Shown here one piece after another: positions 1 to 64,000 of a DNA stretch of 64,000 nucleotides; positions within the stretch are counted from its first letter, which is position 1, and each line of letters starts with the position of its first letter. The position numbers and the translations under genes are program-made. Below the pieces are notes generated by a model. It saw nothing but the letters and a program-made list of their open reading frames with translations, searched no databases and was not told the origin of the DNA. This DNA is from Jaapia argillacea MUCL 33604 (Eukaryota > Basidiomycota > Agaricomycetes > Jaapiales > Jaapiaceae): positions 404,445 to 468,444 of the forward strand of contig KL197732.1 in the NCBI GenBank assembly GCA_000697665.1, read 5' to 3'.

Positions 1-1735
1 ATCCTCCCAACTAAAGGAGACGACGCCGCCTTCGACAACGATGCATTCCCGTCCATCCGGCTACGCCAAACCCGACAGAGCTGCACCAGCCCCACGATTG
101 GCCTCCATCAACTCGCTGCTCGGATGCACCCCACTCCAAATAGCGAAGCGAGCCCCGTCGCTCGTCCCCGTCGCGCCGCATCCCTACTTCGCACTGGTTC
201 CACAACCAGTTTAGCCAGCACAGCAGATTCCATGGTTGTCAACGTACCAAGCGCTCGTTCAACTTTCCCAAGCCTCTCCACTTCCCCTCCCAACCCCACC
301 ATCTGAGAAACTCAAGCAACACAATCTGGAGAACTTGAATGCTGCGACAGTGACGAGTTCTCCTGTCGTTGAGAGGAAGTTGAAAGTGGGGTATAAGAAT
401 ATCCCGAGTTTGGATGCGATTACGGCGAGGTTGGCGAAAGCTAGGACGTTGAGTATTGATGGGAGTCCTAAACTTCCTGATGCCGAGACTATCGAGGATC
501 CAAGACTTCAGGTGTGAGGATATTGGCTCCTGAACATCCATTGGAGAATAAATGGTCTGTCCATGCCCCATCTTATCCAACGTCTCTACTAATCAAGTCG
601 CGTTACAGAACACTCTACCACGATCAAAAACTTCCATCCCATTCACACCCGCCCCACCCCCAGACGCAACCTCTACCACAGCAATGATCCACGCCGACGC
701 ATCCGGGTCCACAGATTACGAAGCAGGCCTAACCATCGTCGGTGAATTCTCCGCAGTCGAAATCTTTTGTCGTTATTTCAACTGGCTCAAACCTCCTTCC
801 AAATTCGAACGCAATTACAATTATCATCTTTTCAAGAGTGGGATTAAATCCATGTGGGAGAATCCTGCTAATGCGAATGGAGGAAAGTGGATGTTGACTA
901 TGAAGGGGAACCCGGCGTTGTTGGATAGGTGCTGGAGTTGGTTGGCTATGGCGCTTGTTGGGGAGGAACTTGAGGATGGTGAGTTTGGTTTTCGGTTTCC
1001 TTGCTGGGCATATGCTTATGTTTGATTTCGTTGGTGGTAGATGGTGACGGAGAAGGAGGAGACATGATATGCGGAGCCGTCGTCAGCTTCAGGAGTAAAG
1101 TCGATAGAATCCAATTATGGACAAGGGGCAAAGACGACGTGGAGAGGTTAAACGCCATCGCCAAAAAGATGGTCAAGCTTCTCGATACATCAGAAGCGGA
1201 TGCGATTGGTTCAGAATTCCAGGTCCGTTTGCTCCACCTTTTCACGATGCATTCCCTAATCGAACATTCGATGCCTCGCGATAGTATAATACAGAAGATC
1301 GACCCCCGCCGAGTAAGTTCTTAGCTATTCAGACTCAACCACAATCGTCTTATCGGGCTTCCTTCCATGGTGGACCTCCTAGTGGGAAGGGTTACGCGAG
1401 TCCGGCAAGTGGTATGTCTTCTTCCTTCCTTCCTCTTTCGTTCGCTCGTTCGTTCCCATACCGTTTTATCTCATACCCCCACCCACCTCTACTCTCCCTA
1501 TATGCTAACATCCAACCACCCAGGTCCAGGCGAAGCACCAGCACCAATGAGCGCACCACCAGGCGCACCCGGTAGTGCATTTGGAAGTTTGCAGTTGGAG
1601 GTGGGGGTGTGTTTGGAGGTGGGTGGAGGGAGGAGAAGTAGGCTCTTGTGGCCTTCACGGCCTTATGCTACGTCAAGGGGAGGGGATGAGGAAGATGTGA
1701 GGATGAAGCGTTTTCTGGCCAACACGATAAGATGA
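1..1735 (+). CDS. eIF4E-family cap-binding translation initiation factor, multi-exon, reading frame broken or mis-assembled
   Basis: This gene should encode a cytoplasmic eIF4E, which binds the mRNA 5' cap and recruits the eIF4F complex. Visible blocks in order are: an N-terminal low-complexity region; IPSLDAITARLAKAR (about 410-450); EHPLENKW (about 531-555); FCRYFNWLKPPSKFERNYNY (about 764-823); SMWENPANANGGKW, holding the cap-stacking Trp-Glu pair (about 847-890); RCWSWLAMALVGEE; and AVVSFRSKVDRIQLWTR. Introns at about 978-1042, 1222-1282, 1317-1336 and 1412-1523 restore the frame across the second half. The last exon is Gly/Pro-rich and stops at 1733-1735. Upstream the frame shifts twice: a two-base GTGTG duplication before EHPLENKW, and a one-base loss in an A-run near 630. 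eIF4E is normally essential, so these are either assembly errors or marks of a pseudogene. The true start may lie left of the window. Confidence 0.8.
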
Positions 1736-3390
1736 CAAGTGAAGTTATTAGGATATGTATGTTTGTTCGCGTATGGTTTCTTGAAACTTTGACATATCTT
1801 GTATCTCTCGACCTTTGCTGCGATGCGACGCATCGTTGGATGTCTCGAGTGCCAGCGTGATAAGTTGGTGAGAATTTCGTGGATTCCGACGGTATGCAAG
1901 CATAGGGAGGCGTCTACCTTCAAAGACGGCGATAGTTATGGAATCAATGCGTTGGTGGTATAATACTCCGTCTCCGCCCAAGCGCGATAATGATACATCA
2001 AGACCACTAGCACACAAGTTACTTATCGACAAGCTGACGATCAAATCATAATCGACGTTTACAGCAATGTAGCTGCCGCCTTACCATCGATCGGGTTGCG
2101 TTGTGAGCTACCCGATAATGGAGAAGCGACATCGATGTCATTCCAGATGAACTAGGAGTATATGGACACCCATCAGATCCACTGGATGGGTAGGTGGAGA
2201 TGAAAACAGCCACCTAGACGACGACAAGGGCCGATTTCACGGATAGTGCGACTGCTTGGTGAGGCAGTCAGCGACGATTGCGTCTTCATCATAGTTCAAG
2301 TCCAAAGCATTCTGGGCGTCATAACTATTAGTTATGTCGCTTGTGTTCATACAAAAGGCTCACCTGGCTCGATCTTCCATTCGGACTTCTCGCATACAGT
2401 CGAGTTCCATCTGATTTCGTCAGCATCACACTGAGAGATGCAGAAAGGCGTGAATCAGCGAGGTGGGAGAGCGATAAGTAGCCAAAATTTAGAGGTTAAT
2501 GACTTCACTCGGATCGGATGATGTAGTCCTATCTTTCGAGTCCCCAGCGGTAGCCAATGGTGCAGCACGGCTTCACCTTCGACGCTGGGTTAGCATGGAG
2601 TGGCTACACGTGAGTTGATGGCACTAAGGATATTTTCGTAGGTGATTTGCGGTGAAAGTGACCACATTGAAGATGGTGAGAGAGTAATTACAGGCACTGG
2701 TGGAGAGATGTCATTGGGATACCCACTCCTTGAAGGTCGTATCCACAGCTGCTTGGCATCCGACCTCCTCCATCGCAGAAGCCTCGATGCTAATTTCCTC
2801 GCGGTATACGAGTATCCCAGATTATCACATTCTTCCGTTCTCCAGCAGCGTTACGAAGATGGATCACGAGTTCGATGGACGAAAGAAACACAGGAACATA
2901 GAGGCGTGCTGTGATTGGCAGTTGAATATGGGAAGGAAATAGGCACAGCCACGATTGCCGCCGGTGCCTGATTTAGGTACAACATTGCTTCCGTTCAGCT
3001 CGGTTGATTTCAACCACCGCCCAGCTTCTCATCCATTTCTGTTTCGTTCACCTCAGCCATGTTTCTGACGACCGCATGGCTACCTATTTGCCAAGCTCAA
3101 ATTCCACTCACTTATCGTTCTCTACGCCTCCGCCAAGCCAGGGCTCACTAGTCTGGGTCTCGCTCACTTTACGCCTTCCCTTGAACCGCTGTTGAGGAAG
3201 TAGCGAACGTGCTTGAGTTTAGCCAGGTTGGGTTGGATTTCAATGAGTGGATACGTACGGTAAAACATGTGCAGCATGGTGTACAGGTGGGTGAAGTCTT
3301 CGTCTTCGATCGTTGGAGGTGAACGAGGGACAGGCCATTTTACTTATATATGCCATTCGAATCGTACAGGGGAAGTAAGTCTCTTTCATC
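1736..3390. other. Intergenic stretch, no gene recognised
   Basis: About 1.65 kb between the eIF4E-like and alkaline phosphatase loci. Several open frames of 60-100 codons exist on both strands, but none shows a recognisable domain, intron structure or sustained coding character. I see no repeat shared with the rest of the window. Confidence 0.5.
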
Positions 3391-5517
3391 CATGACTTCG
3401 AAGGACAGTGTTGGCGATCAAGTTCTCATTTCTCTTCCTCTCCTTCGCTTTACTTAGTTCGGTCTCCGCTCAGTACTATCGGAGGCTGGAGCTTGTCCGA
3501 CTTTCGGATGTGTCTTCCCTCCCGATCAGTGCGTCCACCATCCCATATCCCTCCCTGCCATTTCTTACGCGAATTGTCCTTGATTTAGGACGGATTTCCT
3601 CGTCGGCCAGAAATTCGACATCAGATTAGAAGTTCATGCACCCGTCTACGGCTAAGAAGCCAACGGGGGCGTTCCCGATACCAACTTCACCTTTACTATC
3701 ACTGAAGATCGTGGTTAACCCCTACCGGCCGTTCAATTCTTTGGTATCACAGAGCCCAAACTTGAGATATGGAATTTCACCTGGTTCGAAGGTCAGTCGT
3801 CCACCTCCCATTCGCCCCATAAATCCCTAACAAACCTCCATCGTCAGATCTCTTCGCTCGAGACTCCAAGACCCCGTCCCTAGTCAAAGTCACTTCCTAA
3901 GCCTACCGCCACATATCCCTAACAACCCCTGGCTCCTACACCTCAGCGCTCACCTACACCTCTTCTTCCCTAACCCACACAACCCTAGCATCATGGCTCG
4001 TCCGTCCCACCGCTCGACCTCATAAAGCCAAGAACGTCCTTTTGTTCATCGGAGACGGATGGCCACCAACATGATCGTAGCCGCTCCTTTGATCGCGCAC
4101 AAGAGTGAATAGGAGGTATCAAGGGTTGATGCAGATGGACAAGTTCCCGGTGTTGGGTCATCAGATGACTCATAGGATCGATAGTTTCATCACCGATTCT
4201 GCTAATAGCGGTACGGTTCTCTACACAGGTCTGTCCATCTCCCACTCACATCCCGATAGTAGGACTGACGCTCCCAATCAAACAGGTCACAAATCAACCG
4301 CGTCAGCTCTAAGCGTCGACGCCGATTCCTCTCCAGACCCAATGGACGATCCCAACATCGAAACCAAAGCAGAGATCTTTCATAGTCACGCGTGTGGTGG
4401 AGTCGGTATCGTCTCAACTGCTTTCATCGCAGATGCCACTCCAGCAGCCTTAACGGCTTACCCTCGTAACCGCGGTTTATACGGAGCTGTGGTCGATTCA
4501 TACCTACATGGTATCACCAATTACCCCTGGATCAACTGGACCGGACCGGACATCCTTTTCAGTGGAGGAGCCGAACAATTCTTTGCTGGACCAGGATCAT
4601 TCCAATGCAAAGACTATTACACCGAATTCGCCAAAGCAGGGTTACAACGTCGTCTTGAAACAACACCGCTCTAACTAAGACCGCCAAACGATAAACCCAC
4701 TCTTGGGTTTTCTCCCAGAGTAATATGGCGAAATGGTTGGATAGGAATGTCTACCCTTCCAATTTGGAGGATCAGAGTAGTGCGCCTGATGGGAGTAAGA
4801 ATGATGCTGTTGATCAACCCTGGGTTGAAGGAGATGACCTTGAAGGCTATTGATATTTTGACGGAGAGGAATAAAGAGAAGGGATGGTTTATTATGAGCG
4901 AGGCTGCTAGTACTAACAAGCAGATGCATACTTTGGATTATGATCGTGCTCTCGGTACGTTCACCTCCTCCCCACTCGTCTCGCAATACCTGCCTCTAAC
5001 ATCTTTTCTGCGGATAGTAGATGAACTCCTCGAGTTAGATGATACCATCCGAGCCTCAATCGAACACCTCAAAGCATGCGGCTCACTCGACGACACCCTC
5101 ATAGTCGTATGCGACCCGTCGATACCAAATGCCTCGCTTCTCAACCAACTGACCGCAAGAAACGCGACGCGATCGGTACCTACCAACCAAACCTCCGGTC
5201 TCTCTCAATGCACTTCATCAATCGCTAGCGTCATGTGCGGTGAAGGCGCTCGTTTCCCCGCTAGATGGGATCCGAGATACACTTATATGGCGGGTATTGG
5301 TGCCCATCCTGATGCTAGGGAGAATTATTCGGTTCATAAGGATGGACCGAGAGAACCGGATGTGGCGGGCGGTTCGCCGACAGATTTTGTAGTGAATTAT
5401 AAGGACGCGGTGACGGGTTTTATTATGAATGGAACATTACGTGTGAATAACGATCAGGGGTTCATTGGTCGACGGACGTTCCAGTGTTCGCAATGTGCCC
5501 TTGTCAGGAGTTGTTAA
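3391..5517 (+). pseudogene. Alkaline phosphatase (PhoA-type) pseudogene
   Basis: This is the remains of a secreted or vacuolar fungal alkaline phosphatase, a metal-dependent phosphomonoesterase. A signal-peptide-like start (KFSFLFLSFALLSSVSAQ) lies at about 3,418-3,471. It is followed by FDIRLEVHAPVYG, PNFTFTIT-like and WNFTWFE segments, then the metal-site block FIGDG (about 4,046) and TNMIV. LMQMDKFPVLGHQMTH comes next, and the nucleophile motif TDSANSGT is at about 4,192-4,215. After a short intron, HKSTASALSVDADSSPDP and ETKAEIFHSHACGGVGIVST follow, then WFIMSEAAS and MHTLDYDRALG. The gene is broken by several in-frame stops in the N-terminal third and by frameshifts near 3,490, 4,053, 4,090, 4,645-4,700 and 5,105-5,190. 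Many shifts sit at short homopolymers, but the separate nonsense codons favour real decay over assembly error. Confidence 0.8.
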
Positions 5518-5784
5518 GTGGGGTGTACAACTCGTTTGATATTTTCTTCCATATGGCGGACTGTGTGGGGTGGGAAAGGCAGATTGGTTATGGCTTGACA
5601 TGACATTGAATTTATGCGGGTGCGAGCTCCGTCTTTAATATCGAACCGACACTGGTGCTCTATTGCAAGAAACAAACGGGGCGATCCCAGTAGTGATACA
5701 ATCCAATAACGTTACAAGGGACTCTAAGACAATAATGTAAGACAAGGGGTTAAGACGAGGGGTTAACGGCGAGGTCGGAGCCAG
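5518..5784. other. Short convergent intergenic region
   Basis: About 270 bp between the 3' end of the alkaline phosphatase remnant (plus) and the 3' end of SIN3 (minus). I see no gene; it presumably holds the SIN3 3' UTR and polyadenylation signals. Confidence 0.4.
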
Positions 5785-8700
5785 CTATGAGGGGTTGATC
5801 GGTATATTCTCCATCCACTCTCGTTGACGAGCAATCCGGGCTGCGAGATTCTTCGAAGCCTTCCCCATATCCTCTGCACTTGGGACTCGCCACATAAAGT
5901 CCTCCGTTTTGGGCACAAAGAACAGCCGATAGGTACGGACGCAAACCTTGATCTCCAGAGCACCTCGGGCGAGAATCTTTGGGGGCGAGCTCATAGGACT
6001 TAGGTTACTGTATATTGAAATAAGCGAGGGAGACCTTGACATTGCATAGATGTCTTACCGCCGAAGGAATGGTGGTCTGACTTTCGAAGCAGGAACTCCG
6101 GTTGTCGATTCGTTCTGACAGAATGATTAGCGAAAGATAGGGGAATATTGCGAGTAACGCACCGACACATAAGAGTCAACGTAGGCTTGCCAACGTCCGC
6201 TCATGACTTCGGGGTCGTCCATACTTGCGTCATCTTTTCCTAACAACTGGACAGTCATTGCGGATACTTCGGGCACCTGCAATAGTTGTGAGATGGAATG
6301 GGGGGAGTTGGCGGAGAGAAGGGACGCACCCATTCAATACGGAACAGATTTTCGTCCGGACCCAAGATATTTTCTGCCGTCTTGCGGAAATTCAGGTAAT
6401 CTTGAACCGTGGGTTCCGTCAATCCCCTTTCGCGCTTCAAAACGTCGTAGAGGTCCAATGACTTGACGTCGGTGAGAACTGCTTGTACCTGGTAAACGAA
6501 TTCAACAACGGCGCCAGCTCATTACGAGTAAATCATACCTGCTTGATTAAAGACCCAATGACTTTGTCGACAGTGAATATCCTGTATGCATCCTGCCGAG
6601 ATATCAGAATTAGAACTCGGAAGGGTCATGATCTCGTACCCGTGTTCCAAACATGCAACGCATCTGATCCTCGAATACTGGCTGCTCAATCTCATTGTCA
6701 AAGAGTCGTTCACAAGTATCGAGCATGAGGTCGTAGAAGTGAGCGGCGTTGTAAAATCGGTCGCCCATATTGGCAATGTCAACCAATGACGGAAAGCCGA
6801 GATCCTTGGCGATGGAATTGGGCCGCTTGGCAGTGGGGGAGGCGGCGAGGGCCGCGGTCAAGTGCTTGAAGAATAACAAGCGAGAGTACAGAAGCTAGGA
6901 AAAGAAAGACTTCAGGCCACTGCTCAAATGGATCCTAACCAAAACTCACCTCGATCAATCGAAGGAGAACGTAGAAGGTGGTATTTGTGTAAAACGTGCA
7001 CTTCCTGGTCACCCGCTCCACCGGAGTCCTTTGTCCATTGCGACCAGCTTCGCCCGTCAGTTCTCCCCTTGTCTCCTCACCATCAACCTGCATCTGCGTG
7101 GACAATCCAGGGGAGGCAGGCCTTGAAGACGGCCGGGAAGCGCTGGGCGATGCCATCTCCTGGGCTCGTGTCCGTCGCGTGGTCGACTTGGCCTGCTCGC
7201 TCTTCAACAATTTTTTCCTCAAATCCCCTCCCCCCACACCAGACTTCTTACCATTCCTCCCCGATCTCGATCCGGAGCTGCTTCCAACACTGCTCATGAT
7301 CTCAGCTTCATCCAACATGCTCCCGGCGTCGTCACCTGCATCGCTATCCATAGTTTCAAGTCGGGCGACGAAGGCAGAGTTGAACGAGGTTTTGTCGAAA
7401 CCGAAGAAGAGGGGAATGAAAGTTCGAAGGAACCCCTCGATCCGCCGCCTTTCCGCAAAGTTGATCTGGCCTTGAGTCCGATCGAGGAACGAGAATGTCA
7501 ACTTCAATGTGTCCTGCAATACGCCAACATCTTCCACGCCAAACTCCAACTGATGCTTCGGCCTTGCTCTAGCGAACAAGGGGTCCACCAACGCCGCACG
7601 TTTGGCCATCTGTTCGTCCCGCGCGGCTTCGATCTGACTTAAAAACGCCTTGGTAGAAGTGGCTTTTTTATCATTGGCTTTGAAGGTGATGCCTTGGTGG
7701 TCGAGGGACTTCTGGAAATTGCGTGCGTCGACCTCTCTCCAGACCTTATTCCATTCTCGCTGCGCCCGCTTCCATTCCTCCTCCTTCTGCTTCAAGCGGG
7801 CCAGCACCACAGGGATAGCAAGGGCTGGTGAATCTTGCATCGCTTGCAGAACTTCCAAGCCTGCATCCCTCCCATAAATCTTCTTCACTACTCTCTGATG
7901 TATGCTCTTCCCAACACCGCCCAAGTTCGGTTTTAGCTTGAAGTTCCCTCGTTCTTCCTGGGAGAGTTGGGCGATCTTATTATTGATAGGTTCGAGCATT
8001 TGGATTGTTCGGTTGATGGCCTCGATATGGAAATCATATTCGTGCCGCTCTTCCTCGCTCCGATGAAGAGCTTCTTCGTAAACGTTCTTCTTGTGGGCGA
8101 TGAATCCAGAATCCTCTGAAGCGAAAGTTGGGTGGGAGACCCACTCGTCATTCAAGACTGACTTGCACATCTCGTCGCGACCAGAACAGGTCACGTTAAT
8201 TTCCTACAACAAGTTCCGAATGTCATTAACCCCCCTTAAATGCCTACACAAGGACGGAAGGAACTCACATTCACAGGCAATCTTCGATAGCTCCCGAACC
8301 TAGCTCCTAGCTCAACCCTCCTCGGTACGTCCATCGCTCTCATCCTCCCAACCCCTACACCTGGCCCGGCACCTATGGCCATGCTCATCCCCCAAATCAT
8401 CTCTTGTTCCTCTTGCATCAACCTCTCTTTCTCTCTCCTCTCATCCCATCCCAAAATCTCCATGAAGACCAACATTAATTCGCTGTTCCCAAGATACTTC
8501 ACTGCTTCCTGAATCAATCGCGACCGGTCGATGATATCCTGAGTGAACAGATTGAGAATCTTCAAGAACTCGTTAAAAGTTTCGCGAGAATCCAGGTAAC
8601 GCTTGACGCGATCGAAGAAGTTCGAGTGGGAGGTGGAATTGGAAGGGAATGATTGGATCTGGGCATAGGGGGCATGTTGGGGAGCTGCGAGGGGTTGAGG

Positions 8701-10711
8701 ATGTGACTGTGGGTGTGTGAGGTGTTGATGTTGATGTTGTTGAGGATGGGGTATTCCAGGAACGGAAGGATGTGGCCCGTGATGCATATGAGACGACCGA
8801 CGGGGAGAAAGCGGAGGCGCCGGGTAAGGTGCGTAGGCGGAAGCTGGAAGCTCGGTCGAACTATGCTGCGTCTTCGCTTTCTATTGTTCCAGAGAAAATC
8901 GTGTAAGCACATCACATCCTACGATAGTTTGAAGCCCGATGAAACTCACCTTCACAACTCCAACTTTACTCGGACCGGAGTCCCTCTCTTTCTCTTTCTC
9001 TTTCTCCTTCTCCTTCTCCTTCTCCTTTTCAACTAACTTTCTTTTCCGCTTCGCCGGGACGCTCGACCCTGCAGCTTCCAGCGCACCAACGCTAGCAGCC
9101 CCACCCGCAGCCTTTTTCTTCAACCCCCTCGCATCCATCAGAGGGCGATCATCAGCATTCGCTAACATCACCTCCGACATCCCTTGATCTCCAGTGGCGG
9201 GACCAATGCCAGTGGCACCTCCACCGAACCGTTTAAGGTCCATGAAATTTTGGAAATCGTTCGAAAGATCCGGCTCATCTTTGAAGAGTTCTTGCACTCT
9301 AGCTACGATCTCTTCCTAAATAGCGTTGTGTAGCGATAATGGTAAAGGAAAAGAAGAAAGCAAAGCGGACACGTCAGCGAGGCGATTGGGTGGATCAGAA
9401 GTGAAGAAGCCAAGAATGGATGGGGCGAGACGAAGAAGAGAGGCTTATAGAGGTCCAATCATCTGTGTCAAGAACTCGGCAGCCACAGCCCGAGGAGTCA
9501 CAGTCCTTGGCCAACGCAACTTTAGCGTTCGTCCCTTTTCCATACTGCCGACGAATCCTAAAACCCACGCCAAAATACCAACTCACCTCATCGAACGGTT
9601 TTTGCCCAGCTAATATCTCCAGAAATTTCTTATACGCATCTGGGTCGTCCGCGAACCTCGACTTTATCTTCTGAACATATTGCAATGCGGGCTCGAGGTC
9701 GAAAGAACTCTGCCCAACGCGTGTGATGTCTGCGGGTCCTTGGGCACGTCCAACTTCTGATGGCCCGGGACCCATACGTGCAAGTTGTCCTCGCTGGTCA
9801 ACGGAATCACGATGAGGCAATGGCGAGTCATTAGGTGTGTGTTCGGGGCGATCAGCTGACGTTATCATCGGTGAACCGAGTCCCAGCGTGGGTGTTGGCA
9901 TGAATTGCGCGTCGTTATGAAGGGGGTGACGCTGGGGTCCCTGACCTGTAGGGATCAGTGAGCGTTCATGTGGCGTCGCTCCCGCGCTGGATAGTACTGG
10001 TCGTGATGCAGCGCCTATGGATCCACTGCCAACAGCAGGAACAACGGGATTCCCTGTGGGTATGACAAGTGGACCGTTACCCGATTGGGTTGTTGTGCCA
10101 GAAGGAGTGGTAACGGTGATGAAACTGGCATCTTGAGCATTTACACCGCATTCGATTCGGTAGCCGACAGGAAGGAAGGTGTTGAATCCTTGAATCAGGG
10201 TCGGATGACCGTGGAATAGGGTTGAGACTCGTTCGATTACACCTGGGGTGTCGATGCTATGGATGAGATGAGACTCCGCCGTCATTGCAAGAAATACGAC
10301 ACAGGAAGATCGGACATACAATTGGCTCTTGAAATCCTTCATGATGTCCAGAAACTGGTTATATACATCTGGGTTATCAAAAAACTGCATCTTGACGGCG
10401 TCCAGGTAACTGAGCGCGTCAGTTACATTCAGCGGCCGGTCGCCCCCTGGCCCTCCCGTCTGGGAGCTGGGGTCTATGGTTGGTGTAGAGGATCCAGCGG
10501 GTACAGCGATCGTCGACTTCTGATCATCTACATTGGATTGAGGTCCAGCGGGGCCTGCAGGCTGAGGTTTTGGATCCGTTTGGTAGTCCTTCATAGCCTG
10601 GACTGGCGTTGAGTCCGGCTTTGAAGGGCTGTCCGTGGGGATATCTGGGTTTGTCGACGGATTGAGAACGGAATCCGAGCCCGAGAGGAGAATGTTGGCC
10701 ATGTCGGCCAT
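5785..10711 (-). CDS. SIN3: SIN3 transcriptional co-repressor (histone deacetylase complex scaffold), multi-exon
   Basis: Nuclear scaffold that tethers Rpd3-type histone deacetylases to repressors through paired amphipathic helix (PAH) domains. In protein order: first ATG at 10,711 (MADMANILL); PAH1 split by an intron ([20 protein letters not shown], then [19 protein letters not shown]); a Pro/Ser-rich linker; PAH2 ([20 protein letters not shown], intron of about 270 nt, [18 protein letters not shown]); a basic PAKRKRKL stretch with Lys-Glu repeats; PAH3 ([20 protein letters not shown]); the HDAC-interaction region ([14 protein letters not shown], then [20 protein letters not shown]); and the Sin3 C-terminal domain ([15 protein letters not shown], then [20 protein letters not shown]) ending at 5,785. 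Introns are mostly 50-70 nt. Estimated length near 1,400 residues is normal for fungal Sin3. I see no break. Upstream in-frame codons exist, so the start is not certain. Confidence 0.9.
8985..9030 (-). repeat. Pyrimidine microsatellite coding Lys-Glu repeat in SIN3
   Basis: On the plus strand this is a run of CTTTCT/CTCCTT units. On the minus strand it encodes alternating Lys-Glu after a basic KRKRK stretch, between PAH2 and PAH3. It is prone to length change and likely forms a charged helix. Confidence 0.7.
9317..9586 (-). other. Long intron inside SIN3 PAH2
   Basis: This intron of about 270 nt separates the two helical halves of PAH2 (..GQKPFDE and [11 protein letters not shown]..). It is several times longer than other introns in the gene. 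Parts of it recur at about 19,070-19,120 next to a duplicated PAH2 piece, so the duplications copied genomic DNA and not mRNA. Confidence 0.6.
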
Positions 10712-10920
10712 GCCAGCGATGGAGGCTAGTGGTCTGTGCGTGTTGTTCACGAAATTGGCGCACGACGATTTTGGGTGCCAGCTGCCGGACCGCCTTGCCG
10801 CCCGCCATCAAAAGTGGAACTTGTTTCGCAGTCCACCAACTGGTTTCCCCACACCCTCATGGCTTCTGAGGTGCAAAAGTTCAGACAACTACTAGTATTT
10901 CATCGTCAACAGGGTACATA

Positions 10921-11356
10921 CTAAGTAATAACGGAATGAGAACCATAGTCCGCATATTTGTTAACATAGAACTCCGTAAATGCATCCAACGAGTACGAGA
11001 AATGTACATCTAGAGGCTTCCAAGAACCGCGAAAGACTAGAAGAAGATGGACAGCACGAACGATGCAATCTACAAGCATGAATCAGACCAACTGCCCTCT
11101 TGCCACCCTCCATCTCCGGTTTAACCACCCGCATACCGGTGACTTCGTGAGGTGCATCTCCCTCCAGCAGAAACCACTCAACCAATGTGAATGGATAACA
11201 CATATCGTCGTGAGTGAACGAGAGGAAGGCCATCAAGCGGCCAACTAGCATACTCCGCATACCATCGCCATTGGCATCTTTCTCGATGAGAACCCTATCA
11301 CAACGTTCATACTCGTTTCGCCACGAGGGGTTGTCTAACTTCCGATGTAACCTCAT
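10921..11356 (-). mobile_element. C-terminal fragment of a Plavaka-like DNA transposon ORF
   Basis: The minus strand carries a block familiar from the C-termini of agaricomycete transposon ORFs: AFLSFTHDDMCYPFTLVEWF, ..GMRVVKPEMEGGKR, then (after one frameshift near 11,080) LVDCIVRAVHLLLVF and HFSYSLDAFTEFYVNKYADY, stopping at 10,921. I place it with Plavaka-type (CACTA-like) elements from memory; that family name is less certain than the match itself. No transposase core or terminal repeats are visible, so only the tail is present. Its left edge runs straight into a duplicated SIN3 copy at about 11,357. Confidence 0.55.
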
Positions 11357-12873
11357 CCCAGGACCCACACATCCAAGTTGCCCTCATTGGTTAGTGGAAT
11401 CACGATGAGGCAATGGCGGATCATTGGAGGTGTATTCGGGGCGATCGACTGACGTTGTAATGGGTAAACCGATTCCCAGCGTGGGTGTAGGCATGAACTG
11501 CGCGTTGTGATGAAGGGGGTGACGCTGGGGCCCCGGACCTGTCGGGATGAATGAGCGTTCATGTAGCATCCCTCCCGCGCTCGATAGGATTGGCCATGAT
11601 AGAGCGCCCACAGACCCACTGCCAACAGCAGGAACAACGGGATTCCCTGTGGGTACGACAAGTGGACGGTTACCCGATTGGGTTGTTGTGCCAGAAGGAG
11701 TGGTAACGGTGATGAAACTGGCATCTTGAGCATTTACACCGCATTCGATTCGGTAGCCGACGGGAAGGAAGGTGTTGAAGCCTTGGATCAGGTTCGGATG
11801 GCCGTGGAATAGGGTTGAGACTCGTTCGATTACACCTGGGGTATCGATGCTATGGATTAGATGAGACTATTGTAGGAAATATGACACAGGGAGATCGGAC
11901 ATACATTTGGCTCTTGAAAGCCTTCATGATGTCCAGGAACTGGTTGGATACATCTGGGTTGTCGAAAAACTGCATCTTGACGGCGTCCAGGTAACTGAGC
12001 GCGTCAATTACATTCACGCCCCCTGGCTCTCTCGTTTCCGAGCTCGTATTAGGGCTCGGGTCTATGGTTGGCATAGAGGATCGGGCAGGAACAACGGGGT
12101 TTCCTGTGGGCAGGACAAGGGGACGGTTACCCGATTGGGTCGTTGTGCCAGAAGGAGTGGTTACTGTGATGAAACTGGCATCTTGAGCATTTACACCGCA
12201 TTCGATTCGGTAGCCAACAGGAAGGAAGGTGTTGAAGCCTTGGATCAGGCTCTGATGGCCGTGGAATAGAGTTGAGACTCGTTCGACCACACCTGGGGTG
12301 TCGATGCTATGGATCAGATGAGACTCTCCTGTAAGAATACGCCACAGGGAGATTGGACATACATTTCGCTCTTGAAGCCCTTCATGATGTCCAGAAACTG
12401 GTTAAATACATCTGGGTTGTCGAAAAACTGCATCTTGATGGCATCCAGGTAACTGAGCGCGTCAGTTACATTCAGCGGCCGGTCGCCCCCAGGCGCTCCC
12501 GTGTGCGAGCTTGGATTAGGGCTTGCGTCTACGGTTGGCGTAAAGGATCCGGTAGGTGTAGTGATCGTCGATGTCTGATCATATGCATTGGATTGAGCTC
12601 AGCGAGCCCTGCAGGCCGAGGTTTGGGATCCGTTTGGCTGTCCTTCGCGGCCTGGACTGGCGTTGAGTCCGACGTTGAAGAGCCCGGAGGAATATCTGAG
12701 CTCGAGAGGAGAATGTTGGCCATATGGGCCATGCCAGCGATGGAGGCTCGTGGTCCGTGCGTGTTGTTCACGAAACTGGCCAGCCACGACCTTGGGAGCC
12801 AGCGGCCGGACCGCTTTGCCGCGTAAACTAAAAATGAATTTCGCCAACTCTCCCTCGACTTCATTGTATACAT
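11357..12873 (-). pseudogene. Truncated SIN3 paralog with a repeated PAH1 half
   Basis: Partial duplicate of the SIN3 5' half. From right to left on the minus strand: the N-terminal region (ASIAGMAHMANILL), PAH1 first half (about 12,350-12,470), PAH1 second half ([20 protein letters not shown]), then a second PAH1 first half ([20 protein letters not shown], about 11,905-12,010) and another second half with linker (about 11,370-11,870). Similarity to the parent is close, including the intron in PAH1. The copy ends at the transposon tail near 11,357 and lacks PAH2, PAH3 and the HDAC-interaction region. A PAH-only protein is conceivable but I treat it as a broken copy. It sits head-to-head with the GTPase gene at 13,153. 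Confidence 0.75.
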
Positions 12874-12969
12874 GTCGAGCTCGAGCTCAATGGGGATTCT
12901 TGATGCTATATCAACTGCCTATCCTCATCCACGGCGCGACAACAACCGCTAGTCTTGGACCTGAAGCCC

Positions 12970-13152
12970 TCGTATAATATTGTCCCCAGATCCTATGTGA
13001 AACTTTGAAATCTGGTTACTCTACATGGGGTGTGCTGCTTCGATAGGCGCTGGACGTCCAGTTTAGTAGATCGATAACAGAACTCGGAGCTTCGCACACT
13101 CGCCCTTGCGCGGCACCTTGACCTTGACCTTGTCTTCGTCCTCCGACTCAGG
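12970..13152. promoter_or_regulatory. Duplicated intergenic (putative divergent promoter) segment
   Basis: About 180 bp between the SIN3-like copy (minus) and the GTPase gene (plus). A closely similar segment lies at about 19,625-19,793 before the second GTPase, and a more diverged one at about 23,530-23,763 before the third. Conservation of the segment in front of each start suggests that the promoter was copied with the gene. No specific promoter element is identified. Confidence 0.5.
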
Positions 13153-15140
13153 ATGAGCGGCTCAGATCCTCCATCTCAAACCCCAGATATCTTCGAGGAA
13201 TGCCCCCGGTAAGGTCTGCAATCACGGATATTCGTGTACCTCTTGAACATTCTATTATCACTGGCATAGGTTTCGCATCTTGGTGATCGGAACGGTGAGG
13301 TGTTCTTTCGCGACTCACCATGCGAGGATCTGATAAGTTCACAGACCGGAGTCGGAAAATCAACCCTAATCAACCAGGCTTTCAAGGTCGATTTCGCAGT
13401 AAGATATTCCAGTTCATTAAACTAGTCGCACGATCCTCACCTGCTTTGCAACCAGAAAGCATCTGATCGCGAAGTCGGTAGATCGAACATCGAAACTGAA
13501 ATCACGTTTCCCGAAAACTCTCAGTTCGTCCTCCATGATTCTCAAGGTCTCGAGCCCGGTGAAGTCGAAAACTTGAATACGATAAAGAGCTTTGTCAAGG
13601 GCCGGATGGCCGAACCTAAGATTAAAGACAGACTCCATGCCATTTGGTGAGTCTTACCCGGTGTACAACTGCTTTCTCAACGACTGGTCCTGCAGGCTCT
13701 GTATTGAGGTTCCCCGGGCGGGCGGACGGTTATTCGAAACTGGAACGGAGGAGTTGCTGCGGCTTGGGCAGGACGCGTGTGAGTGAAACATCATATGTTG
13801 GACTGGTGTCACTATTAATCACTCAGCGTGTTGCAGTGCCGATCGTCGTTGTATTCACCAAGTACGACCGGCTCCTCCTTCAGCAGCGCAACAAGCTGAG
13901 GGCTCGATATCCCGGACATACCAGGGAACAGATAGCTGCTGAGGCTGAGAAAGAGGGCGAAGAATTTTTCGAACAGCGTTGTAGAGACCCTTTGGCCCGC
14001 GTTGCCCCAAACACACGCTGCGTGAAAGTCTCTCGTGAGTTTCGGCAGCCTGGCCTCCTTATTCCCGATCCGGTTTATCAACTCGCGTTTCAGACAAGGA
14101 TGCTCCCTCGTTGCTCTTGTTAGTCAATGTCACCTATGATGTCGTCGCAGGCCAAGTCCAAGGGGATGTCTGGATTCTTTGGTCTGTTGTACAACGAGTC
14201 AGTGTCCCCTTGAAGCTCGAGGCATCAGTCGCGTATGTATTCCACCCATATCCGTTATATGATTATTCCTCACTGAACACATTCTTCAGGGTCGGGATGA
14301 AACGTGAGCTGTTCAGTCTGTGCGTTTAGCTCATACCCACGGATGTCATCTCCGACAGGATATTGGCAAGGTTTATGGGCGAAGGCAATAACTGGTAAAA
14401 AGGGCTTCAAGGCTTGCCTCGATGCCGTCCATAGCGACATGGTCTCCGTATGGAATTTCCACGATCCGCAGGATGTACGCCCCCTCTTGGCCCTGTTGCA
14501 TCTCATCGTAAAGTTTGGCTGTAGCTCCTTTCCGGTCGTGAATTTAAGGAAATGGTCTTGAAACTCATTGAAGGACTGGCTCCCGACAGGATCACCACCA
14601 CATCAGAGTAAGTCGGTGATTTGTGTCATTTCGAATCGTCCTATGTTCAATCTCAACCCGCAGTAACTTGACGACAACCAATACTGTTGCGTCTATCTTC
14701 CAGACGATATCCGCTGTTGCTGGGCCTGTGGCAGGCATCATTGGTTTATCGTTGACATTTATCAAGTGGCTGCATGACACCTACCAAATGACGTGCGTTC
14801 CCCCCCGTCAGCTCACCATTCCTCAGCTGACAAGCACCCCAGTCCCGAAACCTTGAGATGTCAGATGGCGTACATTGTCGACCTCACCGCAATCCTTGAA
14901 CATCTGCTTCTCATTATGTTGGCCAAACGCTCGGAGCCTCTCATATCTGACTACGTCGAGCTTGCCGTTGAGTCGTACAAGGGGTCTCCAACGTTGCTGG
15001 CCGTCCATCGGGACATCTGTCAATACACTGCACAACCCGATCTTTTGCAACTTATGAATGCGGGGAACGCAGAAAGGAAGACAAGAAGTCTCGTCGAACT
15101 CCACTGCGGCGCAATTATCTCGCCCTCTGGACCGTCGTAG
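13153..15140 (+). CDS. AIG1/HSR1-like P-loop GTPase, copy 1, multi-exon
   Basis: Predicted GTP-binding protein of a family expanded in agaricomycetes; its biological role is not known to me. Start MSGSDPPSQTPDIFEECPR at 13,153. G1 (P-loop) is GTTGVGKSTLI, formed by joining two short exons. G3 is HDSQGLE (about 13,532), and G4 is VFTKYD (about 13,853-13,870). An alpha-helical C-terminal half follows: VNVTYDVVAGQVQGDVWILW, FKACLDAVHSDMVSVWNF, a hydrophobic segment (AVAGPVAGIIGLSLTFIKWL) that may touch membrane, and MAYIVDLTAILEHLLLIMLA. It stops at 15,138-15,140. About ten short introns restore the frame throughout. The same exon-intron plan is seen in the copies at 19,794 and 23,764. I see no clear break. 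Confidence 0.75.
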
Positions 15141-16055
15141 GGGACGAAATCGTTCTCGATTGTCGGCTACTTCTTTTGAATGCACTGTACGTGTACAATT
15201 ATGGTTCGTTTGCCCATATGCTTTCCATATCTCCAGGCCGTCTATTCGCATGTGTCGAGATTTTGACAGATCTCCCAAACTTGACAATCGCTGGCAGAGT
15301 AGGGAATGAGATTCGGATGAGAAATGATCGCGAAGACGACTTCGCCACGACACCATAAGAAACAGCCATGCAAACGTCGTACTTGAGTTAGGCCTCGGGT
15401 CAGCGATCGGGGTCGAGAATCCGGTGGGTGCAGTGGCCATCGACATCAATTCGTTCTGAGTTACTGCGGACTGAGAGGACACAAACTGAGACTTTAAATC
15501 CACCGCGTGGCCCCACAGCTGGAGCTGGTGTTGACTACGCTATTTGGGTGACTGGCGTGCATCCGAACAACGAGTTTGTTGAGGGAAGGCAATCGTGAGG
15601 CTGGTGCGGCTTCGTCGGGTTTGGCGTGGTCAGGTAGAGCATGCATCGTTGTCGAGGGAGGTGCTGCGTCGTCCATCGTGGTTATCGCTGTGCCTCAATC
15701 GATGGCCGGCCTTGTCTGCAGTTGGAGCGCAGCGGTGTGGCTGTCTTTGAAGCGCCTTCTGTATATATCTCAGTTCATCTATACACATGTGTGGAATCGC
15801 GACAGATCTACAAACCGCTATTGGATGAACACCAAGGGAACCCAAAACTCGAGACAGTAATGTGTTATCGAGGGAAGGAAAAGCATTAAGGACTCGGAGT
15901 CCTAGCCGTGTCGTCTGTATTAGACGACCACAAGCATCAACACCATCACGAGTAAAGATGGGACTCGCTTTGGCATTGTCAACTATGAGAATGCAAACAT
16001 GGAAATTCTGAAAGTGACATCTCGTACCCGACGTACTTCCAAGCATACATCCCAT
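15141..16055. other. Duplicated non-coding flank with SIN3 debris
   Basis: Sequence downstream of GTPase copy 1 is repeated downstream of copy 2 (about 21,795-22,020). It includes a stretch at about 15,350-15,500 that recurs at about 22,570-22,710 and, more loosely, near 18,340-18,430. These resemble the SIN3 linker/PAH1 region on the minus strand. No intact gene is present. Confidence 0.5.
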
Positions 16056-16260
16056 CTAATCTACGAATACCCGCTGTTCGACCTCGTGGCCAAAGTGTTG
16101 TTCACGACTGTCTAACATGGAGTCGAGGTGAGAGTCGATGTCAGACCAGTGGCCCATATTGGCGATATCGGCCGACGATGAAAACCCGAGGCTTTCAGCA
16201 GTTGGCGACGAGGCGAGGGCTGCTTTCAAATTCTTGGGGAGAGTGGATGATTCAGGAAGC
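16056..16260 (-). pseudogene. Fragment of SIN3 C-terminal domain
   Basis: The minus-strand segment LPKNLKAALASSPTAESLGF..ADIANMGHW matches the SIN3 C-terminal region ([15 protein letters not shown], ..[11 protein letters not shown]), though diverged. Related fragments occur at about 22,080-22,205 and 33,330-33,470. It has no neighbours that would complete a gene. Confidence 0.6.
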
Positions 16261-18186
16261 TGATCGGAGGTGTTGGCTGATTCGCGCTTTGGTGTTGAAT
16301 CTAGGATTAAGGGCGTAAGGTGTTGTCGTTGATCGGATAAGGGATAACAGGCCGAAAGTGTCAAGGTTGGTGAATATAGCCAATCGAGCGAAAGAGGCGA
16401 GTAGAGGTTGACATCGGCAAACAACCCTGGTCCGTAAACGCCAAATAATTATGAACGCTTGATTCCCTCATCTCCAAATTCCTCCTTGCCAACCTCCGGC
16501 GTATGGCGGTTATGGTGTCGGTGTTTGGGGGTGGTGTGATGCGATTGTGGTCGTGTGGGTGGGTATGAAGGTGAGAGATTCGCCTGCGGAGGGAAACGAG
16601 GAGTGGGTCTGAGAAACGGGGGCGGGTGGGTGTTTCGTGTGGTAGAGCTGCGTTTGGGTGTTGGGCGATTGGGAAGAGTATATTCGGAGGGGAGGAGGAG
16701 CGGTTTGGGGAGAGGAAGAAGATTGGAACGGACGAGGGCTGGGTCTCCAACTCGGTTTTGGTTGGTTTTAGTAGAACCTGAGGCCAATAGGGGATGGGTT
16801 GCGCGATGGAATGACGTTAGTGGATACGAGAGAGAGGGAGTGGAGGGTTGATGGAGACGAGGAGAGGGAGAAGATGTCGGACCAGATCTCGATGGGAACG
16901 TCCTCAGAGGCTGAGGGTGGCGCTCGCTTTGGTGGAGGGTTCGATCAGGAGGATCCTTCGCCTGAACCCGAGCCCGGAGCACCTGGAGTACACGAAGACA
17001 TGGCTGACGGTGGAGAACCAATCGAGCTGCCTGGCCGGACAGGCGCACGCGTTAGCCCTGACATTGAGCGAAAACCTTGAGCAGAAAGGGAGAGAGAAAG
17101 AAAGGGTGGTGGTAGGTTAAGATGAAGTCCTGCTTTGCGGTGCTTCCAAGAAGATGGAAAGGGCGAAAGATGAGTCCAACTCACGTTGTTGATCTCCTGT
17201 GGCTCTCGATGAGTACGAGAAGACGCTCCTGGTGCCCTGCTAGCCTATTTGTCTTCAACTGTCGCTACTTGTGCTCGTAATGAGGAGAGAGCGTAGTGGT
17301 TGTAACTATATGCTAGATGTAGGCTCTAGCATGGAATCGAGGCCAAGTCCTGTTCTTGTTGGCTGTGAGGTGGTCGATGTCAACGGATTTCCGATGAGGC
17401 TTGGAGATCAGAACCAGGAGGAATGGTTCCCGCAGGTGTTTGAAGATTGGCGTTGGCAGAGGCGCGGATGATACAGGATGTGACCTATGTATTTCTTCGC
17501 AACGAAATCGAAAAGCAACAACTCTAGCACGGTTCCAACTTTGGTGGCACTAAACCCGCCAGAAAACCATGTCTATCCTCGCTGATCTTCTAGGTGAAAA
17601 AATGGATGATTTGAAGGTAGCGGTGTTCAGAACTTGATTTGGGAATAGAATCTTGCAACAATGTTATCGGTATGGGACGAAGATCACTTTATGGCTCGAT
17701 GGAACCAGCATGGTTCGCGGGGTTGATATAGTCACCATGCTCGTCACTCTCCCTTCACCAGTGGGTGCTCCCTCGGTAGCATCACCCTAGTTTGTGAGGG
17801 GGTCATTCGTGATGCATATCGGTGCTGAATGTCGAAGTCGGTGGTGAGGACGAGTAGATTCAAGACACTGCTGCAAATCCAACCCCATTTATTCGATGAG
17901 ATTCGCCCTCGAAAGATGCGGAGCGTCCGTCAACGCCCTGAAAACAGAATGGATCAACTCTCAACGCAGTGCGGGCGGAGTCAAAATCCTGACTTACTTA
18001 CTGCCGCAAGACAGAAGCCATTGATCTCCAAGCCAGCTTCTTCCAATTGTGTGCGATAGTCTTACCCGGCCGAGGGGAGTCTCATCAACAACTTGTCGTG
18101 ACGGGAAGTGGGCAGCGGAGGACTCTTTCGAATGAACCTGGGGTATCGATGCTAACGATCGCAAGGACGAATTCGTCACTGGGCTA
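16261..18186. other. Unassigned duplicated or decayed DNA
   Basis: About 1.9 kb without a recognisable gene. It holds purine-rich open frames on both strands (16,450-17,120) with Pro/Ser/Arg-biased translations that look like composition effects. About 17,820-18,190 contains short stretches similar to SIN3 flanks. No domain is visible. Confidence 0.4.
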
Positions 18187-18980
18187 TCAGAAATAAACAC
18201 AGGAGGGTTCGGACGTACATTTGAATTTGAAATTAAGGAATATCCGGTTCATCAAAAACTGTATACTGACAAGGACCAGGGAACTGAGCGCGTACGTTCC
18301 ATTCAACGGCCGCTGTCCACCTCCTTGCGAGATTGGATGATGCCTCGGGTCTGCGATCGGGGTCGAGGATTTGATAGGTACAGTGGTCGTCCTGGTCGTT
18401 TGCTGTGAGTTACTGGCGGACGAGGGACGCAACAAGCAGCGGTTTTGGATTCGCTATGTCGTCCTTCGCAGCCTCGACTGGTGTGGACACCGAGCCAGGT
18501 TGAAGCACTTCCAGGTTTGATGATGATGGTTTGGCACAGACCCGAGTTTGAGTGAGGATGTTGGCCATGACGGTCGTACCAGCGGAGGAAACTGTCGTGG
18601 TCTGTGCGCGCATGATCGCACAACTGGCGTTTTCCCAAGCCAAGGCGGGTTGGGTTTGGATGCGTCTCGTTGTCTTCCTCCGGTTCCATTCGATTGGATC
18701 CCCAACCAGTGTGTACCTGAAAACCAAAGAGCCCCCGAGAAAGACACAATAAGCTCACTACAGGTCTACGGAGAAAGGAAAGCTCACCTCAGCAGAGTAC
18801 AAGAACGCTCGAAATCCCGCAATCCACCCAATCGCTCCCCGCTAAACGAATTATCCGGGGGCGAATAACTTGGAGATATAAGTGAGTGTAAAGAGGTCGT
18901 GTGAGTTGGGAGTGACAGTGCGATGTTCAGGGAGTTCCGACCCAGGGCTGGGAGAGCGGAGAGGTCCGGCAATGGTGTGG
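18187..18980 (-). pseudogene. SIN3 5' fragment (N-terminus and eroded PAH1)
   Basis: The minus strand carries TVMANILTQTRV (compare [12 protein letters not shown] of SIN3), a linker with STPIADPRHH, and an eroded PAH1 start (PLNGTYALSSL..). An upstream block at about 18,784-18,972 (GERLGGLRDFERSCTLLR) recurs at about 27,970-28,030, so this copy and the 26-28 kb copy share an ancestor. Several frame breaks are present. Confidence 0.55.
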
Positions 18981-19059
18981 AGAAGGTCGGTGGTCCCCAG
19001 AGCGTTGGCCCTGTCTGAACGAGTGGAACAGATTATTGGGATGTCAGCGAGGGATCAGA

Positions 19060-19540
19060 AGCAAAGAATTAGTTGTGCCAGACGAAGAAGAGAGGCTTAT
19101 AGAGGCCCAATCAACGGGACTCGGCCGATAAGTCGCAATCCTACCGTCGATCCAAACCAGCGACAAAGACACCAACTCACCTCATCGAACGGTTTTTGCC
19201 CAGCTACATAATATCTCCAGAAATTTCTTGTACGCATCGGGGTCTTCCGCGAGGAACCTCGCCTTTATCTTCTGAACATATTGCAATGCAGGCTCGAGGT
19301 CGAGAGAGCTCTGCCCAACGCGTGTGATGTCTGGGGGTCCTTGGATACGTCCAACTTCTGATGCCCCGGGACCCATACGTGCAAGTTGTCCTCGCTGGTC
19401 AACGGAGTCACGACGATGAGGCAATGACGAGTCATTAGCTGTGTGTTTGGGGCGCTCAGCTGACATTCTCGTGAACCAAGTCCCAGCGTGGGTGTAGGCA
19501 TGAACTGCGCCTTGACTTCTCTGTCGAGCTCGAGTTCCAT
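19060..19540 (-). pseudogene. SIN3 PAH2 fragment
   Basis: The minus strand carries [18 protein letters not shown] and [12 protein letters not shown], matching the first half of SIN3 PAH2 and its linker ([16 protein letters not shown]). Part of the parent's long PAH2 intron is at about 19,070-19,120. It ends head-to-head with the GTPase copy at 19,794. Confidence 0.7.
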
Positions 19541-19793
19541 AGGTTTCTTGATGCTATGTCAAGTGCGCATCCTCATCCACACGCGACAACCGCCAGTCTT
19601 GGATCTGAACCCCTCGTATAAGATTGTCCCCAAATCATTTGTGAAACTTTGGACTTTGGCCACTCTACAAGAGGTGTACTGCTTCGATAGGCGCTGGACG
19701 TCTAGTTTAGTAGATCGATAACAGAACTCTGAGCTTCCGCACACTCGCCTCGTGCAGCATCTTGACCTTGACCTTGACCTCCTCCTCTTCAGC

Positions 19794-21794
19794 ATGAGCA
19801 GTTCAGATCTTCCATCTCAAACCGCAGAGATCATCGAGGAATGCTCTCGGTAAGATCTCCAATCATGGACACTCGTGTACCTCTTGAACATTCCACGATG
19901 ATTGGCCCAGTTTTCGCATCTTGGTGATCGGAACGGTGAGTGGGGGTCTCTTTGGCAGGTCGTGATGTGGGAACTGATAAGTTCACAGACCGGAGTCGGG
20001 AAGTCGACTCTGATCAATCGCACCTTCAAGGTCAATTTAGCGGTAAGATATTCTAGTCCCTCACATTAGTTCATCAACCTTACATGTTATTCAACCAGAA
20101 TGTCTCTGAACATGGAGCTGGTAAATCAAACATCGAAGATGAAATTACGTTTCCCGAAAACCCTTTGTTCGTCCTCCATGATTCTCAAGGTCTCGAGCCC
20201 GGCGAGGTCGAAAACTTGAACACGATAAAGGATTTCGTCAAGCGCCGGATGGCCGAGCCTAAGATTAAGGACAGACTCCATGCAATCTGGTGAATCTTAC
20301 CGAGTGCCCAGCATTTTTCTTAATAACAACTGTCTTACAGGCTCTGTATTGCGGTTCCCCGGTCAGGTGGGAGGTTATTCGAGACTGGAACGGAGGAGTT
20401 GCTACGCCTCGGGCAGGATGCGTGTGAGTCAAACATCGTGTCTGCGCTGGTGTCAGTGCTAATTGCTCAGTCCGTCGCAGTGCCGATTGTCATCGTGTTC
20501 ACCAAGTTCGACATGCTTCTCCTTCAGCAGCGCAACCAGCTAAGGGGCAAACTTCCCAAGGAACAGATAGCCCCTGCGGCTGAGAAGGAGGGTGAACGTT
20601 TTTTCCAGGACCATTGTAAAGGCCCCTTGGCCCGTCTTGCTCCACACACGTGCTGCGTGAAAGTTTCTCGTGAGTTTTGACAGCCTGGGCTACTCGTTTC
20701 CGCCGATTTGGTTTGCTGTCGTCTCCCATTTTAGAAAACGATGCGCCTTCGTTGCTCTGGTTAGTCAATGTCACCTATGACGTCGTCACACGCCATGTCG
20801 AGGGGGATGTCTGGATCCTTTGGGCTATGGTACAACGAGTCAGTGTCCCCCTGAAGCTCGAGGCATCCGTCGCGTACGTGATCAACCCAATTCCTTTGTA
20901 CGATTATTCCTCACCCCCCACTCCACTCTTCACAGTGTTGGGATGAAACGTGAGTTATCACTGTCCACCTTCGGCTCATGTTCATGGATATCACCTCCGA
21001 CAGGATATTGGCAAGGTATTTGTGCGAAGGCAATAGCAGGCCAAAAAGGCTTCAAGGCCTGCCTCGACGCAGTCCATACCGACATGGTCTCTGTATGGAA
21101 TTTCCACGATCCGGAGAAAGTATGTTTCCTCCTTTCTCCTATGGTTGCATCTAATCATAACTTTGTCCGTAGCTTCTTTCAGGCGATGAGTTCAAGCAAA
21201 TGGTCTTAACACTCATTGAGAGACTGGCTCCCGATAGGGTCACCACCACATCAGCGTAAGCCGGCGATCTGTATCGTCTCGTGATGACCGACACTCACTC
21301 GTCAATTTGTAGTAACTTGACAACAACCAATACGATAACCTCCATCTTCCATGCGATATCTACCATCGCTGGGCCCGTGGTAGGCATCGTCGGTTTGTCT
21401 GTGACATTCATCAAGTGGCTTCATGACACCTACCAAATGACGTGCGTTTTTCTCGTCTCGGTTATCTTGTCCTCCCTGTATTCATAATTGCCCTAGTCCC
21501 GAAACCCTGAGATGTCAGATGGCGTATATCGTCGACCTCACCGCTATCCTTGAACATCTGCTTCTCGTTATGTTGGCCAAACGTTCTGAGCCTCTCGTAT
21601 TCGACTACGTTGAGCTTGCCTTTGAGTCATACAGGGAGTCTCCAGCGCTGTCGGCTGTCCATCGAGACATCTGCCAATACACTGCACGACCTGATCTTAT
21701 GCAACTTATAGATGCGGGGAATGCGGAGAAGGAGACCAGCCGTCTTGTCCGACACTACTGTGGCACAAGTATCTCACCCTCTGGATCTCCGTAG
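19794..21794 (+). CDS. AIG1/HSR1-like P-loop GTPase, copy 2, multi-exon
   Basis: Close paralog of the gene at 13,153 with the same exon plan. Start MSSSDLPSQTAEIIEECSR at 19,794; P-loop GTTGVGKSTLI across an intron; SNIEDEITFPENPLFVLHDS with G3 HDSQGLE; G4 VFTKFD (about 20,498-20,515); then QRNQLRGKLPKEQIAPAAEK. The helical part holds ACLDAVHTDMVSVWNFHDPE, the hydrophobic STIAGPVVGIVGLSVTFIKW, and MAYIVDLTAILEHLLLVMLA. It stops at 21,792-21,794. The frame looks intact through the predicted introns. Function is unknown; GTP binding is inferred from G1, G3 and G4. Confidence 0.75.
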
Positions 21795-23763
21795 GGGGGA
21801 AATCATTCTCGACTGTCGGTTGCTTTTCTTGAATGTCCTGTACGTGTACGACACGGTTCGGTTGCACACATGCTTTCCAAATCTCCAGACTGTCTATTTG
21901 CTTGTGTCGAGATTTTGACAGACCTAAGAACAACTATCGGAAATGAGGACTCCCGCTTGACAATCGCTGGCAAATAGGTAATGAGATTTGAATGACAAAT
22001 TGCACCATCGGGCAAAGAAATGTCTCAAGGACCCAACGTGACTTCGGAGAGACCAGCCTGTAACCAACAACCGCTTTTCGACTTCAGGATGGGGTTTACA
22101 ACGGTCCAGTATGAAGTTGAGGTGAGGGTATAGTGGAAGCAGTTGCCCAAATTGGCCAATGATGGAGAGCCAAGCCCTTCAGCAGTTGGGGAGTCGGAGG
22201 GCCGCTATACAATCAGTTGTGACCAGCGGGAACCCGCCTATTGAACTCCATCTTTCCTCGAACCGGAATCCTTCTCCTTCTCTGTCTCAACAAGCGTTCT
22301 ATTCCACTTTGCTGCGACTCGGACCCTCAGCCCTGCTCGTGCACACCTCCATGAAGCCCCGACGGATCCACCCCCAAGGGCAGAAAGGGAGTTCCAGGAC
22401 GCATGACAAGTGGATGGTTACGCCATTGTGTCATTATGCCAGAAGGCGTGGTGTATCTTGAGCATGAGCCTTAGATTAGGCTTGAGTGACCGGTGACCGT
22501 AGAATTGGGTCGGATTCGTTCGATCAAACCTGGGGTACCGAGTCGACTTAGGATCGCAAGGACGACTTCGCCATTACACCATGAGAAACAGCCACATGGA
22601 CATCGTGTTTGGATTAGACCTCGGGTCAGCGATCGGGGTCGAGAATCCGGTAGGAGCAGTGGTATTCGACATCAATTCGTTCCGAGTTACCGCGGACTGA
22701 GAGGACGCAAGCTGAGAATTGAAATCCACTGCGTCGCCCAACAGCCCGAGTCGTGTTGGCTACGCTATATGGGTGGGGTGGATCCGAGCAGCGAATTGGT
22801 TGAGGGAGGCCCACGGTCAGAGGATGTCGATTCTTGAGAAGCACGCAATGTCAAGAGTTGTGATAGAGGGAACAAAGGAGTGGTATGGGAAGGCTTTATC
22901 GGAGACGGCGAGAGCGAGAGAGCGCTCGTCGCAGGCGGCGAGTGCATTCGATTCTGAGGAGACAAGTAGGCAGGAGGAGAGGCGATGATGAGAACGGTTA
23001 CTCGTGAGCGTTATGGGCGAAGGTTTGGTGGTCTGCACAGAGGTGTATTTCGTGTATTTTCAAGTCATGATCACAAGTGTGGCCATAGAGCGCTGTGGTT
23101 GCTCAACCAAGGTCACGAGGCGCACATGGGATGCATATGGCGACTATACTAGATCAGCATCCGAGTCGCATGATTGGAAGGGAATGGGCGGGGTACTCAC
23201 TGTCTCCTCGATACATGTCCAAGTCCATAATACCGAATGCGACGTCGATCGTATTTCGCAGTTGAACTGACATTGGGATGATTGGTTAGGTAGGCCCCGA
23301 AAACTCGGATGAAGATTGACTTGGATGAGTAGCATAAGACGTGGTGGATGATTGGCCCCTGGAAACAAAAAAGTTTGGAGTCGACCGTGATTGACCAAGG
23401 CAACCTTTCCAGCCGGACCGCCTTACCGGCCTGAAACAAACCTCAGGTTTCCAACAAGTTTGTCCTCATTGCGACCATTGAGCTGGATGTTACTCCCATA
23501 TTTTATTCTCGTATACAAACAGCACAAACTCTTGCACGGCGTAGAAACTGCTGACCCCGGATCTGACAATCTGGTTGATATTCGGACCTCTTGCCCTCTG
23601 TAACTTGAAAAGGCCATCACTAGACGCTCAAGTCACTAGTAGTCACCCTCCATAGGCGCCGGGCGTGTGTTTGGCAGATCGATGACCAAACTCTGAGCGC
23701 CGTGCAGGTCACCTCGTGTTGCACCTTGATCTTCACCTCGACTCCCTCGTACCCCAACCCAGC
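21795..23763. other. Duplication debris between GTPase copies 2 and 3
   Basis: This holds the repeated GTPase 3' flank (to about 22,020), a short SIN3 C-terminal remnant (about 22,080-22,205), a SIN3 linker-like remnant (about 22,560-22,720) and, at about 23,530-23,763, the repeated GTPase 5' flank. At about 23,200-23,400 the minus strand has a short exon-like frame (NTIDVAFGIMDLDMYRGD, followed by a good splice donor) that I cannot assign. Confidence 0.45.
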
Positions 23764-25762
23764 ATGAGCGGTTCAGATCTTCCATCTCAAGTCGCGGAGA
23801 TCATCGAGGAGTGCTCCCCGTAAGATCTTCAGTCATGGCACCATGTACCTCTTGAACATGTCATGCTTGCTGGCATAGATTTCGCATTTTAGTGATTGGA
23901 ACGGTGAGGGCTCTTTCGTCGTTCGTTATGTGGCGTCTGACGACTTCGCAGACTGGAGTCGGGAAGTCGACCCTGATCAATTACACCTTCAAGGTTGAAC
24001 ATGCAGTAAGATATCCTCGTTCATTGAATGAGTGGCATCAACCTCATGTAATTTGCACCAGAATGTGTCTCATCTTGGAGCTGGTAAATCGAACATCGAC
24101 GATGAAATTACGTTTCTGGAAAATCCTTTGTTCATCCTCCACGATTCTCAAGGTCTCGAGTCTGGCGAGGTCGACAACCTGAACAAGATAAAGGATTTTG
24201 TTAAACGTCGGATGGCCGAGCGTAAGGTTAAGGACAGACTCCATGCTGTCTGGTGAGTCCTCCCCAGTGCCCGACAGCTTCTCGATAACTATTTTGCAGG
24301 CTTTGTATTGAGGTTCCCCGCGCGGGTGGGCGGTTATTCGAAACTGGGACCGAGGAGTTACTACAGCTCGCGAGGGACGAGCAGCGTGAGCCATCACTAC
24401 TGTCCACTAAACCGGTTCCATTGCTGATTTCTGGAATTGCCCCAGTTCCCATTGTTGTTGTGTTCACTAAGTTCGACATGCTTCTCCTTCAGGAGCGTAA
24501 TAAATTGAGAGGTAAACTTCCCAAGGAAGAGATAGCACCGGCTGCTGAGAAGCAAGGCGAGCGGTTTTATGAAGAGCGTTGTGTAAAGCCTCTGGCTGGT
24601 CTTGCAGGAAACACGTGTTGTGTGAAGGTTTCTTGTGCGTTTCGGCAGCCCCATCTCCCTGCTTCCGCCGTTCCAGCTAATCCTTTTCTCGCATTTCAGA
24701 TAACGATTACACTTCATTAATACACTTGGTCGAAGTCACGTCCCGCCTTGTTCTAAGCCACGGTGAGGAGGATGTGTGTGTTGTTTGGGCCATTGCTCAG
24801 CGAGTGAGTGCTGGTTTGAAACTGAAAGCCTCTGTCACGTGCGTATCCTGCATTTGGTATTTGGCTGTTCCTTTGATACTGACCAGTTTTTCGCGATCAG
24901 TGTTGGCATGAAAAGTGAGGGATATGCCACGGAGCTTGAGATCGCAAATTAATGTCCTGCTTCGTTAGGATACTGGAAGGGTGTTTCGCTGAAAGAAACA
25001 TCTTGTGAAAATGGATTCCAAGCATGCCTTGATGCCATCCATACCGACATGGTCTCTGTTTGGAACTTCAATGACCCCGTTGACGTAAGCACCCACACCC
25101 ACTCCTCCACTCCACGACCTCAGCAAAGTTCTTCGTAGTTGCTTTCCGGGAAAGAATTCAAAGATATGATTTTGCACCTTATTGAAGAATTAGGTCCGAC
25201 CAAACGAACCACCGACCCTGGGTATGCTGGTATTCATACATAGGGAACTGAGACATTCACGGATTCTTGCAGTGATGACCTGACAACCACCAATACCCTA
25301 GAACCCATTGCACAAGCCGTTCTCCTAATTGGAGACCACGTGGCATCTGCAATCTGTCCATCAATCACTTTCGTCAAATGGCTCCTCAATACATGCGACC
25401 TGACGTGCGTATTCCCTAAATTCTTGTCGTCATATTTGGCTCAATCATACCCCAGCTCTGACACGTTGAAGTGCCAAATGGCATACATCGTCGACCTCAT
25501 CGCCATCCTCGAGCGGGTTCTCCTACTCATGCTGGCTAAGCCCCCGCAATCTATTAGCTTGACAGAAATCAAAGAAGCTTTCGGTGCATATAATGGGTCC
25601 TCAATTCAGACAAATATTCACAAGGGCATTCGTCGGTACGTTGAGGAGACTGATGCGGTACACCAGCTTGATGCTGGGAACACCGAGAAGGAGACAAGTC
25701 GCTTGGTTAGAGAGTACTGCGGTGCTAGTATCCTGACAGATCTGAAGCTCAACAGAGGCTGA
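23764..25762 (+). CDS. AIG1/HSR1-like P-loop GTPase, copy 3, multi-exon
   Basis: Third and most diverged copy of the 13,153 family. Start MSGSDLPSQVAEIIEECSP at 23,764; P-loop GTTGVGKSTLI across an intron; G3 HDSQGLE; G4 VFTKFD (about 24,459-24,476); QERNKLRGKLPKEEIAPAAE; then LVEVTSRLVLSHGEEDVCVV, KDMILHLIEELGP and MAYIVDLIAILERVLLLMLA. The end is ETSRLVREYCGASILTDLKL, stopping at about 25,760. Compared with copies 1 and 2, the C-terminal third has many replacements and a different tail, which suggests an older split. The frame appears open across the introns. Confidence 0.72.
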
Positions 25763-26149
25763 TTTACGTGGTGATTGTCTGTTATTCTTCTTGAATGTAC
25801 TGTAGTCGCTGAAGCGCGAGCGTTGACTTACACGAAATCATACTTTTCATTACTCCACAGGCGACAATTCGCCTGTTCACATCTGTTGTAATGTTCAAAA
25901 GCTAAGTACAGTCAACGGGGATGAGCCAACGCGACACGAAAGAGTCGGCAACGGCTACCAGCCGAGAGAGAAAGGGTTCTTGAGACCCTCATCCTCCAGC
26001 GCTGAAATACAAGGGAGAGCAGGCAAATGGCAGCTCACCCGGAATTCGTCCTAATATTCGTAAAGCTTACCTACTCCGAGACATCTAGACAAGTCATTGA
26101 GTCCAGTGCGAAACATGATGAAACCGGTGGCGAACGAGTGGGAAAGTCC

Positions 26150-27830
26150 AACCTACGACACAGAAACGCCTAGTGCCAAATGGTAATCTGAAAGAGAGAA
26201 TCTGATTTCCGAAACAGGACTCCCGGTCGACGATTTGTTCTGAACAAAGGCTTGCCAGCGTTCACCGATGACCTCATGGTTGTCCCTAGGGGCGTCGTCC
26301 TGTCCTAATAATTGCACGGCCATCAAGAACATTTGAGACACCTGAGGCGGGCGTAAGTTGATGCTGAGGGAGTCAAAGAAGGGACATACCCATTCAACGC
26401 AGAAGGGATTCTCGTCTGGACCCAGGGGCCAGGCTATTCACAGCCGTCGTGCGGGATGATATGGGCTCGGTCGATCCCAACAACTCGACACCGATGAGAA
26501 CACTTTGTGTCTGGAACAGGGAGCATAATCTGCAAGGTACAGTCTCAACTTGAAATTCCCTCGCTCTTCCATATGGAAATCGTGTTCACGCCGCTCATCC
26601 TTACGCAGATGCAAAGCACTTTGGTGAACATTCTTGTGGGCGACAAAACTGAAGTCGTCGGAAGCGGAGGTTGGGTGAGCAGGTCACTATAAGTTCCCAA
26701 AATGTGTTCCGGATATCAACAACCACCCTACCAATCCTACAAACAAGAACGAAACAGAAACTCACATTTCCAGGCGATCTCCGATGGCTCCCAAGTCTAT
26801 CTCCCAGCTCCGTCCCCCTCGGTACATCCGTCGTTATCGTCCTCCCGACCCTTACACCCACCCCAGTAGTACCCACAGTCATCCATCCCATCCCCAACAT
26901 CATCTCTTGCTCCTCTATATCAACCTCCTTCTCCTCTCGTCCAATCCCAAACTCTCCTGAGCACCAACGTCTAACCGGTGTTCCCAAGAAACGACGTCGC
27001 TTCCTTAACTAATCATGCCCGATCCATGACATCTTGGGCGAATAGATGGAGAGCTTTGACGGGGTCGTTCAAGGTTTCACGGGGTTCCAGTAAACCCTTG
27101 ACAACGATCGAAAGCGTCCGAGTGGGAAGTGTACTTGGACGGCAATAATTGGTCCCATGTATACGCGGTATTTGGGCGGGCTACGAGGGATGTGATTGTT
27201 GACGCTTGAGGGGTTGATGTTGATGTTCTTAGGGATGAGGTATCCCAGGAGCCGACAGCTGAGAGCCGTGATGTATACGAGACGATTAAAGGGAGGAAAG
27301 AGGCGGTGCAGGGTAAAGTGCAAAAACGGAAGTTGGAAGTTTAGTCAAAAATTCCTGTCTTGGCGTTCTACAGCTCCGATAAAATCATATCAGCACAGGG
27401 ACATCACGATTGGTTGTAACCAGCCGAAACCCACCTTCGCAATTCCAACTTTACTCGCATCGGTGGGTACGATAAGACCGTTAACGGATTTTGTCGTTGT
27501 CTCGAAAGGGTAGGACACGATGGAGAAATTGATATATTCAGCGCTTACACCGCATTCGATTCTGTAGCCAACGGATAGGAAGACATTGAAACCTTCGATA
27601 CTGGTGGGGTGACCGTTGGGTTTCGTAGCCTGAGCTGGTGTCGAAACCGAGCCAGCTTGAGGCACTTCCAGGTTTGATGATGACGGTTTGGTACAGACCT
27701 GCGTTTGAGCGAGGATGTTCGCCATGGCAGTCGTATCAGCAGAGGAGGAAGCTGTTGTGGTCCGTACGCGCATGATCACACAACAAACGTCTTCCCATAC
27801 CGAGGCAGGTTGGGCTTGGATGCGTCTCGT
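26150..27830 (-). pseudogene. Collapsed SIN3 copy with large internal losses
   Basis: Pieces of SIN3 lie in the parent's order on the minus strand: N-terminus (TTAMANILAQTQV, about 27,720) joined directly to the PAH1 second half ([19 protein letters not shown]); PAH3 flanks (about 27,060-27,330); VPRGTELGDRLGSHRR (about 26,800); [18 protein letters not shown]-like residue (about 26,540-26,600); and MAVQLLGQDDAPRDNHEVIG near 26,300. PAH2 and most of the HDAC-interaction region are gone. Many frame breaks. Confidence 0.65.
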
Positions 27831-29160
27831 TGTCTTGTTCTTGTTCCATTCGATTGGATCACTAAACTGCGCATCACCGCCATCTTATACTGTACCTGCA
27901 AACCGAAGAGCCCCCAAAAGTCACACAGTAAGTTCACGAAACAAGGTCTATGGATAAGGGAAAGCATATCTCACCAGAGTACAAGAACGCTCGAAACCCT
28001 GCAATTCACCCAATCTCTCCCCGCTAAACGGTCCATTCGGACGATGTCCACCATCACGGAACAGCAGTGACCCCACCAACTGCTCCCATAACTACCATTC
28101 ATCGACTGAGAACCAAAACGTCGATGCAACTGCGCAGAGGACCAGAATGGAAGGGCGCCGGCCGTCCTAGGTGAGACGAGAAACACGTGGGCGAACAACT
28201 TGAAGATGTGCGCGTAAAGAGGCTGTATGAGGTGGGAGTGATGGTGCGACATTCAGGGTGTTCTGGCTCGGGATTGGGAGGGTAAAGAGGTCCAGGAGAG
28301 GTGCGGAGGAGGTCGGTGGTTCCCAGAGCTTCGGTCTGGCCTGAACGAGCGGAACAGATTATTGCTTGCTTGTATTTGGCTAGGTAAGTAGTTCATGCAT
28401 GGGGGGAAGAAGCGGGAGAGGTTAGTTAGAGTGTTGGAGACGCATATGGCTGAGCAGGGAAGCGAGTGGGAGGGATAGCGATGAAAAGGAAGGTGAGGGA
28501 AAGGAACACTCACATTACGATACCCCGAAGGAACTTAACCGCATATATCGCGGTACAATACCTCGATACGTTTGCACCGTCCATTTGACATTAGGACCCA
28601 CACAATTCTGACCCAAGCTTGTTGAAATACGTAGGGTGATACCCATGAATCGATGAACCTCGACTGGAATCAGACGACGATCCTGTTTGTCAGGGCGAAG
28701 ACGGTTTACTGCTTGGGTAAAGTAAGCGTACTGGGTAGTTGAGAGTGAGGTGGACTGGTGAAGGGAAGGGACGGACCTGAACAAGCCGATATCGACGAAG
28801 CCCCTTACTACAAACCACCTCCATGGTGCGATCCGTTGGACCAGGCTAAGGTAACAGGACCGTTGAGCAATACAGAAGACGTCGTGAGGTTACTGGCAAG
28901 CCGGCAAGGCTGTGTATCTGAGCGCTGAACGTGATGAACGATGAACGAGCACAACAAAGTCAGAACGAAGTCAGACAAGGAATCTCCGACAAATCCCCGG
29001 TGTCCGCCGGCCTCTTTGCCTCTTCATGTATCCTCCGTTCACCCTTGTCTCACGCCTTCAATTCATACCACCAAGTCGTACTCCACCAACACCACTGCCG
29101 ATATCTGCAAGGAAATTATGCACTGGTCTACCCCACGCTCGCCTGGATAGGCTTGAGTGT
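27831..29160. other. Unassigned region
   Basis: The first 250 bp repeat the block found upstream of the 18.2-19.0 kb SIN3 fragment. The rest has open frames on both strands (for example minus 28,515-28,784), with no domain I recognise and no convincing exon chain. Confidence 0.4.
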
Positions 29161-30180
29161 CCAACTTCCCAGCGTCTAGTTTGGCAGCAGGTCGAAACAA
29201 TGGCAACACTCTCCCCAGGTCTACCTCCGTTCCACCGTTCCCTCGCGAATTTACTCGGTCTAAAAATCCTACAACCTATCCTCTTCCTATCATATCTCGT
29301 CTATTGCAACTCGGGCCGACAAGACCAGGAGCCGTCCGACCTCTTCATCAAGTTGGCACCCGGAACGACCACCCAAACGGAATTTGCGGCTTTCTGGGGT
29401 GGGAGTTGGATCGGGACGAAGAGCAAGAACGTGTTAGGCGGAACGTACGGGTTATTTGAGTGGCATGAATAGCAGTGGGACGGCTACTTGAGTGTCAGTA
29501 CCGAAGCCAGCTGGATAGAGGAAGACCTAAGTTCTGATATACTTTTTTAGGGATACCCTTCATCTTACGAGTAGGTATCGGGGTGGAAATGGCGGCAAAC
29601 CCTTGTTCGATGGGTGGGCCACAAGTAAGCCTGTCTCACTTCGTCTATCCACTCCGATCCCTACTTTTGTTGACTCAACCAATAGATTTTCCCTCCCTTT
29701 GGGACTCTCTCGTCCTCTCCTTACGCCTCCGCACCCTTCCCCATATCTAGGCCTCTCTCATCTCACTTCCCTCCGTCGAACGCAGGCTCCGTGGATCTAT
29801 CCACGACTCATATCCCCGACGCGTCTTTGGGAAGGTGTTCATGAAAGCGCGAATCTATTACGAAGCGGACGACTGGCTCACATGTGCTGAGCCCCAGAGA
29901 GAACCTTCTGCTCTTGCGACCCAAGTCAAGTCCGGTCGAAGTATTTATATGGTTCGGTTCTGTGTCGGCTCTTTCCCAGAGGATCATGGCAATCCTCGGA
30001 TTACGGCCAGTACAGGGACGACTATGGACCCAACGGGCGATACAACTATCTGTCCCAGCGCATCGTCAAAAACCATTTAACTCGATTGCGACCTCCTCTG
30101 GCCTTCGGAACTCAATGCCACCTTGAAGGTGCCACGATCCCGACATCCAGATCACCCCGAGTTGGATACACCCGAATGTG
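29160..30180 (+). pseudogene. Unrecognised, frame-broken gene remnant
   Basis: Coding-like segments follow one another in different frames: LFIKLAPGTTTQTEFAAFWG (about 29,340), a segment reading YPSSYEYRYRGGNGGKPLFD (about 29,563), GKVFMKARIYYEADDWLTCA (about 29,835-29,890), and, in another frame, YGQYRDDYGPNGRYNYLSQR (about 30,010-30,065). Their order and biased composition suggest one degraded gene with several frameshifts. I do not recognise the family. Confidence 0.4.
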
Positions 30181-30630
30181 TATTAAGAATTTAAGAATGG
30201 GTGGGTGTTGGAGAGGTCAATGGGTATGGGAAGTGTCAGGCTTGCGAGTGTGTTGAATTGGTTATTTGGGGATCCGGAGGAGGTGGGGTTGTGAGTTTGG
30301 TGAGGATGCAGATTGCCGTCAAGTTCGAGTGGGATACGTCGTGTTTCGACTTGGCCTTGCCTTCGGGAAGCGACGAGGTGCCTCCTCCGTTGCCTTATAC
30401 CTGTCTGAAATTCGTGTAGAATGTTATACCTTGTATGGCTGAATAACTCGTCGGAAAGCCTCCCTCGAAGAACCAAAAAAAGGGCAAAATTTGGAACTCT
30501 TGTCTAGCCTGTACCATACGCAGTGATGTTTTTACATCAGTCGTTGTACAAAATGGTGAGAGATGTGCATTTATATCGACTCGGACGAAGCTTATTGTAC
30601 ACGTCGTCGCCATACCTCCGTGACCTAGCT
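30181..30630. other. No gene recognised
   Basis: Short region with overlapping open frames on both strands and no identifiable domain or repeat. Confidence 0.35.
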
Positions 30631-32524
30631 ACCAACGCTCGTCGATTGGAAGTTCTCCACTTGTAATCGTGCTACGGCACCCATAGCCATTCCCATCTCC
30701 CAAACCCTCCCGTGTTCCTTTCGAACCAACCCTTCCCCTGATATCATCCCATACCCCGATGAACACCCCATCATCTCGGTTTTCCCTGATACGTTCTTCG
30801 TTATTGTGAGCTCGAGACCTATTGAAGAGCGAATCGACAGAGAAGGTTGACGAATTCATGGAAAGTTCGCCCTGGTGTGGGAGGCCTTCCGACATTAAGG
30901 AAAGAGTGCGATCAAAAAGCGGCGTTGGGAGAGTGGACTGACTTCGGACTCAGGTGTTGAATATGGGTCCGAGGGCATAAGGTGTTGATGACGGGAACAG
31001 GGCTTGCCATGAACAGACGGATTTGTAGCCACGGCAAATTCGGCGCCGATGTTACTTGGTAAGCCGGGCTGTGTCGCGGCGTTGTCTCCTTCAGCTTAAA
31101 GGAGTCATGTCAGCGCGAGCGAACCTCTCGACAGTCCAAGAGATATAGAACCGTAGAACCGTCGAAACTCACCTTTGAAGAGCCATGTGTATTCGCCCCA
31201 ACACACACTCCCTTTCGTCCACAGACTTCAGGCCAAGACGCTTGACCGGCCTCCACGTTCATCGACATCACTTCCCACATTCTTCAATCCTCGACAGACC
31301 GATGTGTTTGGGATGATCAGCTTGTGCGATCATAGGCAAGCCAGCCAGATGCACCTGTACGCATGAATTTTGTGTCGTGATGAAAGAACGGTGGAGTCCT
31401 GATGCTGCAGGTACGAATTAACATCCATCTAGTGCCCCATCCGATATGCGAAGGTGAAGTCATGGGCTCGAGATAAGACTACTGCCGAGAGCAGGGACGA
31501 GAGGAGTTGCAGCGTCGACGACGAGCGGACCCTCATCCGATTGTGCCGTTGTCCAAAAGGTGTGGCTACGGTAGCGAGTCTGGCACCGTGAGTTTGCATG
31601 CCGTAATCGATTCCGTAGCCTACGGACAGGGAAAGTGTCGAAGCCTTGGATTAGTTGGGTGACGGCGGAACAGGGCTTGAGACTCGTTCGGTTGCGCCTG
31701 GTGTGGCAATGCTACCTATCGGATGAACGACTCGGCCGTCATTGTAAGAAAGCAGTCACAAGGAGGTCCAGACACACATTGGCGCTGTAACGTCTTCCTG
31801 TTGTCCGACATAAACAGCTTCAACCTGAACACGACGGTTACATTCGACGACTGGTCACCTCCAGCCCCTCCCTTTTTAGATTCAGATTGGGGTGCGAGTC
31901 CGCGAATGGGTTAGAGAATCGCGTAGGCGGGGTTGTTGTGGGCATCCGAACATCCATATTTGATTGAGAGGACCCTACAGGCAGAGCTATTGGATCAGGT
32001 GCGCTGTCTTTCGCAGCCCTGGACTTGTGTTGGCTCCAACTTTAAAGAGTCGGGCAGGGGTACATCTGGCTTCGTTGATCGAGGATGGGATGTTAGGTGA
32101 AAGAATTTTGGGAGTGGAGGAGAGGCAAATGACAGCTCACCGGGAACAGGTCGCAATCGGATCCGAACGTTGATACCGAGACGACTAGAGAGAGCATTGG
32201 CTCAGTCGGAGCTATGGTGAAATGTGTGGTGTGTGATGATTTGGAACGTCAAATAGCCTCACTGTAGTTGCAATCTGAGATGGTTGGAAAGTCGAAGTGG
32301 GAGAAGCCTTCAGCATAGACGAGAACCGATGGTGGAGGCCAAGGATGTGAGCCCAGAGGCAGCCACGAATGATTTGCGCGTCGACAGTGCAAAAGGAGGA
32401 GACAAACGTTTCGCTGAGATATCCCCATCGCCAATGTGGCAATGCCTAGTGCACACCCAAGCAGGCGCTCGTCGTTATCGATCGTCGAGTCATCTCTCGC
32501 AACTCTCACCAGGACCATCATCTC
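30630..32524 (-). pseudogene. SIN3-derived debris, duplicated block
   Basis: The minus strand carries scattered SIN3-like pieces: a PAH3-flank stretch near 30,650-30,780 and a PAH1 second-half stretch near 31,590-31,760. The block from about 31,000 to 32,800 is repeated in the same order at about 39,200-40,850, including the start of the GTPase that follows. No open frame survives. Confidence 0.55.
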
Positions 32525-32770
32525 ATGGACGACCGAGCCCTTCGACTCAGGTATAGCCAATTTCGTGTTCTGGTGAAGGGCAAAGCAAACGCAGGAAAGA
32601 CGACGATTCTCCAAAAGGTCTGCAACACGACAGATCAGCCAAAGATCTACAACTCCAAGGGCGAGAAGGTAAGTGCCGGATTGGACTTCAATGCGAGGAG
32701 TGATCCCTGATTGCGCATCATCTGCCTACCAGATTGACCTCTCAGCCGTTGCACCAAGCAGGGAGGTATG
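32525..32770 (+). pseudogene. Truncated 5' end of subfamily-2 GTPase
   Basis: The first two exons of a paralog of the 40,595 gene: MDDRALRLRYSQFRVLVKGK, P-loop GKANAGKTT, then TILQKVCNTTDQPKIYNSKG, a 60-nt-class intron, and IDLSAVAPSRE. After the second donor the similarity ends near 32,770 and the G3/G4 region is absent. Confidence 0.75.
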
Positions 32771-33955
32771 CAGTAGTCTGGCTTTGTGTCCCTATGCTCA
32801 GCCCTCACTCTCCCCGCGACAACGAAGAGGATGTTACTCCTTCCGACTGTGGTGTCATTGTATGGTTGATGGGGGAAGGGTTGTGTGTGGAAGTCGATGA
32901 AGTCCCAAGCATCCAACGTCACCCTTTCGTCCACGTCGTACTTTCTTGCTATAACCTCGCGTAACTCCCTGACCAGTCCATTGTATAACTATGACTTTCT
33001 ATTACTAAACATTCGCATTAAGAATATTCACATGAGGAATTGTGATGGGATGAGGTGGACTGTTCTCCACACAGGGCTTGGTATGAGGAGTCGGGGACAC
33101 TGGCGCTCGGGCGCCGCTACCGATGGAGTGGTGTGCGTCGTGAAGATCAGACTTGATGCTGTCGGAGTGAAATCTGTATTTGACAACTACGAACATCAGC
33201 GTCATCACGAGAAAAATTGGACTCGCTTGAGATTTGTCGATAAATATGTGTCCGACTCAAGCGTGTAACAGTGCGGATTCTAAAAGGGACATCCCGTATT
33301 CGACCTACTTCCAAGGATACATCCCGCCCGATCCACGAATACCCGCTGAACGACTTCATGGTCAAAGTGTCGTTCACAACTGTCCAGCATGAAGTCGAAG
33401 TGATTGTCGAGCCTTTCAGCAGTTGGCAACGAAGCGAGGGCCGCTGGCAGATTCTTGGAGAATAACAGACGAGAGTGGATGACTGTCGGAAGGAATACAT
33501 GAGGACTGTAAAATCAGTGGCGGAAACCACGTACTTCCAGACTAGAAGCGCTTCACTTGCAATCGTCGTGTGGCACCAATAGCCATTCCCATCCCAATAC
33601 TAGCGAAATCTTTTCGAACCAACCCATCTCTTTCCTCTGATATCTTCCCAGATCCCGACGAACACCATCATCTCAGTTTCCCCAGAAATATTCTTCCTTT
33701 TTGCGCGATCAAGACCCATCGCCTCCCTGATTTAAGGAGCTGTTCGACATCATGTCTTGAAGGAAAGAGTTCAATTGAGATGCGGCATGGGAGAAGACCT
33801 GTTGGCCCACTTCGGACTTTGGTGTTGAATATGGGTTCGAGGGCATAAGGTGTTGTCGACGATCGGATCGGCAAACGGATCGGCAGTTATGACACATTCG
33901 ACGCCGATATTGCTTGCTGAGCCGGGCTCTGTGGCGCCGGCCATCAGGATTCCCA
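32771..33955 (-). pseudogene. SIN3 fragments and unassigned flank
   Basis: 32,771-33,230 holds no recognised gene. 33,240-33,480 resembles the SIN3 C-terminal fragments at 16.0-16.3 kb. 33,550-33,955 resembles the SIN3 debris at about 38,880-39,240. Its continuation (the sequence that follows it in other copies) is found at about 38,560, on the far side of a 4.6-kb interruption. Confidence 0.5.
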
Positions 33956-34380
33956 CAAAACTCTGGCAGCTCTGGACCAGGGCTGTCAGAGCCCATCAGA
34001 GCCCGCCAGTGCTGTCAGTGGCCAGTCGCCAGCCAGGTCGAAAAATGCGCCAGAAGGATTTTGTTTTAAATTCTTGTACATCCTGCCAGTGCTCCAGTGT
34101 CGACAGCAGCTGTCAGATAATGAATCCAATAAATAGTGGTTTTTCTACAGACCCCAGACAAGGATGTGATTCAATGAGGCTCATCGACTACGAGATGAGT
34201 GTGAAGATGTCAATCTATAGGTGGATTAGAAACAATCTAAATATTGTACAGAAGCACAAGACAACCACTAGGCTGTGGGATCTTGACAGCCTGGTAGCGT
34301 GGACAGTGGCATTAACTAAGGATAACTCCCTCGACGAAGCATCAGCAGACGAGAGGCGAGGGGGTTTGAGGGGAGATCGG
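33956..34380. other. Compositionally distinct insert edge
   Basis: Begins with a CTGGCAG/CTGTCAG-rich stretch (33,956-34,020) that resembles the stretch at about 38,480-38,545 in direct orientation. An AT-richer part then holds a short open frame on the plus strand with no recognised domain. It may be one end of the block that interrupts the SIN3 debris. Confidence 0.4.
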
Positions 34381-37150
34381 GAGGACGGGGTGGGCGTGAA
34401 GTAAAAATTAGAACGAAAGCGACGGCTCGATGAGCGCGTCGGGTTCGAATGAGGTGTAGGTAGTGGAAATTAATAAGAAATAACCAATCACGGACGCTCT
34501 TGCCGCGATCGTGATGGTTCGAAGGACAGGGAGAGGGAGGTGGAGTGGAGGGTTGTGGGCTGGATCAGATGTTGCGAACGGGCGGGTGGGTGACAAGGCT
34601 GCCTTGCAGCATGTTGGAATCATCAAGGGGGGGTGGGATAGGGTCGCGGGATTGGTAGAAAGACCTGAAAGCGAAAATAAGCGAATTAGTCAATATAATA
34701 TTTAGAATTGACTTTTTCACTGACTTGTGGCCCGTATCAATGTACTCTAACCCCATTTACCCCTCGCTACATCCCTATGATGAACGGATTTCGTTTTGGA
34801 CAAGAGTGAACACGCTTGAGGCGAAGAGGGGTGGAATGGGGTGGCTGGGCGTGAAGTCGAGAATCCAAACGAAACTGACACTTCCCTAAGAGAGTCGGTT
34901 CGTATGAGTCATAGGTGGTGATAGAAAGAGAAGAGAACCAGTCACAATCGCGATTATGCTGATTGCGACAGTCATAGGTGAGAGGGAGGGAGGAGGGGGA
35001 CTTCGGTGAATCAAGACAAACCCAGCGAATGGGTAGGCCGGTAGTGGGGCGGCACTCTGTGGTCCTGGAGTGGCAGATGGAGGTGGAGGTGGGGCTGTTG
35101 AGCTAGTAGAGAGACCTAAAATACAAAAAAGCGATTAAATCGAAAATAAACGAAGAATTGATTGGCTTTGATTACCTTGAGGTAGCAGACTCGTCCTTCA
35201 ACTCTCCTAACAACCCATTACTTCGTTATGTTGAACGCAGTCCGTTGAATTCGAGGGCGAGAGGGTGAGAGGCGAGATCGGAGGGGAGGGTTCGACGTTC
35301 ACGAAGTCGAGTATAGGAACAAAACCAATGGCTCAGAGAGCGCGTCGGTTCGTGGGAGGTGTGGATGGTTGAATATAAGATGAGAAAACCAATCACGAAC
35401 GCTGCAGGAGCGTTCGTGATGGCCATGAAGAGAGGGAGGGGGGTGAGATGGATATAGCGTCCGGCTAGCTCGTGGGCTGGGAATGGGTAAGCTGGTATTG
35501 GGGCAGCAACCGGTGGTGCTGGAGTGTTAGATGGAGGTGGTGGTGAGGTTGCTGAGCTAGTAGAAAGACCTAAAAAGCGAAAAGAAGGACATGAGTCAAA
35601 AAGTATCAAAGAATCAATTTATTTGACTCACCGGGAGCCCGTAACCTCAGCCTTCTAGTCTTCTACCCATACGCTACTTCCGTACGTTGAACGCCCTTCG
35701 TTAACAACGAGGGCGAGGGGAGTTGAGACAAGATCGGAGGGGAGGGGCTGATGGCCACGAAGTCGATAATAGGAGCGAAACCGACGGCTCAAAGGAGCGC
35801 ATCGGCTTCGTACAAGGTGTGGGTAGTTGAAATTAAGATGAAAAAACCAATCACGAACGCTCTTGCAGCGTTCGTGATGGTTTCGATGAAAGGGAGAGGG
35901 AGGTGTGGATTTGGATGTGTTGGGACTGACCCAGCAATGCGAGTGCTTCGCTGGGGTTCGCTGACAGTCCTCCGAGCGTGGATGGTGGTAGACGACCGCC
36001 TGCGAGGCTGGCGCTGTCATATCATTGGGGAAGGGGAGGGTGTGGTCGAAGTCAGATGCAGGGGTGGGCGAGACTCGGCTGGCGCTCTGGCGGTGTTGTT
36101 TGAGATCCCAAGAGTGATATAAAATTGAAAAGAAACTAGCCAGGCCACCGTGCAGGCAGCCTGACTTGATCCTGAGGGAGGGAGGTGGAGTGGTTGGCAG
36201 GGGTAGCTTGTGGGTGGCTTCAGGTGTTTCGAACGGCATGATGGGTGACGGAGCTGCCTCGCAGTGTGGTGGATTGAACAGGGGAAGTGGGGATGAGGTG
36301 GTGTGTTGGTAGAGAGGCCTGAAAGTGAAAAAAGCGAATTAGTGAATATAATATTTGAAATCGAAAATTTTACTCACCCGGGACCGTGTACTTGTCCTGT
36401 GACTCCTTTTGACCCTTCCCTAAATCCTAATAGTGAACATGCATCGATTTGGATGAATGCGAGGAGGTTTGAGGCGAGGAGGGGTGAAATTGGGTGGTGG
36501 GGTGCAGAGTCGAAAATGCAAGTGAAACCGGCACCCTTAGTGAGGGCGCAGGTTCGCATGAGTGGTGTGGGGTCGTAAACAGTAGTAGATAACCCATGGC
36601 AATCGCTACAAGAGCAATCGCGGGGGTGGTAAGGCAGGCGAGGGAGAGAGGTAGTTCGTGCGAGCGAGGTATTCAGCTGCGAGCGTGTCGATACGTTTAA
36701 CAAAGGGCGTGACGGAGAGGGAGTTTCGGTGAGCGCAGCTTTCGTGTTCGGGTGTGGAAAGGAGGGTGGCGATGTAGAGATCGGAGAAGCCTTCACAATT
36801 GGCGCGGAGCGTCAGGTCGCGATCCACCTTGTCGAGAGCGCCAACGGATTTGATGGCGTTGACAGTTTGGACCATGTAGTCGAGTTTGTAGAGGTGCCAC
36901 TATAACCACGCCGAGTCAGATATGACCGCCTTCAAGAGTAAGAGTAAGAATGCGCGAATGATACCTTGTCGACCTTAGTGATATCGAGCAACCTATTAAC
37001 GCCCCACTTCTTCTCAAACATCGCATACGCCAACACGAACAGCCTCAGATCAGTCGGGTTCCTCAACTCATACTCCAACCTCTCATCCCTTCTCTCCCTC
37101 AGATTAACCCTCGTTCCGTCGCCTAAATATCCATTTGTGTTTGGGTGAGA
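34380..37150 (-). CDS. Unknown gene family with repeated membrane-segment exon modules (likely decayed)
   Basis: On the minus strand the right end reads as two ordinary exons: RDERLEYELRNPTDLRLFVL..FEKKWGVNRLLDITKVDK (about 36,965-37,115), then, after a short intron, HLYKLDYMVQTVNAIKSVGA, ..TLRANCEGFSDLYIATLLST, LAAEYLAR and a hydrophobic stretch near 36,600. Leftward, a module recurs: a splice acceptor followed by GLSTSSATSPPPP-like residues, a hydrophobic segment (MAITNAPAAFVIGFLILYST), an EP-containing turn, an SGF.CIF-like stretch, and a donor. Acceptors lie near 34,664, 35,118, 35,570, 36,318 and 37,373, and donors near 35,175, 35,629, 36,377 and 37,433. Frames are broken in several modules. 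I do not recognise the family. Confidence 0.45.
35380..35425. repeat. Perfect inverted repeat inside a module
   Basis: Arms ATCACGAACGCT and AGCGTTCGTGAT surround a 5-base loop. A near-identical hairpin lies at about 35,848-35,880 with a different loop, and weaker versions at about 34,487-34,517 and 36,596-36,630. All fall at the start of the hydrophobic segment. Confidence 0.75.
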
Positions 37151-37375
37151 GTCCGAGTCGGATGGACGGCGATATGGGTGAGGGCGCGAGGGGTATGGAT
37201 CGGTTTGGTTGTGACGATAGAGGGGTCGGCGAGTTAGAGGACTAATTCGAGCTGGGTGGGTGGGTGGATGGTTTTTGGTAGTTCGAACTAGCGGGCGGGT
37301 AGCAGGGGTGCTTCATGGCGAGCCAGAGTGGTCAGGGAGGGTGTGCTTGAGGTGGTTGGGTTGGTAGAAAGACCT

Positions 37376-38030
37376 GAAAGCGAAAAAAGAAGGGAATTAG
37401 CGAATATAAGAGTTAGAATCGATTTTTTTACTTACCTGGTATAATACTCCTCTTGAAACCCCCCTTTACCCTTGATTACATCGCTCCGATGAATAGATCT
37501 CGTATTGAACGAGAGCGAGGAAGTTGAAGAGCGTGTGGAGGTGGAGTCGGGTCAGGCATGCAAAGTCGAAAATACAGATGAATCCGGAATCTTCGATGAG
37601 GAAGCCAGTTCGCGACGCTTCGTGTGGGGTGTCTGTGGTCGTTTAGAGCTGAAAATAACCTGTCCCGATGGCACTTAGGGCGCTCGCGACAGAGGGTAGG
37701 TCGGAGTGGGTCGGAATGGATGGAGGCCAATTTTGAGTTGGTGGAGTGGGCGAAACTTGTGCGTTGACGCGATAGTGTCGTTTGGAGTTATTGATGTCAT
37801 ATGGGACTGAAAAGAGACAACTCAGGTTGCCATGGGGGCTGCCTGAGTGGATCTTGGGAGAGGGGAGGAGTGGATGGATGTTGGGTTGATTTGGCAGCTC
37901 AACTCGTAAAAACGAGAGGTGGGGGGGTATCCTGACGCTCAGGAAGGATGAGGGAAGGCAGGTGTGGGTGGATGGAGGGGCTGCAAAGACCCAAAACAAG
38001 CCAAAATTCTTCGATGAGGGACGCAACTAC
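37376..38030 (-). repeat. Further copy of the membrane-segment module
   Basis: Repeats the module at about 35,650-36,240: a segment reading KIHSGSPHGNLSCLFSVPYD aligns with a similar stretch there, followed by a hydrophobic SALSAIGTGYFQL stretch. Together with the 34.4-36.6 kb units this gives at least five related copies. Confidence 0.5.
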
Positions 38031-38284
38031 ATTCGATGACGGAAAAGGGGGGAGAGGGGAAGGCAGAGTAATCACAGGGTAACCAGAGATACCGAGGTTT
38101 GAGTGGATCGATGGTTGACCAGAGAGCAAGATTAAACCAGCAGACTGACGGAGGGGACATTCTTGGTTGTGGGTGGCGAGAGGGACTCAACAGGGACTTG
38201 GAGAAATTTTCGTTTGCGTTTCCTGTTCGGGTGTCTCGTCGATAGAGCAGCCAAATATTGGTTAAGGTGTTTGCTTGAGTAGTG

Positions 38285-38356
38285 TCCACATAGTGTAGTG
38301 GAAAATATCGTTTCAGTAATCAGGACACGGTTGTGTGTTCGAACCATATGTGTGAA
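38285..38356 (+). other. tRNA-like sequence, possible SINE head or tRNA relic
   Basis: About 72 nt with an A-box-like TAGTGTAGTGG and a B-box-like GTTCGAACC at tRNA spacing. The 7-nt 5' stem TCCACAT pairs at six of seven positions with the 3' end, counting one G-U pair. The T arm (GTGTG, loop TTCGAAC, CATAT) forms with G-U pairs. The anticodon arm is poor and lacks the invariant T before the anticodon, so it is unlikely to be a working tRNA. Confidence 0.5.
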
Positions 38357-38559
38357 CATTTTTGATGAATTGGAATGTTGACTTGCATTTCGTTGGTTCA
38401 ATTCCACTGATCAACACTCAAGTAACTAATCCATTAATCACCCTTGATCACCATCTGGCAATCTTTCCGATACATCCTCTGGTATACTGGCACTCTGGCG
38501 GCTCTGGCACACTGGCGGCCAGCACTCCAGGGCTGTCAGTGCATCAGAGATTTGTGAGA

Positions 38560-40594
38560 ATGCTGATGCGTTGTCTCGTTGGGAGGATTCCTGTTAGCGC
38601 AGACGAACCTCTCGATATATAGAAGCAGTCAAAACTCACCTCTTGAAGTGCCATCCTGATTCGCCCCAACACCACTCATCCTCCTTCATAAACCGCTCTT
38701 CAGCCTGACCAAGACATTCGACCGACCTCAATCTCGATTAACGTCAATTGCCATATGCTTCAACCCTCGCCATACCGATTGATTTAGGGTGATCAAGTTG
38801 AGTGATAGTGGGCGAGATGTGGCTGGAGGCAAGAATTATGTATCGTCTTGAAGGACGAGGGTGCAGTCCTGATCTTGCAGGTACTGATGAATGTTCGACA
38901 CAAGGCCGAACCCAGAGCGGTTCCCATCCAAACACGACCCTAATCATTTCGAACCAACACATCTCTCTCATCCCATATCCCGATGTCCACCGCATCATTT
39001 CGGTTTCCCCAGAAACATTATTACTCTTGCGCGATCGAGACCGATTGTCGCCTTGATTTAGGGAGCTATTCGACATCAAGTCTTGAAGGAAAGAGTTCAG
39101 ATGAGATGCGACGGTGGGGGACGAGATGTTGACCGACTTCGGATTTTGGTGTCGAATCGGGGATCAAGGGTGTGAGGTGTTGTCGATGATCGGATCGGGG
39201 ATACCATCAAACGTGTTTGTAGGTACGGGGCATTCGATACCGATATTGGGTGAGCCCGGCGACGTCGCGGCGTTGTCTCCTTCAGTTGGGAGGACTCCTA
39301 TCAGCGCATACGAACCTCTCGACAGTCTAAGAGGCATAGGGCCTATCGGGGCTTACCTGTGAAATGCCATCCTTATTCGCCCCAACACCACTCTCCCTCT
39401 CCTTCATTAAACCCTCTTCAGCCTGGCCAAGACATTCGACCAACCTCAATGTCGATTGACGTCACATGTCACATTCTTCAAACCTCGCCATACGGATTTG
39501 CATGAGGTGATCAATGTGTGTGATGGTGGAGAACTTAGGCGGGACATGGCTGGAAACAAGGATTTTGTGTCATTGTGAAGAACAAGGGTGAAGTCCTGAT
39601 GTCGGAGGTATGGTCGACAGGCGAAAGTGAAATTCTGGGCTTCAGCGAAACACCTGCGGCCACCGCCAAGAGCCGGAACAAGAGAAGTTGCAGCGAGGAT
39701 GAGGAGTGGACCGTTTATCGATTATGTCGTTGTCCACAACGCGTGGTTACAGTGGTGAACCTGGCAGTTTGGGCTTGTATGCCGAGATCCATTCGTAAAT
39801 TATCAAAGCCTCTGGTGAGTCGGGTGACCGTACGCGGAGTGTGTAGAAAGTTACCGCGTGGAAAAGGGTTTGATATTCGTACGGTTGCACCTGGAGTGTC
39901 GACGCTACCAATTGGATGAACCATTCGACCATCGTTACAAGAAAGAAGGGACTGGGAGGTCCGGACGTACAAAGGGCGCTCAAAATCCTTCTCGTCCTCG
40001 AAAACTACTCGTAACCGAGTGGGACGGGTGCATCCAACCGCCCATCACTTCCTGTCCCTCTTGCTTGTGACTTTCGGCCAGGATTCGAGTCCGAAATCAG
40101 ATTAGCGAACCCGGTAGAGGGACGCCAGTATCTGGGCATTCGTGTTTGATTCAATTGAGAGAAAACGGGGCAGGATGGAGTATTGGATGCGATATTTTCA
40201 TGAATTTGCCTGAGCTTTATCTGGGTTTGTTGACTGAGGACGGGATGAAACTTTGGAATGGATGAGCGGCAAATATGGCTCCCCAGAAACCAGTCGCCAT
40301 CTCCTCCAGAGACGACGAGAAAGAGCATTGGCTCAGTCGGAGACATGGAGAAACGTGCGGTGTGAGTTGCAACCCCAATAGTGCTGCTGCGATCTGAGGA
40401 AAGACAAACCGGGAGAAGTGTTCAGTATAAATGAGAACGACGATGGGACTAGGGATGCGAGCCGTACAGTCGACTTGTGAAGCCGTAACGCCGAGATGCC
40501 GCCAATGTGACAAGGGGAGAGACACACGCTGGCACTCATCGTTGTTATCGATCCCCCACTCATCCCTCGGAGCTCTGACCAGCACCAGCATACC
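38560..40594 (-). pseudogene. SIN3-derived debris, duplicated block upstream of the 40.6-kb GTPase
   Basis: Two tandem copies of the same debris: 38,560-39,100 and 39,115-40,000. They carry repeated short blocks (for example CGGCGTTGTCTCCTTCAG) and end in a stretch with PAH1-like remains (about 39,720-39,960). The right half matches 31,000-32,520. No intact gene. 40,200-40,594 is the duplicated GTPase 5' flank. Confidence 0.55.
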
Positions 40595-43500
40595 ATGGAC
40601 GACCAAACCCTTCGACTCAGGCAGAACTATCGCCGATTCCGCGTTCTGGTGATGGGCAAGGCGAATGCTGGGAAAACTACGATTCTACAGAAAGTCTGCA
40701 ACACGACCGATCAGCCAACGATCTTGAACGCACGAGGACAGAAAGTGAGTGGCAGATTGGACTTGGCGAGGAGGATCCCTGATCACACATCATCGGCCTG
40801 CCAGATTGGCCTCTCAGTTGTTGTGCCAAGCGAGGAGGTATGTAAGGTGTTAGTTCGATCGTTCAATCTGAGTGACTACCAAGTAACAGCGAGGTGTTCA
40901 CAACATCGAGAATGAAATGATATTTGCAGCCAATCCTCGATATGTCTTTCACGATTCCCGTGGTTTTGAATGTGGATCCGCTGAGGAATTCAAGATCGTA
41001 CAAGATTTCATTGAGCAGCGAGGGAGGGCGAGAAACTTGCGAGAACAGTTGCACGCTATTTGGTGTGCCATCAATCTTCCACCTAATGTCCTGGTATTGA
41101 TTAACTAGGTGTAAAGGTATTGTCTCCCGGCTGACAATGCCAGCCGTCTCTTGACTGGAGCAGAGGCAAGGTTTTTCCAGGAGTGTGATCCTGGGGCAGG
41201 TTTGTATCATTTGTTTTTGAGGAAAAATATATATGAACACCTTGCAGTTCCAGTGATTGCAATATACACAAAATTTGAGGACTTTGTGCTACAGACTCAG
41301 GAGTTCCTTATGAGTAGGGGATTGGATGAAGAGGATGCCTTTGAACAGGCATCTGTAACTGCATCTGATCATTTCTCCGAGGAATATGCAAGTATATTTG
41401 ATAGAATGAATTTTCCACCTTCCAGAGATGTAAAACTTCAAAGAATGTATGGTTTATTGTTCTATATGTTTTGTTATTGATTCCTGTTTATTTAGATATG
41501 AATGAGCCAGATACAAAATGCAATGAATTACTGGAGAAAACTGCAGATGCACTTGGGGATGATACATTAAGAAAGCTGTTTGTGTGCATCCAGCAGAATC
41601 AACTGGATTTATGTGCAAAATGGGGAGTGAAAAGGTAAGGCCCTTGAGTATTATTGGTCTTAACTGATGGAAGACACAGAGCTTGTGAGCTGGTACACAA
41701 ATGTTGTAGGGATCAAGAAAAATTAGATATGGAGGCATGGGTTGGAACAGTATTGCTTTGGTATCCATGGGATGTGAGTCATTTGTAAACTTTGGACCCA
41801 GTCCCTTATGCACTCATGTTCTCTGCTCTATGGGTTTCATTGATAGGTGGTGAGTGCTTTGTGCACATTCACCCCAGTCTTTTAGCCAGCTTATATTCTC
41901 TGCTTTCTGGCTTCCATCCACAGGATGTGAGTAGATTCTCCATTTTGGCCCCAGTCTCTTAGTCAGCTCATGTTCTCTGCTCCATGGATTCCATCCACAG
42001 GATGTGAGTATTTTGTCAACTTTGGGCCAGTCTCCCAGCTAGCTCATATTCTCTGCTCCCCGGATTTCATTGATAGTTTGTGAGTGCTTTGTCTATTGTG
42101 GCCCCAGTCTCTTACCTAGCTCATGTTCTCTGCTTTTTGGCTTCCACAGCTAGTGAGTGCATTATTCACTTTGAACCCAGTTTTTCAGCTAGCTTATGCT
42201 CTCTGCTCCCTGGCTTCTAGCCACAGCCTGTGAGTGCTTTGTTTACTTTGGTCCCAGTCTCTTACCCAGCTCATGCTCTCTGCTCCCTGGATTCTATCCA
42301 CAGAATGTAAGCACCATGTCCACTTTGGCCCCATTTTCTCAGCCCTCATATTCTCTGTTCTCTGGCTTCCATACATAGCCAGTGAGTGGATTGTCTACTT
42401 TGGCCCCAGTCTCTCAGCCAGCTCATGCTCTCTGCTTCATGGCTTCCATCCACAGCCAGTGAGTGCTTTGTGCACTTTGATCCCAGTTTCTTAGTCAGCT
42501 CATGTTCTCTGCCCCCTTGCTTCCATCCATAGCAAGTGGGTGCTTTGTCCACTTTAGCCCCAATCTCTCAGCCAGCTCATGTTCTCTGCTCCCTGGCTTC
42601 TATCCACAGGAAGTGAGTGGTTTGCCACTTGGGCCTCAATCTCTCAGCCAGCTCATGTTCTCTGCTCTGTGGGTTTCATCAATAGTCTGTGAGCATTTTG
42701 TCCACTTTTGTCCCAGTTTCTCAGCCAGCTCATGCTCTCTGCTCCCTGGTTTTATTGATAGTTTGTGAGTGCTTTGTCCACCTTGACCCCAGTCTCTCAG
42801 CCAGTTCATGTTCTCTGCTCTCTGGGTTTCATCCACAGGAAGTGAGTGCTTTTTCACTTTGGCCCCAGTCTCTCAGCCAGCTCATGTTCTCTGCTTCCTG
42901 CCTTTCATCCACAGCTGGTGAGTTCTTTGTCTAGCTTGGCTCCAGTCTCTCAGCCTGCTCATGTTCTCTGCTCCCTGGATTATATCCCCAGGAAGTGAGT
43001 GCTTTGTTGACTTTGGCCCCAGTCTCTCAGCCAGCTCATTTCATTTGCTCTCTGGATTCCATCTATAGGATGTGAGTACTTTGTCCACTTTGGCTTCAGT
43101 CTCTTAGTACCTGAACTTTTCTCTCACAATCATATCAGTTTGTATGTACCACCATTCTTCCCATTGATCTCTCCACTCAACCCCCATCCGGTGCCCCATT
43201 CATCTGACCAGAATGTAAGTTACTGCCATAGTTCTCTTTCCAGTATATATATACTGATATGACTTGCTTTCATATATATAGAGATGCTATCTACCTTTTC
43301 TAAACAATTTTTGTACCTGGCTTCGTGCTCAGGTATGCTCTGGTATCACTTACTTTCTAACCTAATAGCTCCATCTTTTAGACTGCTGAACTCTCAATTT
43401 ACCAACAAGCAATATATGCTATTTCTTGTATGTAGTGACTGTATGGTTTTATGCATATTTAACCTTCTTCTAGCCAGTGCCATGATTGCAAAGCCTTCCT

Positions 43501-43756
43501 TTCTTTCTCATGGCCAAATAGCCTGGGATGTACGGTTTCAGGAAGCACAGCATGATGTCAAGGTATTAGCAATTCTAGCCAAGCTTTTGGATGCCATAAA
43601 AAGGATAGAGATGGATCCCCACTTGTTTTGGGCTGATGAAGAAGGCTGTCAGAGAGTCTTGCATGCTCTCATCACTGATCATAGGCTTGGTATGTATTTA
43701 ACTTAACTTCTCTGGTTTATCACTTTTTGAACTAGTTTCTAGCACTTGAGAATTGA
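40595..43756 (+). CDS. Subfamily-2 P-loop GTPase with an array of single-codon microexons
   Basis: Predicted GTP-binding protein, role unknown. Exon 1 40,595-40,744 (G1 GKANAGKTT); exon 2 40,805-40,837; exon 3 40,890-41,062 (G3 FHDSRGFE); exon 4 41,117-41,199 (YCLPADNASRLLTGAEARFF); exon 5 41,248-41,451 (G4-like YTKFED); exon 6 41,496-41,634; exon 7 41,680-41,773 (ending VGTVLLWYPWD). Then come 18 three-base exons (41,847-43,214), and exons 43,282-43,332, 43,382-43,427, 43,474-43,689 (WDVRFQEAQHDVKVLAILAK) and 43,743-43,756 (stop). Every ordinary intron is 44-67 nt, GT-AG, and keeps one frame from ATG to stop. No break is needed. From 41,117 onward the gene is almost free of CpG, unlike its 5' part. 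Exon chain inferred by eye; not tested by RNA. Confidence 0.75.
41774..43214 (+). repeat. Tandem array of related introns separated by 3-nt exons
   Basis: Seventeen consecutive units of 70-74 nt, each with a GTGAGT-type donor (variants GTAAGC, GTGGGT, GTGAGC), a conserved core near CAGTCTCTCAGCCAGCTCA with a branch-like CTCAT, a pyrimidine-rich CTCTGCTCCCTGG stretch, and a CACAG or ATAG acceptor. Between each acceptor and the next donor lie exactly three bases. An eighteenth intron (43,072-43,211, 140 nt) starts like a repeat unit and then diverges. The triplets vary widely (V, D, D, F, L, P, N, P, P, Q, E, S, F, E, L, E, D, N), while splice sites on either side stay fixed. All are phase 0 and none is a stop. 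Confidence 0.9.
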
Positions 43757-43983
43757 TTAACTCTTCAATTCTGAAATCCCACCTTGTACCTGTATCTACA
43801 ATTTTGAATCTTGCTACATTTGAAATTTGGATAACTGTTGAGTTTGTTTCTTACTAAGTAGATTCAGCAATGAGACTACCTGCTCACACTGTTCAGCTAT
43901 TCTCACTCAATAGTAATGGGTGGTGGACATTGCATATGGTACTCTATTAATGTGCTAGTAGACATCAGCTGACATGTGTCTGC
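43757..43983. other. Intergenic, AT-rich
   Basis: About 230 bp between the GTPase stop and the first LTR fragment. No gene seen. Confidence 0.4.
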
Positions 43984-44345
43984 TGTTAAAGTTGTTACTT
44001 CAACAAAGTACCTGAGGTCAAGACTTGTACTTCTCTGTTGGTACTTAGATTGCAACACAGAGTGAGGCAGTATGAGGATGATAAGAGAGAGGAAACCTGA
44101 GAGAGACCAAGTCAGACTTTGTGGGAATGTAGGTAGTAACTTGTATTGACAAAGTGAACAAGATGGGGAGTATTAGTGAATACAGGCAGGTCCTTATACC
44201 AGATAGAAGCACAGTCCGTAGTTAGATGCCAAGTCAACAAGTAATCACACAGTCCATAGTCCGTAGTCCATAGTAATGATGAGTAAAGGAAGAGTCAAAG
44301 TGAGTCAAAGGAAATAGGAGTTCATCGTCCACAGAACCTAGAAGC
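43984..44345 (-). mobile_element. LTR fossil, family X, reverse orientation
   Basis: Begins TGTTAAAG and matches, as reverse complement, the solo LTR at 56,445-56,857 over most of its length. CpG-poor and diverged. Its far end is unclear and could reach about 44,730. No internal coding region is attached. Confidence 0.65.
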
Positions 44346-44744
44346 AATAAGCACTGAGATCCTGCCAGCTAAGTTATACCTCATTCTATGGAATAGAATG
44401 ATAAGAGTATACAAGTAGTAAGAGTAATATCAGAGAGGGTGACTGAGGTGATTAGACTATCTGGTAAAAGCAGGAGTAAGGATAAACAAAGTTAATGTGC
44501 ACTAAAGTCCCAGAGATTGGGGTTTGAAATGAAATATAACTATGGAAATGAGTGAAAACAATCCAACTCCTTACATCAAATATATTCTAGGCCTGTTAGA
44601 GTCATTCCAGACAAGGATTGGCAGTTGCTGGATGACTACTGGACACAGTCTGCTGCTTCCTTACTATTGGATGTCTGCTACTTCATTTCTATTAGATGTC
44701 TGCTGCCCCATGACTATTGAGTATCTGCTGACTTGTTACTATTG
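44346..44744. other. AT-rich LTR-type debris
   Basis: No gene. Short imperfect repeats around ATGTCTGCT occur at 44,660-44,735 just before the next LTR. Confidence 0.35.
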
Positions 44745-45989
44745 TTAGAAGCACCTTAGCAACTAGTACTCAGGCTAAAATGTTGAGGCTGTAGAGGATG
44801 ATGATGGAGAGCAAACCAGTTGAAGGATACAACTAAAGCACTCTATTGCTCAAGTGGACAAGCTACTGAATACATAGTAGCTAGGCGTCCTTATATACTA
44901 AGAGGACAATGGATATTTGGACAATGAACTAAGGACAATAGCAAGTGAGACAATGTAATTAGACAATGGCAAATGAGATAAGGTTTAGAGGACAATGAGG
45001 AATTAAACAATAGAAACAAGAACATTGATGAGGCTGTGTGAGATGAGTCATTGTGTGCTAAAAATAGTATAAGGTCTGAAACAAAAGATAAATCATGTTA
45101 AGTATCATAGACAGGGGAAATGATATGAAAACAAATGGAATCCAATAAACGAGAGTAAAATACATACAATGTTAAGAATCACACTGCACTACGCCTATTT
45201 TCATTCTTTTTGTTATTCGACACTCCTCACGGATATCTGATCCTTCCTTATATGGGATCATCAAGCATCACAATTGTATTCCTCCAGAACACAAGGGACA
45301 GGTTCATATCCCTTCAACATCCCTCCGATACATGCTCGCTCCTGCACATACAACCTCTAGTGCATTATCCTCCATCTATCATCACTCTAAATTCCTTGTC
45401 ACCTCGTCACCTCACCTTCCAGTACGACCCAGGCCATCAACTATGGACCCCTATGTCTCTGACTCACAGATCAGACCATTGACTGTGGACTACGAACTAT
45501 GGACCCCTAACTACGGACTCCTATCCTTCTGACTCACTTCGACTCATGCTTACTACTGTCTTACTACTGTCTTACTCATCGCTACTACAGACTACGGACT
45601 GTGCTTCATCATAGTATATATACTTCCCTGTATTCGCTAGTATTCCCCATCTTGTTCACTTTGTCAATATAGATCGTTATCTCTATTTGCATCGTCCCAA
45701 CTTGATCCCTGTCTGATCATCTGTCTGGAAGCCTCTGATAGTTCCTCATCCTCTTGTCGTTCTACTCTGTGGCTGTAGCCTAGGTATCATCAGAGAAGTA
45801 TCAAGTCTTTCATTGTATACTTCGTTGAAGTAATGATCTTAACACCTCATCCTCTCGTCGTTCTACTCTGTGGCTGTAGCCTAGGTATCATCAGAGAAGT
45901 ATCAAGTCTTTCATCGTATACTTTGTTGAAGTAACGATCTTAACATACAATACAAATGAAAAGCTACAAGTCTGAAGGTGTTCACAACA
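44745..45989 (-). mobile_element. 3' LTR of Gypsy element B (family Y), split by a solo LTR
   Basis: Starts TGTTAGAAG and ends CACAACA, followed by a CATCCCCTCTC stretch that is the reverse complement of a polypurine tract. About 465 bp once the inserted LTR is excluded. Same family as the LTR at 61,731-62,165, but clearly diverged, mostly where the other copy has CpG. Old. Confidence 0.75.
45170..45945 (+). mobile_element. Solo LTR, family X, inserted into the family Y LTR
   Basis: TGTTAAG..TTAACA ends flanked by the 5-bp target duplication TACAA on both sides. It holds a TATA-like stretch near 45,615 and a direct duplication of about 100 bp at its right end (units at about 45,746-45,845 and 45,846-45,945). 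Solo LTR formed by recombination of a full element. Confidence 0.8.
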
Positions 45990-46816
45990 CCATCCCCTCT
46001 CTATGACCAACATTGTCCCTAATGTCCTAGTCAAGCCTTAGGGGCGACAGATGCATGTTCAGAAGGGTACCACCCAGGGAGTTGTGGGCCCAGAAGACCG
46101 TCTGACCTAGCTAGACATTTTCCTTGCTTGACCCAGTAGCTATGGGTCTACTTGGCTGCCCAGAGCTTGGCTGCTGACACTGATACTTGTGCCATGAGGA
46201 AGTCAAAGAGCTGGTTTTCTGTAACAAGTTAGTGTGTGTAAGAGATGGAAGGGGTCGACCAGTGTAAGGGTGGAAGCATACTGGCACCGGCTGAGTTGTG
46301 ATGAGCGATGGTGGGGTGAAACCAGAGGGTGTGCTTACAATTGTTGATTTCTTACACTTGTAGATGGTGTGGCCCCATACTCCACACCCCCAGCATTTGG
46401 GTCAGTGGCATTACTTCTCTTAGTTGTTTTGGGGCCAAATATCTTCTGAGTCAATAATGTTGTCCTTGTTCCACTGGTTGTTGTGTGTGTGATTCCACTC
46501 ATTGACTTGTTCCTACATTCATCCCTGCCCCCATGCATCAGAAGTGGGAGTAGGGAGTCATGTGACTGGTAACTGGTGATCAAGTGGGTGGTTTGGATTC
46601 AGGTATGGATACTAGAGAAGGTAATGATGAGTGACTGGATATTTTGCTCTGAACTAATTTATACATACCTGCTAGTGCAAATGGATGGGAGGTTGGTAGA
46701 TGGGGATTGGGTGTGTTGGTTGGTGACATGTTCAGAAAGACCAAGGTGAGAGATGAGGGAGGTGACAGTAGAGCATCAGTAGTTTCTCTAAAACCACTGT
46801 CATCAAACCATTGGTG

Positions 46817-47215
46817 TCAGATGGGCGAGAGGGGAACATAATCGGATTTGTGTTGCAAGTAGATAGGGAAGTCCAGGTGATATGATGCACTAGAGGCAAT
46901 ATCAGTGTTGGAGTTGATATGAACCCTGTCTAGTTTGACAGACAGGAGTTCTTGGAGAGTGAGACAAGTAAGCGGTGGCAGGATGGTGGCATTGGTCTGT
47001 AGGTCCTTGGTGGGGTCATAGCAAATGGTGATAATAGGTATTGGGTAGTGGAGTTTACCTTCCTCCTCATCCAGAATATCGATGGTGGTGGGGCGGTGCA
47101 TATGGACGGTGAGAGCCTCAATTTGCTTCAGGTCATAGTGGAGCATCCATGAGGCTTGGATATACCCCACCTTGCAGAGTTTGTTGGTGACAATGGCTTG
47201 TTTGCTCTCAATCAC
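46817..47215 (-). CDS. ORF-like stretch of element B between pol and 3' LTR
   Basis: Open for 132 codons (KVGYIQASWMLHYDLKQIEA, ..VHMHRPTTIDILDEEEGKLH). The region was originally continuous with 55,284 onward and is now interrupted by element A. No domain recognised, and no clear similarity to the accessory ORFs of elements A and C. Treated as part of a fossil element. Confidence 0.45.
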   Translation of the reverse strand: MIESKQAIVTNKLCKVGYIQASWMLHYDLKQIEALTVHMHRPTTIDILDEEEGKLHYPIPIITICYDPTKDLQTNATILPPLTCLTLQELLSVKLDRVHINSNTDIASSASYHLDFPIYLQHKSDYVPLSPI

Positions 47216-47261
47216 ATTGGACTGATTGATGATGTTACCATGCTCATCTCAGTGGTAGTGG

Positions 47262-47266
47262 GGCTG
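47262..47266. repeat. Target-site duplication of element A (left)
   Basis: GGCTG immediately before the 5' LTR, matched by GGCTG at 55,279-55,283 after the 3' LTR. Five bases is typical of Ty3/Gypsy integration. Confidence 0.85.
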
Positions 47267-47569
47267 TGTCACGTTCTTTTTGCTTTTGATCACCTGATCT
47301 GTAGAACATTCCTTACTATTCCGACCTGTAGCATTAACGACTCTTTTGACTCAGTATGACGCCTTATTGCACCATCGGACTATTATTAGACCAACCATGT
47401 AGTATATAGGCTTGTACCACTTTAATGCAAACGCCAGTCTTGAGCTGGTCTATTCCAAACCAGCCACACCTGTGTGTCATCGGTCGACCTCATTACTCCT
47501 TGCTGCTACTCGCACTCCTCATCCGGCGCTGCTGCCAGTCACATCCCTGGTTGTTGTTTGTTGCTGACA
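47267..47569 (+). repeat. 5' LTR of element A
   Basis: 303 bp, starting TGTCACG and ending GCTGACA, with a TATA-like GTAGTATATAGG near 47,400. Almost identical to the 3' LTR. Confidence 0.9.
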
Positions 47570-48347
47570 TTAGCTCAAGACTTTCTCTACCAACCGCCCT
47601 TGTTGCTTGCATACGGCAGCGCAGGAGTATCCGACGTCGACACCGACTTATACCGCGTCAAGACGCTCGAGACTAGTTTCGACACCCAGCATATGTACAC
47701 CAAGATCTACACCAGCAAATACCATTGCAGCTATCTCCGCGACCCTGCATTCTCATACGCCGACGCTGTCTGAGGGCTTCGACTTCAACACGCCTTCGAG
47801 CACTGGTCCTTCTGCCGGAATTATTCTTGCAGGTACCACACCAGTCCCTGAAACCTCATCGCATGGAAAAGTCCCCCCTAAAATACAAAAGCCATTCTTC
47901 TGATTACTCCCACTTGCACACTCTCGGGGTTCCCCGGTTTGTGTTGATCATCTTCGCTGGTGATCAGGTCTGGAATAAGCTTGTGTTTGAATAGTGGGCC
48001 GTCATACCCCTATCGCACTTGCAGGACTTCAAGCGAGTACAGTTGAAAGGTTTCCCACACATCGTCGTCTACATATTACATAAATAGATAAATACAAAAA
48101 TATCGTAAGGCTGCAGCTGAGAAGTCATTGGTGCTAGTAGAGTGTTGACTAGGCCTTGACCCTGCGAAGAAGCTCTCCTCATCGGAAGCTTGCAACACCC
48201 ACGTAAGGTGATTCTTCCGGAATTTGTCTAGTGGCGTAAACCTGTTCCGACACACACAGTAGACCCTAGGGATCTTCCCAGAATTCACTCGGCCCAGATT
48301 CCGAATTTCACATACCCCGGTTCACACGAGAACCAACCCTGTTTCAC
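47570..48347 (+). other. Leader of element A
   Basis: About 780 bp between 5' LTR and the first small ORF. Short open frames are present but none is convincing. It presumably holds the primer-binding and packaging sequences; I cannot assign the primer tRNA. Confidence 0.5.
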
Positions 48348-48842
48348 ATGCCACCCCAAGAAATCGACACCGTTATCAATTTCATCTGCCGGATCATCAT
48401 CATCTTCTTAGAAGGCACCCACCTTCTTATCGACGTCTTTTCCCGCATCCGTGGAATCCTCATCCACATTCACTTCCGATTACTCCGTTTGGTAATTGCG
48501 ACCACACGGGAAACATATCAGCCGATCGCAGTACACGAGACCCACTTCTAGTACGATGAAAACGTACTCGTGACGTACCGCCTCGGAGACCTACTTAACG
48601 AGGAGGATTTCAACCGTCGCTGGAACACAGCACCCACTCCACCACCACCCACAGATCCCACCCAACAGGATCTACTTGACTTGCTTGCTGCCCGACACAC
48701 TCATCAAACTCCCTTAACCGCCGACCCTCTCGACGCTCTCCGTGCTCGTATAAACGCACTCAACCTCGCTACCGAACAACCAGAAACTCGTGGTAATACC
48801 CCCGACTACGAGAACTACGAGACTGCTGATGTTGTGGAGTAG
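48348..48842 (+). CDS. Accessory ORF 1 of element A (hydrophobic N-terminus)
   Basis: Begins MPPQEIDTVINFICRIIIIF, a likely membrane-inserting segment, followed by a conserved TYQPIAVHE block, LGDLLNEEDFNRRWNTAPTP and a Pro-rich tail. It is homologous to the ORF at 62,457-63,002 of element C. It lies upstream of gag here. One interruption is present. Function unknown. Confidence 0.65.
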
Positions 48843-49298
48843 ATGCCCATTGACGCCAGACGCTTTGCCCCCATTCAATTTAACGAACACCTCATATTTT
48901 GGGTTGTTTGTTTGTTGGAAGCGCTTTGCTCTTTCCTGCTCATACTAGCAGAAGTCCGTCCATACCTCACTGACGACGAGCTAGTCTGCATCGAAGGACT
49001 GACGGAGGATGTCCGTAACATCAGAGAGACGTTAGTAGAGGCAATCAATAGAGGAGAGTGGAGAAGAGAAGTAGCAGAACACGTCCTTGAGAGGCGTTAC
49101 AATCATTTCGGCGACGAGGACCCCCTTTCCGCACCCGACGAAGACATTGAAGGAAATACTGTCCTCGACGTCCTTATCCCCATCCCCCAACCACCACGCT
49201 TCGAGGAAGTAACCCCTGAAGTCATAGATTTGACAGAGGACGATGACACGGTCGTAAAAGGAAGTGGAACCAAAGGAGATCCCTTTGTACTTCTGTGA
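48843..49298 (+). CDS. Accessory ORF 2 of element A (hydrophobic segment, SUMO-interaction-like motif)
   Basis: Its ATG directly follows the stop of ORF 1 (TAGATG). 151 residues: FWVVCLLEALCSFLLILAEV is a probable membrane or hydrophobic helix; a helical, charged middle follows; the C-terminus has EVIDLTEDDDTV, which fits the consensus of a SUMO-interacting motif, and ends GSGTKGDPFVLL. Position just before gag suggests a particle- or trafficking-related role, but that is a guess. Confidence 0.6.
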   Translation: MPIDARRFAPIQFNEHLIFWVVCLLEALCSFLLILAEVRPYLTDDELVCIEGLTEDVRNIRETLVEAINRGEWRREVAEHVLERRYNHFGDEDPLSAPDEDIEGNTVLDVLIPIPQPPRFEEVTPEVIDLTEDDDTVVKGSGTKGDPFVLL

Positions 49299-49347
49299 TT
49301 AGGAAGCGAAAGTAGTTTAAATTACATAAAACATTTAAACCACCACC

Positions 49348-50760
49348 TTGAATCCAGACAGAGGACTTATCTGTTTCGGCTCTCTCCATAACTTCTGGAA
49401 TAGGAATGGAAGAGATGTTACATTCCCTCCCTTTAACGACGACAATTCACGAGACTGTGAAGTCACACCCTGTCCAAATCGATACACTTACACAGGGGAC
49501 AACACCTACGACTACTCGCAAGAAGGAGACGAAGGATTCCAACCAGTTACCCCAGAACACACCTTTTGGGAGATCCGTAGATATCGAGAACCACTACAAA
49601 TCCCAGTCGAATCACCCGAAGCTCCCACACGATTAGCACCACCAGGAGCTGTCACACCTCCATCACGAACCACTTCACCCACACGGTTATCCCAACTACC
49701 ACCCATTGGCGTAACCCCAGTACAACTTCCCCAAATACAACCACCCGTCATGGCAGCCGTACAAATGACCGATGCGCAATTCAACACACTTCTTGCAAGC
49801 CTTAAACCAGGAGGTGCAAAGGTGGAAAAAGTTGTCGCACCAGGAACCTTTGAAGGCGATAAGAAGGAATACGAAGATTGGCGCAACAATCTTGATTCTT
49901 ACCTCGATGCCAATTCCAACTTCTACAATGATGACAAGGCTAAGTTTCTCTATGCCATGTCATTGCTCAGAGGACCCACGGCGTCATGGAAGAAACAGCT
50001 TCGGGCATTTCGAAAGCGACATGAGACAGAACTCACCACCGAGAAGGCTCGAGTCAACCCAGATCAAACACGAATCGCCCAATTGGAAGGGTTGATCTCA
50101 TGGACCTACTACACTCGGGAAATGAACAAGAGGTTTGGAGAAGTCAATAAAGAGGAGAAAGCACGTCTTCGTATGATGGAAATGAAGCAAGGAACGCGAA
50201 CCGCCGACGAATACATCACCGACTATAACCGATTAATGCTCGATGTGAATCTCACCTATCCTGATGAAGTTCATATCGACAACCTCAAATGAAACGCTAG
50301 TAGGGAAATCATCCGCCAAATAGAAACAAGCAAGGATGCACCTCCCACTAGTTATGAGGATTATGCTCGACTTATCATTCGAATCGATGAAGCAACGCGA
50401 CAGTTCAATACGCAACATCGTCAGGTTCAGGTTCAACTCTCCGCCCAGGCCCACCCATTCGTCCCTCGTCCTCAAACCGTATTCATCCAACGTGGACAAC
50501 CACCGTGCCCCTTCATCCCTCAACAAAACCACTCGCCATCAGGACCCCCATCATCACAATCTGGATCTGGCCAGAATACGCAAAACTGAAGAACCGGCAC
50601 AGGCACGACATTCAGAGGCAGTGGTCAGCCAATGGACTTAAGTCGTGCACGTGCCTCGGCAGTTTGTTACAACTGTCAACAAAAAGGCCACTTTGTGTGA
50701 GACTGCACACAACCAAAACGTCCCATCATGGAACGTTCTCGGGAAATGTTTGTGCAGTAG
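49348..50760 (+). CDS. gag of element A
   Basis: Capsid-type region: a Pro-rich N-terminal part, then APGTFEGDKKEYEDWRNNLD (about 49,840) and a typical Ty3/Gypsy gag helical core to about 50,290. A zinc-knuckle region follows near 50,660-50,715. The gene is broken. Confidence 0.75.
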
Positions 50761-50969
50761 ACACCAGAGGAACTTGCGGAAATCCGCAACCTTCTGGACT
50801 TACTAAATCAAAAAACAAACATCGAAGAAATAGATTACGAAAACACACAAAAACAAGAGCAAACAGATGAAGTAGCAGTAGAGTATGTAGAAATGGAAGA
50901 TGACCCTAATTATTTACCTGATGACCCCTCTTCTTTTCACAACAGTCGATAGTTAATGATGCCGATTAT

Positions 50970-53900
50970 CGACAGGACATGCTTTTTTCAGGTTCTAGAT
51001 ACTCACCGTTAAATTATTCTGATGCATTACATACGGACAGTACCATAGAATTAGATACGGGTACCACGGTGAATTTAGTCCCTGACATTCCTACAGGTAT
51101 CAGACTTGATAAAGCCTCGCTAAAACAACTGCACACCAAAACTGCTGAACAGTTTTGGTTCTCCTTGAAGGATCGCAGCCAAAAAGATCAACTCGCTATG
51201 CTTCAAAGATGGACTCCCAGAGCCAGGTGCTCTGAAGTCGCATCACCACAGATCGTAAAAGAGTTGATGTCTTCATCTGATCCTGTGGAAGCTGTGGCTG
51301 AGTTGTGAGAACCTCGCAAGTATTGTTGGATTCATAAAACCACCAGGAATCAGGGATTCGAATTGGATGTTGACGTACGAATCAAGAACCTCCAGACTCA
51401 GGAAGTCTTCTTGGAGAAAGCCCTGATTGATTCAGGATGTACCTTCTCAGCTATCGACGCTGGATACATGGATAAGCTTGGACTGGACACGATTGAATTT
51501 GCCAGGCCCGCAGCTGTATACAACACTGATGGGACTCGTAATTCGACTTCCATCACTCGCTATTGCCAGGTCGAGTTGGAAATGTTTGGTCACACGGAAT
51601 CCATATCTCTGTGTGTTACGATGCTGGCACGCCACAATATTTTTATTGGTTATGATTGGTTGACCAAACACAACCCGGATATTAACTGGGTTGATAACAC
51701 GCTCGTCTTTAGTTGCTGCCCCTCTGCTTGTGGGGTTCAGCCGCACCTCCTTCGTTGTGCCGATGTTGGTCATTCACTTGGACTGGATGACGTTGATTTC
51801 CTTGACGATGACGGTGGTGATCTGGAATCTCACCTTAGGAGGGGAGATAGAGTCTTTGTAACTCATTTCGAACCCGCTCGCGCACGAGCTACTGGCACGT
51901 TATCAACACAATTAGCCATCGATGCAGAGTCAAAACGCGAAAGGAAGCATTGGACCGAGATTGTATCTCCACAATTCCATGACTTTATAGATGTTTCACC
52001 AAGGAGGATTTTGAGAATACCCCTGACTCGCGGATCTGGGATCACGCCATAGAATTGAAACCAGGTTCGACACCTACGGACTGTAAATTATACCCACTAT
52101 CGCCAAGCGAACAAAAGGAATTGGACGAATTCCTTGAGGAAAACCTGAAAACTGGACGTATCAGACCTTCCAAATCGCCTATGGCATCACCCTTCTTCTT
52201 TGTCAAGAAAAAGGACGGACAATTGCAACCAGTACAGGATTACCGCAAACTCAACAAGATGACGATCAAGAATTGTTATCCCCTTCCACTCATTGGAGAA
52301 TTGTTTGATAAGCTAAAGAATGCCAAGTACTTCACGAAGCTTGATGTTTGCTGGGGATATAATAACATCCGCATCAAGGAAGGAGACGAATGGAAGGCCG
52401 CCTTTAGAACAAATCGAGGATTGTTCAAACCATTGGTTATGTTCTTCGGGTTAACCAATTCCCCTGCCACGTTTCAAACCATGATGAACAAAATCTTTCG
52501 TGAATTAATCAATGATGGCCACGTCATCATCTATATGGACGACATATTAATATTCACCGAAACCCTGGAGGATAATCGTCGAGTCACCAGACAAGTTCTG
52601 GAAGTACTACAACAACATAAGTTATACCTCAAACCAGAGAAGTGTGAATTTGAGAAGGAAAATGTGGAATACTTGGGACATATTGTGTCTGCAGGACAAA
52701 TCTCCCTGGACCCAGTCAAAGTTCAAGGAGTACTCAGATGGCCTTTGCCGAAAAATAAGCGAGACGTCCAATCCTTCCTCGGATTCTGTAATTTCTATCG
52801 ACGATTTATCAAAGGGTTTAGTGAGATCGCACGACCCCTAAATGATCTCACTGGCAAGACCGACTTTCACTGGACTGACAGTCAACAACAAGCTTTTGAA
52901 AAGCTCAAAGCCGCGATCACATCTACACCTGTCCTTCATCACCCCACTAACGCCGACAAATATCGTGTGGAAACGGATGCTTCCAACTATTCCGTGGGAG
53001 CAGTGCTCTCACAACATCAAGAAGGAAAATGGGTTCCAATCGCCTTCATGTCCAAATCGATGAACAACGCTGAATGAAATTACGAAATTTACGACAAAGA
53101 AATGCTCGCGATAATGAAAGCTCTCAGGGAATGGCGTCACTATCTTCTCGGAGCGGAACAAGAGTTTGAGGTTCTTACCGACCATCAGAATCTCACGTAC
53201 TTCTGCTCACCTCAGAAACTCAATCAAAGACAAGCACGTTGGTACACGGAATTGGCCGAATATCATTTCACACTTCAGCATAAAGCCGGCAAGGAAAATA
53301 CGAAAGCCAACTTGTTGTCTCATCGTCAAGACCATAGCGATGGACGAGAAAATGATAACAGCGACATCACCATGCTCAAGCCTCATTGGTTCCAACATTG
53401 GATGAGATCCAATGAGGTTGTCTTTGAAGGAAGCGACACGGCCATCTTGGGAATGATAAAACACGCTAGAAGGAAAACAGATAAATCAGTGGAGATTGCT
53501 CTTCAAACAAAGAAGCCAGGCTTCGAGGAGCATGACGGAATAATAGAATGGAAAGATCGGATATACGTTCCGAAAGACCTGACAATTCGCGAAGAGATAA
53601 TCCGACATCATCATGACGTACCCGAAGCAGGACATCCTGGTGCCGCCAAAACTCAACAATTGATCACACGAGACTATTGGTGGCCCACGATACAATACAA
53701 TGTCAGGAAGTATGTCGAAGGATGTGTCGATTGTCAACGCGCGAAACCCCGTTGAGGTGCTACACACACTCCTTTACACCCAAATCAAATACCGGATTTG
53801 CCTGGAGAAATAATCAGTATCGACATGATTGGTCCATTACCAATTTCCAAAGGATGTGACGCTCTCCTTGTCATAACCGATCACCTAGCCAAAAATATAC

Positions 53901-54949
53901 GACTCCTTCCCATCACCACAGAGTTATCAGCACCAGGAGTCGCCCGACTCTTTCGTGATCGATGGTGGTGCGAATTCGGATACCCCCAAAAAGTCGTCAG
54001 TGATCGAGGAACTCAATTCATGTCTAACTTCATGAAAGAGCTCCATAGCCTTATGGGAATCAGTATGAACCCGTCAACTGCCTATCATCCTCAGACCAAT
54101 GGTCAAACAGAACGTGTAAATCAAGAGGTTGAACTATATCTCCACATCTTCATTAACCATCATCAGGATGACTGGTATGATTGGATCTCCCAGGCCAAAT
54201 TCGCATACAACAACAAACCACACTCCACTACGGGTTACTCTCCTTTTTATTTATTATACAGCAGACATCTGTGGACCAGAGTCAACTATCGAAGGAAAGC
54301 AAACAATGAGTCTGTTCAAGACTTCCACAATCGCATGCGCAAAACTTGGGACGACGCCAAAGCTGCAATGGCCAAAGCGCAAGAACAGATGAAACTCTAT
54401 TATGATTGCAAGAAGTCTGACTCTTACCATTTCAAGGTTGGCGACATGGTCTGGTTGGAAGCAATGAATATCACAACAGATCGTCCAATGAAGAAATTGG
54501 ATGACAAATGATACGGCCCTTTTAAAATCATAAAACAACATGGATCCGCCTATGAACTTGCCCTCCCCATCGAATGGAAGAAGCGTCGTATCCATCCAGT
54601 CTTCAATGAGGCTTACTTCTGTCCTTTCAAAAAAGGCGAATATAGTACTCAGAAGAAGCCTCCTCCTCCTCCTACGATTGTCAGTGACGGTTCAGAGCAA
54701 GAAATCGAAACTCTGATCCAATACCGTGAACATAACGGTAGTATCCAGTATATGGTCAAATGGAAAGGACAACCTTCTGGGGATAATCAATGGATGGATT
54801 GGAAGTTTGTAAAGGAGCAATGTGAGGATTTGATGAAGAAGTTCCACAGGGAACATCCGGCCTATAGACCGCCCGAGAAGCTGATCTTACGCTCTCTGCA
54901 AGTCCGTGCGCTGCCCCATGACATGTTGGACTATAATGACGATCCATGA
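50970..54949 (+). CDS. pol of element A: protease, reverse transcriptase, RNase H, integrase, chromodomain
   Basis: Aspartic protease with LIDSGCTFSAID (51,363-52,050). Reverse transcriptase 52,055-53,077 with FFVKKKDGQLQPVQDYRKLN and the catalytic IIYMDDILIF. RNase H about 52,960-53,320 with VETDASNYSVGAVLSQ. Integrase about 53,540-54,510 with the GHPGAAKTQ zinc region, ISIDMIGPLP, VSDRGTQFMS and a core Glu in NPSTAYHPQTNGQTERVNQE. C-terminal chromodomain about 54,700-54,830 (YMVKWKGQPSGDNQW). Broken in several places. Confidence 0.85.
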
Positions 54950-54975
54950 GGACATGGACCTTGGGAGGGGGGTAA

Positions 54976-55278
54976 TGTCACGTTCTTTTTGCTTTTGATC
55001 ACCTGATCCATAGAACATTCCTTACTATTCCGACCTGTAGCATTAACGACTCTTTTGACTCAGTATGACGCCTTATTGCACCATCGGACTATTATTAGAC
55101 CAACCATGTAGTATATAGGCTTGTACCACTTTAATGCAAACGCCAGTCTTGAGCTGGTCTATTCCAAACCAGCCACACCTGTGTGTCATCGGTCGACCTC
55201 ATTACTCCTTGCTGCTACTCGCACTCCTCATCCGGCGCTGCTGCCAGTCACATCCCTGGTTGTTGTTTGTTGCTGACA
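54976..55278 (+). repeat. 3' LTR of element A
   Basis: 303 bp, near-identical to 47,267-47,569. Preceded by a purine-rich tract and followed by the GGCTG target duplication. Confidence 0.9.
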
Positions 55279-55283
55279 GGCTG

Positions 55284-56440
55284 ATAAAGAAATGTGCAGT
55301 TGGGGTGATGCGATTGAAAAGGAAGATGGTTTGGGTGACAGTCAACATGGTGTCGGCAGTGGGTTTTTGGTTGGGAGATGAGGGTAGACAATGGTTGAGT
55401 TGGTGAGGAAGCTGTTAGGCTGAGTTGCTGCTGATGTTGCTAGAGTATTCACTGAGGAATGGAGTGTTGCAGCTTTGCCAGATGTGCTTTTATACATTCT
55501 GGGTTCAGACATTTTGACAATACTTCTGGTACTCATAGATAATTCTCCTTTGTTGTCCATTCTATCTCTCTGTTGATCCAGAAATGTGTCCATTAAGGTA
55601 CCTTGAGTAGTGTTAGGACAATTTGCACTGATTTTGGATCCTTTGGATCCTTCTGGTGGAATAATTCAACTAATTCTGCTGAATTGTGTAGATTTCCAAT
55701 ATCTTCCCAAGTATTCTCTGAATCAGGGTAACCTTTCCATTTGACTAGATACTTGATCTTCTTTGTGTCCCCAAAGAACTTCGATTTGACAACTTCTTCT
55801 GCCTCATATTCTTCTTCTCCTTTGATTACATCTAGTGGTGGCTGTGGGAAATTGACTCTGTGTTCTTCAGTTTCTTTGTATGGTGTAAATAATCCTGCAT
55901 GGAAAACCTGGCCATCAATGGTCTCTTTACACTATTTTCAATGTCTTGTATCTTCCTGGACATCCCATTAGTACAGGGTCATGGCATGATCTGACTACCT
56001 TGCGTTGTAATTCTATGTCCTTAGGGACATAGATCTTTCCTCAATATAGAATTAATCTGTCTTCTAATCCCTTCTTTAGAGATTGTGGTCCTTGCTTCAT
56101 TATGATGTCTAGTGCTGCTGCTACTGACTTGTCAAGTTCTGTATGATTTTGAATCTCCTCTTTGAGTCCTAAATCTCCTTCTAATGTTGTGATCACAGTT
56201 CGTATTCTGAGTTGAACTTGTCATGCTAGTATGGGGGAGCGGGCTGAGGGGTTTCCATGGCCCATGATGTTGACTGTTTTTGTGAAAAGATTGGGGCCTA
56301 GTAATACTCTGTCTGAATTGTCTGTACCCACCCCCTCTTTATGGTCTTGTCATCTCAAAAGACTGTCAGATTTATTTGCCTTCCCCAGTTTGTGAATTAA
56401 CTCAAATTTGAATCTTGTGAGAAATTGGGCCCAATGGGCC
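55284..56440 (-). mobile_element. Element B, chromodomain and integrase remnants
   Basis: Minus strand: YLVKWKGYPDSENTWEDIGN chromodomain (about 55,690-55,750) preceded by FHAGLFTPYKETEEHRVNFP. An integrase N-terminal zinc-region remnant lies at about 55,950-56,040. The integrase core between them is absent. Fossil. Confidence 0.65.
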
Positions 56441-56444
56441 TGTC

Positions 56445-56857
56445 TGTTACAAACCATGCCTCAGTAGGACTATTTTAACTTTTCTTTACTTCACTTTACT
56501 TCATCATCATTTGACTACAGACTACAGACTGCAGACTGCAGACTATGGACTCCTATTTTCCTTTGACTCACCTTGACTCCTTTCTTACTCATCATTACTA
56601 CAGACTACGGACTGTGCCTACTATGGACTATGCTTCTATCCAGTATATATACCTGCCTGTACTCGCTAATAGTCCCCATCTTGTTCACTTCGTCAATACA
56701 AGTCATTACTTGCATTCCTACAAAGTCCAACTTGGTCTCTGTCTGATTTCCTCTCTTTATCATCCTCATACCGCCTCACTCTATGTTGCAACCTAAGTAC
56801 CATCAGAGAAGTACACTGTCTTGACTTCGGTACTTCATTGAAGTAATGACTTTAACA
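56445..56857 (+). mobile_element. Solo LTR, family X, inserted in RNase H of element B
   Basis: TGTTACA..TTTAACA, 413 bp, with 5-bp target duplication CTGTC on both sides (56,440-56,444 and 56,858-56,862) and a TATA-like AGTATATATACC. Same family as 45,170-45,945 and 43,984-44,345. Confidence 0.85.
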
Positions 56858-56862
56858 CTGTC

Positions 56863-58989
56863 AGGGCTTAGTTTCTGTGTGTTTTGGAAGTATTCTAGGT
56901 TCTTGTGATTGGTATATATTTTGATTGGATGTATGCATCCTCAAGGTAATGATGCCATGCTTCCAGAGAACAGATGATTGCCAGGAGTTCCTTATTATAG
57001 ATGTTGTGATCTTGTTTGGTGTCTGTTAATGATTTGGACAGGTAGGCAACTGGGTGCCATTTACTTTCTTCTTCCTTCTGTGTCAATACTGCTCCTGTGG
57101 CATAGTCAGATGTGTTGCATTCTACCTGAAATTCTTTGGCAGTATCTGGCACCACCAAGGTTGGAGACAATGTGAATGCTATTTTCAGGGCATTGAATGC
57201 TTCCTGACATTTGGGTGTCCATTCCCACTCATGATCTTTCTTGGTTAATTTTAATAGTGGCTTTGCAATTTCAAGAAATCTTTGATAAATTATCAGGAGA
57301 AACTACAGAATCCAAGGAATGATTGGACTTCCTTGACTTTCTTCGGTTCCAGCCATTCCATGATTCCTGCCACCTTGATCAGATCCATTTCGACCAAATT
57401 GTGAGATACAATTAACCCCAAATATTTGAATTTTGGTACTTCAAATATGCATTTCTCTAGTTTGAGGTATAAGTCATGATCCTCCAAAATTTCCATTATG
57501 TGATGTAGAATTTTACAGTGATGGGTGAGATCCTTTGTGAATATCAGAATGTTGTCTAGGTATACAACAACATAACCTTCATTGATGAGTTCTTTGAATA
57601 GTCTGGAAGGTTGCATGGGAATTAGTGAGTCTGAAGAACATGACACAAGGTTTGAATAGACCTCTATTTATTTTGAATGCAGCCTTCCATTCCTTGATCC
57701 TGACATTGTTGTATCCCCATTGAAGATCTAGTTTCGAATAAATTCTCGCTCCCTTCAACTTGTCAACCAATTCTGATATCAAAGAATTGGGTATGCATTC
57801 TTGACTGTTTGGGAGTTTAGATATCAGTAATCTTGAGTTGGTCATAGTTTTCCATCCTTCTTTTTGACAAAGCAGAATGGCGATGATAGTTGAGGGTTTG
57901 GAGGGTTGTATATATACCCTTTTCATAGTGTTTCTTCCAAGAACAAGTCGAGTTCTTTTTGTTCTGCCAGTGATAATGGATATGTTTTGCAGTTATTCAG
58001 CTTCCATCCTTCCTTGAGTTCAATCGTGTGGTCCCAGGGTCGTGATGTGGGGAATCTCTCTGAAGCTCTTTTTTCAAACACTTTTCTATATTTCTGATAT
58101 TCTTTGGGGACCATCTCTTCTAGTGTTTTCTCTTTCTGTCCTTGAGTGGCCTTCTCCACTAATTTGATTGATTTATTTTCGTGTGCCCTAATCTGTATGA
58201 TGGCTGGATGTTCTGTGTTGTAATCATTATCGTCTTCTGGTAGGAGATCATTAATTTGAACTCTATATGCTTTGATTCCCTGATATACCCAATCAGGAGC
58301 ATCCTTCTCAATTTGAATTGCCTTGTCATTCATCCAGAGTTCTCCTGATAACTTCATATTTCATTTGTGTGGTTTTGTTCATGTGGTCCTGATGACTGGT
58401 GGTTCTGATTTAACCCTTGCTTTGGGTGGTTGTAATTCGGGTTTTTTTTGTGTGGTTACTCATTCTTCTGATACATTGCAAGTGTGAGGGCATCATGTGA
58501 ATTGAGGACATAAGATTGCCAGTTGATCTCTGGATTGTGTTTGAGTAACCAGTCACTTCCTAGTATGATGCTACTTTTTCCAATGTTGGTTACATATTGA
58601 CTATTCTTTTCTTTGTGTTTTCCTCCTTCCCATCCATATATCTGAATTCCCAATTCAACATAGTCATTGATTTCCCCATTTATATTCTCCATGTTGTCGA
58701 CGTTATGGACAGGTATGGGTCTTGCTAATTTCTGGAGGTTCATTTGTTTCTTGAGTGTGTATTCATAATTGATTAGATTTCCAGTGGCTCCACTGTCAAT
58801 TAGAGCTTCTATTGTGGCAGTTTTGTTTCTCTCAATAAGTTCAACCTGAATATGCAGTGAAGGAGTTCCTGAATTCCTAAGTGTGGATACATTTATAGAA
58901 TCTGGAGTGTCCAAAATATTATATCTGTTACAATTCTGAGAGAAATGGCTGTTCACCTTATCATCCACCACCAATGGAAGGTGTTTCAA
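56863..58989 (-). mobile_element. Element B pol: RNase H, reverse transcriptase, protease
   Basis: Minus strand RNase H (EFQVECNTSDYATGAVLTQK), reverse transcriptase (INEGYVVVYLDNILIFTKDL, with LDN where most relatives have MDD; LDLQWGYNNVRIKE) and retroviral-type aspartic protease (EALIDSGATGNLINYEYTLK). CpG-poor, several breaks. Confidence 0.75.
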
Positions 58990-61730
58990 AAACCCAATTT
59001 AGAAAGATGTTCTTTCATTCCTTGAATGACTTCCCCCTTCTCATCATCTGCTGTTCCATTCAGCAATACTTTGATAGGACCCCTGATAATCATGGTTAAT
59101 GTCAGTCTGGGATTTTTGGAGCCATGTCCGGATGCGACACCCCTTGGGATGTCGCCAGTACGTCTGGATGGAGACCTAACATCACAAAATACCAATTTTT
59201 TGTCTGGACATTAGCACAACATAAATATTTTCTCACGTGAAATTTCCTTGAAAATGCCTATGTAGGGCAATAAAACTTCTTAATTTGGATATGATGGTTT
59301 TGAAGGTCAAAAATACCAATTTTTGTCTGAGTTTGGACGGACCCCAAGGCCTACTGACACCCATTGTCCGGACTTTTCCTCTGAGGTGTCTGTAACTTTG
59401 GTGTTCCTGTTGTCCAGATACGATTTGAGCTCCTGCTGCGTGGGTGCCAATTTTGTCTGTGTGCAGACCAACATTAACTGCAATTATTAGGGGTCCTACT
59501 TTAATCCTTTCCAGAGTAGATCAAGGTTGTTGTTGTTCTTCTTCCACTTCTACTTCTGCTACCTGTGCCTAGAACTTATTAGGGAATCGTCCTTGTCCTT
59601 TGATGGGACATTTGTTAGAGAAGTGTCCTGGTTCTCAACAACAGAAACAAGCTCCTTTCTCCCTAAATGACTTCCCTTCTACATCAGTGAGTTTGCAGAA
59701 TTGTCCAGTGGCTCCTGATCATTTGATGTGGGTGGCATCTATGTCCATAGGTACTCCCATATCTAAGTTTGACTGATGTCCTTGATTGTATGATGGAGGA
59801 TGTTTGGTCGTATCAGGGTAGATGGGTTTGGACTTCCAGAAACACCATGATTCTTTGTTTCTTGCTTGTTCTCAAAGTAGGTCTTCTTTGATGGCAGCTG
59901 CTTTGAATTCAGCAAATGTGGCAGGTGGTGTTGGAATATGTATGAGGACTTGAGAATATCCCAATTGAGTCCTCATTTGAAATATTCCCATAAGGCTAAA
60001 TCATCAAACTTGGTGTGGTAAGTGAGATCTTTGAATTTGGCAACATACTGATCTACAGTAGCATGTCCCTGATGGAGGTTCTGGATCTACATTCTTGCTG
60101 TTGCCCCTTTGTCTAGTTCTCCAATGCTGTCTTTAGTGCTTTAGCAAATTTGTCCTAACTGGCACTTATTTTTAGGGCCTCTGCTTCTTTCTTATCAATA
60201 TCCTCCAATAATTTCATTGCCCAGGATCCTGCCATCTGTTCTTTCATAAATGATAGACTATAGGTTACTTTGGCCCATTCATCTTTGAAATCGTCTGGAT
60301 TGGTGCTGAGTACAAGTTTGATTTCCGAAAGAAATTTATCAGTCTTTCAGCGATCTCTGGTGAAGGGAGTGGGTGCAGCAAGTTTGGGTCCTTTGTTACT
60401 AGTGGCTATAGTTACAGCTGGCAGTGGTTGAGGATTCGGTTGCGGTGCAGGTGGAGAAGGTGGTCTTCAAGGTTGGAACATAATTGGGTCTAGGGGATTA
60501 GGTGGATTGATGAAAGGATGTTTGGTTTCTATAGGTTCATCTTCGTAAGGATCAATTTGGTCAGTTTCAAGGTTCTGTGTCTCGGTTGGTACAGTGTTAG
60601 TACCAAGTAATTGTTGTATGGTGTGATCCTCTTCAATTAGATCTTCTTTGTCCTCTTCTGGGTCAGTGTTGTTTGATGCTTGTAGTGTCCAACTTGATGT
60701 AATCATATGAGTAGCTTGTAAAATGCTTTCAGGGAGTCTATCAAGTGGTTCTCTGTTGCATAATCTAGATGGGGCATGTGACAGAGGTTTGGAGGCTGGA
60801 TTGGATCATATCCAGGGAGTTCTGGGTCTTGAATATGGATTGTGATAAGGTAGTGCTTCTGAAGCAGGTGGTTCAGGTATAGAGAATGCTGCTAGATATC
60901 CCTGAGAGATTGATAATGGTTCTGGTTCTCATGGGGATAGGGCACGTAGTTGTTCTCATTCCCAATTGACATAGGTGGGGAAATGTTCCCTATATGGGTA
61001 TTGTGGACCATTTGCAAATTGGACTGCCCCATCATTTTCACTCCAGAGAAGTAATTGTCCATCTGGGGTGTAGAGTAGCTGGGTCATTGGGTTGTATTGT
61101 GCTTGGGGAAAATGATCTTGAGTGACAGCTCTAACTTTGTCAACTGTTGCTGCTCTGATATTATTTTTGAATCTAGGTGAGGTTACTTGGCATTGTTTTG
61201 TGATGGCGGCTGTTTAGGAGTATTTGTGAAGGATTGTGTGGATGTTACGGAGTCTGATTAAGAGTTTAATGATTATATTGAGAAGTTCTTGTTGGAATTC
61301 AGGATTTAGATTTCCATGCAAGCTCGAATGAGAACATTTGATAGAGTTTGAACATCTACCATTCTGTTGGGTATCTGCTTCCTTTCTGCTATTCCAGTTC
61401 CCTCCTTACTATATTTGGTATATAAGTGCCCTAGATACTAGATTGTACCCTATCATGTTTGCAAGAGATTCTGTTTATCTCAGCCAAACACACCCTGGTT
61501 TCTATTATTTCTACACAAACACGATCTACCAATGTACTTGACTCCCTCAACTCTCTTGCTCTTGCCCCCTGGGCTGAATCCTTGCCTGCTTGAAGGCTGA
61601 ACCTGTTGTTGATTGCCCACGCGAGGGCCAAATTGAACCTTGTCTTATTTAAGCCGAACCTTGTTGCTGTCGTCGTCACTTCTCATTGATTCCTGCCTTA
61701 CTGCATTCTTGAGGCTGAATTCATAATTAC
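58990..61730 (-). mobile_element. Element B gag and 5' leader
   Basis: Minus strand gag-like helical core at about 60,120-60,370 and an acidic stretch at 60,467-60,706. A Cys-rich knuckle-like region lies near 59,580-59,720. 60,710-61,730 has no clear coding region and is probably the leader. Fossil, CpG-poor. Confidence 0.6.
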
Positions 61731-62165
61731 TGTTAGGAGCGCTTTAGCGACTGGTACTCAGGCTACGACTTGAGGCTGTAGAGGATGACGAACGAGAGTG
61801 AAGGAATTGAAGGGTACGGCTAAAGAGCTGTATTATTCAAGTGGACAAGCTTAAGGAGTACAGGAGGGCGAGAGTGCCTTATATACTAGAGCCAGAGAGG
61901 TAGAACGTAGTAGAAAGGTATAGAAGGGGCTAAGAATAGCGTCTAAGGAATAGGAGAGAACATGATAGAAACATAGAGAATAAAATGGAAAGTCTGGGGA
62001 GTCGGTAACCTACCGAATGAGGTATGGATCAAGAAGCAAGTTAATAATAGTACAACGCGATATAATTAGAACAAGTCCGAGATAAGGCGTGGTAAGATGA
62101 GATAAGGAGTCTGAGATAAGATAAGATAATAGAGAAAATGAAACGGGTATACAGAAATCGTAACA
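61731..62165 (-). repeat. LTR, family Y (3' LTR of element C, possibly also 5' LTR of element B)
   Basis: 435 bp, TGTTAGGAG..CGTAACA. Followed on the right by CCACCCCCTCTTC, the reverse complement of a polypurine tract, so it is the 3' LTR of the minus-strand element to its right. In minus orientation it has a TATAAGG box. Less CpG-depleted than the copy at 44,745. Confidence 0.8.
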
Positions 62166-62456
62166 CCACCCCCTCTTCTAAGTCTGACATTGTCCCTAAT
62201 GTCCTAGTTATCCTGCCACCTCTACTCATCTCCCCATCCATAGTTGGGTGCAGGGGGTTGAAAGGGGTTTGGCGTGGGAGGTGGGGGAATATCCAATGTG
62301 TTGGATGGGTTTGGGGTGAAAGTGAACGGGGTGCAGGGTATGTCGGTGGACTTGGGGGGGTTGTCTGCAGGGGAAGGGATGTTCAGGGTGAGGTTGTTGA
62401 TAAGTTCTAGGAGGGATGTCATGCTGGTTGTGATTTGGTGAAGGTGGGAGTGGGCT

Positions 62457-63002
62457 CTATTTGAGCTCGTTAGAGGTCTCGAAGTTTTTGTAGTTGGGGG
62501 TATTACTGCGAGTGGGTGGGTGGTCAGGGTTGTCATGGTTGCAGAGTTGTTCCAGACATTCGCGAAGGAGGTCAAGAGGATCCCAACTGGTAGACGGAGG
62601 TGGCGATGGTGACGGGGTGTGCTGTGCAGTGATGATAATAGGGGGGTATGGACGAGGTGGCGAAGTAGAGAAGTTGGGCGTTCCTGACAAGGGTACTGTT
62701 GGTGGTGGAGGGGTGGGTGCGGTTTGCCAGGGACGTAAGACATCCTCCTCATTATATAGGTTGCCGAGGTGATACCCCACGTTTCCTTCCAGGTTGATTT
62801 GGAAGTGAATCTCGTGTACTGCGATTGGCTGATACGTGGCACATGTGGTGCTGATTACTAATTGGAGTAATTGGCTGTGCAGGTGGATGAGGGTTCCGCA
62901 GATGTATGTGCAGAGAATGATAAAAAGGTGGATTCCTTCCATCAGTAGGAGGACGAGACGGCAGATGAGGTTGATGATGGCATCGATTTCGCAGGTCAGC
63001 AT
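62457..63002 (-). CDS. Accessory ORF of element C (hydrophobic N-terminus)
   Basis: 181 codons. Starts MLTCEIDAIINLICRLVLLL, a long hydrophobic stretch, then the conserved TYQPIAVHEIHF block, LGNLYNEEDVLRPWQTAPTP and a Pro-rich tail. Clearly homologous to 48,348-48,842 of element A, but located between pol and the 3' LTR. Uninterrupted. Function unknown. Confidence 0.7.
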   Translation of the reverse strand: MLTCEIDAIINLICRLVLLLMEGIHLFIILCTYICGTLIHLHSQLLQLVISTTCATYQPIAVHEIHFQINLEGNVGYHLGNLYNEEDVLRPWQTAPTPPPPTVPLSGTPNFSTSPPRPYPPIIITAQHTPSPSPPPSTSWDPLDLLRECLEQLCNHDNPDHPPTRSNTPNYKNFETSNELK

Positions 63003-63015
63003 GTTGCTGGAATAT

Positions 63016-64000
63016 TCATGGTGGAATGGACTTTTCCAGTTTAGCCAGATGTGCCTTTATTCGTTCTGGGTTTGGATGTTTGGTCATGTATTCTGGAAGA
63101 TTTGGGAGGCTTTCCATAGCAGCTCGTCTCGCTGCAATGTCTATCCAGAGCCTAGTCCATTCTTCCTCAGGTATCCTTAGTAACGCGAAGTTTGACAGGT
63201 TTTTCATATCTTCCCATGTATTCTCTGAGTCTGGGTATCCTTTCCATTGTACCAGGTATTTGACAGACTTTTTCCCATGTCTGGCATACTTTGATTTGAT
63301 GACTTCTTCTACTTCGAATTCCTCTTCTCCAGCGATCAAGTCGGGTACAGGTCGTGGGTAGTTTACTCTGTGTTCAGTGGTTTCTTTGTATGGGGTCAAT
63401 AGCCCTGTGTGGAAGACTGGGTGTATTCTCCATGTTTTGGGTAATTTGAGTCGGTAGGTTCCGGATCCAATGATTGTTTCTATTTCAAAGGGGCCATGTC
63501 GTTTGGGGGAGAGTTTGGCACTAGGGTATTCCGTTTTGACGTTTTTTCCTTCTAGCCAAACTGAATCTCCGACCTTGAATTTGGGTCCTTTTGTCCCATA
63601 TTTATCATGTTGGTTCTTCATTGCTTCGGCTGCCAGTTTAAGGCATGCTTCTGCTTCTTCTCTCGATTTCTTGAGCTCTTCCAGTCGTTGTTTGGCTGCT
63701 GGGATATTGGGCATGGGCCTGACGGATGGTTTAACCTTAGCTTGGTATCCGTGCATGAGTTTGAAAGGTGTTTTCTTGGTTGCGGAGTGTATGCATGTAT
63801 TGTGGGATAATTCTGCAGCAAAGAGGAGTGAGGGCCAATTGTTTTGCGCTCGGCCACAATAGGCTCAGAGGAATATTTCTAGTTCCTGGTTGACTCTTTC
63901 TGTGGCTCCATTGGTTTCTGGGTGGTATCCTGTGCTTAGGGCTGATTCGATGTCAAGTCGGTTGAATATGGCGCAAAGGACTTGGGATGTGAATTGGGGT
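63016..64000 (-). CDS. pol 3' part of element C: integrase C-terminus and chromodomain
   Basis: Minus strand, reading into the window from the right: an integrase core remnant near 63,870-63,960 (ALSTGYHPETNGATERVNQE), then 63,016-63,756 with KFKVGDSVWLEGKNVKTEYP, ..RHGPFEIETIIGSGTYRLKL and the chromodomain VKYLVQWKGYPDSENTWEDM. It ends just before the accessory ORF. Confidence 0.8.

Follow-up and report, generated by a model that had tools for sequence, protein, structure and literature searches.

Isolated exons of three nucleotides are joined into mRNA in the Drosophila genes homothorax and troponin T and in mouse Ncam (PMC7392893; PMC8042270). The passages concerned describe one such exon in each gene, whereas the locus presented here carries 19 predicted ones in succession, together with a repeated intron family. 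In plants, exons of a single nucleotide have been reported, as has a neighbouring pair of 5 nt and 12 nt in rice (PMC8831610), and human RPS24 possesses three neighbouring microexons (PMC11162997; PMC12686416). Very small exons thus follow one another in the rice pair and in RPS24, as they would here, but these accounts give two or three of them rather than 19. The micro-exon genes (MEGs) of Schistosoma carry very short exons, 10 to 20 of them, with lengths mostly divisible by three; the sizes quoted are 3–81 bp or from 6 bp upward, most being 15 bp, and the introns measure 0.1–5 kb (PMC10526429). Compared with the MEGs as outlined there, the exons of the present run would all be 3 bp long, and the introns are of about 73 bp and mostly related to one another.

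Introns can themselves multiply. Families of similar introns, the introner-like elements, have been amplified in fungal genes (PMC4457414; PMC9860276). As portrayed in these sources, such elements multiply across genes; the introns discussed here instead lie head to tail, three bases apart, and the window (the whole 64,000-nt stretch of Jaapia argillacea DNA that was analysed) contains no further copy. New introns can also be created by tandem copies that include an exon–intron joint (PMC4974935). The cases in that text involve two to four copies, in contrast to the roughly 17 found here with putative single-codon exons. In the repeat domains of fungal NLRs, concerted evolution keeps the repeats alike while certain codons are under diversifying selection (PMC4986451). 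The repeat treated in that excerpt is itself coding, whereas here one codon in each 77-bp repeat would be. Finally, P450 genes of the basidiomycete Phanerochaete resemble the present gene in combining very small exons (the shortest of 6 bp) with small introns, but no array is mentioned in the section concerned (PMC1184071). In the open-licence literature, a run of single-codon exons split by a repeated intron was not found among the matches listed.

The array lies within a gene whose predicted product carries an N-terminal P-loop, VLVMGKANAGKTT, which Arf, the best model in a Pfam search, matches weakly (E 5.3e-4, under the curated cut-off); other models are also weak, and the best PDB match reached an E of only 0.029, over residues 7–46. 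The family presumably resembles the G-domain proteins common in basidiomycetes, and the gene is referred to below as GTPase-like. Its ordinary exon boundaries are predictions, placed from splice signals and reading frame. The model runs without a stop over 410 codons, its introns are of the GT..AG type, and the eight introns outside the array span 44–75 nt. The features, all on the + strand, are as follows.

40595-43706, + strand: GTPase-like gene, predicted, with 10 ordinary coding exons and 19 three-base exons; 410 codons open
40595-40744, 40805-40837, 40890-41062, 41117-41199, 41248-41451, + strand: predicted ordinary coding exons 1-5
41496-41634, 41710-41773, 43282-43332, 43382-43427, 43474-43706 (stop included), + strand: predicted ordinary coding exons 6-10
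41774-43281, + strand: array of 20 putative introns of 67-74 nt with 19 three-base exons between them
41774-43107, + strand: tandem family part, with 17 whole introns and about the first 33-36 nt of intron 18
43108-43281, + strand: non-repetitive tail, with the rest of intron 18 and introns 19 and 20; architecture as in the family part
41847-41849, + strand: candidate microexon 1, GTG (V)
41924-41926, + strand: candidate microexon 2, GAT (D)
42001-42003, + strand: candidate microexon 3, GAT (D)
42077-42079, + strand: candidate microexon 4, TTT (F)
42150-42152, + strand: candidate microexon 5, CTA (L)
42227-42229, + strand: candidate microexon 6, CCT (P)
42304-42306, + strand: candidate microexon 7, AAT (N)
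42379-42381, + strand: candidate microexon 8, CCA (P)
42456-42458, + strand: candidate microexon 9, CCA (P)
42533-42535, + strand: candidate microexon 10, CAA (Q)
42610-42612, + strand: candidate microexon 11, GAA (E)
42686-42688, + strand: candidate microexon 12, TCT (S)
42762-42764, + strand: candidate microexon 13, TTT (F)
42839-42841, + strand: candidate microexon 14, GAA (E)
42915-42917, + strand: candidate microexon 15, CTG (L)
42992-42994, + strand: candidate microexon 16, GAA (E)
43069-43071, + strand: candidate microexon 17, GAT (D)
43139-43141, + strand: candidate microexon 18, TTT (F), at an AG-TTT-GTATGT site absent from the first list
43212-43214, + strand: candidate microexon 19, AAT (N), followed by a non-family intron of 67 nt

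Tandem Repeats Finder describes the repetitive part as a 77-bp unit in 17.5 copies (41772–43104); its right end is 43104 by this program and 43107 by eye. The tandem-family introns share a mean pairwise identity of 0.79. With microexons taken as exons of at most 30 nt bounded by an acceptor and a donor, all 19 of the 19 predicted triplets lie between AG and GTRNG at intron spacing. These consecutive symmetric exons would account for 19 of the 410 codons, the remainder residing in ordinary exons. Read in the order given above, from GTG to CAA and on from GAA to AAT, the triplets encode VDDFLPNPPQESFELEDFN, placed between WYPWD and RCYLPF.

The initial annotation had counted 18 consecutive three-base exons, and a strict scan with AG-NNN-GT[GA][AGC]G recovers all 18 of them (listed at 41845–43210), yet the count comes to 19. 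The strict pattern had left out GTATG, hence the AG-TTT-GTATGT site. This site falls inside what had been described as one longer unit; a stretch of 140 nt is indeed found at 43072–43211, but the TTT site splits it into introns of 67 and 70 nt. The peptide expected from full inclusion is in frame as proposed, with 19 residues instead of 18, while the upstream exon, formerly given as 41680–41773, runs from 41710 to 41773 instead. Both flanking exons (41710–41773 and 43282–43332) are in phase 0 at the array edges, as had been claimed, and the model stays open to the same extent whether or not the 19 codons are included. The overall observation of consecutive three-base exons is confirmed at the level of sequence, having been slightly understated at first.

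The pattern used for counting was widened to AG-NNN-GT[AG]NG, with a spacing of 45–130, after the TTT site had been noticed. It occurs at 62 sites on the + strand of the window, 19 of them in a single chain, and at 29 sites on the − strand; every other chain, on either strand, comprises at most two sites. Within the tail (43107–43281), two AG-NNN-GTRNG sites delimit introns of 67, 70, and 67 nt, an arrangement (introns all of 60–80 nt) matched by none of 20000 dinucleotide shuffles. In local alignments with the unit, the three parts of this tail (the rest of intron 18 and introns 19 and 20) do not rise above shuffles (p 0.12, 0.22, and 0.10, respectively). The lack of stop triplets had been rated as weak support, which agrees with an arithmetic chance of about 0.40 for 19 triplets. 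The constant three-base gap, also stressed previously, is present but is weak when taken alone: with 7 of the 17 family introns shorter than 74 nt, the expectation for the 51 triplet bases is no more than about 0.3 length changes. Frame by itself is not decisive for single-codon exons. By frame alone, 18 larger open phase-0 exons of 4–150 nt, leading from some AG to some GTRNG, can be drawn in the array; one of them, of 138 nt (43077–43214), starts at an AG within the GTGAG donor of intron 18. No phase-0 exon of more than 3 nt leads from an AG ending within 43078–43211 to the donor after 43214.

The splice signals of the array are conserved beyond the surrounding columns. Every one of the 17 family units retains both GT and AG; given that 22 of 74 columns are invariant, the chance that all four named columns would be so is 0.006, and conservation of the signal columns exceeds that of columns drawn at random (p 0.0025). 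Scored for a U1 match at intron positions 1–6, with G allowed at A positions, the donors of 17 of the 20 array introns reach 6/6 and those of the other three 5/6; the eight non-array introns of the gene score 3 to 6. A yUnAy motif, with its A 26–30 nt before the intron end, is present in all 17 family introns, the T and A being invariant in these branch-site columns, which were selected after the alignment was inspected. In introns 18, 19, and 20, the distance of the candidate branch sites varies. A search for RNA structure in the array introns yielded six weak pairs, none of them with changes on both sides, and a covariation term of −0.08.

As the initial annotation had proposed, the triplets vary while the splice sites stay fixed: mean pairwise identity is 0.33 for the triplets, compared with 0.76 for non-signal intron columns and 0.91 for signal columns. 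Of the 77 three-column blocks, none varies as much as the triplet (p 6.4e-4 in a comparison with random non-signal columns). Differences from the consensus affect 28 of 51 triplet bases vs. 147 of 1010 non-signal intron bases, and the ratio of transitions to transversions is 1:27 in the triplets vs. 91:56 in the non-signal intron columns (p 4e-9). A consensus A is kept in 98 of 100 cases in the introns; at the middle triplet position, it is present in 8 of 17. The intron differences (41774–43068) are mostly C to T (63 of 147), an excess that might reflect a mutation process directed at repeats or linked to methylation.

Alternatively, the splicing machinery might treat 41774–43281 as a single intron of 1.5 kb, or excise it in a small number of large steps, such that the triplets would be absent from the mRNA, a reading that we consider unlikely. 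Tandem repeats within introns are ordinary, skipping of the whole array leaves the frame intact, and a few larger exons can be drawn in the array to accommodate larger steps. One cited precedent is a fission-yeast gene with an intron spanning four tandem duplicates (PMC4974935). However, a single large intron predicts no constraint on GT and AG and no hypervariability of the triplets, and both predictions fail, as does the prediction of an equal substitution spectrum in triplets and introns. It also fails to explain why AG-NNN-GT recurs at intron spacing in the tail, which is not repetitive, and would far exceed the short introns of the rest of the gene. Neutral satellite drift was rejected as the main reading, the divergence being uneven over the unit, the splice sites constrained, and the spectra different. 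The description of the array as a decayed intronic satellite is disfavoured.

We give little credence to the idea that the triplets, though real codons, act as neutral spacers, beside which the introns merely look slower as most of their positions are constrained. Intron column rates are indeed unequal (variance 5.5 vs. 2.1 binomial), and column 62, among the nine most variable, approaches the variability of a triplet, with 9 differences in 17 and mostly transversions (1:8). Yet the nine columns together show 37 transitions and 23 transversions, a spectrum far from that of the triplets (p 9e-8). For the 17 family triplets, a common ancestor evolving under the intron spectrum gives a log-likelihood of −106.0, or −70.5 at best when the rate is left free, and even the latter stays below the −64.0 obtained by treating the triplets as independent codons with the position-specific composition of the gene. 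Neutral descent under the intron spectrum is thus the worse fit. In simulations (64 ancestors × 150), total differences never exceeded 20, compared with the 28 observed. Considered as a set, the 19 triplets fit best to the in-frame codon-position composition of the gene's 3′ exons (−71.1); the other frames (−82.1 and −80.7), the array intron composition (−81.5), and their own pooled composition (−75.7) fit more poorly, and none of 20000 within-triplet base permutations fitted the codon composition as well. When 46 overlapping 19-codon stretches of the 3′ exons, which are also the fitting set, were put through this codon-composition test, 22 reached 0.05. The fit could partly reflect a GAT-like ancestor, because the upstream exon ends in the codon GAT, which is likewise the consensus of the triplets; GAT is also the position consensus of the gene, and its descendants would show a similar codon fit.

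Returning to the earlier proposal of real exons whose triplets obey other rules than the introns, this view is supported by the column statistics, the substitution spectrum, the frame, and the non-repetitive tail. The structure, the frame, the preserved splice signals, and the exceptional evolution of the triplets appear directly in the DNA. The 19 triplets are quite probably genuine single-codon exons of the GTPase-like gene, spliced sequentially and adding VDDFLPNPPQESFELEDFN or in-frame subsets of it.

Fungal short introns are recognised as introns, and intron definition would accordingly act on each 67–74-nt intron of the array. Exons of three bases are too small for the factors of their two adjoining splice sites to bind simultaneously; removal of the introns should therefore be sequential, as a chain of recursive steps in which each triplet, once joined to the growing exon, would bring the next donor directly behind it. 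Such recursive, sequential splicing is plausible; we infer it, like the use of the triplets in mRNA, from the arrangement of the sites. Splicing many single-codon exons in succession places heavy demands on the mechanism, which counts against genuine exons. As every triplet is a whole phase-0 codon, any subset of inclusions would keep the frame. Full inclusion would insert the complete peptide, and skipping of subsets might yield mRNAs encoding a loop of variable length and content. We further infer that the peptide may serve as a surface loop. A more speculative and rather doubtful extension is that the array acts as a generator of diversity, one residue at a time, with free in-phase inclusion, selected divergent codons, and like introns producing a hypervariable GTPase loop.

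Two origins can be envisaged for the array, and both require the triplets to be real codons. Given slightly less than an even chance is the tandem amplification of an intron together with one codon (GAT), after which short-tract exchange would keep the introns alike and selection on the loop would diversify the codons. The head-to-tail order and the partial unit at the end are consistent with such an amplification, and blastn with the 17 family introns returned no copy in the rest of the window. The nine exon bases before the upstream GAT/GTGAGT junction resemble the unit end, with a mean of 6/9; 2 of 1167 exon 9-mers (itself counted) resemble it as closely, as do 0.12% of the 9-mers that lie in the window but away from the gene region. 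Columns 1–3 bp apart are clearly linked (r2 0.128 vs. 0.062 null), the linkage falling to the null level beyond 8, and there is a weak correlation between the triplets and the final 20 bases of the intron (Mantel r 0.19, p 0.02). Together, these results suggest short exchanges (conversion tracts) between units. On the other hand, amplification demands very strong selection to account for the disparity between triplet and intron differences (28/51 vs. 147/1010), and neighbouring units are no closer than distant ones (p 0.68). The similarity of the upstream exon to the unit ends at about 12 bases (p 0.70 without them), its local alignment with the unit gives p 0.18, and the triplets are uncorrelated with the intron as a whole (Mantel p 0.26). 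Neighbouring triplets are not alike (p 0.21), and the 5′ and 3′ intron halves show no co-variation (Mantel p 0.40).

Less probable, in our estimation, is the repeated insertion of an introner-like element between existing codons, by which the triplets would be older than the introns. The triplets do act as independent codons of the GTPase-like gene, the introns are star-like in their relationships (identities at lags 1–8 all 0.78–0.80), and introns 19, 20, and the second part of 18 share the family architecture without significant family similarity. However, we know of no element that inserts every three bases in phase 0, the 64-kb window holds no further copy of the intron, and the likeness of the upstream exon end to the unit end also speaks against insertion. 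By inspection, the triplets on either side of an intron mostly differ, with no sign of a 3-bp duplication. The downstream exon (43282–43332) shares nine bases, CCTGGCTTC, with an array unit (p 0.03), a likeness that possibly arose by chance, being the only one among nine stretches aligned to the unit with p <0.05.

If the 19 single-codon exons are genuine, they would represent, as far as is known, an extreme of spliceosomal gene splitting and would offer a test of sequential recursive splicing through exons that leave no room for two splice complexes. Within one repeat, the intron and its single codon would then evolve under visibly different rules, which bears on the multiplication of introns, and the protein could be varied by single residues. 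Such structures would probably escape both gene-prediction programs and read mappers, so more of them may exist.

Relatives of the GTPase-like protein were sought in viral and prokaryote collections. Among viral contigs, a 136-aa query gave five pattern-matching stretches and no relative; among prokaryote genome contigs, a 282-aa query gave 34 stretches, with a single bacterial match over residues 2–34 (44% identity). Both searches rest on exact short peptides, so distant relatives would escape, and the lack of a homolog says little because the collections searched consisted of viral and prokaryote contigs. A 21-base exact pattern from the array unit had no match in viral contigs. Closer to the gene, a second copy of its first-exon region lies at 32525–32671 (74.5% identical over 51 residues), enclosed by a DNA similarity of 68.7% between 32064–32770 and 40219–40842; tblastn found no remainder of the gene near this copy. 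More distant GTPase-like stretches occur at 13330–14042, 20120–20614, and 24083–24576, with 27–37% identity in pieces, and none of the relatives within the window aligns over the linker region.

Elsewhere in the window, matches to Sin3, PAH, retrotransposon gag, reverse transcriptase, integrase, and chromodomain models occur among 10 of the 108 listed reading frames; like the short GT-AG introns of the GTPase-like gene, they are in keeping with a fungal origin. Several like copies of one stretch are present on the − strand at 9398–12600 and 18300–19500, with DNA identity of up to 88%; the one scanned copy, at 9398–10807 (− strand), matches a PAH (Sin3-type) model. Retroelement pieces, which we take to be of the Ty3/gypsy type, comprise gag, reverse transcriptase, and integrase at 49339–54508 (+ strand) and a chromodomain piece at 63019–63864 (− strand). 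The + strand retroelement is flanked by a 317-bp pair (47253–47569 and 54962–55278, 97.8% identical) that may constitute its long terminal repeats. In addition, a 101-bp direct repeat occupies 45744–45945 in two copies with 96% matches.
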